A stretch of DNA of 64,000 nucleotides from a virus, in IMG/VR virus record IMGVR_UViG_3300042567_000108, positions 1 to 64,000 of that record; one strand, written 5' to 3'. The notes under the pieces were generated by a model. The model was not told the DNA's origin and ran no database searches. It saw nothing but the letters and a program-made list of their open reading frames with translations. Shown one piece after another: positions 1 through 64,000 of the stretch (position 1 is its first letter; each line of letters starts with the position of its first letter). The translations under genes were made by a program, and so were the position numbers.

Positions 1-1
1 C

Positions 2-190
2 ACAATCGTTGCAGGTTCACAGGCAATGGCAGAAGCTGTAGCTGAAGAGCCACACGTAGTTATCGGTAACGTAACTGATAAGTTGATGCGCTTCCGCCCA
101 ATGGGTTGGTACGGCGTACTTGGCTTCTCAGTATACCGCGATGAGGCTCTATACCGAATCACATCAGGTTCATCAATCGCTGCTCTCTAG
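2..190 (+). CDS. Major capsid protein, C-terminal end (partial, unit A)
   Basis: Open from the window edge to a TAG stop. The 62 residues align closely with the end of the unit B major capsid protein at 37526-38722: both have AEAVAEEPHVVIG, then DKLMR, then GWYGVLG and a tyrosine-rich ending. The protein would form the head shell. The N-terminal five sixths lie outside the window, so it cannot be seen whether A has the Thr/Ser-rich insertion present in B. Confidence 0.85.
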   Translation, partial: TIVAGSQAMAEAVAEEPHVVIGNVTDKLMRFRPMGWYGVLGFSVYRDEALYRITSGSSIAAL

Positions 191-207
191 TAGTTAATTG
201 ACTGCTG

Positions 208-225
208 GACAGGGGAAACCCTGTC
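208..225 (+). terminator. Hairpin after major capsid gene (unit A)
   Basis: A perfect 7-bp stem, GACAGGG and CCCTGTC, closes a GAAA tetraloop 18 nt after the capsid stop codon. No U-tract follows, so it is more likely an intercistronic mRNA-stabilising or attenuating hairpin than a full terminator. Unit B has a different-sequence hairpin at the same place (38744-38767). Confidence 0.5.
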
Positions 226-253
226 TGGTGGTGAGTCCACTAAAGGAGGAGTC

Positions 254-523
254 ATGACAGATTACATCTTCGAGACACCAACTGTCGATGAAGGCTTTGA
301 AGGAGTTCAACGACTCTTTACATTTTACAAGTTAGCACGTGGTATCAGTATTATCAGAGTCAATGGAACTTACCGTCAGGTTCGCTATCCATACGATGGT
401 GACTTAGATACTTATCAAGAAGTATATCTTGGTGGTAGCAAGTACACTGTAGATGAGACAACTCGAGAGAATCTAATTAACGGAAACGTTGGAGTTACGA
501 CAGCAAACTTTACCGCAATATAG
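254..523 (+). CDS. Conserved small protein downstream of capsid (89 aa)
   Basis: The start is set by an AAAGGAGG ribosome site. No family is recognised. It is homologous to 38794-39054 in unit B: both carry an RLF-x(3)-Y-x-L-x-RGIS block, an R-[YF]-P motif and YLGGS-x-Y near the C-terminus. The position directly after the capsid suggests a head or head-completion role, which is inference. Confidence 0.75.
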   Translation: MTDYIFETPTVDEGFEGVQRLFTFYKLARGISIIRVNGTYRQVRYPYDGDLDTYQEVYLGGSKYTVDETTRENLINGNVGVTTANFTAI

Positions 524-530
524 GGGACAT

Positions 531-977
531 ATGGGACACGAACACGCAAGCAAAGTTCTTGAATGGGCATACAAACTAGTAGACGGAGATATGATTCCAT
601 ACTCTGCTCTTTATGGGTGTGTGTACTGTGATGCTACATCAACAGAACCTTTTCCTGATGAGAATGACATCTTTGTAGACCATACCAAGTGTGGTCCTGA
701 ATGTTTCGGGTGCAAAGCAAGAGGGCTTCAAATGAATACTGGCGATGCCAATAGTCAAAGAAATGCTCCTCGTAAAAGATTTGAAAGCGAATTAACAGCA
801 TACGCTAATGCGAAGGCACAAGGAATCCAACCTGGTGGCACTTCGATGGAGAAGATTCGTGAGGCAGAAAGAGCCTCCGAAGTATTGAATAAGCCATACA
901 ATGCTAATTCAATGCCAGATGCAAAACACGTAAATCAATCAACCGCAGCGGTAATGAAAGAGATAGGACAAGTATAA
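531..977 (+). CDS. Conserved Cys-containing phage protein (148 aa)
   Basis: The ATG at 531 follows an AGGGGA site and aligns with the start of the unit B homologue (39054-39497), so the longer in-frame extension upstream was rejected. Cysteines in GCVYCD and later in DHTKCGPECFGC could bind a metal; the same spacing is kept in B. The C-terminal half is helical and ends in a conserved AVMKEIGQ. Function unknown. The stop overlaps the next start (TAATG), indicating translational coupling. Confidence 0.75.
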   Translation: MGHEHASKVLEWAYKLVDGDMIPYSALYGCVYCDATSTEPFPDENDIFVDHTKCGPECFGCKARGLQMNTGDANSQRNAPRKRFESELTAYANAKAQGIQPGGTSMEKIREAERASEVLNKPYNANSMPDAKHVNQSTAAVMKEIGQV

Positions 978-1129
978 TGCCAAAAGTAGGAATGAAGGAA
1001 TTTGCATACACAGCAAAAGGAATGGCAATGGCTAAGGCTGAGGCTAAGAAAACTGGCAAGCCAATGAAGAAGGCTGCTAAGAAAGTTGCTAAGAAGATGG
1101 TTATGAAGAAGATGGGCAAGAAGAAGTAA
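977..1129 (+). CDS. Lys-rich basic mini-protein (50 aa)
   Basis: Starts inside the previous stop codon (TAATG) and ends right before the next ATG. Nearly half the residues are Lys, Ala or Met, with KK-AA-KK-VAKK runs like histone-tail or bacterial H1-like sequences. It corresponds in position to 39497-39703 of unit B. It may coat or condense DNA or bind RNA; that is inference from composition only. Confidence 0.65.
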   Translation: MPKVGMKEFAYTAKGMAMAKAEAKKTGKPMKKAAKKVAKKMVMKKMGKKK

Positions 1130-1288
1130 ATGCCTAAGATGACACCGCAGGATGCTGCGATGCTTAAGATTTTTCAGAAGGAATACGGCACAATGGTATA
1201 TCCGTCACCAGTTCGTGCATCAACAGCGGATAGCGCACGCAGACAGAACGCAGCAAAGTTAGCCAAGAAGAAAACAAAGAAGGACTAA
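1130..1288 (+). CDS. Small basic protein with KPKMTPQD-like motif (52 aa)
   Basis: The ATG directly follows the TAA of the preceding gene. The N-terminal PKMTPQDAAMLKI is shared with the unit B protein at 40136-40282 (PKMTPQDRAMLKI), followed by a YG motif. The tail is Lys-rich. Conservation in two diverged genomes supports a real gene. Function unknown. Confidence 0.65.
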   Translation: MPKMTPQDAAMLKIFQKEYGTMVYPSPVRASTADSARRQNAAKLAKKKTKKD

Positions 1289-1289
1289 A

Positions 1290-1547
1290 ATGTCAGACCC
1301 AAGACTAAAGCGAGCAGGAGTATCAGGCTTCAACAAGCCTAAGCGTACACCAAACCACCCCAAGAAGAGCCACGTAGTTGTGGCTAAAGAAGGTAGCAAG
1401 GTTAAGACTATTCGCTTTGGTCAACAGGGTGTGACTGGCGATAGACAACCAACTAAACGCCAAGCCTCCTTTAAGGCACGTCACGCAAAGAATATTGCTA
1501 AGGGCAAGATGTCTGCTGCATACTGGGCGGATAAAGTAAAATGGTAG
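1290..1547 (+). CDS. Conserved basic phage protein (85 aa)
   Basis: About 95% identical to 40440-40697 in unit B. It begins DPRLKRAGVSGFNKPKRTP and ends with a SFKARHAKNIAKGKMSAAYW-type tail. Short proteins with this ending are, from memory, widespread in environmental phages as uncharacterised structural-cluster genes. The very strong conservation next to much more variable neighbours suggests tight functional constraint. Overlaps the next gene by 7 nt. Confidence 0.8.
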   Translation: MSDPRLKRAGVSGFNKPKRTPNHPKKSHVVVAKEGSKVKTIRFGQQGVTGDRQPTKRQASFKARHAKNIAKGKMSAAYWADKVKW

Positions 1548-1729
1548 CAAAGAAAAAGGCTAAGTCAAAAGTCAATGCTGCTGGCAACTATACCAAGCCT
1601 GGCATGCGTGCTTCATTGTTTAAGAAGATTAAGGCTGGCTCTAAGGGTGGAGACCCTGGAGAATGGTCTGCTCGTAAAGCACAACTACTTGCTGTTCAGT
1701 ATAAGAAGGCAGGCGGAGGCTACAAGTAA
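1541..1729 (+). CDS. Conserved basic phage protein, AGGGYK ending (62 aa)
   Basis: Homologue of 40691-40873 in unit B. The conserved core is KIKAGSKGGDPGEWSARKAQ followed by a YKKAGGGYK terminus. Lys/Gly-rich and probably nucleic-acid binding by charge. The start lies within the previous gene and the stop overlaps the next ATG, so the three small basic genes are translated as a tightly coupled set. Confidence 0.75.
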   Translation: MVAKKKAKSKVNAAGNYTKPGMRASLFKKIKAGSKGGDPGEWSARKAQLLAVQYKKAGGGYK

Positions 1730-1965
1730 TGGCACTTGCTAAGTCACAGCAGTCACTTAAGAAGTGGACTGCGCAGAAGTGGAAGACCTCTGATGGCAAG
1801 CCATCTAAAGGAAAGAAAAGATATTTACCAGAAGCAGCATGGGCTGCACTGAGTCCTGCAGAAAAAGCAGCAACCAATAAGGCCAAGGCTAAAGGTAATG
1901 CTAAAGGTAAGCAGTTTGTAAAACAACCAAAGTCAATAGCAAAGAAGGCTGCGAGGTTTAGATAA
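1729..1965 (+). CDS. Conserved basic phage protein, SLKKWTAQKWKTS (78 aa)
   Basis: Homologue of 40873-41109 in unit B. Shared SLKKWTAQKWKTSDGKPSKG and KKRYLPE, then an AEKAATNKAKA helix and KGNAKGKQFVKQPK. Highly basic. It overlaps both neighbours by one base in TAATG junctions. No enzyme motif is visible; the conserved W-x(4)-W pattern suggests a small folded core with a disordered Lys tail. Confidence 0.75.
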   Translation: MALAKSQQSLKKWTAQKWKTSDGKPSKGKKRYLPEAAWAALSPAEKAATNKAKAKGNAKGKQFVKQPKSIAKKAARFR

Positions 1966-2240
1966 TGGCAGTAGGAGTAGCAGGTAGCACATTTGCTGAC
2001 GAGTTAAATCGTCTTGCAAATGGTGGAACATACCCCACACCAGATAAGTACCAATCTGAGCAAGGTGCAGCAAATAACTATGCTGATACTAGTGGCTTGG
2101 GTATTATAGCAGCATTAAATATTAAAGCCGACACAAACCGTCAGCCTGATGATTACAAGATGATGAACGCCATCTGTAATGAATTAGCAGGAACTACTGG
2201 GCTATCAGCCGTTGTTGCACTAAGGAGCATAGACCTATGA
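1965..2240 (+). CDS. Head-tail region protein (91 aa)
   Basis: Homologous to 41118-41450 of unit B: both contain DELNRLANGG-x-YP and a LN-[IL]-K-[AS]-D-x-NR segment. Not basic, unlike the genes before it. It lies directly upstream of the neck protein and overlaps it by 4 nt. A small adaptor or completion role is possible, inferred from position. Confidence 0.7.
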   Translation: MAVGVAGSTFADELNRLANGGTYPTPDKYQSEQGAANNYADTSGLGIIAALNIKADTNRQPDDYKMMNAICNELAGTTGLSAVVALRSIDL

Positions 2241-3154
2241 CAACTTTAGCACAGATGATTGATGAAGTCCTTATCAACCTTTCAGGTTATACATACCAAC
2301 AGGACCGCTCAACATATCTTAAGACTGCAGTCACCACACTAACATCACCAAGTACAGCACCTACAATCCTATCTCTAGGAGATACGAGCAACGTAGGTAA
2401 AGGTATCCTTGAGATTGATGAAGAGTTAATGTGGGTTGATTCATTTGACCGCGTATCTAATACAGCAACTGTCTCACCATATGGACGTGGGTATTTGGGA
2501 ACACCAGCAACTACACACGCTGCTGATACAAAGGTAACTATCTCACCTATCTTCCCACGCTATGTAGTTAAGAAAGCAATCAACGATACTATCCGAGCAA
2601 TGGGTGCAAGCCTGTTGTCTATCAAGCAGACCACCTTCACATTTAATGCGGCAATCAATACATATGAATTTGAGAACCTAAGCATTGAAAATATTCTTAC
2701 TATGTCATGGCAGGATACAGGTCCTTCTAAAGAGTGGATTCGTATTCGTCGTTGGGACTTTGACCCATTTGCAGATGTAGACACTTGGGGTTCAGGCTCA
2801 CAGACAGTTACTATCTACGACTGGATTACTCCAGGACGTACAGTAAAGGTTATGTATGCAACACCACCATCAACACTAGAGAACAGTTCAGATGTATTCA
2901 CGACTACTACAGGTTACGCTGAATCAGCGCGTGACATTGTAATTCTTGGTGCATCATACAGGTTATTGGCTTACCTTGACCCAGCACGCGCAGGTCAGAT
3001 TAGCCCGCAGGCGGACGAAACAGATGGCAAGCGCCCATACGGTGCAAGTGCATCAGCAACAAAGCAACTCTTTGCTCTTTACTCACAGCGTCTTAATGAG
3101 GAAGTTGCAACACTGCAAAACCAATATCCGCCACGAATTCATTATACTCGATAG
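2237..3154 (+). CDS. Putative neck / head-to-tail connector protein (305 aa)
   Basis: Homologous along its whole length to 41450-42343 in unit B. Shared blocks include GKGI-[LI]-EID, the MWVDS stretch, GRGY and an IRIRRWDFDP or LPVRQWRWDP-type aromatic segment in mid-protein, plus LDPAR and KRPYG near the end. Size, position between the capsid cluster and the fibre genes, and the YRL-x-YLDPAR helix fit a connector or tail-tube adaptor. No diagnostic domain is recognised, so the role is inferred from gene order. Confidence 0.6.
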   Translation: MTTLAQMIDEVLINLSGYTYQQDRSTYLKTAVTTLTSPSTAPTILSLGDTSNVGKGILEIDEELMWVDSFDRVSNTATVSPYGRGYLGTPATTHAADTKVTISPIFPRYVVKKAINDTIRAMGASLLSIKQTTFTFNAAINTYEFENLSIENILTMSWQDTGPSKEWIRIRRWDFDPFADVDTWGSGSQTVTIYDWITPGRTVKVMYATPPSTLENSSDVFTTTTGYAESARDIVILGASYRLLAYLDPARAGQISPQADETDGKRPYGASASATKQLFALYSQRLNEEVATLQNQYPPRIHYTR

Positions 3155-3162
3155 GAATATAA

Positions 3163-4842
3163 ATGACAACACGCAATTACTCCTCTCGCTCCCAGCAAAC
3201 AACACTGACAAGCGCCGTTACCGCTGGCGCATCGTCAATGGTTGTCGTTTCAGGTACAGCGCTCTTGGGTGGTGTAACCATCCCTGCGGGAACAACCTTT
3301 ACTATCGTAGTAGACCCAGATACAGCACTCGAAGAAATTGTAGATGCCACCGCGGTATCAACCAATACCTTCACGATAACACGTGCTATTGATGGCTCAT
3401 CTGCCCAGGCTCACTCTGCTGGTGCTGTTGTTCGTCACATGGCTATCGGTCGTGACTACCGCGAAGCCAATACTCATATCGAGGCTTCTACGGGTGTACA
3501 CGGTATCTCTAACTCATCTTCTGTAGTCGGAACAATCGACACCCAAACACTAACTAATAAGACCCTTACAGCACCTACAATCACTAACCCTAGCATCTCA
3601 GGTGCTGGTGTAGATGCAAGCATTGTCTTTGAGGGTGCTACTGCAGATGCGTATGAGACTACTCTCACAGTAACAGACCCAACTCAAGATAATACAATCA
3701 CCCTACCTAATACAACTGGTACAGTAGTCATTGCTACAGCAACTCAGACATTAACAAACAAGACTTTAACAAGCCCAACTATTTCAGGTAGCCCTGTTAT
3801 CACAGGTCTATCATCTGCTGGCATGTCAACATCATCTGCTGCTCCAAAGGATTACGTAGATAGTATTCTAGGTTCCGCAACAGCAGCATCTACTAGTGCA
3901 ACATCTGCTGCAGCAAGTGCTACCGCAGCCGCTACATCGGCAACCAGTGCAGCAGCAAGTGCAACGGCATCTGCTACATCTGCTACAGCCTCAGCAACAA
4001 GCGCTACGGCAGCAGCAACTTCTGCTACAAGTGCAGCAGCCTCTGCGACAGCAGCGGCGACTAGCGCAACCAGTTCTGCAACTAGCGCTACAGCAGCAGC
4101 GACATCAGCCACATCCGCTGCAGCAAGCGCAACAGCAGCAGCAACGTCAGCAACATCTGCTGCAGCAAGCGCAGTAACTGCTGCTAACTCAGTAGCAACA
4201 ATCGCAGGCTATGCAACTTCGTCAGCCAACTCAGCAACTGCTGCTGCTACATCTGCAGCAAGTGCTGCAACATCAGCGACTAGTGCTGCTGCATCATACG
4301 ATGCCTTCGATGACCGCTATCTTGGTAGCAAAACATCTGACCCTACATTAGATAATGATGGCAATGCGTTACTGGTTGGTGCTTTATACTTTAACTCAGT
4401 AATTAATGCTATGAAAGTCTACAATGGTTCCTCTTGGGATTTAGTAGCACCTGACACATCTAACTTTATTCAGAAAACTGTAGTTAGTGCCAAGGGCTCA
4501 ATTATTGCAGCAACTTCATCTGCAACCCCAGCGGAACTAACCGTAGCGGCAACTAATGGCTACGTTCTCAGCGTAAACTCAGCAAGTGCTACAGGGCTTG
4601 AATGGGCTGCGCCCAATCCTGGAGATATTACGGGAGTTACGGCTGGAACTGGTCTTACAGGTGGAGGCACATCTGGAGCAGTAACGGTGCAACTTGACAC
4701 ATCCTCTATTTACGTGGTACCATCACAATCGGGACAGTCAGGTAAATATTTAACTACCAACGGAACAGCAGCAAGTTGGGCAGCCGTTGACATAACTTCA
4801 ATTCAAGACAACTATATCCTCGTCCTTATGGGCGCAATCTAA
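3163..4842 (+). CDS. Tail-fibre-like virion protein with Ala/Ser/Thr repeats (559 aa)
   Basis: The N-terminal 120 residues form a conserved domain shared with 42352-44229 in unit B (SRSQQTTL, DPDTALEEIV, GAVVRHM-x-IGRD). Next comes beta-rich sequence with TQTLTNKTL repeats typical of phage fibres, a ~140-residue Ala/Ser/Thr low-complexity stalk, then a conserved C-terminal head domain with YDxFDDRYLGSK, SGKYLTT and a final ILVLMGAI. This is the architecture of a trimeric fibre or spike with an N-terminal attachment domain and a distal domain. Receptor unknown. Confidence 0.75.
   Translation: MTTRNYSSRSQQTTLTSAVTAGASSMVVVSGTALLGGVTIPAGTTFTIVVDPDTALEEIVDATAVSTNTFTITRAIDGSSAQAHSAGAVVRHMAIGRDYREANTHIEASTGVHGISNSSSVVGTIDTQTLTNKTLTAPTITNPSISGAGVDASIVFEGATADAYETTLTVTDPTQDNTITLPNTTGTVVIATATQTLTNKTLTSPTISGSPVITGLSSAGMSTSSAAPKDYVDSILGSATAASTSATSAAASATAAATSATSAAASATASATSATASATSATAAATSATSAAASATAAATSATSSATSATAAATSATSAAASATAAATSATSAAASAVTAANSVATIAGYATSSANSATAAATSAASAATSATSAAASYDAFDDRYLGSKTSDPTLDNDGNALLVGALYFNSVINAMKVYNGSSWDLVAPDTSNFIQKTVVSAKGSIIAATSSATPAELTVAATNGYVLSVNSASATGLEWAAPNPGDITGVTAGTGLTGGGTSGAVTVQLDTSSIYVVPSQSGQSGKYLTTNGTAASWAAVDITSIQDNYILVLMGAI
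3883..4302 (+). repeat. Ala/Ser/Thr heptad-like repeat tract
   Basis: Codons for repeated ATSATSA and AASATAA-like heptads (about 14-residue double units) run for roughly 420 bp inside the fibre gene. The DNA is also internally repetitive (gcaacatctgctgcagcaagc variants), making it prone to slippage and recombination. Unit B has a longer, independently arranged version at about 43086-43610. Confidence 0.8.
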
Positions 4843-4859
4843 GAAAGGCGTAGTAACTA

Positions 4860-5162
4860 ATGGCTACCGTATCAAAGACCCTGGCTCGCACAGCAGCAGC
4901 AACATCAAGCACTACTCTATACACAGTCCCATCCGCAACTACAACTGTAGTAACTGACATTGTAGTAACTAATACTGCAACATCTACTGCTAACTTTACT
5001 CTAAGTTTTAACGATGTAGTGTTTGCTCAAAATGTAACTGTAGGTGCAACTGACTCAACTATTATTCAAGTAAAGCAACCTCTTGCTGCTACTCAAACAA
5101 TCAAAGGCTTAGCCTCTGCTACAACAGTTAACTTTCACATTGGCGGAGTGGAGATTTCCTAG
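4860..5162 (+). CDS. Beta-rich virion protein (100 aa)
   Basis: Thr/Val/Ala-rich, with alternating hydrophobic pattern predicting a beta-sandwich. About 85% identical to 44247-44549 in unit B. It sits between the fibre and the tail-spike-like genes, so it is probably a small tail or fibre accessory protein. The final codons overlap the GTG start of the next gene. The 5' part of the gene is nearly identical in DNA to unit B, including silent sites. Confidence 0.7.
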   Translation: MATVSKTLARTAAATSSTTLYTVPSATTTVVTDIVVTNTATSTANFTLSFNDVVFAQNVTVGATDSTIIQVKQPLAATQTIKGLASATTVNFHIGGVEIS

Positions 5163-5785
5163 TGGCAGTCTATAAGACGTCTAACTCTGGATTACTGACA
5201 AGGGTAACGTACAGTTCTTTCCTTGCGGGAAACACAGCATACGTACCGCCATTTGAGCCTACTGGTGCCTACGATTCTATTGCTACTACTACTCTAACAA
5301 CAAGCACAGCGGATATTACATTTACTTCTATTCCAAGCACATACAAACATTTGCAAATTAGATTTTTAGCACAGTGTGATAATAGCGCAACAGCGGCAGA
5401 TAATCTTGCTTTTAGATTTAATTCCGATACTGGCGGTAACTATACTCGTCATTACATAGATGGCGCAGGTGGTGGGGGTGTTGCTACTTACGGCGCTAAT
5501 GCCAATGTTTCACAAGTATATGCAACTTGTGCTCAAACATCTCCAACTTATCCAAATGTTTTTGGTGTAGGATTTTTGGATATTTTAGACTATTCTAATA
5601 CTAGTAAAAACACAACAACTAGAGCATTTAGTGGTGTTGATTTTAATGGCAGTGGTGGCGCGGTTCAGTTTACATCAGGTTTATGGCGTAACACTGCTGC
5701 AATTACAAGCATTAATATTAGAGCGTTATCAGGTAATCTAAAACAATACTCACAATTTGCTCTATATGGAATTAAGGGAGATTAA
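5162..5785 (+). CDS. Tail protein, beta-domain family member 1 (207 aa)
   Basis: GTG start overlapping the preceding stop (TAGTG), the same arrangement as in unit B (44549-45166). The N-terminal 40 residues, ending around FLAGNTAYVPPF, are conserved with B. They are followed by a beta-jelly-like domain with ITFTSIPSTYKHLQIR and a terminal QFALYGIKGD. The same SIPxTY...LYGI domain recurs in the next two genes, so this is a local paralogue family. Probable tail appendage, possibly receptor-binding. Confidence 0.65.
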   Translation: MAVYKTSNSGLLTRVTYSSFLAGNTAYVPPFEPTGAYDSIATTTLTTSTADITFTSIPSTYKHLQIRFLAQCDNSATAADNLAFRFNSDTGGNYTRHYIDGAGGGGVATYGANANVSQVYATCAQTSPTYPNVFGVGFLDILDYSNTSKNTTTRAFSGVDFNGSGGAVQFTSGLWRNTAAITSINIRALSGNLKQYSQFALYGIKGD

Positions 5786-5787
5786 TT

Positions 5788-6312
5788 ATGGCAGCAGGAA
5801 ATACATATGTTGCAATAGCAACAGAAACCCTTGCATCAGCACAATCATCTGTTACATTTTCATCAATTCCATCTACATATACTGATTTAATATTGGTATG
5901 TTCAATGTTTCCAACCACGACAGCAACAGGTAACTATGGACAAATTCAAGTAGGTAACGGTTCTGTTGACACTGGTTCTAATTACTCTGACACTGCAATG
6001 TATGGTAATACAACAACAACAAATAGTTATAGAGATACTTCTCAAAGCCTTTGGTGGTTAAATGTTGCAGGTGCAAACTTCCAAAGTGCAACATCTCCTT
6101 TAATTTCAATTATTAATATAATGAATTACTCTAACGCTACAACAAATAAAACTGCTTTAATCCGCAGCGGCAATCCTGCTGGTTCTGTAACTTATGCAGA
6201 TGTTGCCTTATGGCGTAGTAATTCTGCAATTAACACAGTCAAAGTAATGATTAGCGCATCAACTTTTGCTGCAGGTTCAACTTTCTCACTATACGGAATT
6301 GCGAGTGCTTAA
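5788..6312 (+). CDS. Tail protein, beta-domain family member 2 (174 aa)
   Basis: A single copy of the domain found in the neighbours: starts with GNTYVAIATETL, contains VTFSSIPSTYTDLIL and ends FSLYGIASA. Homologue of 45169-45660 in unit B, with conserved ends and a strongly diverged middle, the pattern expected for a host-contact surface. The ATG follows a GGGAG at the end of member 1. Confidence 0.65.
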   Translation: MAAGNTYVAIATETLASAQSSVTFSSIPSTYTDLILVCSMFPTTTATGNYGQIQVGNGSVDTGSNYSDTAMYGNTTTTNSYRDTSQSLWWLNVAGANFQSATSPLISIINIMNYSNATTNKTALIRSGNPAGSVTYADVALWRSNSAINTVKVMISASTFAAGSTFSLYGIASA

Positions 6313-6314
6313 AT

Positions 6315-7589
6315 ATGCCTGATAACTATATCCTTTTAGAAAAAATTACCATTGGTGCATCAAGCCCATCTTCTGTAGTATTTTCTAACATACCTCAAAC
6401 TGGTTACACAGATTTAGTACTTAAGGGTTCTGTCAAAACAACACAGGCTGCAACTTATGGTTTACTTTCAATACGACCTAATGGAAGTAGTACTAATTTA
6501 ACTGGCATAAGAGTTTATGGTGGAGACGGTAATGCTTACGCTGACGATACGGCTACTCTTGCTTTTATAAGTGGTACATCTACTGAAACAAATACATTTG
6601 GAAGTTTTGAAACATACATTACAAATTACGCAGGCTCAAATTTCAAAACATTTACATCGGAAAGTACTGGCGAAAGAAACCAAACAAATGATACATATAT
6701 GGGATTTAGTAGCATTTTATGGTCAAATACTGCAGCAATTACTTCATTAGAAATTATGCCTGGTGCTGTAGGATTTATTGAAGGTTCAACCTTTTACCTA
6801 TACGGTGTAGCAAAGTTAGGTACAACTCCTGCCATTGCACCTAAAGCATTAGGTGGAAGCATTATTGAAACTGATGGTACTTACTGGTATCACGCATTCC
6901 TGTCATCAGGAACATTTACTCCTGTTGAAACTTTATCTTGTGATGTGCTTGTAATAGCAGGTGGCGGTGGAGGTGGTTACTACAACGGTGGTGGTGGTGG
7001 TGCTGGAGGATTACAAGCATTTACTAGTCAATCTATATCAAGCAGTAAAACAATTACTATTGGTGCAGGTGCGCCCCAACCAGCGGGTTACGTTGATTCA
7101 TCAAACGGCAACGATTCAACATTTCAAGGTTTAACCGCCTCTGTTGGCGGCGGCGCTGGTTCAAGTTATTACACAAAGCTTTCACAGGTTGGCGGTTCAG
7201 GCGGCGGCGGCGGAATGGATTACAACACAAGCGGTTCGGCAGGAACAGCAGGTCAAGGTAATGCAGGAGCAAATGGAAACGGCACAACGGTTGCTGGTGG
7301 CGGTGGCGGTGCGGGTGGTGCGGGTCAAGCGGGTGCATCAGGTGGCGCGGGCGGTGTCGGTTCATCGACTTACTCTTCTTGGGGGTCAGTAACAGGCACA
7401 GGTCAAAATGTGTCAGGAACTTATTACTATGCAGGTGGTGGTGGTTGGTTAACAGGTGGCTCAGGTGGTGGTGGTGCAAATGCTTCTAGCGGAGTGGCTA
7501 ACACTGGCGGCGGTGGCGGTTGCGGTAAAGGCGTTACAAACGGCACAGGCGGAGGTTCAGGTATTGTGATTGTGAGGTATACAGTATGA
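6315..7589 (+). CDS. Gly-rich tail protein, beta-domain family member 3 (424 aa)
   Basis: Residues 1-170 repeat the SIP/NIPQTGYTD...LYGVAKL beta-domain. About 175-215 is a conserved linker with TYWYHAFLSSGTFTP, and the last 200 residues are extremely Gly-rich (GGGGGGYYNGGGGG, AGAGA-type runs) ending GSGIVIVRYTV. Gly-rich tips of this kind are known in phage adhesins, where polyglycine helices form the host-binding layer. The Gly-rich half is almost identical to unit B (45663-46937) while the N-terminal half is more diverged. Confidence 0.7.
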   Translation: MPDNYILLEKITIGASSPSSVVFSNIPQTGYTDLVLKGSVKTTQAATYGLLSIRPNGSSTNLTGIRVYGGDGNAYADDTATLAFISGTSTETNTFGSFETYITNYAGSNFKTFTSESTGERNQTNDTYMGFSSILWSNTAAITSLEIMPGAVGFIEGSTFYLYGVAKLGTTPAIAPKALGGSIIETDGTYWYHAFLSSGTFTPVETLSCDVLVIAGGGGGGYYNGGGGGAGGLQAFTSQSISSSKTITIGAGAPQPAGYVDSSNGNDSTFQGLTASVGGGAGSSYYTKLSQVGGSGGGGGMDYNTSGSAGTAGQGNAGANGNGTTVAGGGGGAGGAGQAGASGGAGGVGSSTYSSWGSVTGTGQNVSGTYYYAGGGGWLTGGSGGGGANASSGVANTGGGGGCGKGVTNGTGGGSGIVIVRYTV

Positions 7590-7873
7590 GTCATTGGGCA
7601 GAAGTAGATAACAACAACGTAGTACTACGTGTTCTAGTAGGACCTAACTATGGAGATGAAGGCGAAGCCTTCTTTAACGCACTTGGCGGCACTTGGGTTA
7701 AAACAAGTTACAACAACAATATCCGTAAAAACTTTGCAGGTATTGGCTATTTATACAACTTAACACTAGATGCTTTTGTTCCACCTAAATGCCACGATGA
7801 AGCGGTACTAGATGAGACAACAGCATTATGGATTTGTAATAACGAAGCACACACTATGAAGGAGATAAACTAA
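7586..7873 (+). CDS. Conserved small protein after Gly-rich tail gene (95 aa)
   Basis: MSHWAEVDNNNVVLRVLVG at the start and WICNNE near the end. About 90% identical to 46934-47221 in unit B. It overlaps the previous gene by 4 nt (ATGA). Short proteins starting with an [AS]-x-[WF]-A-x-[IV]-[DE] motif often follow phage fibre genes and may be fibre chaperones or accessory tips; I infer a similar role here. Confidence 0.65.
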   Translation: MSHWAEVDNNNVVLRVLVGPNYGDEGEAFFNALGGTWVKTSYNNNIRKNFAGIGYLYNLTLDAFVPPKCHDEAVLDETTALWICNNEAHTMKEIN

Positions 7874-8106
7874 TGTCAGAGACACTAACAAAAATTATCG
7901 TTAACTGTGAGACTGGTGTAGTGGCAGAAGTGCCATTAACTGGTGAAGAAATTGCACAGCGTGAAACAGATGCAGCAGTATTTGCAGAGCGCAAAGCAGC
8001 AGAAGATGCAGCGATTGCTGCCGAAGAAGCAGCCAAAGAATCTGCTAAGGCTAAACTAGCAACACTTGGTTTAACAGCCGAGGAAATCGCAGCACTATCT
8101 AAGTAA
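7873..8106 (+). CDS. Small acidic helical tail-region protein (77 aa)
   Basis: An N-terminal LTKIIV-x-C-x-TGVVAEVPLTGEE region is followed by an Ala/Glu/Lys coiled helix ending AEEIAALSK. Homologue of 47221-47454 in unit B. It could be a fibre assembly or chaperone factor, inferred from position. The start overlaps the preceding TAATG. Confidence 0.65.
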   Translation: MSETLTKIIVNCETGVVAEVPLTGEEIAQRETDAAVFAERKAAEDAAIAAEEAAKESAKAKLATLGLTAEEIAALSK

Positions 8107-8132
8107 TTTAACTTTCAACTAAAGGAGATACG

Positions 8133-10133
8133 GTGGCAGGCAGAGATATTACGGATGGTCGCGCTACCCGCGCCATTGCTGTTGACCTTGGTATTGGTAC
8201 AGGTACTATCTGGCAAAACACTGGCATAGCCTATGACGTAGCCATTGCAGGTATCCCATTTTTCTTAGGGATTAAAGATGAGCGTCCTTATGAGCGTGCT
8301 ACTGCACCGTTTCGTAAAGAACAGTTTGATTCACAAACTAATCCAGGTGAGCAATCGCTTACTGGTTGGTGGCTGCGTAGTCAAAACTCATTTCATACTG
8401 GTAAAGGTGTTAAGTTTTATGACCCACTATCTAACCCATATGCTACAACTATTTCTACTAATTCGTACCGCTTTGCAGACAGTCAAGGGGTAAATGTATT
8501 TGATGAAGGAGAAGTGACACTTCTTAAAAGTGTAATTAATACACACGCAACTACTGGTCCAATTGTAGGTACAGACCATCAACATGTTAATCAACATGTT
8601 AGGTCAATTCAATGGAGCAGCACAAATGGTGTTTTGCTGCATGATGAATTTCATATAGATAAAATTGCTGCTAATGGAACAGTAACTCCTTTTGTTGCAT
8701 ACGTAGGTGGCACTGATGAAAAGGTTTATGCTGTATGTGACGATGGCGTATTTGCTTATTGGGTAACCAACAAGGTTCAAGGTGGCGCTAATAAAATCCA
8801 CATGTACAAGAAGGCATTAACTGACAATACAACAACCATTCCATCTCCTATGTTTTCTGGTACTGGTGTTGTAATTCAGTATGCAGCAATGGAGTTTATT
8901 AAAGACCGTATTGTTTTGTGTGTTAACAATTCTGTTTATGAATTAACTACTGTAGCAACCACACTACCTACACCTATATTTACTAATCAAAATACTAACT
9001 ATCATTATACAAGTGTTGCTGCTTCTGGTCCTGCTATCTATACCGCTGGACATTCTGGTATCTATTCTACTATTCAAAAATATACATTAGATAATACTGG
9101 TGTAATGCCTACGCTTACATCTGCTGTAGTTGCAGCAGAACTACCTGCTGGTGAGATTGTAGAAAAGTTGTACTACTACCTTGGCTATATGTGCATTGGA
9201 ACTAATAAAGGTATTCGAGTTGCAAGTATCAACGACCAAGATGGTTCTCTTACTTATGGTCCTCTTATTGTTGAAACATCACAGCCAGTTTATGACTTTG
9301 CTGGTAGAGATAGATTTATTTGGGCAGCATCGGGCATAGGTGCTTTAGATGGTGGACTTATTCGTGTTGATTTAGGAACAGAAATAGACTCATTGCGGTT
9401 TGCATACGCAAACGATTTGCAAATACAACAAAGCACAGAACATTACACAACAGGTGTAGCATTTTTGGGTAGCACTAATCGTCTTACATTTACTACAGCC
9501 TATAAGGTAACAAATGGTGCAATTTATTCAGAGTCACCTACAGAATTAGTAACCAATGGTTACTTAACTACTGGTTATATTAGGTATAACACATTAGAAC
9601 ACAAGCACTTTAAGCGTCTTGTTGGATTGGGTAACTTTGACTATGGCTCCATGAGCCTACAAACGGTTGACTTTGATGGCACTGTTTATGATGTTAACTC
9701 ATACGATGCTGCTATTGGTAATCCTGAGTCTACAATTACACAACCAACTGGTCCACAAGATGCAATTGCTTTGCGGTTTGTGTTATTTCGTGATGCAACA
9801 GACACTACTAAAGGTCCTGAGTTTAAAGGTTACCAACTTAAAGCACTACCTGCTAACCCACGTAACAGAATTATCAAGGTTCCTTTAATGAACTTTGATA
9901 TTGAAACAGACAAGTACAACACAACTATAGGCTACGAAGGCAGAGCCTTCGACAAACTAGCAGCACTAGAAACGGCTGAGAGCAATGGAGACATTGTGTC
10001 TTGGCAAGACTTCCGCACGGGAGAAACACAACAGGTACTTATTGAACAAGTACTGTTTAACACAAGTACTCCCCCCGATAAGAAACTTACTGGCTTCGGC
10101 GGTATAATTTCTCTGACCATTAGAACGGTATAA
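8133..10133 (+). CDS. Large tail/baseplate-like virion protein (666 aa)
   Basis: The GTG start follows AAAGGAGATACG. The homologue in unit B (48203-50419, 738 aa) also uses GTG. Shared regions include the N-terminus (AGRDIT-[DE]-GRATRAIAVD), FRKEQFD, SLTGWW, a central beta-propeller-like series (VAASGPAIY, IGTNKGIRVA, DQDGSLTYGPLIVETSQP) and the C-terminus EGRAFD...TIRTV. The B copy carries an inserted beta-domain of about 70 residues lacking here. Position before the lysis genes fits a tail hub or spike. Confidence 0.65.
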   Translation: MAGRDITDGRATRAIAVDLGIGTGTIWQNTGIAYDVAIAGIPFFLGIKDERPYERATAPFRKEQFDSQTNPGEQSLTGWWLRSQNSFHTGKGVKFYDPLSNPYATTISTNSYRFADSQGVNVFDEGEVTLLKSVINTHATTGPIVGTDHQHVNQHVRSIQWSSTNGVLLHDEFHIDKIAANGTVTPFVAYVGGTDEKVYAVCDDGVFAYWVTNKVQGGANKIHMYKKALTDNTTTIPSPMFSGTGVVIQYAAMEFIKDRIVLCVNNSVYELTTVATTLPTPIFTNQNTNYHYTSVAASGPAIYTAGHSGIYSTIQKYTLDNTGVMPTLTSAVVAAELPAGEIVEKLYYYLGYMCIGTNKGIRVASINDQDGSLTYGPLIVETSQPVYDFAGRDRFIWAASGIGALDGGLIRVDLGTEIDSLRFAYANDLQIQQSTEHYTTGVAFLGSTNRLTFTTAYKVTNGAIYSESPTELVTNGYLTTGYIRYNTLEHKHFKRLVGLGNFDYGSMSLQTVDFDGTVYDVNSYDAAIGNPESTITQPTGPQDAIALRFVLFRDATDTTKGPEFKGYQLKALPANPRNRIIKVPLMNFDIETDKYNTTIGYEGRAFDKLAALETAESNGDIVSWQDFRTGETQQVLIEQVLFNTSTPPDKKLTGFGGIISLTIRTV

Positions 10134-10137
10134 CACT

Positions 10138-10335
10138 ATGTCGCTACAAGACTGGGCTGCATTTGCCCTATCAATCACATCACTCATAGGTGCATTTGCA
10201 ATAATGATTCGCTGGATGGTTAAACATTATCTAGCAGAACTTAAGCCCAATGGGGGCAGCAGTGTGTCAGATAGATTGAACCGTGTTGAAACTCGAGTAG
10301 ACGACATTTATAAATTGTTATGTGAGAAACAGTAA
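10138..10335 (+). CDS. Small single-TM protein, holin-like (65 aa)
   Basis: One hydrophobic segment at about residues 6-28 is followed by a conserved KHYLAELKPNGGSSV motif and a charged coiled C-terminus. Homologue of 50419-50625 in unit B. Small TM protein plus coiled tail just upstream of the endolysin is the usual placement of an actinophage holin or lysis accessory protein. Which of this gene and 10926-11111 is the actual holin cannot be told from sequence. Confidence 0.6.
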   Translation: MSLQDWAAFALSITSLIGAFAIMIRWMVKHYLAELKPNGGSSVSDRLNRVETRVDDIYKLLCEKQ

Positions 10336-10424
10336 TGGGATTTACAACCATATTACCCGAGCCAATGTGGGACCCAGTAACACCAAACATTGACCTTGAA
10401 GAATGGGAAGATGACGATGAGTAA
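10335..10424 (+). CDS. Possible acidic micro-protein (29 aa)
   Basis: The ATG overlaps the previous stop (TAATG) and the stop overlaps the endolysin start. The product is Pro/Trp-containing and ends in an acidic EEWEDDDE. Tight overlap on both sides suggests it is translated, but unit B lacks it (there the two neighbours overlap directly), so it is dispensable or a coupling ORF. Confidence 0.4.
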   Translation: MGFTTILPEPMWDPVTPNIDLEEWEDDDE

Positions 10425-10908
10425 AGCAACACCTGCTGCTATAGCAGTGCTACGTCAAGCAACAGCCTTGCGCCCTAAGCGCAAGAAGGCTAGCGATGGA
10501 TTACTACCATCTGCTGCACACATGAAGCAGAGTCCTAACTCAGACCACAACACAGGGTTAGCCGTTGATTTAACGCATGACCCTAAGAATGGAATTGATT
10601 GTGCTGACATTTTTGAAAAAATTAAAAGCGATAAGCGTGTTAAGTATCTTATCTTTCAAGGCAAAATCTGGTCTAAAGAAAAGGCTAAGCAAGGAAACAG
10701 GCGATACACTGGGAGTAACCCTCACAATAAGCATCTACATATTTCTATTGTTGATACTTATAGGAACGATGTTTCTCCCTGGTTCCCATGGTTAGACCAG
10801 CCTAAGATTGTTAATCAGATTATTGCAAAGGTAACACCAGTGCCTGCTAAGAAGGCATACAAGACCGAAGTTTGTACTTGCTGCAAATTGCACAGTACAA
10901 AGTCCTAA
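10417..10908 (+). CDS. M15-like peptidase, probable endolysin (163 aa)
   Basis: Contains the zinc-peptidase M15/VanY-type signature: SDHNTGLAVDLTH (zinc His and Asp) in the first half and HNKHLHIS (third zinc ligand and catalytic region) about 50 residues later. Such domains cut peptide cross-links of peptidoglycan. The ATG at 10417 is chosen because its product aligns with the N-terminus of the unit B homologue (50622-51131) and GGAAG lies 6 nt upstream. The C-terminal TEVCTCCKLH tail is conserved in B and may be a wall-binding or metal-binding tag. It sits between two small membrane proteins in a lysis cassette. Confidence 0.75.
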   Translation: MSKATPAAIAVLRQATALRPKRKKASDGLLPSAAHMKQSPNSDHNTGLAVDLTHDPKNGIDCADIFEKIKSDKRVKYLIFQGKIWSKEKAKQGNRRYTGSNPHNKHLHISIVDTYRNDVSPWFPWLDQPKIVNQIIAKVTPVPAKKAYKTEVCTCCKLHSTKS

Positions 10909-10925
10909 TCCCCTAGGAGGATACA

Positions 10926-11111
10926 ATGGAACAATTCAAGCAACTATCACTAACATGGTTTCGTGCAGCAGCAGCCTCTGCTGTAGCACTATTTCTTGCT
11001 GGTGAGTCAGACCTTAAGACACTAGCAATGGCAGCATTGGCTGGATTTGCTGGTCCACTGCTCAAGTGGCTAGATAACTCTGCTCCAGAGTTTGGTCGCG
11101 GTTCAAAGTAA
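10926..11111 (+). CDS. Small membrane protein, putative holin (61 aa)
   Basis: A strong CTAGGAGG site precedes the start. Two hydrophobic stretches (about 12-25 and 31-47) are separated by a short acidic turn and followed by a polar C-terminus, a class II holin topology. Homologue of 51141-51332 in unit B (shared WFRAA or YLRAA start and DLKTLAMA/DPKALGSA turn). It is the last late gene before the terminator. Confidence 0.65.
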   Translation: MEQFKQLSLTWFRAAAASAVALFLAGESDLKTLAMAALAGFAGPLLKWLDNSAPEFGRGSK

Positions 11112-11151
11112 TACCCTTTTAAAGGGCGTAGCAGCCTCGTAGAGACAAGAA

Positions 11152-11195
11152 GCCCCCGCTCAGGTACATTAACCTACCTGGCGGGGGTCTTTTTC
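11152..11195 (+). terminator. Rho-independent terminator of late operon (unit A)
   Basis: A 7-bp CCCCCGC/GCGGGGG stem continues into a 6-bp CAGGTA/TACCTG stem with a CATTAACC loop and is followed by TCTTTTT. It lies 40 nt after the last late gene and just before the convergent whiB-like gene, insulating the two transcription units. Confidence 0.9.
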
Positions 11196-11199
11196 TGTT

Positions 11200-11460
11200 T
11201 TAATTGTAGTCTAAATACAACTGGCGTGGAATTATATTAAGTTTTCTACGCATGTCCTTGCGCTGATACTCGGTGGTATTGCCCCAGTATCCCATGACTT
11301 CATGCTTTAGGGCATAGTCTAGACACTCATTAACTACTGGGCAGGCACCGCATATCTTGCGAAGCATACGTATGTTGGGGTAGGTACTTGCTTTTTCTTC
11401 TGTGAAGAAGGCTTCAGGGTCTGAGTTAGCACAGTTAGCCTCTTCTCGAAATGCGTACAT
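11200..11460 (-). CDS. WhiB-like Fe-S transcription regulator (86 aa)
   Basis: Four cysteines at residues 10, 37, 40 and 46 give the WhiB pattern C-x26-C-x2-C-x5-C. It is followed by GYWGN (the family's G-[IV]-WGG turn, slightly changed) and a basic C-terminal helix. Wbl proteins bind a 4Fe-4S cluster and sigma factor region 4, and are restricted to Actinobacteria and their phages. The start at 11460 is chosen because AGGAGG lies directly upstream and overlaps the fmdB-like stop; a longer in-frame extension lacks a site. Unit B has a diverged copy at 58330-58659. Confidence 0.85.
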   Translation of the reverse strand: MYAFREEANCANSDPEAFFTEEKASTYPNIRMLRKICGACPVVNECLDYALKHEVMGYWGNTTEYQRKDMRRKLNIIPRQLYLDYN

Positions 11461-11633
11461 TATCCTCCTGTTGAGTAGAAACCAGAACCTTTGAACTTCA
11501 CGGGTGGTGAAGTCCATACTCTAGTCATTACCATCTGACAACAGACTGGTTCTCTGTCATCTCCAAACTCACGATACACCTCTTGTGTCATGTTGCACAA
11601 GTCGCACTTGTAATCATAGTTAGGCACAATCAT
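11460..11633 (-). CDS. FmdB-like zinc ribbon protein (57 aa)
   Basis: Small protein with YDYKCDLC (first Cys pair), a later CC and the family-typical ending PPVKFKGSGFYSTGG. FmdB-type regulatory zinc ribbons usually have two CxxC knuckles; here the second is CC. The stop (TAATG) is coupled to the WhiB gene. Unit B counterpart: 57250-57426. Transcriptional role is inferred from the family name only. Confidence 0.7.
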   Translation of the reverse strand: MIVPNYDYKCDLCNMTQEVYREFGDDREPVCCQMVMTRVWTSPPVKFKGSGFYSTGG

Positions 11634-11847
11634 CTCCATCTATCTCAGTGGGTGCAGTTGTAACTGTCCCACATTCTATACACTCTTGGGCTAAGTCATA
11701 CCAGCCTACTGCTCTAGTGTCTTCATCCCACATAACCGTAACCTTAAACATTTTGCATCCACAAATGCAAGCAAAGGTTGGTTCACCTCTAAGGTCGTTC
11801 ACTTTTGCTATTCCAGTACATCTTATAGTACTCAACATCAAGTGCAA
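11620..11847 (-). CDS. Zinc-ribbon small protein (75 aa or shorter)
   Basis: Cys pattern CICGC...CIECG around a DLRGEPTF core, homologous to 57594-57818 in unit B (CPCGC...CAECG, DIRGEPTL). It probably binds zinc. The start is uncertain: an in-frame GTG at 11802 has a GGAA nearby and reduces overlap with the upstream gene. Function unknown. Confidence 0.65.
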   Translation of the reverse strand: MHLMLSTIRCTGIAKVNDLRGEPTFACICGCKMFKVTVMWDEDTRAVGWYDLAQECIECGTVTTAPTEIDGDDCA

Positions 11848-12538
11848 AGCGTTTCATGTGCTTAACTAATGCACCCGTGTGCGTGTACAAAGGTACTGCT
11901 GCCTTAGCCATTAGTCTAAAGAAGTTTATATCTTCCGATACGAACTGCTCGCCAACTCCAGTCTCGTTAAAGTAAGGGACAAAACCATGCACTTTTCGCA
12001 TGGCTGTGACTGCGTTGCGGTGCATGAGCACGAATCCAAAGCCCGCTGAACCGACCTTAATGACCGCATTAACTGGTAGCGGGTGTACATATGAAATCTT
12101 ATAATCATCTTCAGTCCAATTGAATACAGCAGGATACGGGGACATAAGTGAACCTTCATTCTCTTTAGAGATGAAGTATGTACCAGTAACTACTGGTCTA
12201 TCTACTGGGTCTGCTGCGTTCCATACTGCTTGAAGTGCTTCTTCATTAAGTACTATGTCGCTATCTACCCACAGAATCCAATCAAAGTCTGTCTTGTCAT
12301 ACCAGAAATCTAACGCTTGTTGACGTTGTCTTCCAATCTGGTTGCCCTGTACACGCATGGCTGATGTGATAGGCAGGCTTGACTTTAGTGCTGCATACAC
12401 AACACCTTCAGTGAACTTGCCATCAGTATTGCCACCATCACACCAACACAGAATGATTTGATTATTCGTCTGTATCTTCGGTCTGCTCGACATCTGTTGA
12501 TTGTGATACAGCGGTGTCTTCTTGGTTGTCTTGCTCAT
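11789..12538 (-). CDS. Glycosyltransferase-like protein, GT-A type (up to 249 aa)
   Basis: Has a nucleotide-sugar-like start (CWCDGGNTDGKFT), an RVQGNQIGRQRQ helix and WVDSDI, the DxD-type metal motif of GT-A enzymes, followed by VVTGTYFISKENEG and an ED...H arrangement near the C-terminus. Homologue of 47471-48193 in unit B, where it lies among tail genes. It might glycosylate host surface polymers, virion proteins or modified DNA. ATG at 12493 is an alternative start closer in length to B. Confidence 0.65.
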   Translation of the reverse strand: MSKTTKKTPLYHNQQMSSRPKIQTNNQIILCWCDGGNTDGKFTEGVVYAALKSSLPITSAMRVQGNQIGRQRQQALDFWYDKTDFDWILWVDSDIVLNEEALQAVWNAADPVDRPVVTGTYFISKENEGSLMSPYPAVFNWTEDDYKISYVHPLPVNAVIKVGSAGFGFVLMHRNAVTAMRKVHGFVPYFNETGVGEQFVSEDINFFRLMAKAAVPLYTHTGALVKHMKRFALDVEYYKMYWNSKSERP

Positions 12539-13136
12539 GATATGGCTTCCACCCTCCTAGGTGTTTGACTAATGAATTGAGTGCACGCTGCACCTTCATA
12601 CGTGCTCCGTCTGGTGTGCTTTCCATTTCCTTAGATAGCATTGTCCAGTCTGGTGAGTCTACGCTAAAGCGTAGCCTGAGTATGTTTTGCTTTTGCTCTG
12701 ATAATTTGTAGAAGGCTGATGCTATGTCTGAGCGTAGCGATAACCAATTGTTACCATCTGATGCTGCACCACTACCAAACTTAGCATTAAGGTCTTGAAT
12801 TTTGGTAGGGATTTCATAAGTCTCACCAATGATTGAAGGCAAGAAGGCTTCAACTACTGACACATCATAGTAATACAAGTCTGATGTATCGTAACCAACC
12901 TTACGTGCTTTCTCGCGCTCACAAAACTTAAGTGCTGCATTACGTAATGACTTAGCAATTAACTTGTCGCGGTCTTTTTGTTCTAGAGCAGACCACTCTT
13001 TGTACTTACGGGGATGACCGACAAACCATACCCACAACTCTTGCCCTATGTCATCACGTTCTAACATAGTGTAACGCTTAGCGTACTCGGCAGCGAGTTG
13101 CTGTACTAACTGGTTGTATTCCTCAATGTAATTCAT
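12462..13136 (-). CDS. Sigma-70-like DNA-binding protein (224 aa)
   Basis: The N-terminal ~100 residues resemble sigma region 2 (RDDIGQELWVWF, then a run of basic helices). A C-terminal helix-turn-helix at about 150-195 (LSEQKQNILRLRF...ARMKVQRALNSLVK) resembles region 4. Similar actinophage proteins are commonly called sigma factors. Homologue of 56282-56974 in unit B. The acidic Gln/Asp/Glu tail is low complexity. It could redirect host RNA polymerase to phage promoters; not proven by motif alone. Confidence 0.6.
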   Translation of the reverse strand: MNYIEEYNQLVQQLAAEYAKRYTMLERDDIGQELWVWFVGHPRKYKEWSALEQKDRDKLIAKSLRNAALKFCEREKARKVGYDTSDLYYYDVSVVEAFLPSIIGETYEIPTKIQDLNAKFGSGAASDGNNWLSLRSDIASAFYKLSEQKQNILRLRFSVDSPDWTMLSKEMESTPDGARMKVQRALNSLVKHLGGWKPYHEQDNQEDTAVSQSTDVEQTEDTDE

Positions 13137-13873
13137 TATGGAATAATTACCTCACCATTTACAATTGGAACAGCAAACGGTGTGACCTTGCGGTTGTGTT
13201 CAACAAGGATACCCATGCCTGTCTGCCAGTTGGCAGAGCCTGATGTAAGGTAAGATGCCTGTTTAATATCCATCATGTGACCGACCTCTAACCCGTATAA
13301 AGTACTGGTTTTTCCGTAAAATCCTGTGGTCTCATGTTGTAATCCAACGCGGTGCGTGTGTCCACACACTACTGATTTACCTAAGCGCTTGGCTAGATTT
13401 AATGCAGTGGCTCCTGGTGCACGGTTAAGTGCGCCTTCATCACCGTGTGCCATTACCCAACCAGGTAGTAACTCATGCATCTTATGTAAGTAATTAATCT
13501 TTAACTTGCCGTAGCCTAATAGTTCTTCAATCTCTAATGACTTGAGTGACATAAAGGCTGGCGCATACTTGCGCATGTATGTATCAATGCGGTCAGTATG
13601 GTTACTGCGTTGAATGTAAAATGGCTTGTTACCCAGTGCTTTGCGGTAACGAGCCATGATGTCGTGCGTTAAATCAATACTATCTTGTAGGGTCTCAGCA
13701 TATTCTCCTGCCATACCCTTGTTCCAACGTGATGGTTCTGGTGCATCTAGTTCATCTCCTACACACCAGAGTTCATCTGGTTTATAGTCTTGGATAAACT
13801 CTAGTGTGGCATCTACAGTTTTATCGTGTTGATACGGTATCTGTAAATCGCTTAATACGACTACTCGTTTCAC
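13136..13873 (-). CDS. Calcineurin-like metallophosphoesterase (245 aa)
   Basis: Ordered metal-binding motifs of the family: SDLQIPYQ near the N-terminus (DxQ where DxH is usual), GDELD, SNHTDR (replacing GNH[DE]), HGDE and GHTHR. It likely hydrolyses phosphodiester or nucleotide substrates; phage members include exonuclease- and ppGpp/cNMP-related enzymes, but the substrate here is unknown. Absent from unit B, where an unrelated PD-(D/E)XK-like gene occupies the slot before the sigma-like gene. The stop overlaps the sigma-like start. Confidence 0.75.
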   Translation of the reverse strand: MKRVVVLSDLQIPYQHDKTVDATLEFIQDYKPDELWCVGDELDAPEPSRWNKGMAGEYAETLQDSIDLTHDIMARYRKALGNKPFYIQRSNHTDRIDTYMRKYAPAFMSLKSLEIEELLGYGKLKINYLHKMHELLPGWVMAHGDEGALNRAPGATALNLAKRLGKSVVCGHTHRVGLQHETTGFYGKTSTLYGLEVGHMMDIKQASYLTSGSANWQTGMGILVEHNRKVTPFAVPIVNGEVIIP

Positions 13874-13875
13874 AT

Positions 13876-14169
13876 CTATTCTCCATTGCTAGGGATTCCT
13901 TCCCACTGTCCACGCTGGACAAGCAACCCAATTATGGCATAGTTTGCAAGGTCAAGTAGTGTATCTTCAATAGATTCATAGTTGGGCGTGTCGCCTGTAT
14001 CTATCAGGTTGTTAAGCCGTGCGAGTTTGTCATACATACGCACACGCAGCCCGTTCATTGGTCCGCCTGGTGCTCCTGATATATTCATAGGACCATAGTC
14101 GGCATGCTTTTTGTACATGATTTTTGCTAGTTCATTTAAGATTACATCTACATCATCACTGCTCTTCAT
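13876..14169 (-). CDS. DUF1599 / Nmad1-like protein (97 aa)
   Basis: The pattern KHADYGPMNIS...GLRVRMYDKLARLNNL...ESIEDTLLDLANYAIIGLL matches the all-helical family known as nucleotide modification associated domain 1 (DUF1599). Related by fold to MazG-like phosphohydrolases, it is often encoded in phages with modified bases. Homologue inside 55512-55898 of unit B. Whether these phages have modified DNA is unknown. Confidence 0.65.
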   Translation of the reverse strand: MKSSDDVDVILNELAKIMYKKHADYGPMNISGAPGGPMNGLRVRMYDKLARLNNLIDTGDTPNYESIEDTLLDLANYAIIGLLVQRGQWEGIPSNGE

Positions 14170-14470
14170 CTAATATCTCCTTCATGTGGTCGTCAAAGTT
14201 AGTCATTGCTTCTTTGATTGAGAACTCAGCCCATACTTCTTCTGCCTTGCCGTACTTGCTGGCTACTAGGATAGCAGCCAATGCTGTAGTACACATCTTG
14301 GCATCTTCTAAATCACCCTTAACAAGGGTGTCGTAGATGTCATGCAATGCTCCTACTACATCAAGCAATCTATCTTCTGATACTGGAATACCAATAGCAA
14401 AATCTAAATGGTCAACGTGTTCCCAAAACGTATGGTCAAGCGGGGGTAATGCACTCTCTGATTCGCTCAT
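14156..14470 (-). CDS. Acidic helical protein of unknown function (104 aa)
   Basis: No recognised family. Highly acidic and helical, with the stretch DRLLDVVGALHDIYDTL and a C-terminal DDHMKEILDEEQ. Overlaps the primase gene by 35 nt and the DUF1599 gene by 14 nt, so it is co-translated. The unit B gene in the same slot (55167-55505) starts with a CxxC finger and does not look homologous. Confidence 0.6.
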   Translation of the reverse strand: MSESESALPPLDHTFWEHVDHLDFAIGIPVSEDRLLDVVGALHDIYDTLVKGDLEDAKMCTTALAAILVASKYGKAEEVWAEFSIKEAMTNFDDHMKEILDEEQ

Positions 14471-15080
14471 CTAGCCACTCACTTCCTTGTTTAATCATCA
14501 TGCTGTTGACATCTTCACCATCAGGCATACTGATAATGTTGACATTACCTAACTCTCTACTGATTTTCTTGCCGAACTCTAGCCCTGCTGCATCACCATC
14601 TGCTAGCACAATGACCACATCAAAGTCGTCAAGTATCTTGGCATAGTGTGGCTTCCAGTTGTTAGCCCCAGGTATACCAATGGTTGGGTGTGTAGTTTTA
14701 ACTGACATCATAATACAATCGAACTCACCTTCGGTGACACAAATGTATTTGTCTGCAACGAAGCATGCTTGTGTATTAAACATGGTTGTCTTAGCACCTA
14801 CTAGACCCATGTACTTAGGGTCTTCACCATGCATACCACGGAATCTAATATCAACTACACCTGACGGTGTAATGTATGGGATAGCAAGTCTACCTTTGTA
14901 TGGCTCATGACCTGGAAGCGGTTCGTCTACCACCCCCAGATGAAAGATGCTTGCCTCGTCTACCGAGAGTTGACGGCTTGCCAGATATTCCTCTGCGAGA
15001 TTTATCTTTGCTGCGTATCTCTGTGTTGCCTGAAGCAAGAACTGACGCTGCGAATTTGACAGCCTCACGATAATCACCAC
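14436..15080 (-). CDS. Primase TOPRIM-domain polypeptide (214 aa)
   Basis: DnaG-type core: RLAIPYITPSGVVDIRFRG, the TOPRIM acidic motif VTEGEFDCI, GIPGANNWKPHY and VLADGDAAGLEFG (DxD of TOPRIM), followed by MPDGEDVN. It lacks its own zinc domain, which lies in the overlapping upstream frame (14905-15288). The start given is a GTG with a poorly spaced site, so it may instead be made by a +1 frameshift from the zinc-domain ORF or by coupled reinitiation. The same layout is found in unit B. Confidence 0.75.
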   Translation of the reverse strand: MVIIVRLSNSQRQFLLQATQRYAAKINLAEEYLASRQLSVDEASIFHLGVVDEPLPGHEPYKGRLAIPYITPSGVVDIRFRGMHGEDPKYMGLVGAKTTMFNTQACFVADKYICVTEGEFDCIMMSVKTTHPTIGIPGANNWKPHYAKILDDFDVVIVLADGDAAGLEFGKKISRELGNVNIISMPDGEDVNSMMIKQGSEWLDERIRECITPA

Positions 15081-15288
15081 CTTCTTTGTACATAATTAGG
15101 GAATAAGTATCGCCTTTAACTCCACAACCGTGGCAGATAAAGGCGTTCTTATCAAAGTTAACTGCTGCTGATGCATGTGAATCTATATGAAACGGACACT
15201 TCATTTTGCGCCAACCGCTGCCCATAGCAGGCACGGTTGCGCCTATGTAGTGTAGGTACTCACCAATATCAGGCTTGTCCCTTTCCAA
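14905..15288 (-). CDS. Primase zinc-binding domain polypeptide (127 aa)
   Basis: CHC2-type zinc finger: CPFHIDSHASAAVNF followed by FICHGCGVKGD, the DnaG N-terminal template-recognition module. Homology with unit B (54325-54699) is clear up to KFA at about residue 80 and then stops, while the +1 frame becomes conserved. That is the expected signature of a frameshift or split gene, with residues after about 80 being a non-conserved tail. The overlap with the TOPRIM ORF is 176 nt. Confidence 0.7.
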   Translation of the reverse strand: MERDKPDIGEYLHYIGATVPAMGSGWRKMKCPFHIDSHASAAVNFDKNAFICHGCGVKGDTYSLIMYKEGGDYREAVKFAASVLASGNTEIRSKDKSRRGISGKPSTLGRRGKHLSSGGGRRTASRS

Positions 15289-15616
15289 TTGCTCTCCTTA
15301 ATAAATCTACATACACATAGCCAGGCATGGTGCAGTACCAATCTTCAGGGCTTCCCCTACCCTTACGTTTGTGCCACACCACACCTGTCCATGCGTTGTC
15401 GTTAGCCATCTCGACTATCAACTCTTCTGTCCACCCCGCCAAGTCCATCTTGGCGTGGTTTTTTATCTCTATTGTAACTCCAGGTATACCTGAGATGTCA
15501 CCTTTATCTAGGGTTGCACCAGCCAAGCGTCTGTCTACATAAGGGAACCATTGCTTGAGATACTTAACTACATCTCGCTCTGCTCCTGAGCCTTTGGCTT
15601 TGGCTGCGCTACCCAT
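15269..15616 (-). CDS. Holliday-junction-resolvase-like PD-(D/E)XK nuclease (115 aa)
   Basis: KGSGAERDVVKYL helix, then KGDISGIPGVTIEIKNH, the D...ExK active-site pattern of archaeal-type resolvases and related phage nucleases, and WTEELIVEM. Positional homologue in B at 53973-54341 (EGDVVVR...IIECKAPG). Sits between helicase and primase and overlaps both neighbours, as expected for a recombination or branch-processing enzyme. Confidence 0.7.
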   Translation of the reverse strand: MGSAAKAKGSGAERDVVKYLKQWFPYVDRRLAGATLDKGDISGIPGVTIEIKNHAKMDLAGWTEELIVEMANDNAWTGVVWHKRKGRGSPEDWYCTMPGYVYVDLLRRAIGKGQA

Positions 15617-16431
15617 TACACCTTCATCTCTACTTGTCTGTAGTCTCTTACTACATCCTCTAAGTACATAGAGGCTGGGTCAAATGATAGTGATACGTAT
15701 GTGTTACCAGTAAAGTCTGCTTTACCATAACGATTTTTAACAGGGGCTACACATAGATATGCGTCTGGTCCCTGCATCATCTGTCCTACTGTCAACACCA
15801 TAGCAGGTACTTGACTAACCATACCCTGCAACGCTGAGCGTGGCTGACATGGAAAACCTTGAGCACCTTCTTTAGTATGGTGTAACACTAGTACACATGC
15901 ATTGGTATCTCTTGCAAGATACTTGAGTTCTTTCATAACTTGTCGCATAGCAGCAAACTCTTCGCCACCATCAACAGCAATATCCATAAGGTTATCTACT
16001 ACGATAAGCGTAGGACTTCTACCCCACATAGTTTCAAATGCAGATACTTCTGCATCTAAATCGTTAAGGGTTGGGCTGGGTTCAAACGACCAGTACAAAT
16101 TAGAGAACTCTCGCAAGAGTTCTTCTGCTTTGGCTGGCTCCGTCTTAAGCATATGTTCTGCATGCGCCTGACTTATCTTTGCTTTCATAGCAAGCAAACG
16201 CATAGCCATAGTGTGTGCATTAGTATCGGCAGAAAAGTATAGTGTCGGTTGTTTTAGCCTTGCTGCGATATGTAATGCAATAGATGACTTACCTGCGCCA
16301 GGAGTACCAGCAATTACTGATACTTCTGCACGGCGTAAGATAATGCCTTCCCGTTGAAAAGCCTGAAAGGGAGGGGGTAATGGTTCTCCTCCTACTTCTG
16401 GCTTACCAATACTACGGCGTAATGTTTTCAT
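15616..16431 (-). CDS. DnaB/RecA-fold replicative ATPase (271 aa)
   Basis: Walker A AGTPGAGKSS at residues 41-50, Walker B LIVVDNL near 140 and a LVLHHTKEG motif near 180 where DnaB-family ATPases place a sensor. Contains only the motor domain, without the DnaB N-terminal domain, so it is shorter than a normal helicase. Homologue of 53034-53816 in unit B. With primase next to it, it probably acts as the replisome helicase. Confidence 0.8.
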   Translation of the reverse strand: MKTLRRSIGKPEVGGEPLPPPFQAFQREGIILRRAEVSVIAGTPGAGKSSIALHIAARLKQPTLYFSADTNAHTMAMRLLAMKAKISQAHAEHMLKTEPAKAEELLREFSNLYWSFEPSPTLNDLDAEVSAFETMWGRSPTLIVVDNLMDIAVDGGEEFAAMRQVMKELKYLARDTNACVLVLHHTKEGAQGFPCQPRSALQGMVSQVPAMVLTVGQMMQGPDAYLCVAPVKNRYGKADFTGNTYVSLSFDPASMYLEDVVRDYRQVEMKV

Positions 16432-16874
16432 TATGCCTTGGTCTGGTCAGGTACGAATGAGTTCCACTCTGCTTGGTTCTGCTTGATGTACTGAGTTGTA
16501 CACTTAGTTGGGTCGCCTTGCTTAGCAGGGCAGAAGTAACCCTTGTATGGACCAAACTTACCTGTTAGTCCATGGATGCGTGTCATTGTACCGTGAGGAC
16601 AAGTGCGTGAACCTGCACTTATTGTTGGTGGTGGTGTATCAAATGAGTCAACAACTGTGCCACCAAATTGATTAGCAATAGATGCTACTGCTGGGTTAGG
16701 TGGTACTGCTGCATTAGTGCCACGCACTGCTGTTTCTACTTCATTGACTGCTTCTACGATAGCAAAGATGGTTGCTGATAGCGCAGTGAATTCATCTGCG
16801 TTGTTAGCACGCAAAGTAATTTGTGTTTTGTTTGGTGTGTGTAGGTTGATACTGATTGGTGCTTCGCTGTGCAT
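16431..16874 (-). CDS. Replication-cassette protein with C-terminal Cys motif (147 aa)
   Basis: N-terminal ~50 residues (LHTPNKTQITLRANNADEF) align with 52536-52952 of unit B (YKTPAGDMINVRANTADEL). A Pro-rich linker leads to a C-terminal CPHGTMTRIHG...YFCP...CTT motif that probably binds zinc. Position between exonuclease and helicase in both genomes suggests a single-strand-binding or recombination mediator role, but no known domain is visible. Confidence 0.6.
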   Translation of the reverse strand: MHSEAPISINLHTPNKTQITLRANNADEFTALSATIFAIVEAVNEVETAVRGTNAAVPPNPAVASIANQFGGTVVDSFDTPPPTISAGSRTCPHGTMTRIHGLTGKFGPYKGYFCPAKQGDPTKCTTQYIKQNQAEWNSFVPDQTKA

Positions 16875-17651
16875 TTATTCTCCTTGAATAGGTGTTACTA
16901 GGGACTTTTTTGTATCTCGGAAAGTACGAACTTTCATTGCTAATTCTATACCTTTCCAACCTTGTTTGATGTCAACGAAATGCAGTTCACATTTACCACT
17001 ACCTGCTGGTAGATGGACAATGATTCCTTTCTCTTGGTTGACACCACCCCAAGAACCACGGGTTGCCGTAGCGGGGTCATACGGCAAGCCGTGTGCATAC
17101 ACCGCTAACTGCATGGCAATCTTATTTGGGTAGGCAATACTACCAGTCTTTAGGTCAGAGATATATAACTCTCCATTGTATTCAACTACACGGTCAGGTG
17201 TACCCGCAATCTTGTACTTGTCTAGCACACAGAACTGTTCAATGAATACATTCTTAAACTTCTTAGTTGCATCTGCATATGCTTGTATGTCTGCAACATA
17301 CTCGTCAGGTATAACTCCAAGGTCTTCACCTCGGTCATGTTTTTCTGTTAGTGTATGGATAGCAGTACCAATATTGGCTTGTGTTGTAGCACCTGCTGCT
17401 TCCATTGCATCTTCAACCAACTTGTCCATCTCTAACTTGTTGTCTCTGTGTGCTGATGCTGCTAGCAATAAGTCAGGTCGCAGTGTTAATCCTGCTGCAG
17501 CCATGCGCAACTTCCACGCTACTAGTGCAGTGCCATCATCTAATGAACCTGCAACTGTTGTTGTTCTTGTGTACGGCACAGCCTTGCCACCCTTCGGTGG
17601 CACTACCATTGGTCTACCGTAACGGTCTCTTGGAACTTCTACTTCTGACAT
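16875..17651 (-). CDS. PD-(D/E)XK exonuclease, RecB/Cas4-like (258 aa)
   Basis: Family motifs in order: GTAIHTLTEKHD (motif I His), IAGTPDRVVEYNGELYISDLKTG (catalytic Asp and DxK) and KIAMQLAVYAHG (QxxxY). It would degrade one strand of duplex DNA for recombination or host DNA breakdown. GGGAG 4 nt upstream supports the start. In unit B the equivalent slot has a different subfamily encoded in two frames (51746-52532). Confidence 0.8.
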   Translation of the reverse strand: MSEVEVPRDRYGRPMVVPPKGGKAVPYTRTTTVAGSLDDGTALVAWKLRMAAAGLTLRPDLLLAASAHRDNKLEMDKLVEDAMEAAGATTQANIGTAIHTLTEKHDRGEDLGVIPDEYVADIQAYADATKKFKNVFIEQFCVLDKYKIAGTPDRVVEYNGELYISDLKTGSIAYPNKIAMQLAVYAHGLPYDPATATRGSWGGVNQEKGIIVHLPAGSGKCELHFVDIKQGWKGIELAMKVRTFRDTKKSLVTPIQGE

Positions 17652-17669
17652 ACGTCTCCCTTGTTAATA

Positions 17670-17718
17670 GGTTGGGGAGCAGGAACAAGGAGAGAGCCGA
17701 AACCCTGCCACCCCAACC
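17670..17718 (-). other. Long hairpin upstream of exonuclease gene
   Basis: GGTTGGGG-a-GCAGG pairs with CCTGC-ca-CCCCAACC around a 20-nt loop, in the leader of the minus-strand exonuclease gene. No U-tract. Could be a 5' UTR structure or protein-binding site. A second small hairpin, CATAGC-AGGG-GCTATG at 17731-17746, overlaps the stop of the upstream gene, and an extended -10-like TGTTATGAT lies at 17724-17732. Confidence 0.45.
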
Positions 17719-17741
17719 CACTCATCATAACATAGCAGGGG

Positions 17742-18122
17742 CTATGCGTTGATGTCATTGCCACAGTGAGGGCAAAGTTTTTCTCGTTTCTTGTAGACTT
17801 CATGTATCACTTGGTCTTTAAAGTTTTGATGCACATATATCTTGCATCTGTTGCGTGCTTTAACAGCACGTACTATAGCACCTGACTGGTGCAGTACTGA
17901 CAACACACCACTAGCAGTGCCGTGATGCCAGCCTGTACCTTCGGCTAATTCTTTCCACGTCATACCATGTACACCTGCTAGTTTTAAATATGATAATGCT
18001 CTAGCCTGGTTGTTTGCTTCTTGTCCTGATGCAACATTATCTATAGCACGAGCCTTAGATGTATCAGTACCTGACCATCCAGCCGTACCTTTGTATGGTC
18101 TATAAGGTACGTATTCTGCCAT
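17742..18122 (-). CDS. Winged-helix DNA-binding protein with CxxC tail (126 aa)
   Basis: Residues 40-90 look like a winged helix-turn-helix: LSYLKLAGVHGMTWKELAEGT (helices 1-2), WHHGTASGVLSVLHQSGAIV (recognition helix and wing). The protein ends in a CPHCG zinc motif. Likely a transcription regulator. No counterpart seen in unit B. Confidence 0.6.
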   Translation of the reverse strand: MAEYVPYRPYKGTAGWSGTDTSKARAIDNVASGQEANNQARALSYLKLAGVHGMTWKELAEGTGWHHGTASGVLSVLHQSGAIVRAVKARNRCKIYVHQNFKDQVIHEVYKKREKLCPHCGNDINA

Positions 18123-18541
18123 TAGTCTTCTTCTTCCATATCATGTACTTCAATCTGGTCAACCTCAATGTCGCCATCATAGAAGTCAACTGTTACGTTG
18201 TCTGTAAAGATAGTCTCGGCATCATCTGCATCTTCTGCATCTACGCTGAAGGTACCAGTGATTGTGTATGTAGCACTGTATCTTGTTGTAAGTTTGTTGG
18301 CACCAATGGATTCAAGTAACTCATTGACATCTGACTTTGTGATTGTTGTTTCACCATCACTCCATTCACACTCACTGAAGAAGTCACGGACTTTATAAGT
18401 ATTACTAATCCTTTGTGCGCGGTCTTCTGATGCACTTGCTTGGATTGCATTTACTTCGCCTGCTTTCTCAATGAATCGAATTACTTCTGACTCAGTGTAG
18501 TTTACAACACCATCTACTGTGTTAATCTGGATTGTGTTCAT
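18122..18541 (-). CDS. Acidic protein of unknown function (139 aa)
   Basis: Strongly acidic with a C-terminal beta-rich stretch: YSATYTITGTFSVDAEDADDAE, a pattern seen in small phage proteins with a four-strand fold, then EVDQIEVHDMEEED. The stop overlaps the start of the winged-helix gene. Function unknown; acidic DNA-mimic activity is possible but speculative. Confidence 0.55.
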   Translation of the reverse strand: MNTIQINTVDGVVNYTESEVIRFIEKAGEVNAIQASASEDRAQRISNTYKVRDFFSECEWSDGETTITKSDVNELLESIGANKLTTRYSATYTITGTFSVDAEDADDAETIFTDNVTVDFYDGDIEVDQIEVHDMEEED

Positions 18542-18607
18542 GTGTTCCTCTCGTTGTTTAGTGTCCCGTGTGCGCTACTGGCGGGACAACCCAGTAAAAG
18601 GCAGCAA

Positions 18608-18636
18608 CTGTATAGGAAATGAACGAAACTATACAG
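18608..18636. promoter_or_regulatory. Inverted repeat in leader region (candidate operator)
   Basis: Perfect 8-bp arms CTGTATAG and CTATACAG separated by 13 nt lie in the 125-bp gap upstream of 18122-18541. The arms contain TATAG/CTATA elements that look like -10 boxes, so a dimeric repressor could cover a promoter here. A second inverted repeat, TTTACC-cgata-GGTAAA at 18649-18665, lies just after the DUF932 gene. Confidence 0.5.
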
Positions 18637-18666
18637 TAACCGTGCGCATTTACCCGATAGGTAAAC

Positions 18667-19662
18667 CTATACTAGCAGAGATAAAGCCTTAGTCTTTACT
18701 CTGTCATTGCGTCCACTAAGGGTGGCGGCTGCAAGACGTTCAGCGCCGCCCGTTGCATAGTGGTCAGCAAATTCTACCACTGCATGCCATGCACCAAAGG
18801 CTGTGCCTCTGATGTTCTCTTGTGTTTCTGATTCGCTATAGATAGACCATGCTTTAGCACGTGCATCTTTAGCAATGGTCTGTTGCTTGCGTTCACCACG
18901 TGTGAGCAAATCGTATGGCTTATCTTCAATGGTAGAAGGTAGTGCCCATACTGACTTGAAGAAGTTAATTGCTTGCTCACGTGAGAAGTCAATGCCAAGC
19001 AGACGATTGGCTGTTAACTCGTAATCATCTATAGCCTGATATGTAAGGTTAGTAATGTTACGGATGTCAGCAATAGATAACTCTTGGTTAGTAGTGTGTG
19101 ACATACGGTATGTGTACTCATTGTACTTACGCTTTTGATTGTTACTAATCAAACCGTTGACCTGATTAGCACAGAACAAACGCTCAATGATTGGCTTGAT
19201 AACAACAGATGATGAGCCATCATGTGATGTCTTTACTAATAAGAATGCAGCGTGTGGGTCATTGGCTACCGAGATACCACGAGGTAACTCTAGTACCATC
19301 CAGATGTTAGAGCCACCATTAAACTCACCTGCTGCTGCATAGCGTGCATCACCTGCATCTACTAGTGTATCTAATGCGTTAAAGACTTCCATGTTTTGTA
19401 CTACTTTATACTTAGTACCAACAATACCAATGACTGAGTTGTTATCCTCACGGATAATAGCCTGCTTTTTTGGTACATCTATGTATGTGGCTGGTGTTAC
19501 ACCATGCTCATCAATAGATAGGGGTGTACTTACTGCTTGTAGTTCACCTGTGCGTACAGTCCAGTTAAGTCCTGCTTGTGTGGCTGCACTTGCAGCAGAG
19601 GTAGCCTCCACTGCTGTGCCACCACGTACCCATGCTGAGCGGTGTTTACTTGCTACTGTCAT
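18667..19662 (-). CDS. DUF932 family phage/plasmid protein (331 aa)
   Basis: Matches the DUF932 family in length and landmarks: an IGIVGTKYKVVQN segment near residue 75, FLLVKTSHDGSSSV, FCANQVNGL and a helical C-terminus. Family members are widespread on actinobacterial mobile DNA; biochemical role unknown. ATG at 19662 has GGAG 8 nt upstream, whereas the in-frame TTG further out has none. Not present in unit B. Confidence 0.8.
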   Translation of the reverse strand: MTVASKHRSAWVRGGTAVEATSAASAATQAGLNWTVRTGELQAVSTPLSIDEHGVTPATYIDVPKKQAIIREDNNSVIGIVGTKYKVVQNMEVFNALDTLVDAGDARYAAAGEFNGGSNIWMVLELPRGISVANDPHAAFLLVKTSHDGSSSVVIKPIIERLFCANQVNGLISNNQKRKYNEYTYRMSHTTNQELSIADIRNITNLTYQAIDDYELTANRLLGIDFSREQAINFFKSVWALPSTIEDKPYDLLTRGERKQQTIAKDARAKAWSIYSESETQENIRGTAFGAWHAVVEFADHYATGGAERLAAATLSGRNDRVKTKALSLLV

Positions 19663-20191
19663 GTGCTTCTCCAAAGATTCCTGCTGTTACTTTAGGATGT
19701 AGTTCCATTTGCATGGCTTGGAAGGCAGCAACTGGCCACCCTGAACCAAACACTCTACCTAACAGGGTAGCCAGTGAATAGCCTTGTCCTTTGCCAATCT
19801 TTAATAGTTCAAATGCTTTATCAACATCTGACTTCTGATAGTACGTAAGTGCTAGCAGTGTGGCTGGTGCTGCGACAGTGTCACTTGTTGCTGCATCATG
19901 TAACCATTCAAGAATAGGAATAGTTTTATCTGTATCTTCTGGTACTAGTAGACCCATGGCATAGTCACGTACTTGTACGTCACGTAATGCTAGTAGTACT
20001 GCTGCTGTTGTTTCTGTCATTAGTTCTTCGTCAGTCTTAAAGAGGTCAAAGTTTTTGATGAACAACTCTACCGTTTCAGCAGCATGACGTTGCTCACTGT
20101 GACCTAGTTCAAACTGACCCTTATAATCTGCCACTGTTACTTCTTTAATGGCATATATTCTTTCTCTTATCTTTTCTTTATTCACTTGCAT
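19646..20191 (-). CDS. DUF4192-like protein (181 aa)
   Basis: The C-terminal half (ATLLALTYYQKSDVDKAFELL, then GYSLATLLGRV) matches the end of DUF4192 proteins, a family largely confined to Actinobacteria and their phages. The N-terminal half is helical. The stop overlaps the DUF932 gene start, forming a two-gene unit. Function unknown. Confidence 0.65.
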   Translation of the reverse strand: MQVNKEKIRERIYAIKEVTVADYKGQFELGHSEQRHAAETVELFIKNFDLFKTDEELMTETTAAVLLALRDVQVRDYAMGLLVPEDTDKTIPILEWLHDAATSDTVAAPATLLALTYYQKSDVDKAFELLKIGKGQGYSLATLLGRVFGSGWPVAAFQAMQMELHPKVTAGIFGEAHDSSK

Positions 20192-20348
20192 CTCCCTTGT
20201 TTGATAGTCCCTTACTTGATTGCCATATCCACACTACATCTGTGTTATCAAATGGTAGTGTCTTTGTTACCTTGTATAAAGCATCATCATCATTGTCTGC
20301 TTCAACAAAGAACGCTATGTTTATTTGCCATTGTCTAGTACCAGCCAT
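20178..20348 (-). CDS. Small protein (56 aa)
   Basis: MAGTRQWQINIAFFVEADNDDDAL at the start and a VVWIWQSSKG strand near the end, suggesting a small alpha-beta fold. It overlaps the transglycosylase stop upstream and the DUF4192 start downstream, so the operon is continuous. No family recognised. Confidence 0.6.
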   Translation of the reverse strand: MAGTRQWQINIAFFVEADNDDDALYKVTKTLPFDNTDVVWIWQSSKGLSNKGDASE

Positions 20349-20763
20349 GCTTCCTCCAATGTGCCCATGCTGCTGAAGGTTTGTCGTACCTATGTACTAT
20401 GTACTCCAGCCCCCGCGCAACTTGTTGCGGGGCTGGGGTTCCAGGCTTGGTGCCTAAGACTTGTGCTATACCATAGGCTGTTGACTCAGGGTTATCCGCA
20501 TCATGTCTCCATGCTGACTCTTTACCCCATAGTTTCATCAGTGCTTTATGTTCGCTGCGGTTCCACTCAGGGAACCACATTTTCATGTATGAAACTGCAT
20601 ACAATTTTGCTGCGTATGGTGTCCATACTTTAGGTAGTCTGTGTTCGTTATAACATAGGTCGTTAACATGTTGTGAGTAATACTTATAAGGCAGACCTAG
20701 CATTGTAGTAAAGGTCAACATCATAGTACTACCAACAGCCAACCACTTTCTTACTTCGTTCAT
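20335..20763 (-). CDS. Membrane-anchored lytic transglycosylase-like protein (142 aa)
   Basis: An N-terminal hydrophobic segment (about residues 7-24) is followed by an SLT-like core: LMKLWGKESAWRHDADNP (catalytic Glu in KESAW), AYGIAQVLGTKPGT and a C-terminal GLEYIVHRYDKPSAAWAHWRKHGWY motif typical of actinobacterial and actinophage transglycosylases. It would cut peptidoglycan glycan strands at the cell surface. It lies in the early region, far from the late endolysin. Counterpart in B: 57941-58333. Confidence 0.75.
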   Translation of the reverse strand: MNEVRKWLAVGSTMMLTFTTMLGLPYKYYSQHVNDLCYNEHRLPKVWTPYAAKLYAVSYMKMWFPEWNRSEHKALMKLWGKESAWRHDADNPESTAYGIAQVLGTKPGTPAPQQVARGLEYIVHRYDKPSAAWAHWRKHGWY

Positions 20764-20772
20764 GACTATCTC

Positions 20773-20901
20773 CTAGTCTTCGTCTCCGTACATACGGTCA
20801 GGCTCATTGCATACACACTCATAGATAAAGCAACCGCAATCTTCGCACTCATCTGATTCACCTGTTGCAACAGGGTCATCAAGCGGTGGTTCGTAACTCA
20901 T
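20773..20901 (-). CDS. Small acidic Cys-rich protein, MSYEPPLDD type (42 aa)
   Basis: Starts MSYEPPLDDP and has cysteines in CEDCGCFIYECVC. The first nine residues are identical to the unit B protein at 58670-58777, whose remainder lacks the cysteines. The shared N-terminus in two diverged genomes supports translation. Overlaps the XRE gene. Confidence 0.6.
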   Translation of the reverse strand: MSYEPPLDDPVATGESDECEDCGCFIYECVCNEPDRMYGDED

Positions 20902-21166
20902 AGTTTCTCCTTCGTGTTACATGTATTGGGTCTCCATACATACTGCTTCTTATGATTGTATCTATTGATACTCCGTATACATCACACAATTTTAGCAGCC
21001 TTCTAAGTGTAATGTTTCTACTGTTGCGTTCGTAACTACCCACTGCTTCTTTAGTAAACTCACCATTAGTAACTAGTTCTACATGCTCAAGGGTATAACC
21101 TTTGAGTAAGCGTACATACTTAAGGGTGTTTACTACTTCTAAGTATTCAGGATTTAAGTTACTCAT
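20879..21166 (-). CDS. XRE-family helix-turn-helix regulator (95 aa)
   Basis: LKYVRLLKGYTLEHVELVTNGEFTKEAVGSYER is a lambda-repressor-like HTH, followed by ITLRRLLKLCDVYGVSIDTII, the usual XRE C-terminal helices. The start at 21166 is set by a GGAAG site and the overlap with the preceding stop. Could control early transcription; no lysogeny genes accompany it. Confidence 0.75.
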   Translation of the reverse strand: MSNLNPEYLEVVNTLKYVRLLKGYTLEHVELVTNGEFTKEAVGSYERNSRNITLRRLLKLCDVYGVSIDTIIRSSMYGDPIHVTRRRNYELRTTA

Positions 21167-21272
21167 TATCTTCCTCACATTCATCACACTCTTTGCATAA
21201 CCCACAGTCATCACATACAAAGTTATACTGCTCGCATACTTCACAGTATGGTGGTGTGTATGGTCCACTCAT
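21159..21272 (-). CDS. Cys-rich mini-protein (37 aa)
   Basis: Eight cysteines in a repeated CxxC spacing: YCEVCEQ, VCDDCGLCKECDECEED. It almost certainly binds zinc. Its stop overlaps the XRE start. Too short for family recognition. Confidence 0.6.
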   Translation of the reverse strand: MSGPYTPPYCEVCEQYNFVCDDCGLCKECDECEEDNE

Positions 21273-21275
21273 GGC

Positions 21276-21632
21276 TTACCAACTAGCCAAGTACTCAAAC
21301 ATAGCATCGTCTACTGACTCATCTATTACTCTGTCAAGTAGTGTAATTGTTTCTTTTAGGATATCCCAGTACCATTCATCTATACCTGTACCACCAAAGA
21401 AAAACCCTTCTGTAGGTGGCAGTAGTTCCATTGCTGTTTCTTCTGTGCCTTCATCTACTACTTTTTGGCAGTCATCTCGCAGTTGAATGATGTCTTGTTT
21501 GGTTAGGCTAACAGGTGTGCAGTCATCTACTACACCAGCATTGTTGATAATCCAACCATGAATTGCATTAGCCTTACGCCAGTATGCAACCTCATGTACT
21601 TGCTTCTCATACAGATACATGTCTAGTCCCAT
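21276..21632 (-). CDS. Conserved phage protein, MGLDMYL family (118 aa)
   Basis: Starts MGLDMYLYEKQ, then VAYWRKANAIHGWI, a pattern I recognise from many unrelated phages as an uncharacterised conserved protein. C-terminal aromatic FFFGGTGIDEWYW and a terminal acidic helix. No catalytic motif assigned. Confidence 0.65.
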   Translation of the reverse strand: MGLDMYLYEKQVHEVAYWRKANAIHGWIINNAGVVDDCTPVSLTKQDIIQLRDDCQKVVDEGTEETAMELLPPTEGFFFGGTGIDEWYWDILKETITLLDRVIDESVDDAMFEYLASW

Positions 21633-21633
21633 G

Positions 21634-21843
21634 TTACTCTCCTTGTTTTAGTACTTCGATAGATACTTTGTTAATGAATGGCTTGGTCATGTTAACCCAG
21701 TCCACACCATACTCATCAGCCAATCGCTCCCATGCTGCTGTCTCTACATCACGCTGGTCAGGGCTGAATGTTGTTTCGATAGTAGTGACCATGATGAAAT
21801 GGTCTGCTGCAAATAGAACATCAGTTGTAATTGTATTGCTCAT
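21634..21843 (-). CDS. Small protein of unknown function (69 aa)
   Basis: ATG at 21843 overlaps the stop of the upstream TM gene and has GGAGG 10 nt away; longer in-frame starts lie inside that gene and are less likely. Mixed alpha-beta with TIETTFSPDQRDVETAAWERLADEY. No family recognised. Confidence 0.5.
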   Translation of the reverse strand: MSNTITTDVLFAADHFIMVTTIETTFSPDQRDVETAAWERLADEYGVDWVNMTKPFINKVSIEVLKQGE

Positions 21844-22019
21844 TAGAATGGTACCTCCACATGGTTTTGACATGACTTGCGCCATGCTAATAATCTACGG
21901 CGTAGATATCTGTTTTCTTCTATCAGTTTTACATTGGCATACGTCAGTATAAACAGCATCACTAGGCTAGCACCTAACGCTATAGTTATACCAACAATCA
22001 TTGCTGTATCTAAATACAT
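21843..22019 (-). CDS. Single-TM mini-protein with basic tail (58 aa)
   Basis: One TM helix (about residues 7-27), then an ENRYLRRRLLAWRK positively charged juxtamembrane helix, predicting N-out/C-in topology. CAGGGAGAG site upstream. Unit B has a similarly built protein at 61969-62109 (TM then LERRLRRY), so a TM-plus-basic-helix micro-protein is a shared trait of the early regions. Confidence 0.6.
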   Translation of the reverse strand: MYLDTAMIVGITIALGASLVMLFILTYANVKLIEENRYLRRRLLAWRKSCQNHVEVPF

Positions 22020-22092
22020 GTTGCTCTCCCTGTAGTTATAAAAAAGTTATGGACTTGTAGCGGTCCGCTGAGGTTACGGTGCCCCGCACCAT

Positions 22093-22136
22093 AAAAAAAG
22101 GGAGAGTGAGTGACTATCTCTAGCCACCCACCCTCC
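22093..22136 (-). terminator. Rho-independent terminator after ssb-like gene
   Basis: On the minus strand a 16-bp stem (GGAGGGTGGGTGGCTA with TAGTCACTCACTCTCC, three G-U pairs) closes a GAGA loop and is followed by C and seven Ts. It starts 6 nt after the OB-fold gene, so that gene's transcript ends here and the downstream genes need their own promoter. Confidence 0.85.
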
Positions 22137-22142
22137 TGTCTT

Positions 22143-22487
22143 TTAGTTTGTTACGACCTCATGAACCTCTAACTGTAACTGAGGTGCTCGTCGTGCGCTT
22201 TCCTCCACGTTTTGACGGCGGTCAAAGCGTGTAACTAGACGACCTTTAAGTGTTACCAGGTCGGATTGTTCCTGACCAGCACGAGTCACACCAAGGATTT
22301 CACCTACGGTTGAGTCATCCAATGCCACGATATTAAACCCACATACATACACTTGACGGTCAGCCTCCCCGTTTGAGAACGCTGAGATTTCGCGTTGGTC
22401 AAACCAGCCTGTCACCATGGTTCCCTTTGAACCTGTGAATGTACGTACGTTCTTAATCTTACCTGTGATTGTTACTTCGTTGTTCAT
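22143..22487 (-). CDS. OB-fold single-stranded DNA-binding-like protein (114 aa)
   Basis: Beta-rich with VTITGKIKNVRTF at the start, a YVCGFNIVALDD strand, then VTLKGRLVTRFDRRQN and QLQLEVHEVV, the five-strand rhythm of an OB fold with arginine/aromatic DNA-contact positions. Reasonable SSB candidate for the replication module, encoded separately and closed by a strong terminator. Confidence 0.6.
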   Translation of the reverse strand: MNNEVTITGKIKNVRTFTGSKGTMVTGWFDQREISAFSNGEADRQVYVCGFNIVALDDSTVGEILGVTRAGQEQSDLVTLKGRLVTRFDRRQNVEESARRAPQLQLEVHEVVTN

Positions 22488-22529
22488 CTGTTTCTCCTTG
22501 TTAGTTTCGGTAGTTGATTTTAGGCTGAT

Positions 22530-22558
22530 AGCCCGCTATCACGAAGTGTAGCGGGACT
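22530..22558 (-). other. Hairpin between two early genes
   Basis: CCCGCTA and TAGCGGG arms (7 bp) with a 10-nt loop lie in the 85-nt gap between 22573-23127 and the OB-fold gene. No U-tract, so partial attenuation or RNA processing is more likely than termination. Confidence 0.4.
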
Positions 22559-22572
22559 ATCTGCCCTTCTTT

Positions 22573-23127
22573 CTATCTTACGTTGTTTTCCAATGGCTTG
22601 TCACATGATTGACAGTCATTGAATGCTTTGGGTGTGAGTATGTGACACCATTTGCACTCTGTTTCACGTGCACGTTGGCGCTCATCGTCCAACTCCCATA
22701 GTTCTTCATACTCACCACCGTCCATCAATTGTGCGATAGGTGGTGTGAACTCTTTTCGTAGTAACCAAGGGTCATCTTGGTCTACGAACTTAACGGATAG
22801 TTCTATGAGAGTCATGCTCTCGTCTTTCCATATTTCGGTGAACACTGCTTTTCTCCTTGCTTTACCGACTACTGTTTCTGACGACACCCAATCGCTTGCC
22901 GTTGGGTTGTCGTCTTGGTTTAGGGTTAGTGCTTTGCCTTCCCCTAGTCTGTCATCTTCATGCAAGTCCCAAGCGTGCTTGTCGGACTTGCTTTCTTTTG
23001 TTTCGTAGCAGTTGATGCAACTGTCTACTTGCTCATCGCCTGTGTATAGGTGCATGAGGTTTGATGTCACAGGGAACTCACAGCATGTTTCTGTGTGTGT
23101 GGTGATGCTGATGCCTTGTTCTGTCAT
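22573..23127 (-). CDS. Cys-containing early protein (184 aa)
   Basis: Two Cys clusters, CCEFP...SCINCY near the N-terminus and CKWCHILTPKAFNDCQSCDKP at the end, could form one or two zinc ribbons around an acidic helical middle. It is the first gene of the minus-strand early region next to the unit junction. No family recognised. Confidence 0.55.
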   Translation of the reverse strand: MTEQGISITTHTETCCEFPVTSNLMHLYTGDEQVDSCINCYETKESKSDKHAWDLHEDDRLGEGKALTLNQDDNPTASDWVSSETVVGKARRKAVFTEIWKDESMTLIELSVKFVDQDDPWLLRKEFTPPIAQLMDGGEYEELWELDDERQRARETECKWCHILTPKAFNDCQSCDKPLENNVR

Positions 23128-23283
23128 TTCCTTATCCTTTCGTCTGTTTCCACCTGATGTGAAAACGCGTATATCAATACTCCTAAGTCAATCGGATAGC
23201 GCATATGCGCTAGACGCGGGGCGTGGCTGGACTGCGAGCCTGCGAGCAGGCGCACATTCATGGGCGCTCCAGACACGACAGAT

Positions 23284-23299
23284 GCGTGGTTTACCACGC
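23284..23299. repeat. 16-bp palindromic repeat, copy 1
   Basis: GCGTGG-TTTA-CCACGC, a perfect 6-bp stem with TTTA loop, identical to copy 2 at 23518-23533 with 218 bp between them. Candidate protein-binding or RNA-hairpin element. Confidence 0.7.
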
Positions 23300-23517
23300 T
23301 GAGAGCAATCATTACCGCTTTGCTCTGCTGAATAGGCAGAGCAGGGAATGATTTGACGACGGAGTATGATAGGAGCACCGCAGGAGGACGAGCCTGAGTA
23401 TGTCGTAGCGCGGCTTTGACGCGCCGACAGACTGGCGAGAGATGAGGGCTGAGTGCATGTCAGCATGAGAAGGCAATAGACCATAAGGCTATGCCTTCGA
23501 TTGCGACAGGCGAGAAC

Positions 23518-23533
23518 GCGTGGTTTACCACGC
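23518..23533. repeat. 16-bp palindromic repeat, copy 2
   Basis: Exact copy of the GCGTGGTTTACCACGC palindrome at 23284-23299, here followed by GGACGGACAG, a word repeated near 23618. Confidence 0.7.
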
Positions 23534-23645
23534 GGACGGACAGCCTTCGTTCCGACCAGTCAGTACGATAGAACTGGTGAGGGTTTGGCAACCATTGCCA
23601 AGGCATTAGTTCATAGACGGACAGTCCGAGTATATTCATTTAGTT

Positions 23646-23700
23646 AGACTGTCAGTATCAGACTGGCTCCCAGTCTGCAGGGAGACAGTACACTGTCAGA
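23646..23700. repeat. Cluster of GACTGTCAG-like words and hairpin
   Basis: Contains AGACTGTCAG, the hairpin CAGACTGG-ctc-CCAGTCTG at 23659-23677, the palindrome ACAGTACACTGT and CACTGTCAG. The dense related words in both orientations resemble iterons or multi-site binding arrays. Confidence 0.5.
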
Positions 23701-24029
23701 CAACCCTCAGTATAGTAGTCTGTCTGTACAATAATAGTTCTGTCTATAGTCTATGACCCCCAGTCTTTTAACTATCGGCTGTAGTTCATACTGTATCTCT
23801 ATCTAGAAATATTTCTGTATATAGTTACAGGGGGCATATAACAGTCTGACCAGCACTTTTATAAATATTTCTGTCTAAATAGTTCGTTTAGGTAGTTTGA
23901 ACGGATTAAGTATAAGTAGAGACTAAAATATATTCGGAAGTCTTTATAGAGCCTTCCTCATACTGTTACAGTGTACTGTACAAATATACATCTGTAGGGC
24001 GGGGGGACTCTGCCACAAAGGAGATGAAC

Positions 24030-25934
24030 GTGGCTACACCAGCGCACAAGGGATTCAAAAAGGGTGGGGAACACCACCTCGCCAAGGGGGTTGCCCAGGC
24101 TAAAGCCGATGTACTTGACAGGGTACGTCAAGGGGTGAGTGTCCAAGCCGCTATGGTTGCGGCGGGTAAAAAACCAGACACCGTTCGTCAGTGGATGAAC
24201 CGAGACCCCGAGTTTGCCCGTAACTTGGAAGAAGCCAAGGAAGCGGGAAGTAAGCAGACCTTCACCGCCATGGGCGTTGAGAAGGAATCTATCCCATTTG
24301 CGGATTTCAGTAAGATGTTTTTTGACCAGACAGTCTTCCCCCATCATCAGAACTGGGTAGACCTACTGGAAGGGCGCGAACCTTCGTGGCTCCCGCCTTC
24401 TATAATTTATGAGCCAGGTGAGGGGAACCGCCTGCTAATTAACGTGCCACCTGAGCATGCTAAATCCACGGTTATCACCGTGAACTATCCGACTTACCGC
24501 ATCGCCCTCAATCCTAACATCCGCATCATCGTGGTATCAAAGACATTGAATAAGGCACGCGAGTTCGTATACGCTATCAAGCAACGATTGTCTCATCCCC
24601 GCTGGCTCAAGTTACAGACCGCATATGGTCCCGAGGGCGGATGGAAAGAAGACGCAGATACTTGGCGTACCGATACTGTCTATCTTGGCGGCGATGCGCG
24701 TAACTCTTCAGAAAAAGACCCAACGCTTCAGGCGCTAGGTATGGGTGGTCAGATTTACGGCGCCCGTGCCGACCTGATTATTCTTGACGACTGTATCACT
24801 ACCGCTAACGCCCATGAGTGGGAACAGCAGATGAACTGGCTACAGAAGGAAGTTATTACTCGTTTGGGTAAAAACGGTAAACTTCTAGTAGTAGGGACTC
24901 GAATTGCGGCAAACGACCTTTACAAAGAACTTCGCAATCCTAAGCACTGGTCTGGCGGTAAGACACCGTTTACCTATATGGGTATGCCTGCAGTTCTTGA
25001 ATATGCTGAGAAACCCGAAGACTGGCAAACCCTATGGGCTGAGTCGGATGTTCCGTGGGATGGTGATTCGGATACTCCGAAAGAGAATGGATTCTATCCT
25101 AAGTGGGATGGACCAGCGCTCTTTAAGCGCAGAAGCGAAGTTACACCGTCAACATGGGCACTTGTCTACCAACAAGAAGACATTCAAGAAGACTCCATAT
25201 TCCCGCCAGTACTCGTGCAGGGAGCGACCAATGGGATGCGCAAGCGCGGACCGTTAAAGGCTGGAGCAGCAGGACATCCTCCACAAGTTGAAGGACACAC
25301 TGTAATTGGATTTGACCCTGCTATGGCAGGTAACGCTGCATTTGTTGCGTGTACCTACAACAGAGCAGATGGCAAGATTTATGTGCTTGACTGCATCAAC
25401 ATGGAAGAGCCAACACCACAAAAGATTCGGGCGACAATTGAAGAACTCGTTATTAAGTACAGACCACAAGAGTTCCGAGTTGAAATTAACGCACACCAGA
25501 AAGCCTATTCACTCGATGACGACTTACGAAACTGGCTTGCTGCATACGGCGTACGGCTTGACGCGCACTTCACAGGGAAAAATAAATGGGACACTTCGTT
25601 TGGTGTTGCTTCAATGTCTAACCTCTTTGGCACTGTCCGTGAAGACAAGTTTCAAAAAAACAACATATTAGAATTACCTTCATCTGAAGGTTCTGAAGGT
25701 ATCAAAGCCTTGACTCAACAACTCCTAACATGGAAGCCAGAGACCAAGGGTAAGACCGATACCGTCATGGCTTTATGGTTTGCTGTGATTCGCATACGCG
25801 AACTGATGCAGGCTAGTAGCCGAACATCGCAGTACGCAACAAACCGCTGGGCAACACGTGCTCAGATGGACCAACGCTATGCAGTAAACCTCGATGAGAT
25901 GTTTGCTGAGCAGTGGCAAGAAAACTTCGGATAA
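24030..25934 (+). CDS. Terminase large subunit (634 aa, unit B)
   Basis: Packaging ATPase/nuclease. N-terminal ~60 residues form a small-terminase-like helical DNA-binding region (VQAAMVAAGKKPDTVRQWM). Walker A-like PPEHAKST near residue 140, Walker B LIILDDC near 250, then a C-terminal RNase-H-fold nuclease beginning VIGFDPAM with later acidic residues. GTG at 24030 is preferred because AAAGGAG ends 6 nt upstream; the ATG at 24024 abuts the site. Unit C has a diverged copy at 63572. Confidence 0.9.
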   Translation: MATPAHKGFKKGGEHHLAKGVAQAKADVLDRVRQGVSVQAAMVAAGKKPDTVRQWMNRDPEFARNLEEAKEAGSKQTFTAMGVEKESIPFADFSKMFFDQTVFPHHQNWVDLLEGREPSWLPPSIIYEPGEGNRLLINVPPEHAKSTVITVNYPTYRIALNPNIRIIVVSKTLNKAREFVYAIKQRLSHPRWLKLQTAYGPEGGWKEDADTWRTDTVYLGGDARNSSEKDPTLQALGMGGQIYGARADLIILDDCITTANAHEWEQQMNWLQKEVITRLGKNGKLLVVGTRIAANDLYKELRNPKHWSGGKTPFTYMGMPAVLEYAEKPEDWQTLWAESDVPWDGDSDTPKENGFYPKWDGPALFKRRSEVTPSTWALVYQQEDIQEDSIFPPVLVQGATNGMRKRGPLKAGAAGHPPQVEGHTVIGFDPAMAGNAAFVACTYNRADGKIYVLDCINMEEPTPQKIRATIEELVIKYRPQEFRVEINAHQKAYSLDDDLRNWLAAYGVRLDAHFTGKNKWDTSFGVASMSNLFGTVREDKFQKNNILELPSSEGSEGIKALTQQLLTWKPETKGKTDTVMALWFAVIRIRELMQASSRTSQYATNRWATRAQMDQRYAVNLDEMFAEQWQENFG

Positions 25935-25944
25935 GGAAAATAAA

Positions 25945-26247
25945 ATGGCAATGATGAAAAAAGCAGTAGCAAAGAAAGCAGCAGTAAAGATTACAGGAAC
26001 TGCTAAGTCAACTGGCGGCAACATGAAGAGCCAGGCAATGAAGAAGGTAGTAAAGAAGGCTGACCCAATGAAAACATCAGCACGTTCTCACCAAGCAGAT
26101 TTAGCAAGAATGTCAGGCGACACAGCAGGAAACAAAAAGTTTAGAGATGATAAAAAGGCTGGCAAAATGTATCGCGAAGATAAACCAAGCCCTGCATATA
26201 TTGCTGGCAAGAAGGCTGAACGCCGCACACTTAAGTCATTTAAGTAA
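25945..26247 (+). CDS. Lys-rich basic protein after terminase (100 aa)
   Basis: ATG after AAGGAAAA. The N-terminal half is a run of AKKAAVK and KKVVKK, like the small basic proteins of the capsid cluster. The C-terminal half is more structured (ADLARMSGDTAGNKKFRDDKK, PSPAYIAGKKAERR). Probably DNA-binding or packaged; function unknown. Confidence 0.65.
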   Translation: MAMMKKAVAKKAAVKITGTAKSTGGNMKSQAMKKVVKKADPMKTSARSHQADLARMSGDTAGNKKFRDDKKAGKMYREDKPSPAYIAGKKAERRTLKSFK

Positions 26248-26256
26248 GGAAATAAA

Positions 26257-26436
26257 ATGCCAGTACCAGTAGCAGCAGCAGTAATTGCTGGAACTATGGG
26301 CGTAGTAGGTGGACGCTTAGTTAAAAAGCAATATGACACTCACAAAAAATTAGAAAAATTAAACAAGAATACTTCGCGCACTGAAAGTGGTATTAAAGGT
26401 CGCGGTGGAGCAAACGTAAATAAACTTTACAAGTAA
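26257..26436 (+). CDS. Small basic protein with hydrophobic N-terminus (59 aa)
   Basis: Preceded by AAGGAAATAAA. Residues 2-19 (PVPVAAAVIAGTMGVVGG) are hydrophobic enough for one membrane segment; the rest is Lys/Asn-rich. Lies between terminase and portal genes. No family recognised. Confidence 0.6.
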   Translation: MPVPVAAAVIAGTMGVVGGRLVKKQYDTHKKLEKLNKNTSRTESGIKGRGGANVNKLYK

Positions 26437-26461
26437 TTCTTAATCAATCGTTAGGACAATA

Positions 26462-28219
26462 ATGTTAACAATGGACCAGATTGGCGCGAGAGTCCAGACT
26501 CTGCGCTACCGTGCGCATGGTCGTGACCAGCGCAACGGTGACGTACAGATGGTGCGCCAAGGAAAGATTAGTCAGGTATACCCTAACTTCTTTCCAGATG
26601 GTATTGACCAAAACGTAGTTGCTAACTTTATTGATATTGTTGCACGTGACTTGTCAGAAGTTATGGCACCGCTTCCAGCGGTAAACTGTTCTGCTGCCAA
26701 CCAAACTAATGACCGTGCTCGTAAGTTTGCTGACACACGCACACGTATTGCATCTAACTACTTTAATCATTCTGATTTACAAGTACAGATGTACAACGGT
26801 GCAGACATGTACATTACATACGGTTTCCTCCCATTCATTATTGAATTGGATGAAGAAGCAAAGTTGCCACGTATCCGACTAGAAAACCCAGTGGGCGCTT
26901 ACCCAGAGTTTGACCGCTACGGACGTTGCGTTGCCTTTGCTAAAAGATACTCAATGACACTAGGTGAGTTAGTTGCGATGTTCCCAGAACATCAAAGCGC
27001 ACTACTTGGTAGAGATGGGTACAAGCAAGACCTTAACGGCATGATTGAAATGATTCGTTATTACGATAAAGACCAAACAGTTCTTTATTTACCATCACGC
27101 AACAATATGTTATTGTCGCATGCATCTAATCCTATGAAGAAGATGAACGTAATCATTGCACGCCGCCCTTCACCAGATGGTGAATTGCGTGGGCAGTTTG
27201 ATGATGTACTTGGTATTCAGTTACTTCGCAACCGTTTTGCATTACTTGCAATGGAAGCAGCAGAGAAGTCAGTACAAGCACCAATTGTTTTGCCACAGGA
27301 TGTACAAGAACTACAACTTGGTGGAGATGCTGTTATTCGTACAGCAAACCCAGCAGGTGTACGCCGTGTTGAACTTACGCTCCCACAGGGTGCATTTACA
27401 ACACAGCAGGTACTTAACCAAGAACTGCGCGTTGGAGCGCGTTACCCTGAATCTCGTACGGGTAACATTGATGCTTCAATTGTCACTGGACAGGGTGTAC
27501 AGGCTCTACTTGGTGCATTTGATACACAAGTTAAATCAGCACAGGCTATCTTCTCAGCAGCACTGCGTGATGTTATTGCGCTTTGCTTTGAGGTAGATGA
27601 AGCATTATTTAACGAAGAAAAAACAATTCGTGGTATTGATGCTGGTTCACCGTTTGCTTTAACTTATATTCCTTCAAAGGATATTAAAAAAGATTATTCT
27701 GCAGATGTAAGATACGGAATGTTGGCTGGATTGAATCCAGCACAGGGACTTATCTTTATGTTGCAGGCACTTGGAGGGGGACTTATCTCCAAGGACATGG
27801 CTATGCGTGAACTACCATTCGGCGTCAACGTGACTCTTGAACAAGAGAAAATTGAAATTGAAAAGATGCGTGACGCATTGGTTGGTTCATTAGCATCTAT
27901 GGCACAAGCAATTCCTCAAATGGCTATGCAGGGACAAGACCCATCAGCACTAGTACGCCAGATGTCAGAAGTGATTAAGGCACGCAAGGCTGGCAAGTCT
28001 ATTGAAGATGCCATTGAGGAAGTGTTTAAACCTGAGAATCCTCCTGCTGGCGCAGAGGCACAGTCTGAGCAACCTGTCCCCGCTGCTCCTGGTTCCGCTC
28101 CAGCAGGAGGCGCTCCAGTACCACAAGGGCGACCAGACTTACAATCAATTCTTAGCACTATGACTGGCGAAGGTCAGGGACGTAGCGCAGTACGGACAAC
28201 TAGAGAACGAGCAGTCTAA
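26462..28219 (+). CDS. Portal protein (585 aa)
   Basis: Size and location directly after the terminase fit the dodecameric portal. The beta/alpha wing region (DMYITYGFLPFIIELDEEAKLP, NPVGAYPEFDRYG) and the long C-terminal crown-like helices (EKIEIEKMRDALVGSLASMAQAI) are typical, with a Pro/Gly/Ala-rich disordered tail. It anchors the packaging motor and tail. No direct N-terminal MuF fusion is seen. Confidence 0.75.
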   Translation: MLTMDQIGARVQTLRYRAHGRDQRNGDVQMVRQGKISQVYPNFFPDGIDQNVVANFIDIVARDLSEVMAPLPAVNCSAANQTNDRARKFADTRTRIASNYFNHSDLQVQMYNGADMYITYGFLPFIIELDEEAKLPRIRLENPVGAYPEFDRYGRCVAFAKRYSMTLGELVAMFPEHQSALLGRDGYKQDLNGMIEMIRYYDKDQTVLYLPSRNNMLLSHASNPMKKMNVIIARRPSPDGELRGQFDDVLGIQLLRNRFALLAMEAAEKSVQAPIVLPQDVQELQLGGDAVIRTANPAGVRRVELTLPQGAFTTQQVLNQELRVGARYPESRTGNIDASIVTGQGVQALLGAFDTQVKSAQAIFSAALRDVIALCFEVDEALFNEEKTIRGIDAGSPFALTYIPSKDIKKDYSADVRYGMLAGLNPAQGLIFMLQALGGGLISKDMAMRELPFGVNVTLEQEKIEIEKMRDALVGSLASMAQAIPQMAMQGQDPSALVRQMSEVIKARKAGKSIEDAIEEVFKPENPPAGAEAQSEQPVPAAPGSAPAGGAPVPQGRPDLQSILSTMTGEGQGRSAVRTTRERAV

Positions 28220-28229
28220 GGAGTAAACC

Positions 28230-28460
28230 ATGGCAACACCTCGTAAGAGAAAAGTACAAACAGTTGCTGATGAAAGTTATTCCAAGTTAGACCAATATTG
28301 CATTTGGTTAAATGAATACTACCGCTCTTTAAAGCGTGCTGGTTTCAGCGAAGACATGGCATATTGGTTATTAACAAACAAGGACTCATACCCTGACTGG
28401 GTTAACGGAGTCAAAGTAAAAGACATTATTGAACATATTGAAGATGAGGAGGACGAATAA
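28230..28460 (+). CDS. Small acidic/aromatic protein (76 aa)
   Basis: Conserved-looking Trp/Tyr helices (YCIWLNEYYRSLKRAGFSEDMAYWLL) and an acidic tail ending EDEEDE. The stop overlaps the next ATG. Found between portal and large virion genes; possible head-assembly accessory factor. Confidence 0.65.
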   Translation: MATPRKRKVQTVADESYSKLDQYCIWLNEYYRSLKRAGFSEDMAYWLLTNKDSYPDWVNGVKVKDIIEHIEDEEDE

Positions 28461-28873
28461 TGCCAAGAGGCGGATACCGTCAGCCTAACAACCCAGCACC
28501 TGTATCAGGTCCTGGTGCACTTTCACAGCGCACAGATGGTGGAGCAACAGAAGGTATGACACAACCACAACAACGATACACAGGATTTAACTACGGTGAA
28601 GGCGGAGAAATTGCTGCGCAACAAAGCAGCGCACCGCTTGCTGGTGCAGGATTTCCTGACTTTAAGTTTACGCCACTAGACGCTCCAACAGAGCGTCCTA
28701 ATCAACCAGTAACTGCTGGTATTGATATTGGAGACGGTGGCGGTTCAGAGTTAATGGCAGGTATGCCTAACTATGCACCAACACTAACTGATACATTAAA
28801 GCGTCTTGCACAGTACGACCCATCAGGCGATGCAGAATTAATCTATAGACAACTACTTGATAACGGGTACTAA
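28460..28873 (+). CDS. Pro/Gly/Gln-rich protein (137 aa)
   Basis: Low-complexity N-terminus (PRGGYRQPNNPAPVSGPGA) and short ordered C-terminal helix ending YDPSGDAELIYRQLLDNGY. Mostly disordered, which fits a scaffold-like or internal virion component. Overlaps the next gene by one base. Confidence 0.6.
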   Translation: MPRGGYRQPNNPAPVSGPGALSQRTDGGATEGMTQPQQRYTGFNYGEGGEIAAQQSSAPLAGAGFPDFKFTPLDAPTERPNQPVTAGIDIGDGGGSELMAGMPNYAPTLTDTLKRLAQYDPSGDAELIYRQLLDNGY

Positions 28874-31800
28874 TGCCTCAGTATATCAAACCTGTTGTTG
28901 CTGAAGTTTCACCTAACCTTTATGCTGCTGCTAAATCTGCGGGTTTATCTGGCGTAGAAAAAAACCAAGTAGAACAAATGAGTTACACGATTAAGAAGCA
29001 TCGTGAACTTGCTAAACTTGGCACTGAGGGTGCACGCAAAGAGTTTGACCGTTTAGACCCAGGTATTCAAGACCAATTAAGATTTATGTACAAAGATGCG
29101 GAGTACATGCAGGAAGCACCTGATGCTGCTGACCGCGTTATGGGTGTAGTTAAAGGTGCTGCTAAGATTGCGGCTTCACCGCTTATTGGTTTATTTAAAC
29201 TAGGTGGACAATATAACCGTTTAATTAATGCTCCTTATAAGGTTGCTCGTCAAGTTTCACAGGGTGCAGATTTATTTGCTGCTAAAACTTGGACTGATGC
29301 ATGGGATGGTAAGAACCAGTATGACCAAGGTGCACTAACAGAAGCAACAAACTACTTTGGTAAGTTTGATGTTGAGGTAGCAAAAGGATTACTTGCTGGT
29401 AAGACTCCTGGTGAAATTGTTCAAGATTACGGCAGAGTAGACCCTAACCTACTTAACTCAATTAAAAAAGCCTACGATGACCCTGATGCTTTTAAGCAGG
29501 TTCTAGATGGTGTTAAGTATGCACAGGTTTCACCTGGTCGAGATATTGCTCGTATGCTTGACCGCAAGCCACCTTCAAGTGGTGTTAGCGGAAGCACTAA
29601 AAATATTTCTGGTGTTATTGATTTTATTTATCAGATTGCAGTAGACCCGCTTACTTGGATGACAGGTGGATTAAGCAAGGGTGTTACTAAGGGTGAGCGT
29701 ATTGCTAACTCACTTACTGAAGCAATTAACAACGGCGTTCCAATTGAAAAGGCTGTTGAAACTACATTTAAAAATCCATTAGTATTTGAACTATGGGAAA
29801 AAGGTATTGGTCCTGCAATTAAAAGAGTTGCAGAGGCTAAGAATCCAGGTGACAAATCACTAGCAATTGATAACATTGCTAAAAACTTTCCAGGATACAA
29901 TGACCCTAATGCTATTAAAACACTTAGCGAAGCCAAAGTATTTGATGCTGGCACAGCACAAAAGTTTTTCGAAGATGCTGGCAATTTAAATTTATTGCTT
30001 GCTGGTCGTGTTGATGGTGTAACCTACATGCGTAATGGCGTAGCAGTTGCTCGCACAAATCGTTTGATGTCTGATGCAATTACACGCTCACTTGATAATT
30101 TATTTAACAACATGAGCCGTACAGGTAAGGAACGCGATGAAGCGTTAACACCTATTACAGCAGCATTACTTAATACTGAAGATGCTTTACAGCGTTTAAT
30201 TAATCCTAATGCTGACATGTCTGTTGTGTTAAAGGCTAATGAAGAAATTAAAGGTTGGAAAAGAATTGGGCAGATGGCTGCTCGTTCTCCACAAGGGCTA
30301 GAAGTACGCATTGGTGTTAATGCTGTTGATACTGCTGCTAATTTTACAGCACGTGCACGTCAGATTCTTCCTAAAGAAATGGCTCAAGCATTAACTGTAC
30401 GATTCCTTGAGTCAACTGCTGATGAGCAAATTGTTATTTTGCGTAACTTAGATGCTGCAACCATGTACTCAATGGGTCTTGGTGGTAGCGTTAAGGGTGA
30501 AGATTTAATTATTAAAACACTTCAAGACAAGTATGGTGACAAAGCAGGCTTTGCAACTAAAAGAGACCTAGCAATTAACCCAGACCATGCTAAGTTTGCA
30601 CCAGCAAACTCTGTACGTGAGTCCGAAACTGGATTTTTTGTTAACACAGAAGGTCCAATTCAGCCATACCAGTCAACTTGGGCTGTTGGTCCACTACCTT
30701 ATGACATAATTGGTTCAACTGTATGGGAAATTAAGTCAAAGAAAAATATTGTTAATGCACTTGGTGGTGCAACACAGGGTAATTTCTCAAAAAAATTAGT
30801 TGATGCTTGGTCTATCTTAACTTTGTTCCCACGTTTAGGTGTGCGTTCTGCAATTGATGAAGCAACAATGTATTTGTTGTCTGCACCTAATAAAGATTTG
30901 CGTCATTTTGCATCTCTTGAAGGTTTGCGTTTAGGAAATATGTCTCGTGCCTCTACAGGTTCTAAGTCTGCTACAGGTCCAATTCGTGAAGGCATTCAAA
31001 AGGCTTTAAGTTTTATACCTAAGTCTGATAGACCAATGCGTATTGGCAAACAGCCACGTTATTCACACGAAGAAGCATTAACATTGCTAGACCGTCAGAA
31101 TATTCTTGAGGCTAAGGCTCTTGAGTTGGGTGTTGACCCAGTAATGTTGTCTAGTTTAGAAAAGCGTCAGGCTATTTCTGAACATGTGTCTCAAATGTAT
31201 GGTCGTTACGTTGACCCTGAATCTGCTGGTTATTTAATGCAGGCATTTATTCACTCACCTGATGCCCTAAACTCTATGGCTTCTTCATTAGTTGCTGCTA
31301 GCGGTATTTCTGGTCGCTATGGCGATGAAGTTGCTGCATCAGTTATTACGCCATCTATGCTTGACATGGCTTTTGAGCAACTTGGTATTAAAATGGGCAA
31401 GGGCACACGTACCATTGACACTGGTATGCTGTCAGAACAAGAAGCAGCGCTAGCGCATTTTGAAAAATGGTTTAAGATGCTTGCTGGTAACAAGGCTAAG
31501 TTAACAGATGAACGTACGCTTAACCCAGCAGATATATTTTTTAGATACAATGCACTTAAGCCAGGTGAGATTGACCCTCGCACTGGTAAAGAAATGATGG
31601 AACTAGCATTAGATGCTGGTATGACTAAGGTTGGTTTTGAGTTTAGCGACTTAACTAAGACTTGGGTTATTAAAGATGAGAAGGCTGTTAGAGCGTTTCT
31701 TGAACGCTCCATGTACACAGTACAAGCCCGTGCTAAAGGTTTAGATGATGAACAAATTGTACGTGGTCAGTTGTTCCGCATGTTTAGTGATATGTATGAG

Positions 31801-33981
31801 ACTTTTCATGGCGATGCAAACAAGTTTAATGAGACACTGCTTGGTGTAGTTAAAGACAGTTATCGTCAACTACAAAAGATGGCTACTGATAGTGGTCGTG
31901 TTCCTTCATGGAATGAAGCAGTTGCTCGTATTCCGCTAGATGAGTTCCAAGATGCTAGCAAGGGTTTCCGCATTAGCGGACCCATTAATACTGAATTAGC
32001 ATTTGGTGACTTTGATATTGAGTCTGTATTCAGACGTTACGGTAATACTATGATGGATATGATGGATAAGCAGGTAACTGGTATCTTTCGTCAGCCAGCA
32101 ATCATGGTTACATATGCTCAACTTCGTAAAAAGTATGCAGGCATTGAGCGTGAGTTTGTACGCCAACAAGTAAAGAATGAAATGGGTCCTTTTGCTGGGG
32201 CTACACAAAAGCAGATTGACGCTGTTACTGAAAAGTATAGAGCAATTGCAGAAAAACGATTTACTGAATTAGCAGTGCGTGAGGCAGCAGATACTATCCT
32301 TAAGTTTGCTGATAACCCTAAGATTCGTTCTAACTTTTCATTTAGTCTACGTACTGTAGGTCGTTACTACCGTGCAACTGAAGACTTCTATCGCCGTCTT
32401 TACCGCTTGAAGGATGTTGCACCACGTACGCTATATCGTTTGCGTTTATCTAACGTAGGTCTTGAGGCTAGCGGTGCTGTTTTTGAAGACCAGAATGGCG
32501 AGCCATATGTAGTAATGCCTATGGACAACGTAATCTTTAAGGCAACTGATGGTGCGTTCCGCGCACTAACAGGTAACTTAGGATACAGCCAGCCATTGTT
32601 TAACGAGTTTACATTTAAACTCCGTATGGTTAACCCATCATTCTCACAAGATGCAGGTCTTCCTACACTATCTGGTCCTATTGCAGGACTAGGTGTTATT
32701 GCTGTAAAGAACTTATTGGGTACAGTACCAGGCAAGATTCCATTTGTTGGTGGTCAGATACAGCCATATGCACAGCAGTTAGGTGAGAGCATTGATACAT
32801 TTGCGCTAGGTAGCATCGGCGATAACGTAGATGTTTTCCGTGCTGTAGTACCTGCTTCATTGCAGCGTGTATGGGCAGGACTTGGTATTGATGAAAAGTC
32901 TCGTCAACAGACGACTGCTGCTATGCAAGCGGTTGCTTATAATGCAGCAAATGGCATAGGTATTGACCCTAATGCTAGCGATTTAGAGAAGGCTAAGTAC
33001 CTAGATAACATTCGCATCTCAGCACACAACGTGTTGTTTATGCGTCACTTCTTAGGACTATTCTCACCAGTTGCTCCTACAACTATGGAAACCGTAGGCG
33101 TTCCTGACTATATTAAGGAAACAGGTATTACTAGCCTGCGTTCAGAGTTCTTTGATATTCTTAATGGAATTACTGCTGCTAATCAGGGTGACATTGCAGA
33201 CCCATATGAGGCTGCATTGGCTACATACATTGGCAAAAACCCAGGCAAACTTATCTACACAGTGTCTCGTGAAGACAAGCAGACCAGAGTTCTTATTAAG
33301 AACACAGATAAGTTAAAGGACTGGGGCATTAGAAATGCCAAATTAGTAGAGCAGTATGGCGAAGCAGCCTACATTTTTGCACCGCAAATTGGTGACTTTA
33401 ATGCTGCTACATATAATTGGATTCAATCAGCAGGACTTGTTAAAAGCAAAAGCCTTGAAAAGTATTACAAGGATTTGCAGACAGCAGAAGACAAGCAGAA
33501 GTATTATGACATTGCACGTCAGGAAAAAGAAATCCTAGCGGAAATGTCAGACCCACAACTGCGTGCTAATGTTATTAAAGCGGCAACGCAGCAGCGTGCT
33601 GCACTTAAGGCTAACAATCCATTGCTTAACTCAGCGCTTATTGGTGAGGGTAATACCATTGGTAATGAGCAAGTGCTAATGAATAGCGTAGAGCAAATGA
33701 TTAGCAACCCTGATGTAAAGATTAATGCAGCAACACGTCAGCGTATGGCACTAGCCATCAAAATGATTCGTGAGTTTATTGCGTTCTCTACTGACCCAGA
33801 ACTAAAGAATGTTAACAATGCACCACAGTTAAAGGCTGCACGCAAGGCACAGATTGAGGCTGACTTGAATGAATTAATGCTAGGCGACCTGTATGTAACA
33901 GAAGCAAACCGAGCAATCTTTAGGTCAATTCTTAATTTCTATTCACGTGATTCATACTATGCTTATAAGGAGTTAAAGTAA
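28873..33981 (+). CDS. Giant virion protein (1702 aa)
   Basis: Almost wholly helical, with many Lys/Ala/Asp-rich repeats and no catalytic motif I can identify. The start contains KAAKIAASPLIGLFKLGGQYNRLI, an amphipathic stretch, and hydrophobic patches recur (LSGPIAGLGVIAVKNLLGTVPG near 1255). Podovirus-type genomes carry proteins of this size as ejected internal proteins that form a transit channel across the envelope. Its place between portal and scaffold fits that idea; a virion RNA polymerase cannot be excluded without profile searches. Confidence 0.6.
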   Translation: MPQYIKPVVAEVSPNLYAAAKSAGLSGVEKNQVEQMSYTIKKHRELAKLGTEGARKEFDRLDPGIQDQLRFMYKDAEYMQEAPDAADRVMGVVKGAAKIAASPLIGLFKLGGQYNRLINAPYKVARQVSQGADLFAAKTWTDAWDGKNQYDQGALTEATNYFGKFDVEVAKGLLAGKTPGEIVQDYGRVDPNLLNSIKKAYDDPDAFKQVLDGVKYAQVSPGRDIARMLDRKPPSSGVSGSTKNISGVIDFIYQIAVDPLTWMTGGLSKGVTKGERIANSLTEAINNGVPIEKAVETTFKNPLVFELWEKGIGPAIKRVAEAKNPGDKSLAIDNIAKNFPGYNDPNAIKTLSEAKVFDAGTAQKFFEDAGNLNLLLAGRVDGVTYMRNGVAVARTNRLMSDAITRSLDNLFNNMSRTGKERDEALTPITAALLNTEDALQRLINPNADMSVVLKANEEIKGWKRIGQMAARSPQGLEVRIGVNAVDTAANFTARARQILPKEMAQALTVRFLESTADEQIVILRNLDAATMYSMGLGGSVKGEDLIIKTLQDKYGDKAGFATKRDLAINPDHAKFAPANSVRESETGFFVNTEGPIQPYQSTWAVGPLPYDIIGSTVWEIKSKKNIVNALGGATQGNFSKKLVDAWSILTLFPRLGVRSAIDEATMYLLSAPNKDLRHFASLEGLRLGNMSRASTGSKSATGPIREGIQKALSFIPKSDRPMRIGKQPRYSHEEALTLLDRQNILEAKALELGVDPVMLSSLEKRQAISEHVSQMYGRYVDPESAGYLMQAFIHSPDALNSMASSLVAASGISGRYGDEVAASVITPSMLDMAFEQLGIKMGKGTRTIDTGMLSEQEAALAHFEKWFKMLAGNKAKLTDERTLNPADIFFRYNALKPGEIDPRTGKEMMELALDAGMTKVGFEFSDLTKTWVIKDEKAVRAFLERSMYTVQARAKGLDDEQIVRGQLFRMFSDMYETFHGDANKFNETLLGVVKDSYRQLQKMATDSGRVPSWNEAVARIPLDEFQDASKGFRISGPINTELAFGDFDIESVFRRYGNTMMDMMDKQVTGIFRQPAIMVTYAQLRKKYAGIEREFVRQQVKNEMGPFAGATQKQIDAVTEKYRAIAEKRFTELAVREAADTILKFADNPKIRSNFSFSLRTVGRYYRATEDFYRRLYRLKDVAPRTLYRLRLSNVGLEASGAVFEDQNGEPYVVMPMDNVIFKATDGAFRALTGNLGYSQPLFNEFTFKLRMVNPSFSQDAGLPTLSGPIAGLGVIAVKNLLGTVPGKIPFVGGQIQPYAQQLGESIDTFALGSIGDNVDVFRAVVPASLQRVWAGLGIDEKSRQQTTAAMQAVAYNAANGIGIDPNASDLEKAKYLDNIRISAHNVLFMRHFLGLFSPVAPTTMETVGVPDYIKETGITSLRSEFFDILNGITAANQGDIADPYEAALATYIGKNPGKLIYTVSREDKQTRVLIKNTDKLKDWGIRNAKLVEQYGEAAYIFAPQIGDFNAATYNWIQSAGLVKSKSLEKYYKDLQTAEDKQKYYDIARQEKEILAEMSDPQLRANVIKAATQQRAALKANNPLLNSALIGEGNTIGNEQVLMNSVEQMISNPDVKINAATRQRMALAIKMIREFIAFSTDPELKNVNNAPQLKAARKAQIEADLNELMLGDLYVTEANRAIFRSILNFYSRDSYYAYKELK

Positions 33982-35585
33982 TGGCTAAGTATTCAGATGA
34001 TGCTAAGTACGTTAGCGCCTATAATAGAGCATTAGCAGCAAGTAATAAGGCTAAAGGTTATCTTGCGGAATTAAACAAGGCTAAGCCTGGTACTCCTAAA
34101 CACACAGAACTTAAGGCTAAGTATGATGCTGCTAAGGCTGCTTTTACGGCAGCAGAAGATGAGCGCATTAAGCGCAAGCAGGAAATTGATACTGCTGCAA
34201 AGAATGAAAAAGCAGATAAGACTGCCGCAAAAGAAAAGACTTCAGCAAAGGCTGACATTCCTCAACTTGAGTTTCAAGTACAGGCTGCTAAAAATGCTGG
34301 TGATAAGGCTGCTCAGGCTGCCGCTGAAGCGGCACTTAAGGCTGCTAAAGATAAGGCTGCTGGTATTAAACCACCTGCTCCAGATAACGAAACCGTTGTC
34401 AAAAAAGATGGGTTAGAAGAAGTAGCAAATAACAAGTTTAAAGACTACACAATTAACAGTGATGGTTCAGTTGTTGGAAAAGGTGGAACTCGTTCGTTTT
34501 TTATTAGCGTAAAAAATGCAGATGGTACATCTACTCTGCAAGAGTATAAAAGCGTAGCCACTGCTCGTGACGCATTTCTTAAAAACTACTCAGCACCAGG
34601 TGCATTAGACAAACTAAAGCAACAGTTGCGTTCTAGAAATTACATTTCTGCATCACAAGCAAAAAGCGATGACTGGATTCGTGGTCTTGATGACATGTTG
34701 GGTGATTACACCCGAGATGCAGTTAGTGCTGTTAAATATGCTGGTGCTAAAGAAGCACCATTAATTGATGCATGGTTTGCTAAGGCAAGTGGTGGTTCAG
34801 GTACAGGAGAAACCAGCAAGGCTGGTACCTGGAAAGATACAGACCTTGACCTAACTACTGTTGGCGATGCATACAGAGAAATCAATGATTACATGATTGA
34901 TGCTGTAGGTAGAGAAGCAACTCAAGAAGAAAAAGCCGCTTACTATGCAGACATTAACAAGCGTGAGAAAGCATCAGCAGTTAAGACGGTTGACGTGCGA
35001 GATGCAACTGGAAAGATTACAAACACTACACGCACAGGCGAGTTTGTTACACAAGAAGAACGCCTTAACGCTAAGAACGCTATTGTTATTAATGCCCTAA
35101 AGGGCACAGATGCAGGTGAACTACTTAAGGCTGCTAAGGGCAGCCAAGTTGCTATTCAGATTGGTGCACTGCAAAAGGCTAGTGCCGAATACGGACAGCC
35201 AATATCTGCTGGCGAAGCACTTAAATATGTCATTGATGGCGGTCCTGAAAAGGATTCAATTAAAAAGCAAACAGAACGTATGCGTCTTAACGCTATGACT
35301 ATGTACGGAAACCTTAAAGACCACATCAGAGATGGTGGAAATGTTAAGGACATTGCAGACCAGTACGCTTTAATTAAGGCTAAGAAACTAGGTATACCTG
35401 TAACAGATGCGTTTAATGATAAAGATGTTAAAGCAGCATTAACTAAAGACGGTGGTCTTATGAGCACCGCAGAGTTCGCAAGACAGATGCAAGCAAACCC
35501 ACTATGGCGTCAGACAGATGAAGCACGAGATATTGCTTCTGACTTTGCTAACACCATACTTAAGTCGTTTGGATTCATGGGCTAA
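33981..35585 (+). CDS. Coiled-coil-rich virion protein (534 aa)
   Basis: Residues 10-135 are a Lys/Ala/Glu coiled coil (AKAAFTAAEDERIKRKQEI), followed by a compact beta-alpha stretch with NSDGSVVGKGGTRSFFISVKN and helical remainder. Start overlaps the giant gene's stop. Likely an internal or ejected protein partnering its neighbours. Confidence 0.55.
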   Translation: MAKYSDDAKYVSAYNRALAASNKAKGYLAELNKAKPGTPKHTELKAKYDAAKAAFTAAEDERIKRKQEIDTAAKNEKADKTAAKEKTSAKADIPQLEFQVQAAKNAGDKAAQAAAEAALKAAKDKAAGIKPPAPDNETVVKKDGLEEVANNKFKDYTINSDGSVVGKGGTRSFFISVKNADGTSTLQEYKSVATARDAFLKNYSAPGALDKLKQQLRSRNYISASQAKSDDWIRGLDDMLGDYTRDAVSAVKYAGAKEAPLIDAWFAKASGGSGTGETSKAGTWKDTDLDLTTVGDAYREINDYMIDAVGREATQEEKAAYYADINKREKASAVKTVDVRDATGKITNTTRTGEFVTQEERLNAKNAIVINALKGTDAGELLKAAKGSQVAIQIGALQKASAEYGQPISAGEALKYVIDGGPEKDSIKKQTERMRLNAMTMYGNLKDHIRDGGNVKDIADQYALIKAKKLGIPVTDAFNDKDVKAALTKDGGLMSTAEFARQMQANPLWRQTDEARDIASDFANTILKSFGFMG

Positions 35586-36883
35586 TGGCGCGTAAAGATA
35601 AAGATACAGGTATCGTTAAACCTACTCCAGTAATTGTTGATGAAAGAACAAAGGCTGCGGGTATGCGTGCTGCTGCAGCAAGCGCAGCCACAATGGAAAC
35701 AAAAATTGCTGCTATGTCTCCTGCTGCTCGTGCGGCTGCTGCCGCATCTAAGGCTAGTTGGACTGCAGACCTTGACCCATATACAACGGCTATTGTTCCT
35801 GGTACTGGATTAACTCAAGCACAAATTGACACACGTAAATCTGCTGCTGGTGTATCTGCAAGCATTAACGAATCTTATGGCAGTCTTGGTATTAAGTCTA
35901 CTGTTGACCCGCTTACTGGAAAAATTACTACAAAATCTCCAACAGGTGAAGACCTTGGAAGTCCTAGTCCTATTGAAGAAAAAAAGATTATAGAAGAAAA
36001 AAAGATTGTAGAACCAGAAAAGAAAGAAATTAGCGATGCTACTCGTGATGCGTTTGCTGCTCTTAAAGACTTGTTTGCATCATATGGGCTTGAAAGTTTA
36101 GCAGGTGAAATTTCTGATTACATGGCACAAGGACTTACAGCAGGTGAGGCTTTGATTAAGTTAAAGACTAACCCTAGTGGCGCTTATGCTAAGCGTTTTG
36201 CTGGTAACTTTGCTCGCGTAAAGAATGGTCTTAATGCTATTTCTGAGGCTGCATATATTGGTCTTGAAAACTCATACGCTTCAACACTTAAAGCATATGG
36301 TTTAGGTAACATGGTTAGCCTTAATCGTGACGACAATTACAAAAAGTTTGCTGACTATATTGCAGGAGACATATCTGCCGATGAGTTTAAGGACCGCGTA
36401 GACACAGTTGTTACCCGTGTACAAAATGCAGATGCATCAATTAAGTCAACACTTAAGGCTTTTTATCCTGAGATTACTGATGCTGACCTAATTGGTTACT
36501 TCCTTAATCCAAAGGAAAACTTGCCTAAGTTGCAGGAAAAGGTAACGGCATCTGAAATTGGTGCTGCTGCTACAGGTATGGGTCTTGCTACAAATGTAGG
36601 AACAGCAACTGACCTTGCTAAATACGGTGTAGACCAGAAAGAAGCCCGTGAGGGTTACTCAACTATTGCTGGCATATTGCCAACTGCTACAAAACTTGGT
36701 GATATTTACAATCAGGCTGGCGTTAAATACGCACAGGCTGAGGGTGAAGCCGAAGTATTTAAGGGTAATCAAGATGCAGCAACTAAGCGTAAGCGCTTAG
36801 CCTCTATGGAACGTGCCGCTTTTAGCGGCAGTTCTGGTACAGGACAGTCAAGCCTAACAAGAAGTACACAAGGCTTACTCTAA
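35585..36883 (+). CDS. Helical virion protein (432 aa)
   Basis: Ala/Lys-rich N-terminus, a charged EEKKIIEEKKIVEPEKKE linker, then ordered helices (LFASYGLESLAGEISDYMAQGLTAGEALIKL) reminiscent of phage internal proteins. The TAA stop is followed by 43 further sense codons in the same frame ending in an ATGA overlap with the scaffold gene (see the next entry). Confidence 0.6.
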   Translation: MARKDKDTGIVKPTPVIVDERTKAAGMRAAAASAATMETKIAAMSPAARAAAAASKASWTADLDPYTTAIVPGTGLTQAQIDTRKSAAGVSASINESYGSLGIKSTVDPLTGKITTKSPTGEDLGSPSPIEEKKIIEEKKIVEPEKKEISDATRDAFAALKDLFASYGLESLAGEISDYMAQGLTAGEALIKLKTNPSGAYAKRFAGNFARVKNGLNAISEAAYIGLENSYASTLKAYGLGNMVSLNRDDNYKKFADYIAGDISADEFKDRVDTVVTRVQNADASIKSTLKAFYPEITDADLIGYFLNPKENLPKLQEKVTASEIGAAATGMGLATNVGTATDLAKYGVDQKEAREGYSTIAGILPTATKLGDIYNQAGVKYAQAEGEAEVFKGNQDAATKRKRLASMERAAFSGSSGTGQSSLTRSTQGLL

Positions 36884-37015
36884 AAAATAGAATCCAGAGC
36901 GGACCCACCAGCCCCGCCTGCGTATAAGACTGGTAGCAGAAGCCAGACGGTATTCCCCAATGCCGAACCTGTGGTCTGCGATTCAACTAATGAGATGGGA
37001 GAACGGTTGCTATGA
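36884..37015 (+). other. In-frame coding-like extension after TAA
   Basis: Continues the frame of the preceding gene past its stop for 43 codons and ends with TGA overlapping the scaffold ATG (ATGA). The peptide contains ADPPAPPAYKTGSRSQTVFP and has no early start codon of its own. Could be a stop-readthrough C-terminal extension, a recently acquired nonsense mutation or chance. Confidence 0.4.
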
Positions 37016-37485
37016 GCAACAACTACTGGGACGAAGACGAAGACGACATCGATACAACTCCAAACACTGATGAAGGTGCAATGAAACAATTGCGCAAGGC
37101 TAAGCGTGCGGATGAAAAGCGTATCAAGGAGTTAACCGAGCAACTTGAGACATTCACAAAAGCGCAACGTGAAGCGGTTATCAAGAAAGTCCTAGAAACA
37201 AAAGGCGTAAGTCCTAAAGCGGCACGATTAGTAGCACGAGAGATTGAAGGCGACTTCACAGAAGAGACAGTTTCTAACTGGCTTGATGATAACGCTGATG
37301 TCTTTGGGCTACAAGTGCAGCAGGAACAGCCTGCAAACACCCTTGACCGTGCTGCATTGCGTCAGCAGGACATGGTAACACAGCAGGCGATGACGCCTGA
37401 TGCCGACCAAAATCTGGCATACCAAGTAGACAACGCTTCGGAAGAAGAACTACTTGCCATGATTTATTCAGGCAAAATTAATTAA
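37012..37485 (+). CDS. Scaffolding protein (157 aa)
   Basis: Acidic N-terminus (EDEDDIDTTPN), a long charged coiled coil (KRADEKRIKELTEQLETFTKA) and a Gln-rich disordered tail directly upstream of the major capsid gene: the classic scaffold layout. The ATGA overlap with the preceding frame suggests translational coupling. Confidence 0.75.
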   Translation: MSNNYWDEDEDDIDTTPNTDEGAMKQLRKAKRADEKRIKELTEQLETFTKAQREAVIKKVLETKGVSPKAARLVAREIEGDFTEETVSNWLDDNADVFGLQVQQEQPANTLDRAALRQQDMVTQQAMTPDADQNLAYQVDNASEEELLAMIYSGKIN

Positions 37486-37525
37486 CAACAACCGAATCTA
37501 ATACCCTCATAAGGAGGTGCAATAA

Positions 37526-38722
37526 ATGGCTAATGCATATACAACCACAGGCTCCAACTCGCTTGGAGGTACCGTTGGTGGTGCTGGTCTCGTACAAAAG
37601 GCGTATGACCGTCTTGTCGAGTTCGCACTCCGTGCACAACCACTAATCCGTTCAGTTGCCGATAAGACACCTGCACGTCAAAGCATCCCTGGTTCATCAG
37701 TTGTTTTGCAGCGTTATGTTGACTTGACAAAGAAGACAGCAACACTCACAGAAACAGTTGACCCAGATGCAGTAGCGTTGGCAACACCAACCTACACAAC
37801 AATTACTCTTGCAGAGTATGGTAACGCAGTACTTGTAACACGTGCGTTGGAACTATTCAGCCTTGCTGATGTAGACCCAGCAATCGCTAACATTATTGCG
37901 TTCAACATGGCAGACTCAATTGACGAAGTTGCTCAGACAGTGCTACGCGCTGGAACAAACGTACTTCGTGGCGGAACTGCTACATCTCGCGGAACAATTA
38001 CATCATCTGATGTATTTACTTCAGCACTTGCACGTAAGGCAACTGCAAAGTTGCGTTCTGAAAAGGCTATCCCTCGCAAGGGTTCACTATACTGGGCTGG
38101 TATCCACCCAGAAGTTTCACATGACCTTCGCGCCGAAACAGGCGTAGGTTCATGGCGTCAGCCACACGAGTATCAGTCAAATGATGCTATCTGGGCAGGC
38201 GAAATTGGTACATACGAAGGTGCTTTCTATGTAGAGTCACCACGTCTGTACTCAGACAAGTTAGGTGCAGACCGCACAGCACTTGCAACTACAGCAGTAA
38301 CTGTAGCAGCAGCATCAGCAGCAACATCATTTGGTATTGCTTCTTCTTCTGCTATCGCTACATCTGCACAGCCAGGAGATAAGATTTCAGGAACAGGCAT
38401 TGCGTCTGGTTCTCTTATCGTATCTATTACAACAGATGGTTCAACATCAACAGTTACTGTTGATACACCATTCTCTGCTGCAGTCACATCGACTACAACA
38501 ATCACTGTTACACCTGAGACAAAGGTATTCAATACCTACTTCGCAGGACAGCAGGCATTGGCTGAGGCAGTTGCCGAAGAGCCACACGTTGTAATCGGAC
38601 CTGTCGTTGACAAGTTGATGCGTCACCGTCCACTCGGATGGTACGGCGTACTTGGTCACGCTATCTACCGTGAAGAGGCGCTTTACCGCGTTGAGACTTC
38701 TTCATCAATTGACTTTGTGTAA
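37526..38722 (+). CDS. Major capsid protein, N4 gp56-like (398 aa)
   Basis: Strong AAGGAGGTG site. An HK97-fold rhythm is visible: AYDRLVEFALRAQPLIRSVADKTP near the start, TLTETVDPDAV, LAEYGNAVLVT and AQTVLRAGTNVL, as in the N4 gp56 capsid family. Residues about 250-335 are a Ser/Thr/Ala-rich insertion with PGDKISGTGIASGS and VDTPFSAAVTSTTTITV, resembling mobile surface beta-domains of phage virions. The C-terminal 60 residues match the unit A fragment. Confidence 0.85.
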   Translation: MANAYTTTGSNSLGGTVGGAGLVQKAYDRLVEFALRAQPLIRSVADKTPARQSIPGSSVVLQRYVDLTKKTATLTETVDPDAVALATPTYTTITLAEYGNAVLVTRALELFSLADVDPAIANIIAFNMADSIDEVAQTVLRAGTNVLRGGTATSRGTITSSDVFTSALARKATAKLRSEKAIPRKGSLYWAGIHPEVSHDLRAETGVGSWRQPHEYQSNDAIWAGEIGTYEGAFYVESPRLYSDKLGADRTALATTAVTVAAASAATSFGIASSSAIATSAQPGDKISGTGIASGSLIVSITTDGSTSTVTVDTPFSAAVTSTTTITVTPETKVFNTYFAGQQALAEAVAEEPHVVIGPVVDKLMRHRPLGWYGVLGHAIYREEALYRVETSSSIDFV

Positions 38723-38743
38723 GCAATAGTTAACTGACGACAG

Positions 38744-38767
38744 AGCAGGGGCAGCAATGTCCCTGCT
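38744..38767 (+). terminator. Hairpin after major capsid gene (unit B)
   Basis: AGCAGGG pairs with CCCTGCT around a 10-nt loop and is followed by TTG. Same location as the unit A hairpin at 208-225 but with a different sequence, so the structure rather than the sequence is conserved. Probably a partial terminator or stability element that raises capsid mRNA relative to downstream genes. Confidence 0.5.
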
Positions 38768-38793
38768 TTGTAGTAAGTCAACTAAGGAGACTA

Positions 38794-39054
38794 ATGACTA
38801 AGTATTACTTAAATCCTCCTACGGAGGAATACGGTCCAGCAGGCGGTGGACGTTTGTTTATCCGCTATCGCTTGACACGAGGCATCAGTCTTATGCGCAA
38901 CAACGGCGTTTGGTCTGAGATTAGATTCCCTACTGAAGACATCATAAGAGAAGCCGACAAGTTTTATCTTGGCGGTAGTGAATATGAAATTGATTTAGGT
39001 ACATATGATTCCTTGGTAGCACAAGGGTACGGGGCATACGTAAGGACGGAATAA
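38794..39054 (+). CDS. Conserved small protein downstream of capsid (86 aa)
   Basis: Homologue of 254-523 in unit A with RLFIRYRLTRGISLMR and FYLGGSEYEID in the same positions. AAGGAG precedes the ATG. Unknown function, head-associated by position. Confidence 0.75.
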   Translation: MTKYYLNPPTEEYGPAGGGRLFIRYRLTRGISLMRNNGVWSEIRFPTEDIIREADKFYLGGSEYEIDLGTYDSLVAQGYGAYVRTE

Positions 39055-39497
39055 TGGAGCATCAGCATATTAGCAAGGTGCTTGAATGGGGATTCAGTGC
39101 AGACCACAACTTTGAAGTAGCCCTATGGGGTTGCGTGTTGTGCGACATAACATCAGATAAACCATTTGAGTATGAAGAAATTTCAATTGACCACACTCAG
39201 TGTGATGATGATTGTTTTGGTTGCAAGGCTAAAGGTTTGCAACTAGCAACAGGAGATGCAGCAGGCAACATTGTTGCTAGCGGTACTACTCAGAAAAAAT
39301 GGGACAAAGAGTTGGCTTTCTATAAAGAGGCTAGAGCACAAGGGGTACAACCTGAAGGCACTTCTCGCAAGGCTATAGAAAAGGCATTAGATGCATCAGC
39401 GGTTTTAAACAAACCTTACAATGCCGAAAAGATGCCTAAAGCCAAAGATGTAACTAAAGAAACCGTAGCAGTAATGAAAGAGATAGGTCAAATCTAA
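39054..39497 (+). CDS. Conserved Cys-containing phage protein (147 aa)
   Basis: Homologue of 531-977. WGCVLCDITS and DHTQCDDDCFGCKAKGLQ preserve the cysteine spacing of unit A, supporting a metal-binding fold. The start overlaps the preceding stop (TAATGG). Confidence 0.75.
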   Translation: MEHQHISKVLEWGFSADHNFEVALWGCVLCDITSDKPFEYEEISIDHTQCDDDCFGCKAKGLQLATGDAAGNIVASGTTQKKWDKELAFYKEARAQGVQPEGTSRKAIEKALDASAVLNKPYNAEKMPKAKDVTKETVAVMKEIGQI

Positions 39498-39703
39498 TGG
39501 CAGCAAAAAAGAAGGCAGCCTCAATGTCAATGAAAAAAGACATGAAGCAAGATGCAAAGATGATGAAGGGCATGAAGCCAGCGCAGAAGTCCGCCTTCAA
39601 GAAGGCTGACAAAAAGATGGATGCTAAGCGACCTACCGCTAAAGCAGACATGCGTATGGACATGGCTCTTCGCAAGCGTATTATGGCAAAGAAGGGTAAG
39701 TAA
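39497..39703 (+). CDS. Lys/Met-rich basic mini-protein (68 aa)
   Basis: Extremely rich in Lys, Ala and Met (KKAASMSMKKDMKQDAKMMKG). Counterpart in position of 977-1129 in unit A, though sequence similarity is only compositional. Overlaps the previous stop. Candidate DNA- or RNA-condensing virion protein. Confidence 0.6.
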   Translation: MAAKKKAASMSMKKDMKQDAKMMKGMKPAQKSAFKKADKKMDAKRPTAKADMRMDMALRKRIMAKKGK

Positions 39704-39705
39704 TT

Positions 39706-39900
39706 ATGTGCACAGCATGTGGATGTAAGGATACAGCAGTAACTATTGACGCACCAGTGCGTAACAGTACAAAGCCAGCAGCAGGAGCAATCCCTGGCTA
39801 CACACAGGGTTCATCAATTGGTGGACAAGAACTTCATCGCTCAGATGCAAGTGTCATTAAGGGTTGGAATGTTCCAGCACCATACGGAAAAGGAAAGTAA
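39706..39900 (+). CDS. Cys-start mini-protein (64 aa)
   Basis: MCTACGCKDTAVTI at the N-terminus gives a CxxCxC metal-binding or lipidation-like cluster; the rest is Gly/Ser/Pro-rich ending APYGKGK. No homologue in the unit A window. Function unknown. Confidence 0.55.
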   Translation: MCTACGCKDTAVTIDAPVRNSTKPAAGAIPGYTQGSSIGGQELHRSDASVIKGWNVPAPYGKGK

Positions 39901-39902
39901 CA

Positions 39903-40136
39903 ATGGCTAACGAATACATGAAATCAAATGAGACAGCAGCAGGTCTTGTTATTCCTGCAAAGGTACGTAAGGCTGCAACAGATACATCATCTGTAAACAA
40001 GGCTCAGTTTATGGGCGGAGTAGGTCCAGCAGTAGCACCTATGTCAGCACCACGCTCAGGCAAGGGTACACCTAACGGACCTGCACAGGTTATCAAGGGT
40101 GTGTACACACAGCCTGAAGGCGGACGCAGACCGTAA
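39903..40136 (+). CDS. Small Gly/Pro/Ala-rich protein (77 aa)
   Basis: The ATG at 39903 lies 2 nt after the preceding stop; the longer open frame upstream overlaps that gene and was rejected. Contains GLVIPAKVRKAATDTSSVNKAQF and ends GVYTQPEGGRRP. Probably part of the same small-protein cluster; function unknown. Confidence 0.55.
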   Translation: MANEYMKSNETAAGLVIPAKVRKAATDTSSVNKAQFMGGVGPAVAPMSAPRSGKGTPNGPAQVIKGVYTQPEGGRRP

Positions 40137-40282
40137 TGGCTACCGCTAAGAAAGCAGTTGCAAAAGGTTCAGTTGCTAAGACATTTGATGTAAACAAACT
40201 AAAGCCAAAGATGACTCCGCAAGATAGGGCAATGCTTAAAATCTTGCAGAACAAATATGGCAAAGACGTTTATAAAGGATAA
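40136..40282 (+). CDS. Small basic protein with KPKMTPQD motif (48 aa)
   Basis: Homologue of 1130-1288 in unit A, sharing KPKMTPQD-x-AMLKI. It overlaps the previous stop (TAATGG). In B the motif is preceded by an extra basic segment ATAKKAVAKGSVAK. Confidence 0.65.
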   Translation: MATAKKAVAKGSVAKTFDVNKLKPKMTPQDRAMLKILQNKYGKDVYKG

Positions 40283-40284
40283 CA

Positions 40285-40440
40285 ATGGCAAAGGGCATGG
40301 GCTTCAAAGCCGCACAAAAGAGCATCGCAAAGAAGAGCGGTGTATCAATGAAGTCTGCTGGTGCAATCCTCGCATCCTCTACACGCAAGGCAAGCCCAGC
40401 AGCAAAGAAAAAGAATCCGAATCTGAAGAAGGTTAAGTAA
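40285..40440 (+). CDS. Small basic protein (51 aa)
   Basis: Lys/Ala/Ser-rich with GFKAAQKSIAKKSGVSMKSAGAIL, then KKKNPNLKKVK. The stop overlaps the next ATG. No unit A homologue seen. Likely nucleic-acid binding by charge. Confidence 0.6.
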   Translation: MAKGMGFKAAQKSIAKKSGVSMKSAGAILASSTRKASPAAKKKNPNLKKVK

Positions 40441-40697
40441 TGACAGACCCTAGACTAAAGCGAGCAGGAGTGTCAGGTTTTAATAAGCCTAAGCGCACAC
40501 CAAACCACCCAAAGAAAAGCCACGTAGTTGTGGCTAAAGAAGGTAGTACGGTCAAGACTATTCGCTTTGGTCAACAGGGCGTTACTGGTGACCGTCAGCC
40601 AAGTAAGCGACAGGCTTCATTTAAAGCCCGTCATGCTAAGAACATTGCTAAGGGCAAGATGTCGGCTGCATACTGGGCGGATAGAGTCAAATGGTAG
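40440..40697 (+). CDS. Conserved basic phage protein (85 aa)
   Basis: About 95% identical to 1290-1547, the most conserved protein of the small-protein cluster. Differences are single conservative substitutions. Function unknown. Confidence 0.8.
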   Translation: MTDPRLKRAGVSGFNKPKRTPNHPKKSHVVVAKEGSTVKTIRFGQQGVTGDRQPSKRQASFKARHAKNIAKGKMSAAYWADRVKW

Positions 40698-40873
40698 CAA
40701 AGAAAAAATCCACAGTTAACTCTGCTGGTAATTACACAAAGCCCGCTATGCGTGCTTCTTTGTTTAAGAAAATCAAGGCTGGCTCTAAGGGTGGAGACCC
40801 TGGTGAGTGGTCTGCTCGTAAGGCTCAGTTGCTTGCTACTCAATACAAAAAAGCAGGCGGAGGCTACAAGTAA
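40691..40873 (+). CDS. Conserved basic phage protein, AGGGYK ending (60 aa)
   Basis: Homologue of 1541-1729 with identical FKKIKAGSKGGDPGEWSARK core and AGGGYK end. Overlaps both neighbours exactly as in unit A. Confidence 0.75.
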   Translation: MVAKKKSTVNSAGNYTKPAMRASLFKKIKAGSKGGDPGEWSARKAQLLATQYKKAGGGYK

Positions 40874-41109
40874 TGGCACTAGCCAAATCACAAGAGTCAC
40901 TTAAAAAGTGGACTGCACAAAAATGGAAGACTTCTGATGGCAAACCATCTAAAGGCAAGAAAAGATATTTGCCAGAAAAAGCATGGAGTTCTTTGACTGC
41001 TGCAGAAAAAGCAGCAACTAATAAAGCCAAGGCTTCAGGTAATGCAAAGGGCAAACAGTTTGTAAAACAACCTAAGCCTATTGCTAAAAAAACAGCAAAA
41101 TACAGATAA
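40873..41109 (+). CDS. Conserved basic phage protein, SLKKWTAQKWKTS (78 aa)
   Basis: Same length as 1729-1965 with about 85% identity; conserved Trp residues and KGKQFVKQPK end. Last of the run of tiny basic genes. Confidence 0.75.
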   Translation: MALAKSQESLKKWTAQKWKTSDGKPSKGKKRYLPEKAWSSLTAAEKAATNKAKASGNAKGKQFVKQPKPIAKKTAKYR

Positions 41110-41117
41110 GGTAGATA

Positions 41118-41450
41118 ATGACAGTATATGGAACTGCAACTTACAATGGTACTAGTTATACCCTGTATGGTTTTCCTGGGTCTACACTTCGTGACGAACT
41201 CAATCGCCTTGCTAATGGCGGGGAGTATCCACCGCTTACAGAATACAAAGATGAAGACGGAGCGGTTAACGACTGGGTTGGAACACCAGCAGGTACACCT
41301 CTAGCATCTGCTCTTAATCTTAAGTCTGACCCTAATCGTGCATACACGGCATACAAGGGCAACAACGCTGCTGCATGCGAAATTGCTGGTATTACAGACC
41401 CAGCCAAATACATTGAAATTGTTACCGCACTAAGAACGGTTGCTTCCTAA
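41118..41450 (+). CDS. Head-tail region protein (110 aa)
   Basis: Homologue of 1965-2240 with a 20-residue N-terminal extension (YGTATYNGTSYTLYGFPG). Conserved DELNRLANGGEYP and LNLKSDPNR. Stop overlaps the neck gene start. Confidence 0.7.
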   Translation: MTVYGTATYNGTSYTLYGFPGSTLRDELNRLANGGEYPPLTEYKDEDGAVNDWVGTPAGTPLASALNLKSDPNRAYTAYKGNNAAACEIAGITDPAKYIEIVTALRTVAS

Positions 41451-42343
41451 TGACAACACTAGACAATTTAATTGATGATGTACAGATAGACCTTGCAGGT
41501 TTTACGTACCGTCAAGACAGAGTAACTTACCTAGTATCTGCTGCTACCAGTTCAGACCTAGTACTCAATGTTGCTACCACCGACAATATTGCCAAAGGCA
41601 TTATTGAAATTGACAATGAAATGATGTGGGTAGATTCTTATGACCGTCAAGCAAATACTGTTACTATCGCTCCTTTTGGTCGCGGATACAATGGCACTAC
41701 TCCTACTGCTCACGCTACTAACACAAAAGTAGTTATTACCCCTACCTTTCCACGTCAAGTGGTTAAGCGTGCAGTCAACGATACAATTGGTGCAGTATAC
41801 CCAAAGGTATTTGCAACTGGATATACAGGCGTAACATTTTTGGCTAGCCGCACAACATACGCAGTACCACAAGAAGCAATTCAAATTCTTTCAATGGCAT
41901 GGCAATCAGTAGGACCAACAAAGGAATGGTTACCAGTTCGTCAATGGCGTTGGGACCCTATTGCTTATCCATCAGCATTTCCTACAGGCAGAACTGTATC
42001 AATCTATGACAACGTACTTCCAGGTCGTACTATAAATATTGTTTACTCACACATGCCAGTTGCATTAGAAAATGATTCAGATGATTTTGAGACTGTATCG
42101 GGACTACCATCTTCAATGAGAGATGTAATTATATATGGCGCTGCATGGCGTTTATCCTCATACCTTGACCCAGCACGTAACTCTATTACTACACCAGCAT
42201 CAGATGAACTTGACACCAAGCGTCCATATGGCACAGGCACCACAGTAACAAGAAACTTACAGACGTTGTATTTACAACGCCTTGAAGAAGAATCCCTGAA
42301 GCAGAAACTTCAGTTCCCTACCCGCGTCCACTATTCACGATAG
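41450..42343 (+). CDS. Putative neck / head-to-tail connector protein (297 aa)
   Basis: Full-length homologue of 2237-3154. Conserved GFTYRQDR start, GIIEIDNEMMWVDS, FPRQVVKRAVNDTI, MAWQSVGPTKEW and LDPARN near the end. Structural role inferred from order. Confidence 0.6.
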   Translation: MTTLDNLIDDVQIDLAGFTYRQDRVTYLVSAATSSDLVLNVATTDNIAKGIIEIDNEMMWVDSYDRQANTVTIAPFGRGYNGTTPTAHATNTKVVITPTFPRQVVKRAVNDTIGAVYPKVFATGYTGVTFLASRTTYAVPQEAIQILSMAWQSVGPTKEWLPVRQWRWDPIAYPSAFPTGRTVSIYDNVLPGRTINIVYSHMPVALENDSDDFETVSGLPSSMRDVIIYGAAWRLSSYLDPARNSITTPASDELDTKRPYGTGTTVTRNLQTLYLQRLEEESLKQKLQFPTRVHYSR

Positions 42344-42351
42344 GCGAATAA

Positions 42352-44229
42352 ATGACAGTACGTAAGTATACCTCCCGTTCACAGCAAACAACACTGTCAT
42401 CAGCAGTTACCTCTGGTGCTACTGTTATCCCAGTAACTAACGCTTCTACGTTACTTGCTGGTACAACTATCTCTGCTGGTCAAACCTTTGTGGTTGTTAT
42501 TGACCCAGATACAGCCCTTGAAGAAATTGTAGAAATTACCTCTGCGTCTTCTAATAACCTGACAGTAACTCGCGCTGTTGATATGTCTGGTGCATCAGCA
42601 CAAGACCACTCATCAGGTGCTGTAGTACGTCACATGATTATTGGACGTGACCTTCGTGAATCAAACCTACACATTGAAGCAACTGGTGCTTACAATGATG
42701 GTACTGGCACTCACGCTATGCACGGACTTGGTTCATCAGATGGTGTGGTAGTTGGTACTACTGCTACTCAGACACTTACTAACAAGACTCTTACATCACC
42801 AATTCTTACTGGTGCTGGTGTAGATGCAAGTATTGTATTTGAAGGTGCAACTGCAGATGCTCATGAAACTACACTTACCGTAGCAGAGCCAACTCAAGAC
42901 AACACAATTACATTGCCTAATACATCAGGTACTGTAGCAATTCTTGATGCTACTCAAACTTTAACTAATAAGACATTAACTACAGCAACTCTTGGTTCTG
43001 CTCTTAATGCTGGTGCTTTTAAGATTACAAATCTTGCAACACCAACAGATGCTAGTGATGCAGTACGTAAAGATTTTGCAGATGCTCAAGTTGCTGCTGC
43101 TGCTACATCTGCTGCATCAGCGGCGGCTTCTGCCACCGCTGCTGCTACCAGCGCTACAAGCGCTGCTGCTTCTGCTACTACTGCTGCTGCTTCTGTAGCC
43201 AGTATACTCTCAGCCGCAACAAGTGCAAGTAACTCTGCTAGCGCGGCGGCAACTTCTGCTACCAGCGCTGCAGCCTCGGCTACGGCTGCTGCTACAAGTG
43301 CTACCAGTGCCGCTGCAAGCGCCACTACAGCCTCTAACTCGGCTTCTACGGCTACTACACAGGCTGCTGCAGCCGTTGTCTCAGCAACCTCTGCAGCCGC
43401 TTCTGCTACCGCAGCAGCCACGTCTGCTACATCTGCTGCTGCATCAGTATCTGCCGTGGCTACATCTGCAGCCTCTGCTTTAACTAGTCAAACCGCTGCT
43501 GCTACTTCGGCTACTTCTGCTGCAGCGTCTCAGACGGCAGCAGCGACCTCAGCCTCAAGTGCTGCTACCTCAGCATCTAGTGCTGCAACTAGCGCATCAT
43601 CTGCTGCTACAACTTATGACAACTTTGATGACCGTTACCTTGGTAGCAAGTCAACTGCTCCTACTGTAGACAATGATGGCAATACACTTCTTGTGGGTGC
43701 TATTTACTGGAACGATGTTCTTAATGCTATGTATGTATGGTCAGGTACTGTATGGGTACAGATTGCAACAACATCTGTTTACACAGCGCCTACTCTTGGT
43801 AGCACAACTATTGCATCAGGTACAACTTATGCAAATGTATCTGGATTAACTATTAACTCAACTACTATACCAACATCTAAGACATTAGTAGTTACTACAG
43901 ATAAATTAAATGTTCTTGCTGCAACAACTTCTGCAGAATTGGCTGGTGTTATTTCTGATGAGACTGGTTCTGGTGCATTAGTATTTGCTAATACGCCAAC
44001 ACTGGTTACTCCAGCATTAGGTGTAGCAACTGCTACTAGTATTAATGGAACAACAATTCCATCATCTAAAACTTTAGTTGCTACAGATTCAACTCAATAT
44101 GTAGTGCCAAGTCAAACTGGCAATTCAGGTAAATATTTAACTACTGACGGAACAACTGCTTCTTGGGCAGTAGTTGACGTAACTTCAATTCAAGACAACT
44201 ATATCCTCGTCCTTATGGGCGCAATCTAA
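42352..44229 (+). CDS. Tail-fibre-like protein with Ala/Ser/Thr repeats (625 aa)
   Basis: Homologue of 3163-4842. N-terminal attachment-like domain conserved (SRSQQTTL, DPDTALEEIV, GAVVRHM). The Ala-rich stalk (roughly 245-420) is longer and differently arranged than in A. The C-terminal part from YDNFDDRYLGSK has been largely replaced until SGKYLTT...ILVLMGAI, which is near identical to A, so the distal domain looks like a swapped cassette between two conserved ends. Confidence 0.75.
   Translation: MTVRKYTSRSQQTTLSSAVTSGATVIPVTNASTLLAGTTISAGQTFVVVIDPDTALEEIVEITSASSNNLTVTRAVDMSGASAQDHSSGAVVRHMIIGRDLRESNLHIEATGAYNDGTGTHAMHGLGSSDGVVVGTTATQTLTNKTLTSPILTGAGVDASIVFEGATADAHETTLTVAEPTQDNTITLPNTSGTVAILDATQTLTNKTLTTATLGSALNAGAFKITNLATPTDASDAVRKDFADAQVAAAATSAASAAASATAAATSATSAAASATTAAASVASILSAATSASNSASAAATSATSAAASATAAATSATSAAASATTASNSASTATTQAAAAVVSATSAAASATAAATSATSAAASVSAVATSAASALTSQTAAATSATSAAASQTAAATSASSAATSASSAATSASSAATTYDNFDDRYLGSKSTAPTVDNDGNTLLVGAIYWNDVLNAMYVWSGTVWVQIATTSVYTAPTLGSTTIASGTTYANVSGLTINSTTIPTSKTLVVTTDKLNVLAATTSAELAGVISDETGSGALVFANTPTLVTPALGVATATSINGTTIPSSKTLVATDSTQYVVPSQTGNSGKYLTTDGTTASWAVVDVTSIQDNYILVLMGAI
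43086..43610 (+). repeat. Ala/Ser/Thr repeat tract in fibre gene (unit B)
   Basis: Repeats of ATSATSAAAS-type heptads for about 175 codons, encoded with varied synonymous codons rather than exact DNA repeats, which should limit slippage. Equivalent tract in A is shorter. Confidence 0.75.
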
Positions 44230-44246
44230 GAAAGGCGTAGTAACTA

Positions 44247-44549
44247 ATGGCTACCGTATCAAAGACCCTGGCTCGTACAGCAGCAGCAACATCAAACACT
44301 ACTCTATACACAGTCCCATCCTTAACTACAACTGTAGTAACTGACATTGTTGTGACTAATACTGCATCATCTACTTCTAATTTTACTTTAAGTTTTAATG
44401 ATATTGTTTTTGCACAGAATGTAACTGTTGGAGCCTATGACTCAACGGTTGTTCAGGTAAAGCAACCTCTTGCCGCTGCGCAAACAATTAAAGGTTTAGC
44501 GTCTGCAACAACAGTTAACTTCCACATTGGCGGAGTGGAGATTGCATAG
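44247..44549 (+). CDS. Beta-rich virion protein (100 aa)
   Basis: Homologue of 4860-5162, about 85% identical. The 17-nt spacer and ribosome-site region upstream are identical to A (GAAAGGCGTAGTAACTA). Small tail accessory protein by position. Confidence 0.7.
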   Translation: MATVSKTLARTAAATSNTTLYTVPSLTTTVVTDIVVTNTASSTSNFTLSFNDIVFAQNVTVGAYDSTVVQVKQPLAAAQTIKGLASATTVNFHIGGVEIA

Positions 44550-45166
44550 TGTCAGTCTACAAACTTTCTAATGCAGGTGGATTGAAAGCAAAAACTGTAT
44601 ACACTTCTTTCCTTGCAGGAAACTCTACGTATGTTCCCCCATTTGTACCTAGTGGTGCTTATGATTCTATTGCTACAACAACAGTTGGAACAGGTGGTGC
44701 GTCTACTATTACTTTTAGTTCTATCCCTCAAACTTACAAACACTTACAGTTGCGTATTCTTGTTCAAGGAACATCATCTTTTGATTCTCCATTTTTACCA
44801 GTTCAACTTAACGGAGTTACCGCTGCATCTTATGCTTTCCATAGGTTCTGGGGTGATGGCTCAACTGCTACTTATCAAACATCAGCCAATCAAAATTACA
44901 TTGTTCTTCCAAGATTTGTTGATACTGGAAATGCAGGTTACGCAAACAAGTTTGGAGCAATGATTGTAGATATTGCGGATTATTCAAGCACAACTAAAAC
45001 TAAAACAATTCTTGCAACAGGTGGATTTGACTCAAATGGTGCTGGTCAAATTGGTTTTAATTCTGGGTTGTTTAACAACACTTCAGCAATTACATCTATA
45101 ACTTTTGACACTTCTGGTGTAGCGCAATATTCACAATTTGCTTTATACGGAATTAAGGGAGATTAA
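44549..45166 (+). CDS. Tail protein, beta-domain family member 1 (205 aa)
   Basis: GTG start in a TAGTG overlap, as in A. FLAGNSTYVPPF segment, then ITFSSIPQTYKHLQLRI and final QFALYGIKGD. The middle is diverged from 5162-5785, as expected of an exposed surface. Confidence 0.65.
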   Translation: MSVYKLSNAGGLKAKTVYTSFLAGNSTYVPPFVPSGAYDSIATTTVGTGGASTITFSSIPQTYKHLQLRILVQGTSSFDSPFLPVQLNGVTAASYAFHRFWGDGSTATYQTSANQNYIVLPRFVDTGNAGYANKFGAMIVDIADYSSTTKTKTILATGGFDSNGAGQIGFNSGLFNNTSAITSITFDTSGVAQYSQFALYGIKGD

Positions 45167-45168
45167 TT

Positions 45169-45660
45169 ATGCCAGCAGGAAATACATATGTTGCAATAGC
45201 AACACAGACTCTTGGGTCTGCAGCAGCCTCAGTTACCTTTAGTTCTATTCCAAGTACCTATACTGATTTGGTATTAGTGGTTTCAGCACAAAACACGTCT
45301 TCATTAAACAATGGTCAAATTACTTTTAATGGCGACACAAGTACAAATTATTCAGGAACTTATCTGCAAGGAAATAGTTCTAACCCATCAAGCGGTAGAG
45401 TTACAAATACTAGTAATGCTTATACAATGGAATTTACATCTACTGGTTTATCACCTTTAATTACAAATATAATGAATTATTCAAATACTACTACTTTTAA
45501 AACTTTACTACAAAGAGGTGGTTCTGCTAGTGATAGAACTGCTGCTTGGGTAAACCTTTGGCGGTCAACATCTGCTATTACAAGTTTATCTATAGCAACT
45601 TTTGGTGGCAATTTTGCGACTAATTCAACCTTCTCTCTATACGGAATTGCGAGTGCTTAA
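45169..45660 (+). CDS. Tail protein, beta-domain family member 2 (163 aa)
   Basis: Homologue of 5788-6312, 11 residues shorter. GNTYVAIATQTL start, SIPSTYTDLVLV and terminal FSLYGIASA are conserved while the centre is largely different. Confidence 0.65.
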   Translation: MPAGNTYVAIATQTLGSAAASVTFSSIPSTYTDLVLVVSAQNTSSLNNGQITFNGDTSTNYSGTYLQGNSSNPSSGRVTNTSNAYTMEFTSTGLSPLITNIMNYSNTTTFKTLLQRGGSASDRTAAWVNLWRSTSAITSLSIATFGGNFATNSTFSLYGIASA

Positions 45661-45662
45661 CT

Positions 45663-46937
45663 ATGTCTGATAATTATATTCTTTTAGAAAAGATTACTGT
45701 TGGCGCAGCGGGCGCATCTTCTGTGGTATTTTCTAACATTCCTCAAACTGGGTATACAGACTTAGTTATTAAAGGTTCTGTTAGAACAACACAAGCAGCA
45801 ACTTACGGTGTACTTGGAATACGACCTAATGGTAGTACTTCTAATTTAACTGGTATAAGAATGTACGCTGGTGATGGTAATGTTTATTCCGATAATACAG
45901 TTACACTTGCTCTCATAAGTGGTGACTCTACTGGAGCAAATATATTTGGACCTTTCGAAACATATATTGCAAATTATGCAGGTTCAAGTTTTAAAACAAT
46001 TACAACATACGGCACAGGCGAAAGGAACCAAACAAACGATACGTATATGAGCGCATCTACTATTTTATGGTCAGATACTGCAGCAATTACTTCAATAGAA
46101 TTAACACCTGGTGCTGTAGGATTTATTGAACGTTCAACTTTTTACCTTTATGGCGTTGCAAAACTAGGTTCCACTCCTGCTATTGCACCTAAAGCAACAG
46201 GTGGAAGTATAATCGAAACTGACGGTACTTACTGGTACCACGCATTCCTCTCATCGGGAACATTTACTCCTGTTGAGGCTTTATCTTGTGATGTACTTGT
46301 AGTAGCAGGTGGCGGTGGAGGTGGTTATTACAACGGTGGCGGCGGTGGTGCTGGAGGATTACAAGCATTTACTAGTCAATCTATATCAAGCAGTAAAACA
46401 ATTACTATTGGTGCAGGTGCGCCCGCACCTGCTGGTTACGTTGATTCATTAAATGGCAACGATTCAACATTTCAAGGTTTAACCGCCTCTGTTGGCGGCG
46501 GCGCGGGTTCAAGTTATTACACAAAGCCTTCACAAGTTGGCGGTTCAGGCGGTGGTGGTGGAATGGATTACAACACCACTGGTTCAGCAGGAACAGCAGG
46601 TCAAGGTAATGCAGGTGCAAACGGAAACGGAACAACAGTTGCTGGCGGCGGTGGTGGAGCGGGTGGTGTTGGTCAATCGGGCGCAGCAGGTGGAGCAGGC
46701 GGTGTTGGTTCATCAACTTACTCTTCTTGGGGGTCAGTAACAGGCACAGGTCAAAATGTCTCAGGAACTTATTACTATGCAGGTGGTGGTGGTTGGTTAA
46801 CAGGTGGCTCAGGTGGTGGTGGTGCAAATGCTTCTAACGGAGTGGCTAACACTGGTGGCGGTGGCGGTTGCGGTAAAGGCGTCACAAACGGCACAGGCGG
46901 AGGTTCAGGTATTGTGATTGTGAGGTATACAGTATGA
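45663..46937 (+). CDS. Gly-rich tail protein, beta-domain family member 3 (424 aa)
   Basis: Same length as 6315-7589. The Gly-rich C-terminal half is nearly identical to A in protein and in much of its DNA, while the N-terminal domain differs at many positions. Likely adhesin tip as described for A. Confidence 0.7.
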   Translation: MSDNYILLEKITVGAAGASSVVFSNIPQTGYTDLVIKGSVRTTQAATYGVLGIRPNGSTSNLTGIRMYAGDGNVYSDNTVTLALISGDSTGANIFGPFETYIANYAGSSFKTITTYGTGERNQTNDTYMSASTILWSDTAAITSIELTPGAVGFIERSTFYLYGVAKLGSTPAIAPKATGGSIIETDGTYWYHAFLSSGTFTPVEALSCDVLVVAGGGGGGYYNGGGGGAGGLQAFTSQSISSSKTITIGAGAPAPAGYVDSLNGNDSTFQGLTASVGGGAGSSYYTKPSQVGGSGGGGGMDYNTTGSAGTAGQGNAGANGNGTTVAGGGGGAGGVGQSGAAGGAGGVGSSTYSSWGSVTGTGQNVSGTYYYAGGGGWLTGGSGGGGANASNGVANTGGGGGCGKGVTNGTGGGSGIVIVRYTV

Positions 46938-47221
46938 GTCATTGGGCAGAAGTAGATAACAACAACGTAGTACTACGTGTTCTAGTAGGACCTAACTATG
47001 GAGATGAAGGCGAAGCCTTCTTTAACGCACTTGGCGGTACTTGGGTTAAAACAAGTTACAACAACAATATCCGTAAAAACTTTGCAGGTATTGGCTACGC
47101 ATATGACCCAACACTAGATGGATTTATTCCACCTAAGTGCCACGATGAAGCAGTACTAGATGAGGCAACTTGTCTTTGGATTTGCAATAACGAACAACAT
47201 ACTATCAAGGAGATAATCTAA
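46934..47221 (+). CDS. Conserved small protein after Gly-rich tail gene (95 aa)
   Basis: About 90% identical to 7586-7873, with differences concentrated in residues 58-70 and the C-terminus. Overlaps both neighbours. Possible fibre accessory or chaperone. Confidence 0.65.
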   Translation: MSHWAEVDNNNVVLRVLVGPNYGDEGEAFFNALGGTWVKTSYNNNIRKNFAGIGYAYDPTLDGFIPPKCHDEAVLDEATCLWICNNEQHTIKEII

Positions 47222-47454
47222 TGTCAGAGACACTAACAAAAATAATCGTAGACTGCTCAACTGGTGTAGTGGCAGAAGTGCCATTGACTGGTGAAGAAAT
47301 TGCACAGCGTGAGGCTGATGTTATTGCAGCAGCAGAACAGAAGGCACTACAAGATGCAGCAGTTGCCGCAGAAGAAGCAGCCAAAGAATCTGCTAAGGCT
47401 AAACTAGCAACACTTGGTCTAACACCAGAAGAAATCGCAGCACTATCTAAGTAA
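47221..47454 (+). CDS. Small acidic helical tail-region protein (77 aa)
   Basis: Homologue of 7873-8106 (CSTGVVAEVPLTGEEIAQRE, AEEAAKESAKAKLATLGL). In B it is followed by an inserted glycosyltransferase-like gene rather than directly by the large tail gene. Confidence 0.65.
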   Translation: MSETLTKIIVDCSTGVVAEVPLTGEEIAQREADVIAAAEQKALQDAAVAAEEAAKESAKAKLATLGLTPEEIAALSK

Positions 47455-47470
47455 CGGAAGCGGGGACGCA

Positions 47471-48193
47471 ATGATTCAACCAAAAGAAACAGTAGCCATT
47501 GGCTGGTGCGATGGTGGTATGGTAGATGGTAAATTTACTGAGGGACTGATGTCTGCAGTAATTACTGGCGGGGCTAACAAGATGCCAATTAGTACATCCA
47601 TCAGAGTGCAAGGTAATCAAATTGGCAGACAACGCCAAGTTTTATTTGATTACTGGGCTGACAATATGAAGACTGACTGGCTACTATGGGTAGATTCAGA
47701 CATTGTTCTAACACCAGAAGTAATGCAGAAATTATGGGCAACTGCTGACAAGCATCACCGTCCTGTAGTAAGTGGCGTGTACTTCATCTCTAAGGAGAAT
47801 GAAGGCACATTGATGAAGCCATATCCAGTACTCTTTAATGATGTATCTGAGTATGAGATTCAGTATGTACACCCACTACCACAGAACGAAGTTATCAAGT
47901 GTGACTCAGCAGGATTTGGGCTAGTGCTTATGCACAGGTCTATCGTGTCCACTATGCGAGACAAGCATCCTAACCAGTCCCTATTTATGGAGACTGCAGG
48001 CGGAACCGATGACCAGTTTATCGGTGAAGATATCATCTTCTTCCGCAAGATGAAGGCTGCTGGTATCCCACTACATGCACACACTGGTGCTCTAGTAAAG
48101 CATATGAAGCGCTTTGCGCTTGACTATGATTACTATGGTATGTACTGGACAATGGATAGTATTCAAAAGAAAATGAAAGAACAACCAAACTAA
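47471..48193 (+). CDS. Glycosyltransferase-like protein, GT-A type (240 aa)
   Basis: Homologue of the unit A gene at 11789-12538: CDGG-x(2)-DGKFTEG, RVQGNQIGRQRQ, LLWVDSDIVLT (DxD motif), YFISKENEG and GALVKHMKRFALD all conserved. Located here between two tail genes on the late strand, whereas in A it follows the sigma-like gene on the early strand. Late expression in B would suit modification of virion proteins or host surface sugars; substrate unknown. Confidence 0.65.
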   Translation: MIQPKETVAIGWCDGGMVDGKFTEGLMSAVITGGANKMPISTSIRVQGNQIGRQRQVLFDYWADNMKTDWLLWVDSDIVLTPEVMQKLWATADKHHRPVVSGVYFISKENEGTLMKPYPVLFNDVSEYEIQYVHPLPQNEVIKCDSAGFGLVLMHRSIVSTMRDKHPNQSLFMETAGGTDDQFIGEDIIFFRKMKAAGIPLHAHTGALVKHMKRFALDYDYYGMYWTMDSIQKKMKEQPN

Positions 48194-48202
48194 GGAGTCT
48201 AC

Positions 48203-50419
48203 GTGGCTGGTCGTGATATTACCGAAGGTCGTGCAACGCGGGCAATTGCTGTTGATGTTGGTGTAGTTTCTACTACATCCATCTGGCAGAACACTGATGT
48301 AGCATACGATACTGCTATTGGCGGTATGCCGTTTATTTATGCTATCAGCGATGCACGTCCTTATATCCGACAGACTGCACCGTTCCGTAAGGAACAGTTC
48401 GACAATCAGACTGAACCAGGCGAGCAATCACTTACTGGTTGGTGGATTCGTAGTCAGCAGTCTTTCCACGGTGGAGACGGTATAACCTTTTACGACCCAG
48501 CCCAGACTGCATCTAACTCACCTGACCACTATCGCTTTGCCGATAGCAAGGGTGTAGATGTATGGACACAGGGTAAAGTAACGCTACTTAATAATGTTAA
48601 TGTAGGACACATTACAACTGGAGCAATCAAATCTAATGGTCGCCCAAATCAATACCTACGTTCGATTAGATGGAATGATACTCCAGGCGTTTTATTGGCA
48701 GATGAATATGATGTTGATAAGATTGATACCGATGGCAATGAGACACACTTCATTAACTACAATGCTGGCACAGATTCAGCGGTATATGCTATCTGCGACG
48801 ATGGAACATTTGCCTACTGGATTACTAACACATCAACCAAAAAGACTGTATACAAGAAGCCACTGACTGGCACTTCTGCATCTACAGCAGATGTTACACT
48901 GATGTTTGATGAGATTGGCACAATCAACAACGCTGCTATGGAGTATGTAAAAGAGCGTATTGTTATGTGCGCCGATAACAAGGTGTATGAGTTTGCTGCA
49001 TCTGCAGTAGCGATGCCAAGCCCTGTATACACACACCCATCAACAACCCATGTGTACACATCTGTTGCTGCTTCTGGTCCTGCCATTTACGTATCTGGCT
49101 ACAATGGAATCCAGTCTAGCATCATCAAGTTTACCCTATCAACTGCTGGCGTTATGCCAACATTGACATCTGCAATTACTGCAGCAGAGTTCCCAGTAGG
49201 TGAAATCGTACATAAGATTCACTACTACTTAGGTTATATGATTATTGGAACTAACAAGGGAATCCGCGTTGCAGTAGTTTCAGACCAAGACGGTTCACTT
49301 ACTTATGGACCTCTTATCGTAGAGACAAGCCAGCCTTGCTATGATTTTGCTAGCCGTGACCATTATGTATGGTGTGCAACTGGCGTAGATGGCGAACCTG
49401 GAGTTATCCGTATTGACCTAAGTCTACAGTTGGAAGCATTGCGCTTTGCTTATGCAAACGATATCTATTATGGTGGAGTTACAGGCCGTGTCACTACTGC
49501 TTGCGCATTTGCTAACGGCACTGACCAATTAGTATTTGCATCCACTGGTTTAACTGTTGGTGGCACAATTACCAATAAGGTTATGACATCAGGTGTTGCA
49601 ACACTAACAACCGCTACAGCCCATGGGTTGACTACTGGAGATGCTGTATGGGTAGAGGGAGTTGATTCTAACTTTAACTCTTCTACTGGTCCTTGGACTG
49701 TGACGAGTGCAACAACAACAACCTTTACATACACTAGCGCGGTGACTTCAACCGTGGCATCGACTGCAGTATCATCAGCGACAGCAGTAGCCAATACTCC
49801 TGGCTCTACATACATTCAAGATGACACAGAACTGCTACCAACTGGATACATACAGACTGGCTACATTCGCTACAACACGCTAGAGCCAAAGAACTTCAAG
49901 CGTCTTATTGCACGCGGTGACTATACCTATGGCTCAATGACACTGGAAACAGTTACAGCAGATGGCACTGAGTACGATGTCGTATCTTACGATGCGTCAG
50001 TCCCGCCAGTAGAAGTAACTACATCTAATCCACAAGAAGCACAGGAATATCTGGCTTATAAGTTCCTCTTATTCCGTGATGGTGTTGACAACACTAAGGG
50101 ACCAATCATGGAAGGCTATCAGGCTAAGTCGACTATCGCTACGCCTCGCCAACGTGTAATGAGATTCCCCGTCTATTGCTATGACGTGGAGACAGACCGA
50201 TACAACGTACAGGTTGGGTATGAAGGCAGAGCCTTCGATAGAATTGCCCAGCTAGAATCCATTGAAGAAAATGGTGACGTTGTAACTTGGCAAGACTTAA
50301 CCACAGGTGAGTCACGTCAGGCTGTCATTGAACAAATCTCTTTCACCCGCCTCACACCTCCAGACCGTGGCTTCACAGGCTATGGTGGTGTCATTGATAT
50401 CACGATTAGGACAGTCTAA
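48203..50419 (+). CDS. Large tail/baseplate-like virion protein (738 aa)
   Basis: GTG start after AAGGAGTCTAC. Homologue of 8133-10133 with an extra ~70 residues at about 450-525: GGTITNKVMTSGVATLTTATA, AHGLTTGDAVWVEGVDS and TTTTFTYTSAV, the pattern of a small beta-domain that is found scattered in unrelated phage virion proteins. Flanking sequence is otherwise colinear with A. Predicted tail hub or spike. Confidence 0.65.
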   Translation: MAGRDITEGRATRAIAVDVGVVSTTSIWQNTDVAYDTAIGGMPFIYAISDARPYIRQTAPFRKEQFDNQTEPGEQSLTGWWIRSQQSFHGGDGITFYDPAQTASNSPDHYRFADSKGVDVWTQGKVTLLNNVNVGHITTGAIKSNGRPNQYLRSIRWNDTPGVLLADEYDVDKIDTDGNETHFINYNAGTDSAVYAICDDGTFAYWITNTSTKKTVYKKPLTGTSASTADVTLMFDEIGTINNAAMEYVKERIVMCADNKVYEFAASAVAMPSPVYTHPSTTHVYTSVAASGPAIYVSGYNGIQSSIIKFTLSTAGVMPTLTSAITAAEFPVGEIVHKIHYYLGYMIIGTNKGIRVAVVSDQDGSLTYGPLIVETSQPCYDFASRDHYVWCATGVDGEPGVIRIDLSLQLEALRFAYANDIYYGGVTGRVTTACAFANGTDQLVFASTGLTVGGTITNKVMTSGVATLTTATAHGLTTGDAVWVEGVDSNFNSSTGPWTVTSATTTTFTYTSAVTSTVASTAVSSATAVANTPGSTYIQDDTELLPTGYIQTGYIRYNTLEPKNFKRLIARGDYTYGSMTLETVTADGTEYDVVSYDASVPPVEVTTSNPQEAQEYLAYKFLLFRDGVDNTKGPIMEGYQAKSTIATPRQRVMRFPVYCYDVETDRYNVQVGYEGRAFDRIAQLESIEENGDVVTWQDLTTGESRQAVIEQISFTRLTPPDRGFTGYGGVIDITIRTV

Positions 50420-50625
50420 TGCAACCACAAGACTACGCAACGGTAGCCGTTGCAGTACTTACAATTATAGGTGGATTCCTTGGAGCCGTTAAGTGGCTAG
50501 TCAAGCACTACCTCAACGAACTTAAGCCCAATGGTGGTTCAAGTGTTAAAGATTCCGTCATTAGACTGGAAGAAAAAGTAGAAATTCTATACCAAATGAT
50601 GTTACAGCGAGGGAAGAATGAATGA
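50419..50625 (+). CDS. Small single-TM protein, holin-like (68 aa)
   Basis: Hydrophobic segment about 8-28, then KHYLNELKPNGGSSV shared with A (10138-10335) and a coiled C-terminus. Overlaps both the tail gene stop and the endolysin start. Confidence 0.6.
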   Translation: MQPQDYATVAVAVLTIIGGFLGAVKWLVKHYLNELKPNGGSSVKDSVIRLEEKVEILYQMMLQRGKNE

Positions 50626-51131
50626 AAATTGTTGTCAAGAAAGCCACACCTGCCGCTACTGCTGTCCTTCGACAAGCCACAGCGATAGCGCCCTCTCGTT
50701 TGAAAGTATCCGATGGACTTCTGCCGTCGAAAGCACATCAGGCACAGAATCCAACCAGCGACCATAACACAGGTCTTGCTGTAGATTTAACCCATGACCC
50801 TAAGCACGGCATCGACTGCGTCGATATCTTCCAGAAGTTAAAGGAAGACAAGCGAGTCAAGTACCTGATTTTCAAGGGAAAGATTTGGTCAAAGGAACGT
50901 GCAGCTGAAGGCGACCGTGAATACACAGGTAGCAACAAGCACAACAAGCACCTACATATTTCAATCAATGACGGGGCGGGCAATGATACTTCACCTTGGT
51001 TCTGGTGGCTTAATCAGCCTAAGGTAATCAATCAGGTGAAGGCGGTACTCACACCATCGCCAAGCAAGAAAACGTATAAGACTGAAGTTTGCACTTGTTG
51101 CAAAGTCCATGCGTCAAATCCTACGTCCTAA
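50622..51131 (+). CDS. M15-like peptidase, probable endolysin (169 aa)
   Basis: SDHNTGLAVDLTHDP and NKHNKHLHISI zinc motifs as in 10417-10908, and the same TEVCTCCK C-terminal tag. Lyses the host by cutting peptidoglycan peptides (family inference). Confidence 0.75.
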   Translation: MKIVVKKATPAATAVLRQATAIAPSRLKVSDGLLPSKAHQAQNPTSDHNTGLAVDLTHDPKHGIDCVDIFQKLKEDKRVKYLIFKGKIWSKERAAEGDREYTGSNKHNKHLHISINDGAGNDTSPWFWWLNQPKVINQVKAVLTPSPSKKTYKTEVCTCCKVHASNPTS

Positions 51132-51140
51132 GGAGGACTT

Positions 51141-51332
51141 ATGAATACAGAGAAACTAGTTGCTATCGCAGGCACATACCTACGTGCAGCTTTCGCATCT
51201 GTGCTAGCAATGTACATCGCAGGAATCACAGACCCTAAGGCATTAGGTTCAGCATTCCTCGCATCACTTGCTGCACCTATCCTAAAGGCTCTAGACTCTA
51301 AAGAGACTGCCTACGGCAAAGGCTCAGAGTAA
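51141..51332 (+). CDS. Small membrane protein, putative holin (63 aa)
   Basis: AAGGAGG site. Two hydrophobic helices with an ITDPKALGSA turn, polar basic end. Homologue of 10926-11111. Last gene of the late operon. Confidence 0.65.
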   Translation: MNTEKLVAIAGTYLRAAFASVLAMYIAGITDPKALGSAFLASLAAPILKALDSKETAYGKGSE

Positions 51333-51369
51333 CCATTTAAGGGCCCTAGCAGGTCCATAGCAACAAGAA

Positions 51370-51412
51370 ACCCCCCTTCCTAAGGTAATCACCCTAGGTT
51401 GGGGGGTCTTTT
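51370..51412 (+). terminator. Rho-independent terminator of late operon (unit B)
   Basis: ACCCCCC-tt-CCTA pairs with TAGG-tt-GGGGGGT, followed by CTTTT. Lies 38 nt after the last late gene. The transcribed sequence just upstream (51338-51369) resembles that of unit A (AAGGGC...TAGCAG...ACAAGAAA), so the whole 3' end is conserved. Confidence 0.9.
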
Positions 51413-51426
51413 GTCGTTTCTAAATG

Positions 51427-51585
51427 TTACTTGATGTCATCATCGTCGGCTTCGAAGTCCTCAACTAGGTCTTGGAATGCCTTCATATCTTTCTTGAATC
51501 GGTACTGTCTGTATCTTTCAATCAGTTCTAAGTAGACATCGCGTACAGCGATGGCTAGTAATACTCCAAAGAAAACTTCTAACAT
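51427..51585 (-). CDS. Small membrane-associated acidic protein (52 aa)
   Basis: AGGAGAT site 6 nt before ATG. N-terminal hydrophobic helix (FFGVLLAIAV) followed by a basic helix ERYRQYRFKKD and an acidic tail EADDDD. Converges on the late terminator and is read from the AT-rich hairpin region, isolated from the other early genes. Confidence 0.6.
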   Translation of the reverse strand: MLEVFFGVLLAIAVRDVYLELIERYRQYRFKKDMKAFQDLVEDFEADDDDIK

Positions 51586-51604
51586 AGTATCTCCTATAGT
51601 ATAT

Positions 51605-51655
51605 ATATTATATATATAATAACCCCCTTCGGGGGTTTATATTATTATATATTAT
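51605..51655. terminator. AT-rich cruciform with CCCCC-TTC-GGGGG core
   Basis: AACCCCC-ttc-GGGGGTT flanked on both sides by TATATAATA/TATTATATA arms, so the stem can extend well beyond 15 bp. Lies between divergently placed genes (51427 minus, 51746 plus). Could terminate in both directions or form a regulatory or replication-associated cruciform. Confidence 0.6.
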
Positions 51656-51730
51656 ATTTAATTATACACATAGAATCTGACCATGTAAGTAAGCGACTCG
51701 GATATGCCTAGTGGCACCGATGTCCGAGTG

Positions 51731-51739
51731 TGTTATAGT
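51731..51739 (+). promoter_or_regulatory. Extended -10 promoter, probably leaderless
   Basis: TGTTATAGT matches an extended -10 (TGnTATAAT). Its expected start point, about 7 nt downstream, coincides with the ATG of the exonuclease gene at 51746, and no Shine-Dalgarno is present. Leaderless mRNAs are common in Actinobacteria. No clear -35. Confidence 0.45.
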
Positions 51740-51745
51740 TATCTC

Positions 51746-51937
51746 ATGATACAACTTGGAGATTACGAATTACCTGAACACGTGAGTTACTCAGCGTTCA
51801 GTACCTATGTCGATTGCGGTTACCAGTACTACCTTGGTCGACTCATGCAGGTTCCTGAGGAACCATCAGTCTGGTCAGTAGGTGGCTCTGCCTTCCATAC
51901 AGCGACAGAAATGTGGGACTTAGAAAATGCAGAATGA
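51746..51937 (+). CDS. PD-(D/E)XK exonuclease, N-terminal ORF (63 aa)
   Basis: SYSAFSTYVDCGYQYYLGRLM and GGSAFHTATEMWD (motif I His) are the N-terminal part of a Cas4/RecB-like nuclease. The frame closes at TGA, and the remainder of the enzyme is in the +1 frame starting 11 nt earlier at an internal ATG. Either coupled two-polypeptide enzyme, programmed frameshift or a single-base error. Confidence 0.65.
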   Translation: MIQLGDYELPEHVSYSAFSTYVDCGYQYYLGRLMQVPEEPSVWSVGGSAFHTATEMWDLENAE

Positions 51938-52532
51938 ATTATGGGCTAAGGCCTGGGCACAAGAACTTGGTGACAAGGACCTGACCAATGCACGTGTTGG
52001 TGGTCGAGCAACCAAGGCTAACCCACAGAAGGAAGATGTTAACTTTTGGCAAGCGACTGGACCTCAATGGGTACAGGCGTACATTGATTGGCGTAAGGCT
52101 AACCCTAACTGGAAGCTGTGGAAAACACCACAGGGCGTACCAGCCATTGAGTTAGCGATGCTACCTGAATTTGCTGGCGTGCCAGTCAAGATGATTCTTG
52201 ACAGGGTGTTTGAAGTCAATGGCGAACTGGTTATCGTCGACTTGAAAACCTCTCAGCAAACACCAACCAATACACTGCAACTTGGATTCTACAAGGTCGG
52301 TATATTAAAGACCTTTGGTATCGATGTTAAGTGGGGGACCTATTGGATGGCACGTCAGCACGGTGTGTCACCTCTTGTTAGCCTCGAGCAGTACACAGAG
52401 GATAAACTTGAGTACCTTGTAGCAGGATTTGACAAGGCTCGTAAGGCTGGAATATTTTTACCGAACACAAACAACTGCCAATATAAATGTGGATTGACAG
52501 CACACTGTCAGTTCTCAACGAAGATAGGATAA
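51927..52532 (+). CDS. PD-(D/E)XK exonuclease, C-terminal ORF (201 aa)
   Basis: Carries the catalytic core: VPVKMILDRVFEVNGELVIVDLKTS (Asp and DxK), TLQLGFYKVG (QxxxY) and a terminal NCQYKCGLTAHC cysteine cluster that recalls the Fe-S site of Cas4/AddB-type nucleases. Together with 51746-51937 it makes a normal-length enzyme. A different subfamily from the unit A exonuclease. Confidence 0.7.
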   Translation: MQNELWAKAWAQELGDKDLTNARVGGRATKANPQKEDVNFWQATGPQWVQAYIDWRKANPNWKLWKTPQGVPAIELAMLPEFAGVPVKMILDRVFEVNGELVIVDLKTSQQTPTNTLQLGFYKVGILKTFGIDVKWGTYWMARQHGVSPLVSLEQYTEDKLEYLVAGFDKARKAGIFLPNTNNCQYKCGLTAHCQFSTKIG

Positions 52533-52535
52533 CAA

Positions 52536-52952
52536 ATGGAAGAATGGAAACTACAAGTTAGTTACAAGACACCTGCTGGTGACATGATTAACGTCCGCGC
52601 TAACACTGCTGACGAACTAAGTGTGTTGCTTGAAGGTGTTGGTGACTACTCAACACAAGTAGCAGCGGTACAACGATTGGTTGTAGGTGCTTACAATGCA
52701 GCCCCTTTGGGGACCACGCCTTCAACTCCAAGCACTACGCAATTCACGTCCTCCGCTCCCAGCCAGGGGCAGGGTCCGTCACTTACACCTCCACCAAGCG
52801 CGGTAACTCCATCAGGAACAGCAAGTCCGACGTGCATACACGGAGCGAGAATCTTCCGACAGGGAGTGAGCAAAGCCAGTGGAAAGCCTTACGCTTTCTG
52901 GGCATGCCCAACCCCACAGGGGACACCCGACCAGTGCAAGCCAGTAAACTAA
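52536..52952 (+). CDS. Replication-cassette protein with C-terminal Cys motif (138 aa)
   Basis: Homologue of 16431-16874: VSYKTPAGDMINVRANTADEL at the start, Pro/Ser/Thr linker, and CIHGARIF...FWACPTPQGTPDQCKPVN at the end. Conserved place between exonuclease and helicase. Function unknown. Confidence 0.6.
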   Translation: MEEWKLQVSYKTPAGDMINVRANTADELSVLLEGVGDYSTQVAAVQRLVVGAYNAAPLGTTPSTPSTTQFTSSAPSQGQGPSLTPPPSAVTPSGTASPTCIHGARIFRQGVSKASGKPYAFWACPTPQGTPDQCKPVN

Positions 52953-52965
52953 AACGTTGATGAGA

Positions 52966-53010
52966 GAACGCAGCTACCGACGCACACCACAGAAGTGGCT
53001 GCGTTCTTTC
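52966..53010 (+). terminator. Attenuator-like hairpin before helicase gene
   Basis: Perfect 9-bp arms GAACGCAGC and GCTGCGTTC with a 23-nt loop, followed by TTTC. The short T-run suggests partial termination between the Cys-motif protein and the helicase. Confidence 0.4.
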
Positions 53011-53033
53011 TACACAGAAGGGAATGAATCAGG

Positions 53034-53816
53034 ATGCGTACACTTGTCCGCTCAGTTGGTCGTTCCAGTATTGGTGGAGAACCGCTCCCTAGTTGCTTTA
53101 AGGCATTCGAAAGTAACAAGATTATCATTAGGCGCTCTGAGGTTTCGATGTTCGCAGCCGCACCTGGAGTCGGAAAGTCAACACTAGCACTGGCTTTAGC
53201 ACTGAAGATGAAAGTTCCAACACTTTACATCTCAGCAGATACCAATGCACACACGATGGCTATGCGATTAGCCTCAATGATTTCAGGTAAGTCACAGACT
53301 GACGTTGAAGCATTGATGAATACAGACCATGGTTGGACAAAGGCAACACTTGCAAAGGGTAGCCACATTGTATGGTCGTTTGAATCAGCACCAACACTAC
53401 AAGATATTGATGAAGAAGTGCAAGCCTTCGAAGAACTATGGGGTTGCCCACCAACATTGATTGTTGTAGATAACTTAATGGATGTAGCCACCGATGGTGG
53501 CGAAGAGTTTGCATCTATGCGTGCAATCATGAAGGAGTTGAAGTATCTTGCGAGGGCTACTAATGCTGCAGTGGTTGTACTACATCACACTTCGGAGGCT
53601 GTCCAAGGTAGCCCGTGTCAACCGCGCTCCGCTATTCAGGGTAAGGTTGCTCAACTTCCTGCTCTTATATGCACCCTCGGCGTTGTTGGTACTTCTATGG
53701 GTGTTGCACCTGTTAAGAATAGATACGGTAGAGCTGACGCAGGAGGAGGACTCATGACATGGGTTGCTTTCAATCCTGAGTACATGTTCATTGATGATAT
53801 ACCAGAGAATGTTTAA
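53034..53816 (+). CDS. DnaB/RecA-fold replicative ATPase (260 aa)
   Basis: Walker A AAAPGVGKST and Walker B LIVVDNL, then VVVLHHTSE; homologue of 15616-16431. Motor domain only. The N-terminal GGEPLP motif is identical in the two genomes. Confidence 0.8.
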   Translation: MRTLVRSVGRSSIGGEPLPSCFKAFESNKIIIRRSEVSMFAAAPGVGKSTLALALALKMKVPTLYISADTNAHTMAMRLASMISGKSQTDVEALMNTDHGWTKATLAKGSHIVWSFESAPTLQDIDEEVQAFEELWGCPPTLIVVDNLMDVATDGGEEFASMRAIMKELKYLARATNAAVVVLHHTSEAVQGSPCQPRSAIQGKVAQLPALICTLGVVGTSMGVAPVKNRYGRADAGGGLMTWVAFNPEYMFIDDIPENV

Positions 53817-53824
53817 GGAGAATA

Positions 53825-54001
53825 ATGCTAATGGAAAAGACGCTTAAGATTATGAAGCAAGAAGCATATGTCGAAGGTTGGCAAGATGCAGTAGCTGCAT
53901 TAACTAAAGAGTACGAAGATAGATTACGTTCAGTCATTGAGAAGTTCGAACTACCAAAGGAATACGAAGTAGATGACGACACGGAAAAGCCACAAGGCTA
54001 G
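53825..54001 (+). CDS. Small helical protein (58 aa)
   Basis: Starts after GGAGAATA. Helical with EAYVEGWQDAVAALTKEYEDRL and an acidic tail; overlaps the nuclease gene by 29 nt. No unit A counterpart visible. Function unknown. Confidence 0.6.
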   Translation: MLMEKTLKIMKQEAYVEGWQDAVAALTKEYEDRLRSVIEKFELPKEYEVDDDTEKPQG

Positions 54002-54341
54002 AGGTGCAACCTTTGAAACCGACATCAGAGATTGGTTTCGAGCAAATGGATACGATAGTGAACGACTTGCTCGAACAGGTGCAAGAGATGAGGGCGACGT
54101 TGTTGTCCGCAAAGACTTCCTTGGAAGCATTGGCATCATCGAATGTAAAGCACCAGGTGCAGGCAACGCCATTGACCTTAGTGGGTGGACGAAAGAAGCA
54201 CAGATTGAAGCAACGCATTATGCGGAAGCAAGGGGTATCGACCGTGACACCGTCCTCCCAGCGTTACTTATCAAGGCTAGAGGAAAGTCAATAGCAGATT
54301 CATATTTAGTATTACGATTAGGAGATGTATTCGGTGAATGA
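53973..54341 (+). CDS. Holliday-junction-resolvase-like PD-(D/E)XK nuclease (122 aa)
   Basis: ATFETDIRDWFRANGYDSERLARTG helix, then EGDVVVRKDFLGSIGIIECKAPG, the D...ExK catalytic core, and LSGWTKEAQIEATHYAEA. Same place in the cassette as 15269-15616. Confidence 0.7.
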   Translation: MTTRKSHKARGATFETDIRDWFRANGYDSERLARTGARDEGDVVVRKDFLGSIGIIECKAPGAGNAIDLSGWTKEAQIEATHYAEARGIDRDTVLPALLIKARGKSIADSYLVLRLGDVFGE

Positions 54342-54699
54342 TTTACCCAGCATCAAGGCTGTACTAGAACACTATGGTGCTAGTATGCGTCGCGACCATG
54401 GGCAAGTCAATCTTAAGTGTCCGTTTCATGGTGACTCACATCAAAGTGGAACGGCAAACTTAGACGAGAACTTATTCGTATGCTTTGCCTGCGGTGTACA
54501 AGGAAACAGTTTACAAATCATAGCACAACAAGAAGGATGTGACATACGTGGGGCAGCAAAATTCGCAGAAGGAACTCTTGGGCATAGCGTCCAAAAAGTA
54601 CCAGGAAAGCATCTATCAGGCAGAGGTCTACCTTCGAAGCAGAGGTATAACTCTGGAGGTAGCGCGGTTGGCACGATTAGGCGTAGTCGCGGAGCCTGA
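54325..54699 (+). CDS. Primase zinc-binding domain polypeptide (124 aa)
   Basis: CPFHGDSHQSGTANLDENLF and FACGVQGNS make a CHC2 zinc finger. Similarity to the unit A protein ends at KFA; beyond that the +1 frame is the conserved one. GTG at 54334, 9 nt from AGGAG, is a likely alternative start. Overlaps the TOPRIM ORF by 161 nt. Confidence 0.7.
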   Translation: MYSVNDLPSIKAVLEHYGASMRRDHGQVNLKCPFHGDSHQSGTANLDENLFVCFACGVQGNSLQIIAQQEGCDIRGAAKFAEGTLGHSVQKVPGKHLSGRGLPSKQRYNSGGSAVGTIRRSRGA

Positions 54700-55177
54700 A
54701 CCAGGACACGAACAATATACTGGCAGGCTTAGTATACCTTATGTAACTAAGTCAGGCATTGTAGACATACGCTTTCGCTCACTCAACCCTGCCGTTGAAC
54801 CTAAGTACATGGGTATGGTAGGAGCTGATACTAAGATGTACAATGTGTTAGACATTGAACGAGCAGGTGATTGGATTGGAGTATGCGAAGGTGAACTCGA
54901 TACACTTACTATGTCTCGTTGTGTTGGCATACCTTGTGTTGGAGTACCAGGTGCAAACAGTTGGAAGAAACACTACACACGATTGCTTGCTGACTTCGAA
55001 CGAATCTTTGTATTCGCAGATGGTGATGGGCCAGGCAGGGAGTTCGCAAACAGTTTGGCTCGAGAGTTGCCAGTCACCATTGTTGGATTCGGCGACGGAG
55101 AAGATGTTAATTCGGCATATACCAAATACGGAGCATCATTTATTAAAGAGAAGATGGGATTAACAAATGAAGAATAA
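54539..55177 (+). CDS. Primase TOPRIM-domain polypeptide (212 aa)
   Basis: RLSIPYVTKSGIVDIRFRS, VCEGELDTL (TOPRIM Glu), GVPGANSWKKHYTRLL and FADGDGPGREF (DxD) as in 14436-15080. In the +1 frame relative to the zinc ORF, again starting at a GTG near AGAAGG. The matching arrangement in A argues against a sequencing error. Confidence 0.75.
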   Translation: MTYVGQQNSQKELLGIASKKYQESIYQAEVYLRSRGITLEVARLARLGVVAEPEPGHEQYTGRLSIPYVTKSGIVDIRFRSLNPAVEPKYMGMVGADTKMYNVLDIERAGDWIGVCEGELDTLTMSRCVGIPCVGVPGANSWKKHYTRLLADFERIFVFADGDGPGREFANSLARELPVTIVGFGDGEDVNSAYTKYGASFIKEKMGLTNEE

Positions 55178-55505
55178 GATTAATCCTTGTCCAGAATGTG
55201 GACAGCACTTTGATAATGTGTTCGAAGCAACAGACCATCTACTTGAAGATGATGAAGAGTTCGACCCAGCATTGGTATTGCCTAACGGCTATCGCCTTAT
55301 GATTGGTTCGTTGTTACGTTGTATGTACCGCTACGCAGAGCAACCTGAACAGATACGAACGATAACACAGGACACGTACATGACCCTGTTCTCCGCAGAG
55401 ACAGACCCAGGTACAGTACTTGAAGTTATTGAAGATATGATTGTTGGCTCTAGCATGGTAGGAATTGATGATGAACTTAAACAGCTACTCGAAGATGGAG
55501 AGTGA
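55167..55505 (+). CDS. Acidic protein with N-terminal CxxC (112 aa)
   Basis: CPECGQHFDNVFEATDHL at the N-terminus resembles a single zinc finger; the rest is acidic and helical. Overlaps the primase by 11 nt. Same slot as 14156-14470 in A but no clear homology. Confidence 0.6.
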   Translation: MKNKINPCPECGQHFDNVFEATDHLLEDDEEFDPALVLPNGYRLMIGSLLRCMYRYAEQPEQIRTITQDTYMTLFSAETDPGTVLEVIEDMIVGSSMVGIDDELKQLLEDGE

Positions 55506-55511
55506 AGAGAT

Positions 55512-55898
55512 ATGGCAGATTATCCAATACGTATCAGGACTGGGATTGAAGATACAGTCGTATCACAAGGAAAACACTCAGCTAAAAATAACTTTAACAA
55601 TACCGCTATTGCACGCGAAGTCCACCTAGAGGTGCACCTTAGCAACACAATCAATGAGTTGTCTGAGTTGTTGCTGAGCAAGCATAAGGACTATGGTCCT
55701 AAGAATATTTCCCAAGCACCAGGTGGTGCAATCAATGGTCTGCGTGTACGTATGCATGATAAGTTAGCACGAATCAATAACCTGATTGACAGTGGTGCAA
55801 ACCCTGAGCACGAATCCTTAGAAGATTCCTTCAAGGACATGGCTAACTATGCAATCATTGGGTTGCTGGTTTTACGAAAGCAATGGGACAATGACTAA
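55512..55898 (+). CDS. DUF1599 / Nmad1-like protein (128 aa)
   Basis: KHKDYGPKNISQAPGGAINGL, VRMHDKLARINNLID and DMANYAIIGLLVL match the unit A protein 13876-14169 and the DUF1599 family. A 40-residue N-terminal extension is specific to B. Confidence 0.65.
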   Translation: MADYPIRIRTGIEDTVVSQGKHSAKNNFNNTAIAREVHLEVHLSNTINELSELLLSKHKDYGPKNISQAPGGAINGLRVRMHDKLARINNLIDSGANPEHESLEDSFKDMANYAIIGLLVLRKQWDND

Positions 55899-56301
55899 CA
55901 AATCTTCATTCGATTTAGACTTTGGATACGGACGCAAGGGCGAGCAGTTAGTAGATGAGTTGCTTACTGGTGGACGTACTGTCGAAGTAAAGCGTGACCG
56001 CAAGTGGGCTAAGACTAACAACCTATACATTGAGACTGAGTGCTTCTTCAAGAAGATTGAGGACTGGGCACCATCAGGGTTAGGTGTGACAGAAGCAGCA
56101 TACTGGGCGTTCGTGCTTGAAGAGAGCACACTCATTGTCCCAACAGATGCGTTGCGTTATGCAGTTAAAGAATTTGGTAGAGAGATTACGTGTAACATCC
56201 CACCTAATTTGTCTAAGGGATTCTTAATTACAGTAGATGATTTAATGTCAGCGACACGACTATACAAGAGAGCAAAGGCAGATGAACTGGCAACAAATTG
56301 A
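55891..56301 (+). CDS. PD-(D/E)XK-like nuclease (136 aa)
   Basis: GRKGEQLVDELL helix, then RTVEVKRDRKWAKTNNLYIETEC, an ExK active-site strand pair as in phage PD-(D/E)XK proteins. ATG at 55891 overlaps the previous stop. It replaces the metallophosphoesterase found at this point in unit A. Confidence 0.6.
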   Translation: MTNKSSFDLDFGYGRKGEQLVDELLTGGRTVEVKRDRKWAKTNNLYIETECFFKKIEDWAPSGLGVTEAAYWAFVLEESTLIVPTDALRYAVKEFGREITCNIPPNLSKGFLITVDDLMSATRLYKRAKADELATN

Positions 56302-56974
56302 GCCTTGGGAATATGTAATTACGGCAGTAGCCTCTGAATATCATCGTAAGTTTGACATGGTTGAACTCGAAGATATCAAGCAGAGTTTATATGAGTGGTT
56401 TGCTAAGCACCCTAACAAGGTGGCTGAGTGGGAGAAGATAGGTAACAAGGATGCAAAGAACCTTATCTATCGTAGCCTTCGCAACCATGCATTAGATTAT
56501 TGTCAGAGATGGAAGGCTAAGAGTGTCGGATATGACGTGTCGGATATCTATTACTATGAGGCAGATGTTGTAGAAGCACTGCTCCCTGCTGTGTTGCGTA
56601 GTGAGTATGGTGTTACTCATAAGTTAAACTTGGGTAGACCAGGGCGACCAAGCGCCCCTTCTGAGGGTGGAAACTTATCTGTCATGATGATGGAGATAGA
56701 CTCCGCATACTGGAAGTTGAGTAAGGAGGATAGAAAGATACTCTTCTTCCGATATGCAGAGTCTATGGACTACAAAGAGATAAGCAATTACTTATCACTA
56801 GGTAGTGATGACGCAGCACGCATGAGAGGTAACAGAGCTGTCAAGCGACTGGTCAATAAACTTGGTGGCTTCAAACCATTCTATGATAACGACATCATGG
56901 AGCCCACGGAAACAGAGCCATCAGAAGACTCATCATACCAAGAATTAGGTACACCGCAAGAGTCAGAACAGTAA
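56282..56974 (+). CDS. Sigma-70-like DNA-binding protein (230 aa)
   Basis: Homologue of 12462-13136. Region-2-like part (VELEDIKQSLYEWFAKHP), conserved VGYDVSDIYYYE link, and C-terminal HTH (LSKEDRKILFFRYAESMDYK, then ARMRGNRAVKRLVNKLGG). Acidic C-terminal tail. Last gene of the plus-strand replication module, converging on the early genes with no obvious terminator between. Confidence 0.6.
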   Translation: MNWQQIEPWEYVITAVASEYHRKFDMVELEDIKQSLYEWFAKHPNKVAEWEKIGNKDAKNLIYRSLRNHALDYCQRWKAKSVGYDVSDIYYYEADVVEALLPAVLRSEYGVTHKLNLGRPGRPSAPSEGGNLSVMMMEIDSAYWKLSKEDRKILFFRYAESMDYKEISNYLSLGSDDAARMRGNRAVKRLVNKLGGFKPFYDNDIMEPTETEPSEDSSYQELGTPQESEQ

Positions 56975-57027
56975 AGAATGTTACCACTATGATTGCGAAG
57001 GCACGGAATGTACTAGTACTGCGCTTT

Positions 57028-57246
57028 CTACTCTGCATCAGGGTCAAACTCCCTGTCGAAGTCAACCTCTGAGTCTATCATCTCTTGTATCATACCTTCC
57101 AAGTCCAACTCTGCTGGGTCAACATGTAACGCTTCCCCATTTACATTGTAGAACTCTTCAATCTCTTTCATGCTAGCAAACTGTAGCTCATCAGACTGTA
57201 AGTCACAGGCTGAACAACCACCAGCTTCGCATACTTCACATACCAT
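57028..57246 (-). CDS. Acidic Cys-motif protein (72 aa)
   Basis: MVCEVCEAGGCSACDLQSDEL forms a compact four-Cys cluster; the remainder is strongly acidic (DPAELDLEGMIQEMIDSEVD). AGGAGG site within the preceding fmdB-like stop. No family. Confidence 0.6.
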   Translation of the reverse strand: MVCEVCEAGGCSACDLQSDELQFASMKEIEEFYNVNGEALHVDPAELDLEGMIQEMIDSEVDFDREFDPDAE

Positions 57247-57249
57247 TTG

Positions 57250-57426
57250 CTATCCTCCTGTTGAATAGAATCCACTGCCATTAAACTTGACAGGTGGTGC
57301 ACTGTACACCCTTACCATTGGCTCATTACAACTGTCGCAGTAAGGTATGATTTCCTGTTCGGTCATACCCCTACTGATTGTGATAGTGCTTGAGTCAACC
57401 TCACACTTGTATTCATAGCTAGCCAT
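57250..57426 (-). CDS. FmdB-like zinc ribbon protein (58 aa)
   Basis: ASYEYKCEVD at the start (one Cys of the first pair lost), YCDSCNEPMVRV knuckle and PPVKFNGSGFYSTGG ending, which is nearly the same as in 11460-11633. The internal ATG at 57426 is the best aligned start. Confidence 0.7.
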   Translation of the reverse strand: MASYEYKCEVDSSTITISRGMTEQEIIPYCDSCNEPMVRVYSAPPVKFNGSGFYSTGG

Positions 57427-57601
57427 TTGCTTCTTCCTCTCCAGCCCATGGGTCTCTGTACCTGTACTGTCTTTCCATGTCACGATTGATTGCATCTAGC
57501 AGAGCACTAGGTATTCTTAGAGTTGGTGGCTCTATCATTAATGTTCGATACTCTTCATCGCGCTCGCGCTTCTTAACTATATGATGTAGAAACTCAGTCA
57601 T
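57419..57601 (-). CDS. MTEFLH-type small protein, short form (60 aa)
   Basis: Starts MTEFLHHIVKKRERDEEYRTL, an N-terminus shared with 58975-59301 in the same genome (MTEFLHEVVAQRERQ). The rest is charged and contains LRIPSALLDAINRDM. Overlaps neighbours on both sides. Confidence 0.6.
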   Translation of the reverse strand: MTEFLHHIVKKRERDEEYRTLMIEPPTLRIPSALLDAINRDMERQYRYRDPWAGEEEANG

Positions 57602-57818
57602 CTTCTATCTCCGTTCCTTCTGGTGTTGGTGCTGTTGCTAGTGTACCACACTCAGCGCATTCCATGTCAAGGAAGTACATACCAATCTCTCCGTCATCAT
57701 CAAAGATAGTCTTGAGATTCCAAATCTCACAACCACATGGGCACACTAGTGTAGGCTCACCGCGTATGTCCATAGCCTGTGTATAATCAGGCTTCATTTC
57801 CGTTACATGCTTAGCCAT
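57594..57818 (-). CDS. Zinc-ribbon small protein (74 aa)
   Basis: Homologue of 11620-11847: DIRGEPTLVCPCGCEIW and MECAECGTLATAPT. Order relative to the fmdB-like gene is preserved, but an MTEFLH gene is inserted between. Probable zinc protein. Confidence 0.65.
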   Translation of the reverse strand: MAKHVTEMKPDYTQAMDIRGEPTLVCPCGCEIWNLKTIFDDDGEIGMYFLDMECAECGTLATAPTPEGTEIEDD

Positions 57819-57830
57819 AATCTATCCTCT

Positions 57831-57941
57831 CTATAAATCATCATAGCAAATACCACATACCCACCATGAAAGCAGTTCCAATAACTCACTCTCGGGTGTT
57901 GGTTCTTCACACCGAGTGCAGTTAATTGTTTCTTCCTCCAT
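57831..57941 (-). CDS. Zinc-knuckle micro-protein (36 aa)
   Basis: CTRCEEPTPESE...WWVCGICYDD: two CxxC pairs 24 residues apart make a minimal zinc ribbon. The start overlaps the stop of the transglycosylase gene (TAATGG). Confidence 0.55.
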   Translation of the reverse strand: MEEETINCTRCEEPTPESELLELLSWWVCGICYDDL

Positions 57942-58333
57942 TAGTAGTTACCATTCCTTTTCCAATGAGTCCATGCATCGCATGGTGTGCCGTATCTGTA
58001 GAAAATGTAATCAAGCCCACGCTCTATCTGTCGTGGTGCTGGTGTGTCAGGGTCAAGCCCCAACAGTTGTGGAATCCCACCCGCATGCTTCCCCATTACA
58101 CGGATAGGATTAAAGGCATCAGGATTCCAAGCGGATTCCTTACCCCACAATCTGTTGAGACATGACACCTGATTATCTTTCCACTCGTTGAGTTTATCTC
58201 TAGCGTATGCCTTGCTATCTGCCTTACTCCAAATGACTTGCACGCCTTTGTCTGTTGTGTCCGTGGCTGTCTTTGAGTTGTCGGTTAATAGCAGAGCTAC
58301 TACTACGAGCAGTAAGAATGTTAGTGATTTCAT
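57941..58333 (-). CDS. Secreted or anchored lytic transglycosylase-like protein (130 aa)
   Basis: Signal-type N-terminus KSLTFLLLVVVALLL, then LWGKESAWNPDAFNP (catalytic Glu), GGIPQLLGLDPDTPAP and GLDYIFYRYGTPCDAWTHWK. Homologue of 20335-20763. Early-region, exported wall enzyme distinct from the late endolysin. Confidence 0.75.
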   Translation of the reverse strand: MKSLTFLLLVVVALLLTDNSKTATDTTDKGVQVIWSKADSKAYARDKLNEWKDNQVSCLNRLWGKESAWNPDAFNPIRVMGKHAGGIPQLLGLDPDTPAPRQIERGLDYIFYRYGTPCDAWTHWKRNGNY

Positions 58334-58659
58334 TTGGTAGTTGCCCTTACTCTGTGTGCGAAGTTAATCATAGACCTGCGATTGTTCCATGTTAATGGGA
58401 CAGATGCAAGTAGGACACGCTCACCAGGTAGAGTGCCTCCCCAAATACCATTGTCTAAGTTCTCTCGTTTCATACCCTCAGTAAAGCATTCAGCCTTGGC
58501 TGGGCATGCGTTACAGATAGATAGCGCGGTCTTTACGTTAGCGATACGTTGCTTGTACTCTGGACTATTTTCATTGACGCGATTGTTCTCAGCGTCGCTG
58601 TCGATAGACTCGCTGAACCATAGGTCAGGGTTCTCATGACCTGTGCATAGACCTTGCAT
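58330..58659 (-). CDS. WhiB-like Fe-S transcription regulator (109 aa)
   Basis: Cysteines at 5, 49, 52 and 58 (C-x43-C-x2-C-x5-C), then the canonical GIWGG at 71-75 and a basic C-terminal region. The long gap after the first Cys is unusual for the family. Marks an actinobacterial host. Confidence 0.85.
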   Translation of the reverse strand: MQGLCTGHENPDLWFSESIDSDAENNRVNENSPEYKQRIANVKTALSICNACPAKAECFTEGMKRENLDNGIWGGTLPGERVLLASVPLTWNNRRSMINFAHRVRATTK

Positions 58660-58669
58660 ACTCTATCTC

Positions 58670-58777
58670 CTATCTCTCTAGTGCTATCTCTGTCATCTCG
58701 TCGAATTCTTCGTCGAGTTCTTCTTCATCATCATGCCCTAATGCTATGTCGTCGTCAAGTGGTGGCTCGTAACTCAT
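58670..58777 (-). CDS. Small acidic protein, MSYEPPLDD type (35 aa)
   Basis: MSYEPPLDDDIALGHDDEEELDEEFDE. Same first nine residues as 20773-20901 but without cysteines. Highly acidic. Confidence 0.6.
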   Translation of the reverse strand: MSYEPPLDDDIALGHDDEEELDEEFDEMTEIALER

Positions 58778-58786
58778 GTTCTCCCC

Positions 58787-58978
58787 TTAGTGTAGTACTG
58801 GTCGGTAGATAGGTATGACAGTAGCATTGACCAGCTTGCTACCGAACGTTGTTGCTTCTTGGATACTAGCGAACACTCCGTATAGTATGCGGTCGCTATC
58901 TACTGTGGTTAGCGTTACAAATCCAACAGGTGGCTGTTCGCTACTGTATTCAAATCCTTGTACTGTTACTGTGCTCAT
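58787..58978 (-). CDS. Small beta-rich protein (63 aa)
   Basis: STVTVQGFEYSSEQPPVGFV, then a strand-helix pattern LYGVFASIQEATTFGSKL, NATVIPIYRPV. No family. Overlaps the upstream gene by 4 nt. Confidence 0.55.
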   Translation of the reverse strand: MSTVTVQGFEYSSEQPPVGFVTLTTVDSDRILYGVFASIQEATTFGSKLVNATVIPIYRPVLH

Positions 58979-59301
58979 TGTCTATCCTCTCTTAGTTGTT
59001 GTGTGTGTTCTGACCTACAATCCATGCAGTAATACTTGTATTGTACTGTATTACTTAGACTAATGTCAAATACCCACCTATGTTCGCAACCAATAGTGCT
59101 AAAGATAGCACGCACTAGTCGCCATGACGGGGTATCCCACCAATCTTGAACATTTCGTATAACTTCAGGCAGATTATAGATAAGGTTACTATAACATGCT
59201 GGTATGTATACGCCACGATAGAGTGGAGCGTACTGTGCAGGGAATACTGGTGATGATTGACGCTCACGTTGAGCAACAACCTCATGTAGAAACTCTGTCA
59301 T
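58975..59301 (-). CDS. MTEFLH-type protein, long form with zinc motif (108 aa)
   Basis: MTEFLHEVVAQRERQ as in 57419-57601, then a distinct central region and a C-terminal GCEHRWVFDISL...YYCMDCRSEH zinc-ribbon-like end. A TTGGAGATACT sequence precedes the start. Confidence 0.6.
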   Translation of the reverse strand: MTEFLHEVVAQRERQSSPVFPAQYAPLYRGVYIPACYSNLIYNLPEVIRNVQDWWDTPSWRLVRAIFSTIGCEHRWVFDISLSNTVQYKYYCMDCRSEHTQQLREDRQ

Positions 59302-59367
59302 AGTATCTCCAATCTATAAAGTTAAGTGAGCAGTTTTATGTCGTGCTCAGGACAGGTGGCGAAGTTA

Positions 59368-59631
59368 TTACGCTTCGAACACCACTTCTGTGTAGCCTGA
59401 TAGTCTCTCATGTGTAGTGATGAGACCCTTGCTACCAGTAAGGTGCTTGTATGTGCCGTTGCCTAGTGATACCCACATAGACTTAGGCTTGAAGCGTGTC
59501 TGTGAAGGTAGTGCTTTCACGATAGTGCCACGCTTTGGGTAGTCACTTGATGTATCAACTGCGTTGTATGAAATCTCGTCTGCGATAATGCGTAATTCCT
59601 CAGCAAGATTTAGGATTGTGTCGTTAGACAT
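59368..59631 (-). CDS. Small protein of unknown function (87 aa)
   Basis: N-terminal helix SNDTILNLAEELRIIADEI and a beta-rich basic remainder (TIVKALPSQTRFKPKSMW). AGAGGTAAC before the ATG. Immediately downstream of the amidotransferase gene in the same direction, so possibly part of that operon. Confidence 0.55.
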   Translation of the reverse strand: MSNDTILNLAEELRIIADEISYNAVDTSSDYPKRGTIVKALPSQTRFKPKSMWVSLGNGTYKHLTGSKGLITTHERLSGYTEVVFEA

Positions 59632-59646
59632 TTGTTACCTCTCTAG

Positions 59647-60450
59647 TTAGTATAGGAAATCGGCAAGGCTTCGTTTGCTTTGCCAATCTTTGTTCGGTGT
59701 GTAACATAGGCAGTCATCTATCATGATTGAACAATCAAAGCATGACTTGCACATGTTACAGTAGTACGGGTTGTCTGTCAAATCCGTGGCAGACTCACAG
59801 TAGGGGCAGACTTCTAAGTCTACATCTACTGTGTAGTCCCACAGTTTGTCGGTATAATCTATGGCTTTGACAGGCTCTAGGTAGGTAGTACGCTTATGAC
59901 TTTGGTTACTCCACCAGATACCTTCATTGTCCCATGAACCAGCCGACTCGTTGAGTAGATACATAGGGTGTTGTGCTGCTGGGTCACATGTAATGATAGC
60001 AATCTTGCTACCCTTAGCCCAAGTCTCAGCCATAATCCATACGTTATCGTCATCAAGTGCGGACACGCCACCAATTCTAGGTAGTGTATCCTCAGCGAAG
60101 ACACGCGTATCACTACGCTTGTCGGACTTGCCGATACTTATGTCAAGCACACCATTGTGTGCTAAGTAAGTACGCTCATCATCACCAACCTTGAAGGGGT
60201 GGCAATTCTGTTCGTTCTTAACACCATGTGTGGCGTATCGTGCATGCCACATGGCGTAGCCGTCAGGGAATTGCTTGCGTAATTCCAAGAAGCGTGCAAT
60301 AGATTTTTTAGCAGACATGCTACGCTCTGAGATAATCCTATCACCAGCATGAATAGCAAAGCCAAATCCGTGTGGATTACTACACGCACCAGCGTGTAAG
60401 TCTGCTTTGTTTGGTGTGGAGTTTGGCTCGCACACTACAAGTAAGCACAT
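59647..60450 (-). CDS. Class II glutamine amidotransferase with zinc tail (267 aa)
   Basis: MCLL start places the catalytic Cys at position 2 of the Ntn-type GATase fold. HARYATHG, CHPF and LAHNG follow in the usual order for glutamine binding. Residues about 215-255 carry CPYCESATD and CNMCKSCFDCS zinc motifs. It would release ammonia from glutamine and pass it to a partner enzyme. The gene lies 12 nt from the amidoligase-like gene upstream, strongly implying a functional pair. No synthetase domain in the same chain. Only in unit B. Confidence 0.8.
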   Translation of the reverse strand: MCLLVVCEPNSTPNKADLHAGACSNPHGFGFAIHAGDRIISERSMSAKKSIARFLELRKQFPDGYAMWHARYATHGVKNEQNCHPFKVGDDERTYLAHNGVLDISIGKSDKRSDTRVFAEDTLPRIGGVSALDDDNVWIMAETWAKGSKIAIITCDPAAQHPMYLLNESAGSWDNEGIWWSNQSHKRTTYLEPVKAIDYTDKLWDYTVDVDLEVCPYCESATDLTDNPYYCNMCKSCFDCSIMIDDCLCYTPNKDWQSKRSLADFLY

Positions 60451-60462
60451 AGTATCATCTCC

Positions 60463-61749
60463 CTAAGCGTTAGCAGTTATCTTGTTGTTGATGTCTACTG
60501 ATTGTATCTTGTCCAACCTAGAGTATAGGTCGGGGTAGAGTCCATTGTTGGACACTACATAGTCAGCAAACCACTCCCAAGATAGTGCGCCAAGTTTGAC
60601 GTCATCTAGTCGTAGTTCCCTAGTGTATTCTACCATGGCTTGTGCTAAGTCTAGGGCACTTAACACGCCACTTGTTTTCATTGTGCCCCTGAAGAAGCGC
60701 AATTCTATGGTGTTCTTGTTCTGCGTATTGACGGCTGAGTATCTCTCTGTGCTGTGTCGGTCGGGGTTGCCGACCTTGTGCTTGATAGAGAATACGGGGC
60801 GGTCATACTCGTCAAAGGTGTACACATCATTGAACCTTGCGAAGCGTGACTTACGACCCGCAAACTTCATCATGTGTGGTGCGTTGTGGTACACAAAGGC
60901 TATGAACCTATGCAAGTGTGCGCCACTACTAAATCCGTCACGACTTAGGTGTATGTGCAGACCACATGTGTCTGTATCCCACGACCTAGCGTCATAGTCC
61001 TTGCGTAGTGTCTCTATGGTATTCCATAGCGTTGCACTATTGTCGCGGTATTCTTGGTGCGTATGTGGGTGAGTAACTATCTCGAACCCACTAGTAATAC
61101 TTCCGTCATGTTTGAGGTAGGCAGTACCTTGCAAGGCACTAGAAGCAAAGTACGCACCCTCATCTACGCGTGGCATCTCTGTCTCTAGCTCAAAGCCGAG
61201 ATACATCTTGCGCTTACTGACACCCTTAAAGATAGGTGCTGGCTTGCATGAGTAGTCGTGGATAGTACCGCTTGCGCGGTAGCCACGGCAACACTTACCC
61301 TCTACACTATCGCTCTCACGACAATCGCAAGGGTAATCATTGTGGTATGACTCATCACAGTCATCACAGTAGTAGCAGTTATCAGAGAAGCAACTCTCAC
61401 AGTATGGGTTATCCCCAACGTAGGTTGTACTCTCTGATGACGACTCGCAACAATTCTCACAGTAGTAACTGTAATTCTCGTAGCAATAGTCGCACCAATC
61501 CTCGTTATCTACTGTGTGGCTATTCTCACTAGGCATGCCGTCCTCACAGCGGTCACAGTGACTAGCGCAACTTGTACACCAATACTCACCATTGACAATG
61601 ATGTTGTCCTCAGTGTCGCGTATGTCGTTGCACTCATGGCAACTGAACACGCAATCGGTGCAGTAAGTGTAGTCGTTGAGGACTAACTCATCACCCGACT
61701 CTATCTTGTTAGAGCATGTGTGGCATGCTAAAGTCTCGTTATCCTCCAT
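60463..61749 (-). CDS. Amidoligase-family enzyme with N-terminal zinc-knuckle array (428 aa)
   Basis: About the first 165 residues contain some 25 cysteines in repeated CxxC pairs (CHTC, CTDC, CHEC, CTSC, CDRC, CDYC), a treble-clef/LIM-like array. The catalytic part follows with the glutamine-synthetase-fold amidoligase signatures: GFELETE, HDGSITSGFEIVTHP, CGLHIHLSRDGFS and ERYSAVN...TIELRFFRGT. These enzymes join carboxyl to amine groups using ATP. ATG at 61749 has AGGGGG 8 nt upstream; an upstream GTG is poorly spaced. Promoter at 61780-61808 leads directly into it. Substrate unknown: wall peptides or a protein tail are options. Confidence 0.8.
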   Translation of the reverse strand: MEDNETLACHTCSNKIESGDELVLNDYTYCTDCVFSCHECNDIRDTEDNIIVNGEYWCTSCASHCDRCEDGMPSENSHTVDNEDWCDYCYENYSYYCENCCESSSESTTYVGDNPYCESCFSDNCYYCDDCDESYHNDYPCDCRESDSVEGKCCRGYRASGTIHDYSCKPAPIFKGVSKRKMYLGFELETEMPRVDEGAYFASSALQGTAYLKHDGSITSGFEIVTHPHTHQEYRDNSATLWNTIETLRKDYDARSWDTDTCGLHIHLSRDGFSSGAHLHRFIAFVYHNAPHMMKFAGRKSRFARFNDVYTFDEYDRPVFSIKHKVGNPDRHSTERYSAVNTQNKNTIELRFFRGTMKTSGVLSALDLAQAMVEYTRELRLDDVKLGALSWEWFADYVVSNNGLYPDLYSRLDKIQSVDINNKITANA

Positions 61750-61779
61750 GTATCTCACCCCCTCTCGCTGTATAGTCGT

Positions 61780-61808
61780 AGTATAGCATGGCGTTAAGCC
61801 TTTGTCAA
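61780..61808 (-). promoter_or_regulatory. Sigma-70-like promoter for amidoligase operon
   Basis: On the minus strand TTGACA, a 17-bp spacer and TATACT. Predicted start about 25 nt upstream of the amidoligase ATG. Overlaps the end of the 61794-61982 gene, so the amidoligase pair can be expressed separately from it. Confidence 0.75.
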
Positions 61809-61982
61809 TTCTCTCGCGTTGTCTATAATTGCGTCCGCAATCTTTGAGCGCAAGCCTTGTACCTCTAGCACTAGGCTAGGGAAATCGTTGCGCTTATGGG
61901 TATCCTCTTGCAATCGTAGTGCAAGTCGGATAACCTCGACCTCACGTTGTGTAAGGTCTAACAATAGGTTATCGTGCGTCAT
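61794..61982 (-). CDS. Small helical protein (62 aa)
   Basis: Two helices: LTQREVEVIRLALRLQEDTHK and FPSLVLEVQGLRSKIADAII, probably a helical hairpin. Overlaps the upstream TM gene by 14 nt. No family recognised. Confidence 0.55.
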   Translation of the reverse strand: MTHDNLLLDLTQREVEVIRLALRLQEDTHKRNDFPSLVLEVQGLRSKIADAIIDNARELTKA

Positions 61983-62109
61983 AGTACCCCTCGTAACGGC
62001 GTAGTCTACGTTCTAACACATAGACTCTACGAAAGGCTATCAATAGTACCATGTTCACCGATAGCAAGGCTATCATTAGGGCGAACATGTCACTTGTAGA
62101 TAGTGTCAT
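61969..62109 (-). CDS. Single-TM mini-protein with basic tail (46 aa)
   Basis: TM helix at about 7-26 (DMFALMIALLSVNMVLLIAF), then RRVYVLERRLRRYEG. Same architecture as unit A 21843-22019. AGAGGTTAGAC upstream. Confidence 0.55.
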   Translation of the reverse strand: MTLSTSDMFALMIALLSVNMVLLIAFRRVYVLERRLRRYEGYYDAR

Positions 62110-62111
62110 GT

Positions 62112-62210
62112 CTAACCTCTCTCACAAGGACACCATGAGCCTAGATTAAGTTTGCCACACTTAGGACAAGTCCAAAACCTATCCTTGCGTGGGTCGCTTT
62201 CACTAGCCAC
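62112..62210 (-). CDS. Zinc-ribbon micro-protein (32 aa)
   Basis: FWTCPKCGKLNLGSWCPCERG gives two metal-binding pairs, CxxC and CxC. GTG start with AGGGG 6 nt away, directly downstream of a consensus promoter whose predicted start leaves a leader of only about 5 nt. Confidence 0.5.
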   Translation of the reverse strand: MASESDPRKDRFWTCPKCGKLNLGSWCPCERG

Positions 62211-62221
62211 TTGATACCCCT

Positions 62222-62250
62222 ATCTTATCATGGGCTTGACGCTTTGTCAA
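62222..62250 (-). promoter_or_regulatory. Sigma-70-like promoter 2
   Basis: Minus-strand TTGACA, 17 bp, TAAGAT, with ACTTGACAA around the -35. Serves the micro-proteins and genes downstream. Confidence 0.75.
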
Positions 62251-62306
62251 GTCGTGCCACGCTAGGTCGTGAACCTATGTAGCCTATCGCTAGGCGTGGC
62301 GTAATT

Positions 62307-62630
62307 CTAGTCGTTCGCGTCTATGTGGACGCTAGGTAGCGTGGCGCGAAAGGTCTGCTCGCGTTCGGCTAGTGCAAGTTCACGCGCTAGGCGTTCTTGT
62401 GTGGCTTCATCAAGGGTAGGTAGTACGCGCTCAACCTTAGGGCGGTTGGTCGTGACGGCATGGCGTGTGCGTGTGCGCTTAATGCGTACGGCTTTACCAT
62501 GTTGCGTGTCCGTAAGTCGTGCCCCGATAGTGCCCAAGCGTCTATCAGACGCATGAACCTTGCGTGGCGTGACTACGATACTACCTAAACCCCCGTAAGG
62601 GTTGTAGGTCAAGTGTCTATCCTCTCTCAT
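62307..62630 (-). CDS. Basic early protein (107 aa)
   Basis: First gene of the minus-strand early region. Arg/Thr-rich (AVRIKRTRTRHAVTTN) with an acidic/helical C-terminus LDEATQERLARELALAEREQ. Possibly nucleic-acid binding. The GAGAGGATAG site precedes the start. No family recognised. Confidence 0.55.
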   Translation of the reverse strand: MREDRHLTYNPYGGLGSIVVTPRKVHASDRRLGTIGARLTDTQHGKAVRIKRTRTRHAVTTNRPKVERVLPTLDEATQERLARELALAEREQTFRATLPSVHIDAND

Positions 62631-62680
62631 GCTTAGCCTAGCAACATGCTAGGTCTAGTGTCGCGCTAGGTTGTGAGCCT

Positions 62681-62709
62681 AGTATAGCCTACGCTACGCG
62701 ACTTGTCAA
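62681..62709 (-). promoter_or_regulatory. Sigma-70-like promoter 3
   Basis: Minus-strand TTGACA, 17 bp, TATACT. The -35 lies in the perfect palindrome GACTTGACAAGTC. Closest promoter to the first early gene (start 62630). Confidence 0.8.
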
Positions 62710-62769
62710 GTCGGACACAATAGAGTCGTGTTACCCAACCCCGAGGGTCTGCTACTAGGTAACGAGTCA

Positions 62770-62798
62770 AGCCTATCATGTCTCTATTGACTTGTCAA
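62770..62798 (-). promoter_or_regulatory. Sigma-70-like promoter 4
   Basis: Minus-strand TTGACA, 17 bp, TAGGCT, with ACTTGACAAGT palindrome over the -35. Weaker -10. Confidence 0.6.
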
Positions 62799-62844
62799 GT
62801 GATGACGCTCTAACTCTCGTTAGGTCTTTCACTTGTTGGAGATA

Positions 62845-62873
62845 ACTTTACACTATCCCCTAGCCTTTGTCAA
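62845..62873 (-). promoter_or_regulatory. Sigma-70-like promoter 5
   Basis: Minus-strand TTGACA, 17 bp, TAAAGT, preceded by GAC (GACTTGACAAAGG). Confidence 0.65.
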
Positions 62874-62945
62874 GTCTCACGACTTGTCGGGCGTGTCGTA
62901 CTTTGTGACCCTTTGGGGTTATTCCCCTATCCGATTACAAGACAA

Positions 62946-62974
62946 AGACTACACGCTCACCATGCCAAAGTCAA
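62946..62974 (-). promoter_or_regulatory. Sigma-70-like promoter 6
   Basis: Minus-strand TTGACT, 17 bp, TAGTCT. Furthest upstream and least like the consensus, but with the same spacing. Confidence 0.45.
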
Positions 62975-63074
62975 GCCCGACACACGCTCAACCTTTGTGA
63001 TTTAGGTCACACCCCATAATCGCATACACGCATAGACGCTAAATAGAAAGGTATAACCCAAGACCCCTAGAAGT

Positions 63075-63151
63075 CTGAGAGTTTCCTGAGAGTTTCCTGA
63101 GAGGATAACTACCTGAGAGTTTCCTGAGAAATTATTGTGTGCCCCCTGAGA
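63075..63151. repeat. Phased CTGAGA direct repeats
   Basis: Six CTGAGA copies at 63075, 63086, 63097, 63113, 63124 and 63146 (steps 11, 11, 16, 11, 22 bp), mostly as GTTTCCTGAGA; the last two are followed by AATTA-T/C-TGTGT. Near-helical phasing suggests cooperative protein binding, as at iteron origins or terminase sites. Confidence 0.8.
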
Positions 63152-63360
63152 AATTACTGTGTCGGGTAGATAGTCGGTAAATAGATAAATACCTAAATAG
63201 ATAACACGCTAAAGAGATTTATCGACAATTCATAGATACCCTAACCCTATACTAGAGACTTAGACATTATGACCCCCGATTGTTTAATTCGAGTGCACGG
63301 GTCGGATATAGTATCCCATAAAAAATTTCTGTTATATAATACTATAGCCCCCCTATATAT

Positions 63361-63379
63361 AGCCCTGACCAGGGCTTTT
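63361..63379 (+). terminator. Short hairpin with T-run before unit C terminase
   Basis: AGCCCT-gacc-AGGGCT followed by TTT. Small stem, moderate terminator. The corresponding site in the A/B junction (about 23849-23863) keeps CTGACCAG and the T-run but has lost most pairing. Confidence 0.45.
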
Positions 63380-63452
63380 AAAAATATATTGGTTTCAGTT
63401 GTTCGGTTTTACGATTTGAACAGGTTATCTTATATGTATAGAAATACATATA

Positions 63453-63483
63453 CGGAGTCGCTCCGTTTAAGACTCCGCGACTC
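63453..63483. other. Two mutually exclusive hairpins
   Basis: CGGAG-tcg-CTCCG (63453-63465) and GAGTCGC...GCGACTC (63455-63483) share bases, so only one can form at a time. A further stem TATGTAT-agaa-ATACATA is at 63433-63450. Could be a regulatory switch or a protein-binding site near the terminase. Confidence 0.5.
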
Positions 63484-63571
63484 TTATATATTATATAATA
63501 TATTATATATATGGGGAAGTTCTGCCGTTAATCGGCCAGCGTTAAATGACTGTAAATGATGGGGACAACTG

Positions 63572-64000
63572 ATGGGTAGAAAACCTGGGATTCAGAATAT
63601 CCCTAAGCGCGAGGCGCAAGAGAAGGCCTTGCAGCAACTGAGTCAGGGTAGCACGATTACCCAGGCTATGGCCTCCGTGGGCCGCTCAGATGTGGCATTC
63701 CGCCAATGGTCAGCAACTGACCCTGAGTTCAAAGCACGTGCCGAGGCTGCTCGCCTCGAGGGTAAAGGCATCAAGACTGACCTAAAGGAGCTGGGAGATA
63801 TTTCCTTTCCAGACTTCTCTGAGCAGTTTCTAGACACTAAGCTCTTTGACCATCACCTTGACTGGGTAGACCTAATTGAGGGCCGTGAGCCTCGCTGGTT
63901 AGACCCAGCCATGACCTACGAGCCAGGAGCGGCTAACCGTGTTCTCATTAACGTACCGCCTGAGCATGCTAAAAGTACGGTCATTACGACTAACTACGTC
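63572..64000 (+). CDS. Terminase large subunit, N-terminal part (partial, unit C)
   Basis: 143 codons open to the window end. Helical N-terminus with TITQAMASVGRSDVAFRQWS, then EGREPRWLDPAM and the Walker A-like VPPEHAKSTVIT, collinear with the unit B terminase (24030-25934) but clearly diverged. GGGGAC precedes the ATG. Shows that a third related genome begins here. Confidence 0.85.
   Translation, partial: MGRKPGIQNIPKREAQEKALQQLSQGSTITQAMASVGRSDVAFRQWSATDPEFKARAEAARLEGKGIKTDLKELGDISFPDFSEQFLDTKLFDHHLDWVDLIEGREPRWLDPAMTYEPGAANRVLINVPPEHAKSTVITTNYV

Follow-up and report, generated by a model that had tools for sequence, protein, structure and literature searches.

Short direct terminal repeats (DTRs) are described for the Beephvirinae, Streptomyces phages of cluster BF: in the available portions of the papers, 253-bp repeats are reported for FlowerPower and four others (PMC9753666) and a 265-bp repeat for a further BF phage (PMC13097060), and the sequence records of five of six Beephvirinae carry such repeats (FlowerPower, 253 bp; Dennebes, 254 bp; Kumquat and WRightOn, 264 bp each; Immanuel3, 275 bp). 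A short DTR is also found at the concatemer junction of T7 and T3, where, as stated in the accessible part of PMC3276506, the polymerase pauses to start packaging. LanE43AprE7 and LanE43AprF5 (E7 and F5) are cultured phages of 'Ca. Planktophila', a member of the Nanopelagicales (PMC10202952, available in part). In the main text of that paper as available, the words 'terminal', 'circular', 'headful' and 'repeat' each occur zero times and no termini are given, and the titles and abstract openings of the literature on actinophage and terminase ends make no mention of termini for Nanopelagicales phages. The locus described here probably marks a concatemer junction in two actinophages that package with short DTRs in the T7-like manner; as a place where genomes are cut for packaging, it is a kind of site already known. 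The genome ends predicted here are exact enough to be tested in phages whose bacterial hosts abound in fresh water, and with them metagenomic genomes of this group could be correctly oriented and completed.

The window analysed is a stretch of 64,000 nucleotides, positions 1-64000 of a 79,356-bp IMG/VR record. The record consists of two phages of ~39 kb, both kin of the freshwater 'Ca. Nanopelagicales' phages, and because of their kinship with E7 and F5 we infer that they infect the same bacterial order. The two large terminases of the record are 61% identical to each other, and the first is 64% identical to that of E7 and 42-43% identical to those of three Beephvirinae. Where tested, the Beephvirinae also resemble genome 1 in gene order, with terminase, portal, a large ORF, capsid and a reverse-strand helicase and nuclease. 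Both terminases match phrog_38 (E 1.8e-69 for genome 1), and their N-termini match the small-subunit family phrog_4044 (E 5e-6 and 5.6e-4 for the first and second), which suggests that the terminase reads the site itself. PF20901 was found in the first only, at an E value of 4.7e-4, below Pfam's cut-off, with the small-subunit-like stretch at 24024-24270; the two Beephvirinae terminases scanned differ from those of the window in having no small-subunit match. Searched by sequence against solved structures, the first terminase gave two weak matches, to 'DNA maturase B' (4bij, E 0.0014) and to a terminase (8dgc, E 0.0021), so that it is weakly like a T7-type DNA maturase B. Elsewhere in the window, several genes, a DnaB-like helicase among them, have matches in the other genome that run the opposite way (11800-16300 and 47600-55900), an amidoligase-like gene lies near the end of genome 2 (60463-61758, minus strand; PF12224, E 1.2e-6), and the 1702-residue protein encoded at 28873-33981 matches nothing in Pfam or PHROG at E 0.01.

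An earlier note on this DNA had pointed to a conserved block ahead of both terminases, at 23815-23930 and 63325-63430, and the words it named are present at both places. In a local alignment of 23400-24030 with 62900-63575, positions 23752-23942 aligned with 63268-63459 at a score of 58, compared with a mean of 21 and a maximum of 34 for 500 dinucleotide-shuffled pairs, none of which reached 58. The note's remark that the surrounding DNA is not alignable holds beyond this stretch of ~190 bp and fails within it, since similarity already sets in ~60 bp ahead of the block, at TATGACCCCC and TTTAA. Comparison of the DNA upstream of related terminases bore out the conservation of the block, as its words recur in the same order in relatives. 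The comparison covered 162 loci: for the first terminase type the best 80 among 204 that were confirmed, for the second the best 80 of at least 594, and E7 and F5. The pattern TTTGAAC[AG]G[GA]TTA was found at 137 of these (500 nt searched, at most 2 mismatches); among the 25 others, 11 have <200 nt of sequence ahead of the gene, and the remaining 14 truly lack it. A TTTCTGT..TATA box is present at 134 of the 162 loci, and a strict core, GACCC-TTAA-GTATC[CT]C, at 78 (67 of the first type and 11 of the second). The spacing from CTGACCAG to TTGAAC is always 51 nt at the 26 loci having both exact words, out of 79 examined for the first terminase type. In E7, F5 and 14 contigs of 38-41 kb, which make 16 near-complete genomes, the TTTGAAC[AG]G[GA]TTA pattern and the TTTCTGT box each occur exactly once, beside the terminase, and E7 and F5 have the same boxes in the same order as the window. 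A repeated promoter was rejected on this count of one copy per genome.

Several smaller features of the block were noted by eye. The G/C run after the TTTCTGT box (23830-23834 and 63348-63353, and in relatives) is G or C depending on the phage and stays in the same place, and the upstream TGACCC box is likewise found as TGAGGG in some phages. Pairing of the G/C run with the GACCC box was rejected, since both can be C or both G. A hairpin at CTGACCAG was also discarded as a conserved feature, being clear in the genome 2 type and weak in the genome 1 type. A search of 23400-24100 against Rfam gave no match.

The conserved core just upstream of the block resembles the DTR right ends of the Beephvirinae. 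Five of these right ends (Abafar excepted) have the form ACCC..GGTTGTTAA..23../AGTCCC, where the slash marks the cut, which is like the freshwater arrangement TGACCCCC..TTGTTTAA..22../AGTATCCC; in full, the Beephvirinae core reads ACCC..TTGTTAA..23..AGTCCC, with a left end of /GTCCC. In both groups this place lies a few hundred bp before the terminase, the right end of the Immanuel3 DTR being ~400 bp before the gene. To compare them, 90-nt cores (TGACCCC-TTAA-~22-GTATC[CT]C) from 60 non-redundant freshwater phages were scanned against every 95-nt stretch of the Beephvirinae genomes, on both strands in steps of 15 or 20, with dinucleotide-shuffled cores as background and no place chosen beforehand. 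A stretch spanning the DTR right end came 1 of 6140 in FlowerPower, 1 of 6018 in WRightOn and 6 of 6144 in Dennebes. In Kumquat it came 1 of 4476, or 2 when 20 nt or more had to lie on either side, so that the top match of the core was the DTR right end in three of the four genomes with record-defined ends, these genomes being related to one another and the comparison having been prompted by the end of Immanuel3. Abafar, the sixth record, has a 396-nt end repeat that extends ~130 nt beyond the homologous place, its ends having been found with PhageTerm (PMC11536984, available in part). The best match of the core in Abafar is still at the homologous place (rank 1 of 4362, or 3 under a stricter rule). 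A profile HMM of the core gave insignificant matches in the Beephvirinae (E at least 73), two of the five falling in the two DTR copies of FlowerPower.

Segments from farther downstream served as controls. With the leader segment, the DTR end of WRightOn ranked 2504, and the best rank between DTR end and terminase was 56. With the TTTGAAC box region, the corresponding ranks were 457 and 104 in WRightOn and 774 and 11 in FlowerPower, the last on the minus strand. As the downstream segments fail to mark the DTR end and the core does, the core is common to known DTR ends, and the boxes of the block (CTGACCAG; GTTCG..TTTGAAC) are a freshwater speciality. The Beephvirinae are GC-rich and have no match to the TTTGAAC box region at their DTR end; where the freshwater phages have the CTGACCAG box, they have palindromes like TGTGA-N6-TCACA. 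Such palindromes were seen ~30 and ~100 bp past the DTR right end in five Beephvirinae (L196, L198, L199, L200 and L202), and they may be similar to CRP-type sites.

A candidate left end is seen upstream of the core, in a motif resembling Beephvirinae left ends such as GGGGATGTACA/GTCCC. The pattern GGNRGA[TC]AGT[AC], which was defined after the loci had been seen, is present upstream of the core at 50 of the 90 loci in a non-redundant set, 19 of 39 in the first type and 31 of 51 in the second, against 0.004 expected per 240-nt window, and is absent from 40. By a looser pattern, the distance from the left motif to the right site is mostly 91-218 nt. The predicted freshwater repeats of ~100-220 bp would be shorter than the 253-275 bp of the Beephvirinae. 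In E7 the predicted repeat would lie at about 2637-2839; the E7 and F5 records end elsewhere and have no end repeats. The best reading of the block is, then, that it sits just downstream of a predicted DTR concatemer junction. The large terminase, with its own small-subunit-like N-terminal stretch, would recognise the region; replicated concatemers would be cut at GTATC[CT]C, giving the repeat its right end, and about 100-220 bp upstream at GGNRGA[TC]A/GT, giving it its left end, and the terminal repeat would be present at both virion ends. The boxes of the block would then lie within the first ~115-140 bp of unique DNA past the repeat, ahead of the terminase operon. They most likely serve terminase recognition, with a late promoter or leader sharing the spacer, and may have either role or both. 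Conservation, order, copy number, position and the likeness of the core to known DTR ends were observed; the cuts, the repeat lengths, the protein that binds and any promoter role are predictions. The positions of these features are collected in Table 1.

Table 1. Features predicted or observed around the two terminase loci and at the switch between genomes; a slash marks a predicted cut.
Genome	Feature	Position	Strand	Basis
1	Predicted left DTR-end motif GGGAGACA/GTA, cut between 23687 and 23688	23680-23690	+	Motif in relatives; compare Beephvirinae left ends
1	Predicted direct terminal repeat, ~104 bp	23688-23791	+	Inferred from two cut motifs
1	Conserved core TGACCCCC-TTTTAA-N21-GTATCTC	23754-23799	+	Strict core at 78/162 loci; matches Beephvirinae DTR right end
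1	Predicted right cut, about 23791/23792	Inside genome 1 core	+	Inferred
1	TTTCTGTATATA box and G-run	23812-23834	+	Box type at 134/162 loci; once per genome, 16/16
1	CTGACCAG box	23846-23853	+	Fixed 51-nt spacing to TTGAAC
1	GTTCG-N9-TTTGAACGGATTA inverted-repeat box	23882-23908	+	137/162 loci; once per genome, 16/16
1	Leader hairpin GGAAG...CTTCC	23936-23957	+	Weak as a group in first type (mean z -1.05, n=16)
1	Large terminase, small-subunit-like N-terminus (residues ~24-81)	24024-25934	+	phrog_38, phrog_4044, PF20901
2	Predicted left DTR-end motif GGTAGATA/GTC, cut between 63172 and 63173	63165-63175	+	Motif in relatives
2	Predicted direct terminal repeat, ~137 bp	63173-63309	+	Inferred from two cut motifs
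2	Conserved core TGACCCCC-GTTTAA-N22-AGTATCCC, predicted right cut between 63309 and 63310	63270-63317	+	Core scan
2	TTTCTGTTATA box and C-run	63326-63353	+	Box conservation in relatives
2	GCCCTGACCAGGGC hairpin/box	63362-63375	+	Alignments of relatives
2	TGTTCG-N9-TTTGAACAGGTTAT inverted-repeat box	63400-63428	+	Conservation, copy number
2	Leader hairpin(s) CGGAGTC..GACTCCG	63453-63483	+	Mean z -3.55 (21 loci); arms differ between relatives
2	Large terminase, continuing to record position 65440	63572-64000	+	Profile and identity searches
	154-bp stretch, switch between genomes	7536-7689		Identical to 46884-47037; order in relatives
	Second copy of 154-bp stretch	46884-47037		Identical to 7536-7689

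The strongest alternative sees in the block mainly a late promoter and leader for the structural operon, used by the phage's own sigma-K-like factor, with the nearness of a genome end being incidental; we regard this as possible but somewhat doubtful. Genes for sigma-K-like factors, candidate readers of a late promoter, are present in both genomes (12465-13136, minus strand; 56282-56971, plus strand), and the block occurs once per genome, immediately ahead of a long forward operon, with boxes that are not common to Beephvirinae DTR ends. Downstream of TTTGAAC, the spacer to the terminase holds a hairpin whose arms change between relatives, suggesting transcription through the leader; over 37 non-redundant leaders, its mean z was -3.55 for the second type (21 loci) and -1.05 for the first (16 loci). 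Given the sigma-K-like factors and these differing arms, a late promoter at TTTGAAC may exist. A search with the sigma-70 consensus, whose reach is that promoter type, found no hexamer pair in 23400-24030 and two in 62900-63580 (2.3 expected by chance), both further downstream than the block, and by eye the two types have no constant -10 word in common after TTTGAAC. A late promoter would also leave the upstream core and the left motif unexplained. In a difference from T7 and T3, scans of the window's proteins, which covered part of the genes, turned up no single-subunit RNA polymerase, and the host polymerase with a phage sigma factor is more likely to be used in these phages. The two functions might even be coupled in one compact element, with sigma bound at the TTTGAAC box and the fused-domain terminase on the same array, so that late transcription is joined to genome-end formation. 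We consider this speculative and improbable; if true, late transcription would time packaging without a T7-type RNA polymerase.

The earlier note had proposed a cos/pac or late-promoter element, and of this the placing of a genome-end or packaging element before the terminase is supported, with a DTR junction as the better reading of its type. Short cohesive ends made at a cos site, or headful packaging from a pac site, are unlikely alternatives: a position ahead of the terminase suits any packaging site, but DTRs are what the cultured phages of similar core and terminase carry, and two cut-like motifs stand apart from each other here. Exact end repeats close some of the freshwater contigs into circles, an outcome open to any of the three packaging types; the repeats measure 127, 127, 123 and 38 bp in 4 of the 14 near-complete contigs, and 127 bp in one more. 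One contig of 39.9 kb has the TTTGAAC box at each end and looked like a captured terminal repeat, a reading that was set aside, its repeat of exactly 127 nt being an assembly overlap.

Contig ends were also used as a stand-in for read starts. For 17 of 47 loci of the right module, a real contig end lies no more than 3 kb away. That of contig L208 falls about 1-2 nt short of the predicted right cut, and the other ends are further off or scattered, for instance ~10 nt after the cut (L241) or ~22 nt before it (L225). Of 88 whole contigs, hand-picked among the matches listed (at least 232 stretches), 19 have an end in the 400 nt that precede the TTTGAAC box and 3 in the 400 nt that follow it. A hypervariable spacer would give the same loose gathering, and with no exact pile-up, the contig ends neither prove nor refute the predicted termini. 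Finally, the idea that the block is a chance likeness of AT-rich intergenic DNA, to which its AT-rich spacers with many TATA words might lend some colour, can be dismissed given the shuffled alignments and the fixed spacing and single copy per genome in many relatives.

The earlier note had further suggested that the shared site explains the joining of different genomes at the same point. This proved wrong, as independent contigs cross both blocks and the switch lies in the tail region: at 100% identity, one contig (L006) matches 20702-27264, straight through the first block, and another (L086) matches 53572-75438, through the second. The upstream DNA of related loci matches the expected module, at 13-24 kb in 71 of 80 first-type loci and at 51-63.6 kb in 61 of 80 second-type loci. 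Weaker cross-matches were seen in 13 and 8 loci, but those of the first type never reach 56-63.6 kb, nor those of the second 17-24 kb. The switch coincides instead with a 154-bp stretch, the sole identical stretch of >100 bp in the tail regions compared, and around it the order in relatives is unlike that of the record, running from 43.9 to 8.1 kb in one contig (G001) and from about 4.4-5.2 to 47.6 kb in three others (G014, G015 and G018). Joining at the terminase is ruled out by these relatives, the independent contigs and the 154-bp stretch.

Most likely, the switch is an assembly figure-eight of two circles at the 154-bp stretch. The first 127 nt of the record equal 78821-78947, and one contig (G012) has an end 127 nt short of where the 154-bp stretch finishes; together with that stretch, these 127-nt overlaps fit what a k=127 assembly graph yields for two circles whose common stretch exceeds k. 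Genome 1 is then 7536-46883 (39,348 bp) and genome 2 the remainder, and the 79-kb record contains two genomes, not one. The switch may also be that of a real recombinant, since the same contig (G012), which is 99.8-100% identical to 46911-79356 plus 1-8640, tracks the record ~950 nt past the first copy of the stretch and so shows the same switch. Whether figure-eight or recombinant, the switch is not at the terminase. Three further IMG/VR records, of 61,995, 76,622 and 230,319 bp (L257, L391 and L301), also carry the TTTGAAC pattern, and the second of these, at about twice the length of a genome, may be another fused record.
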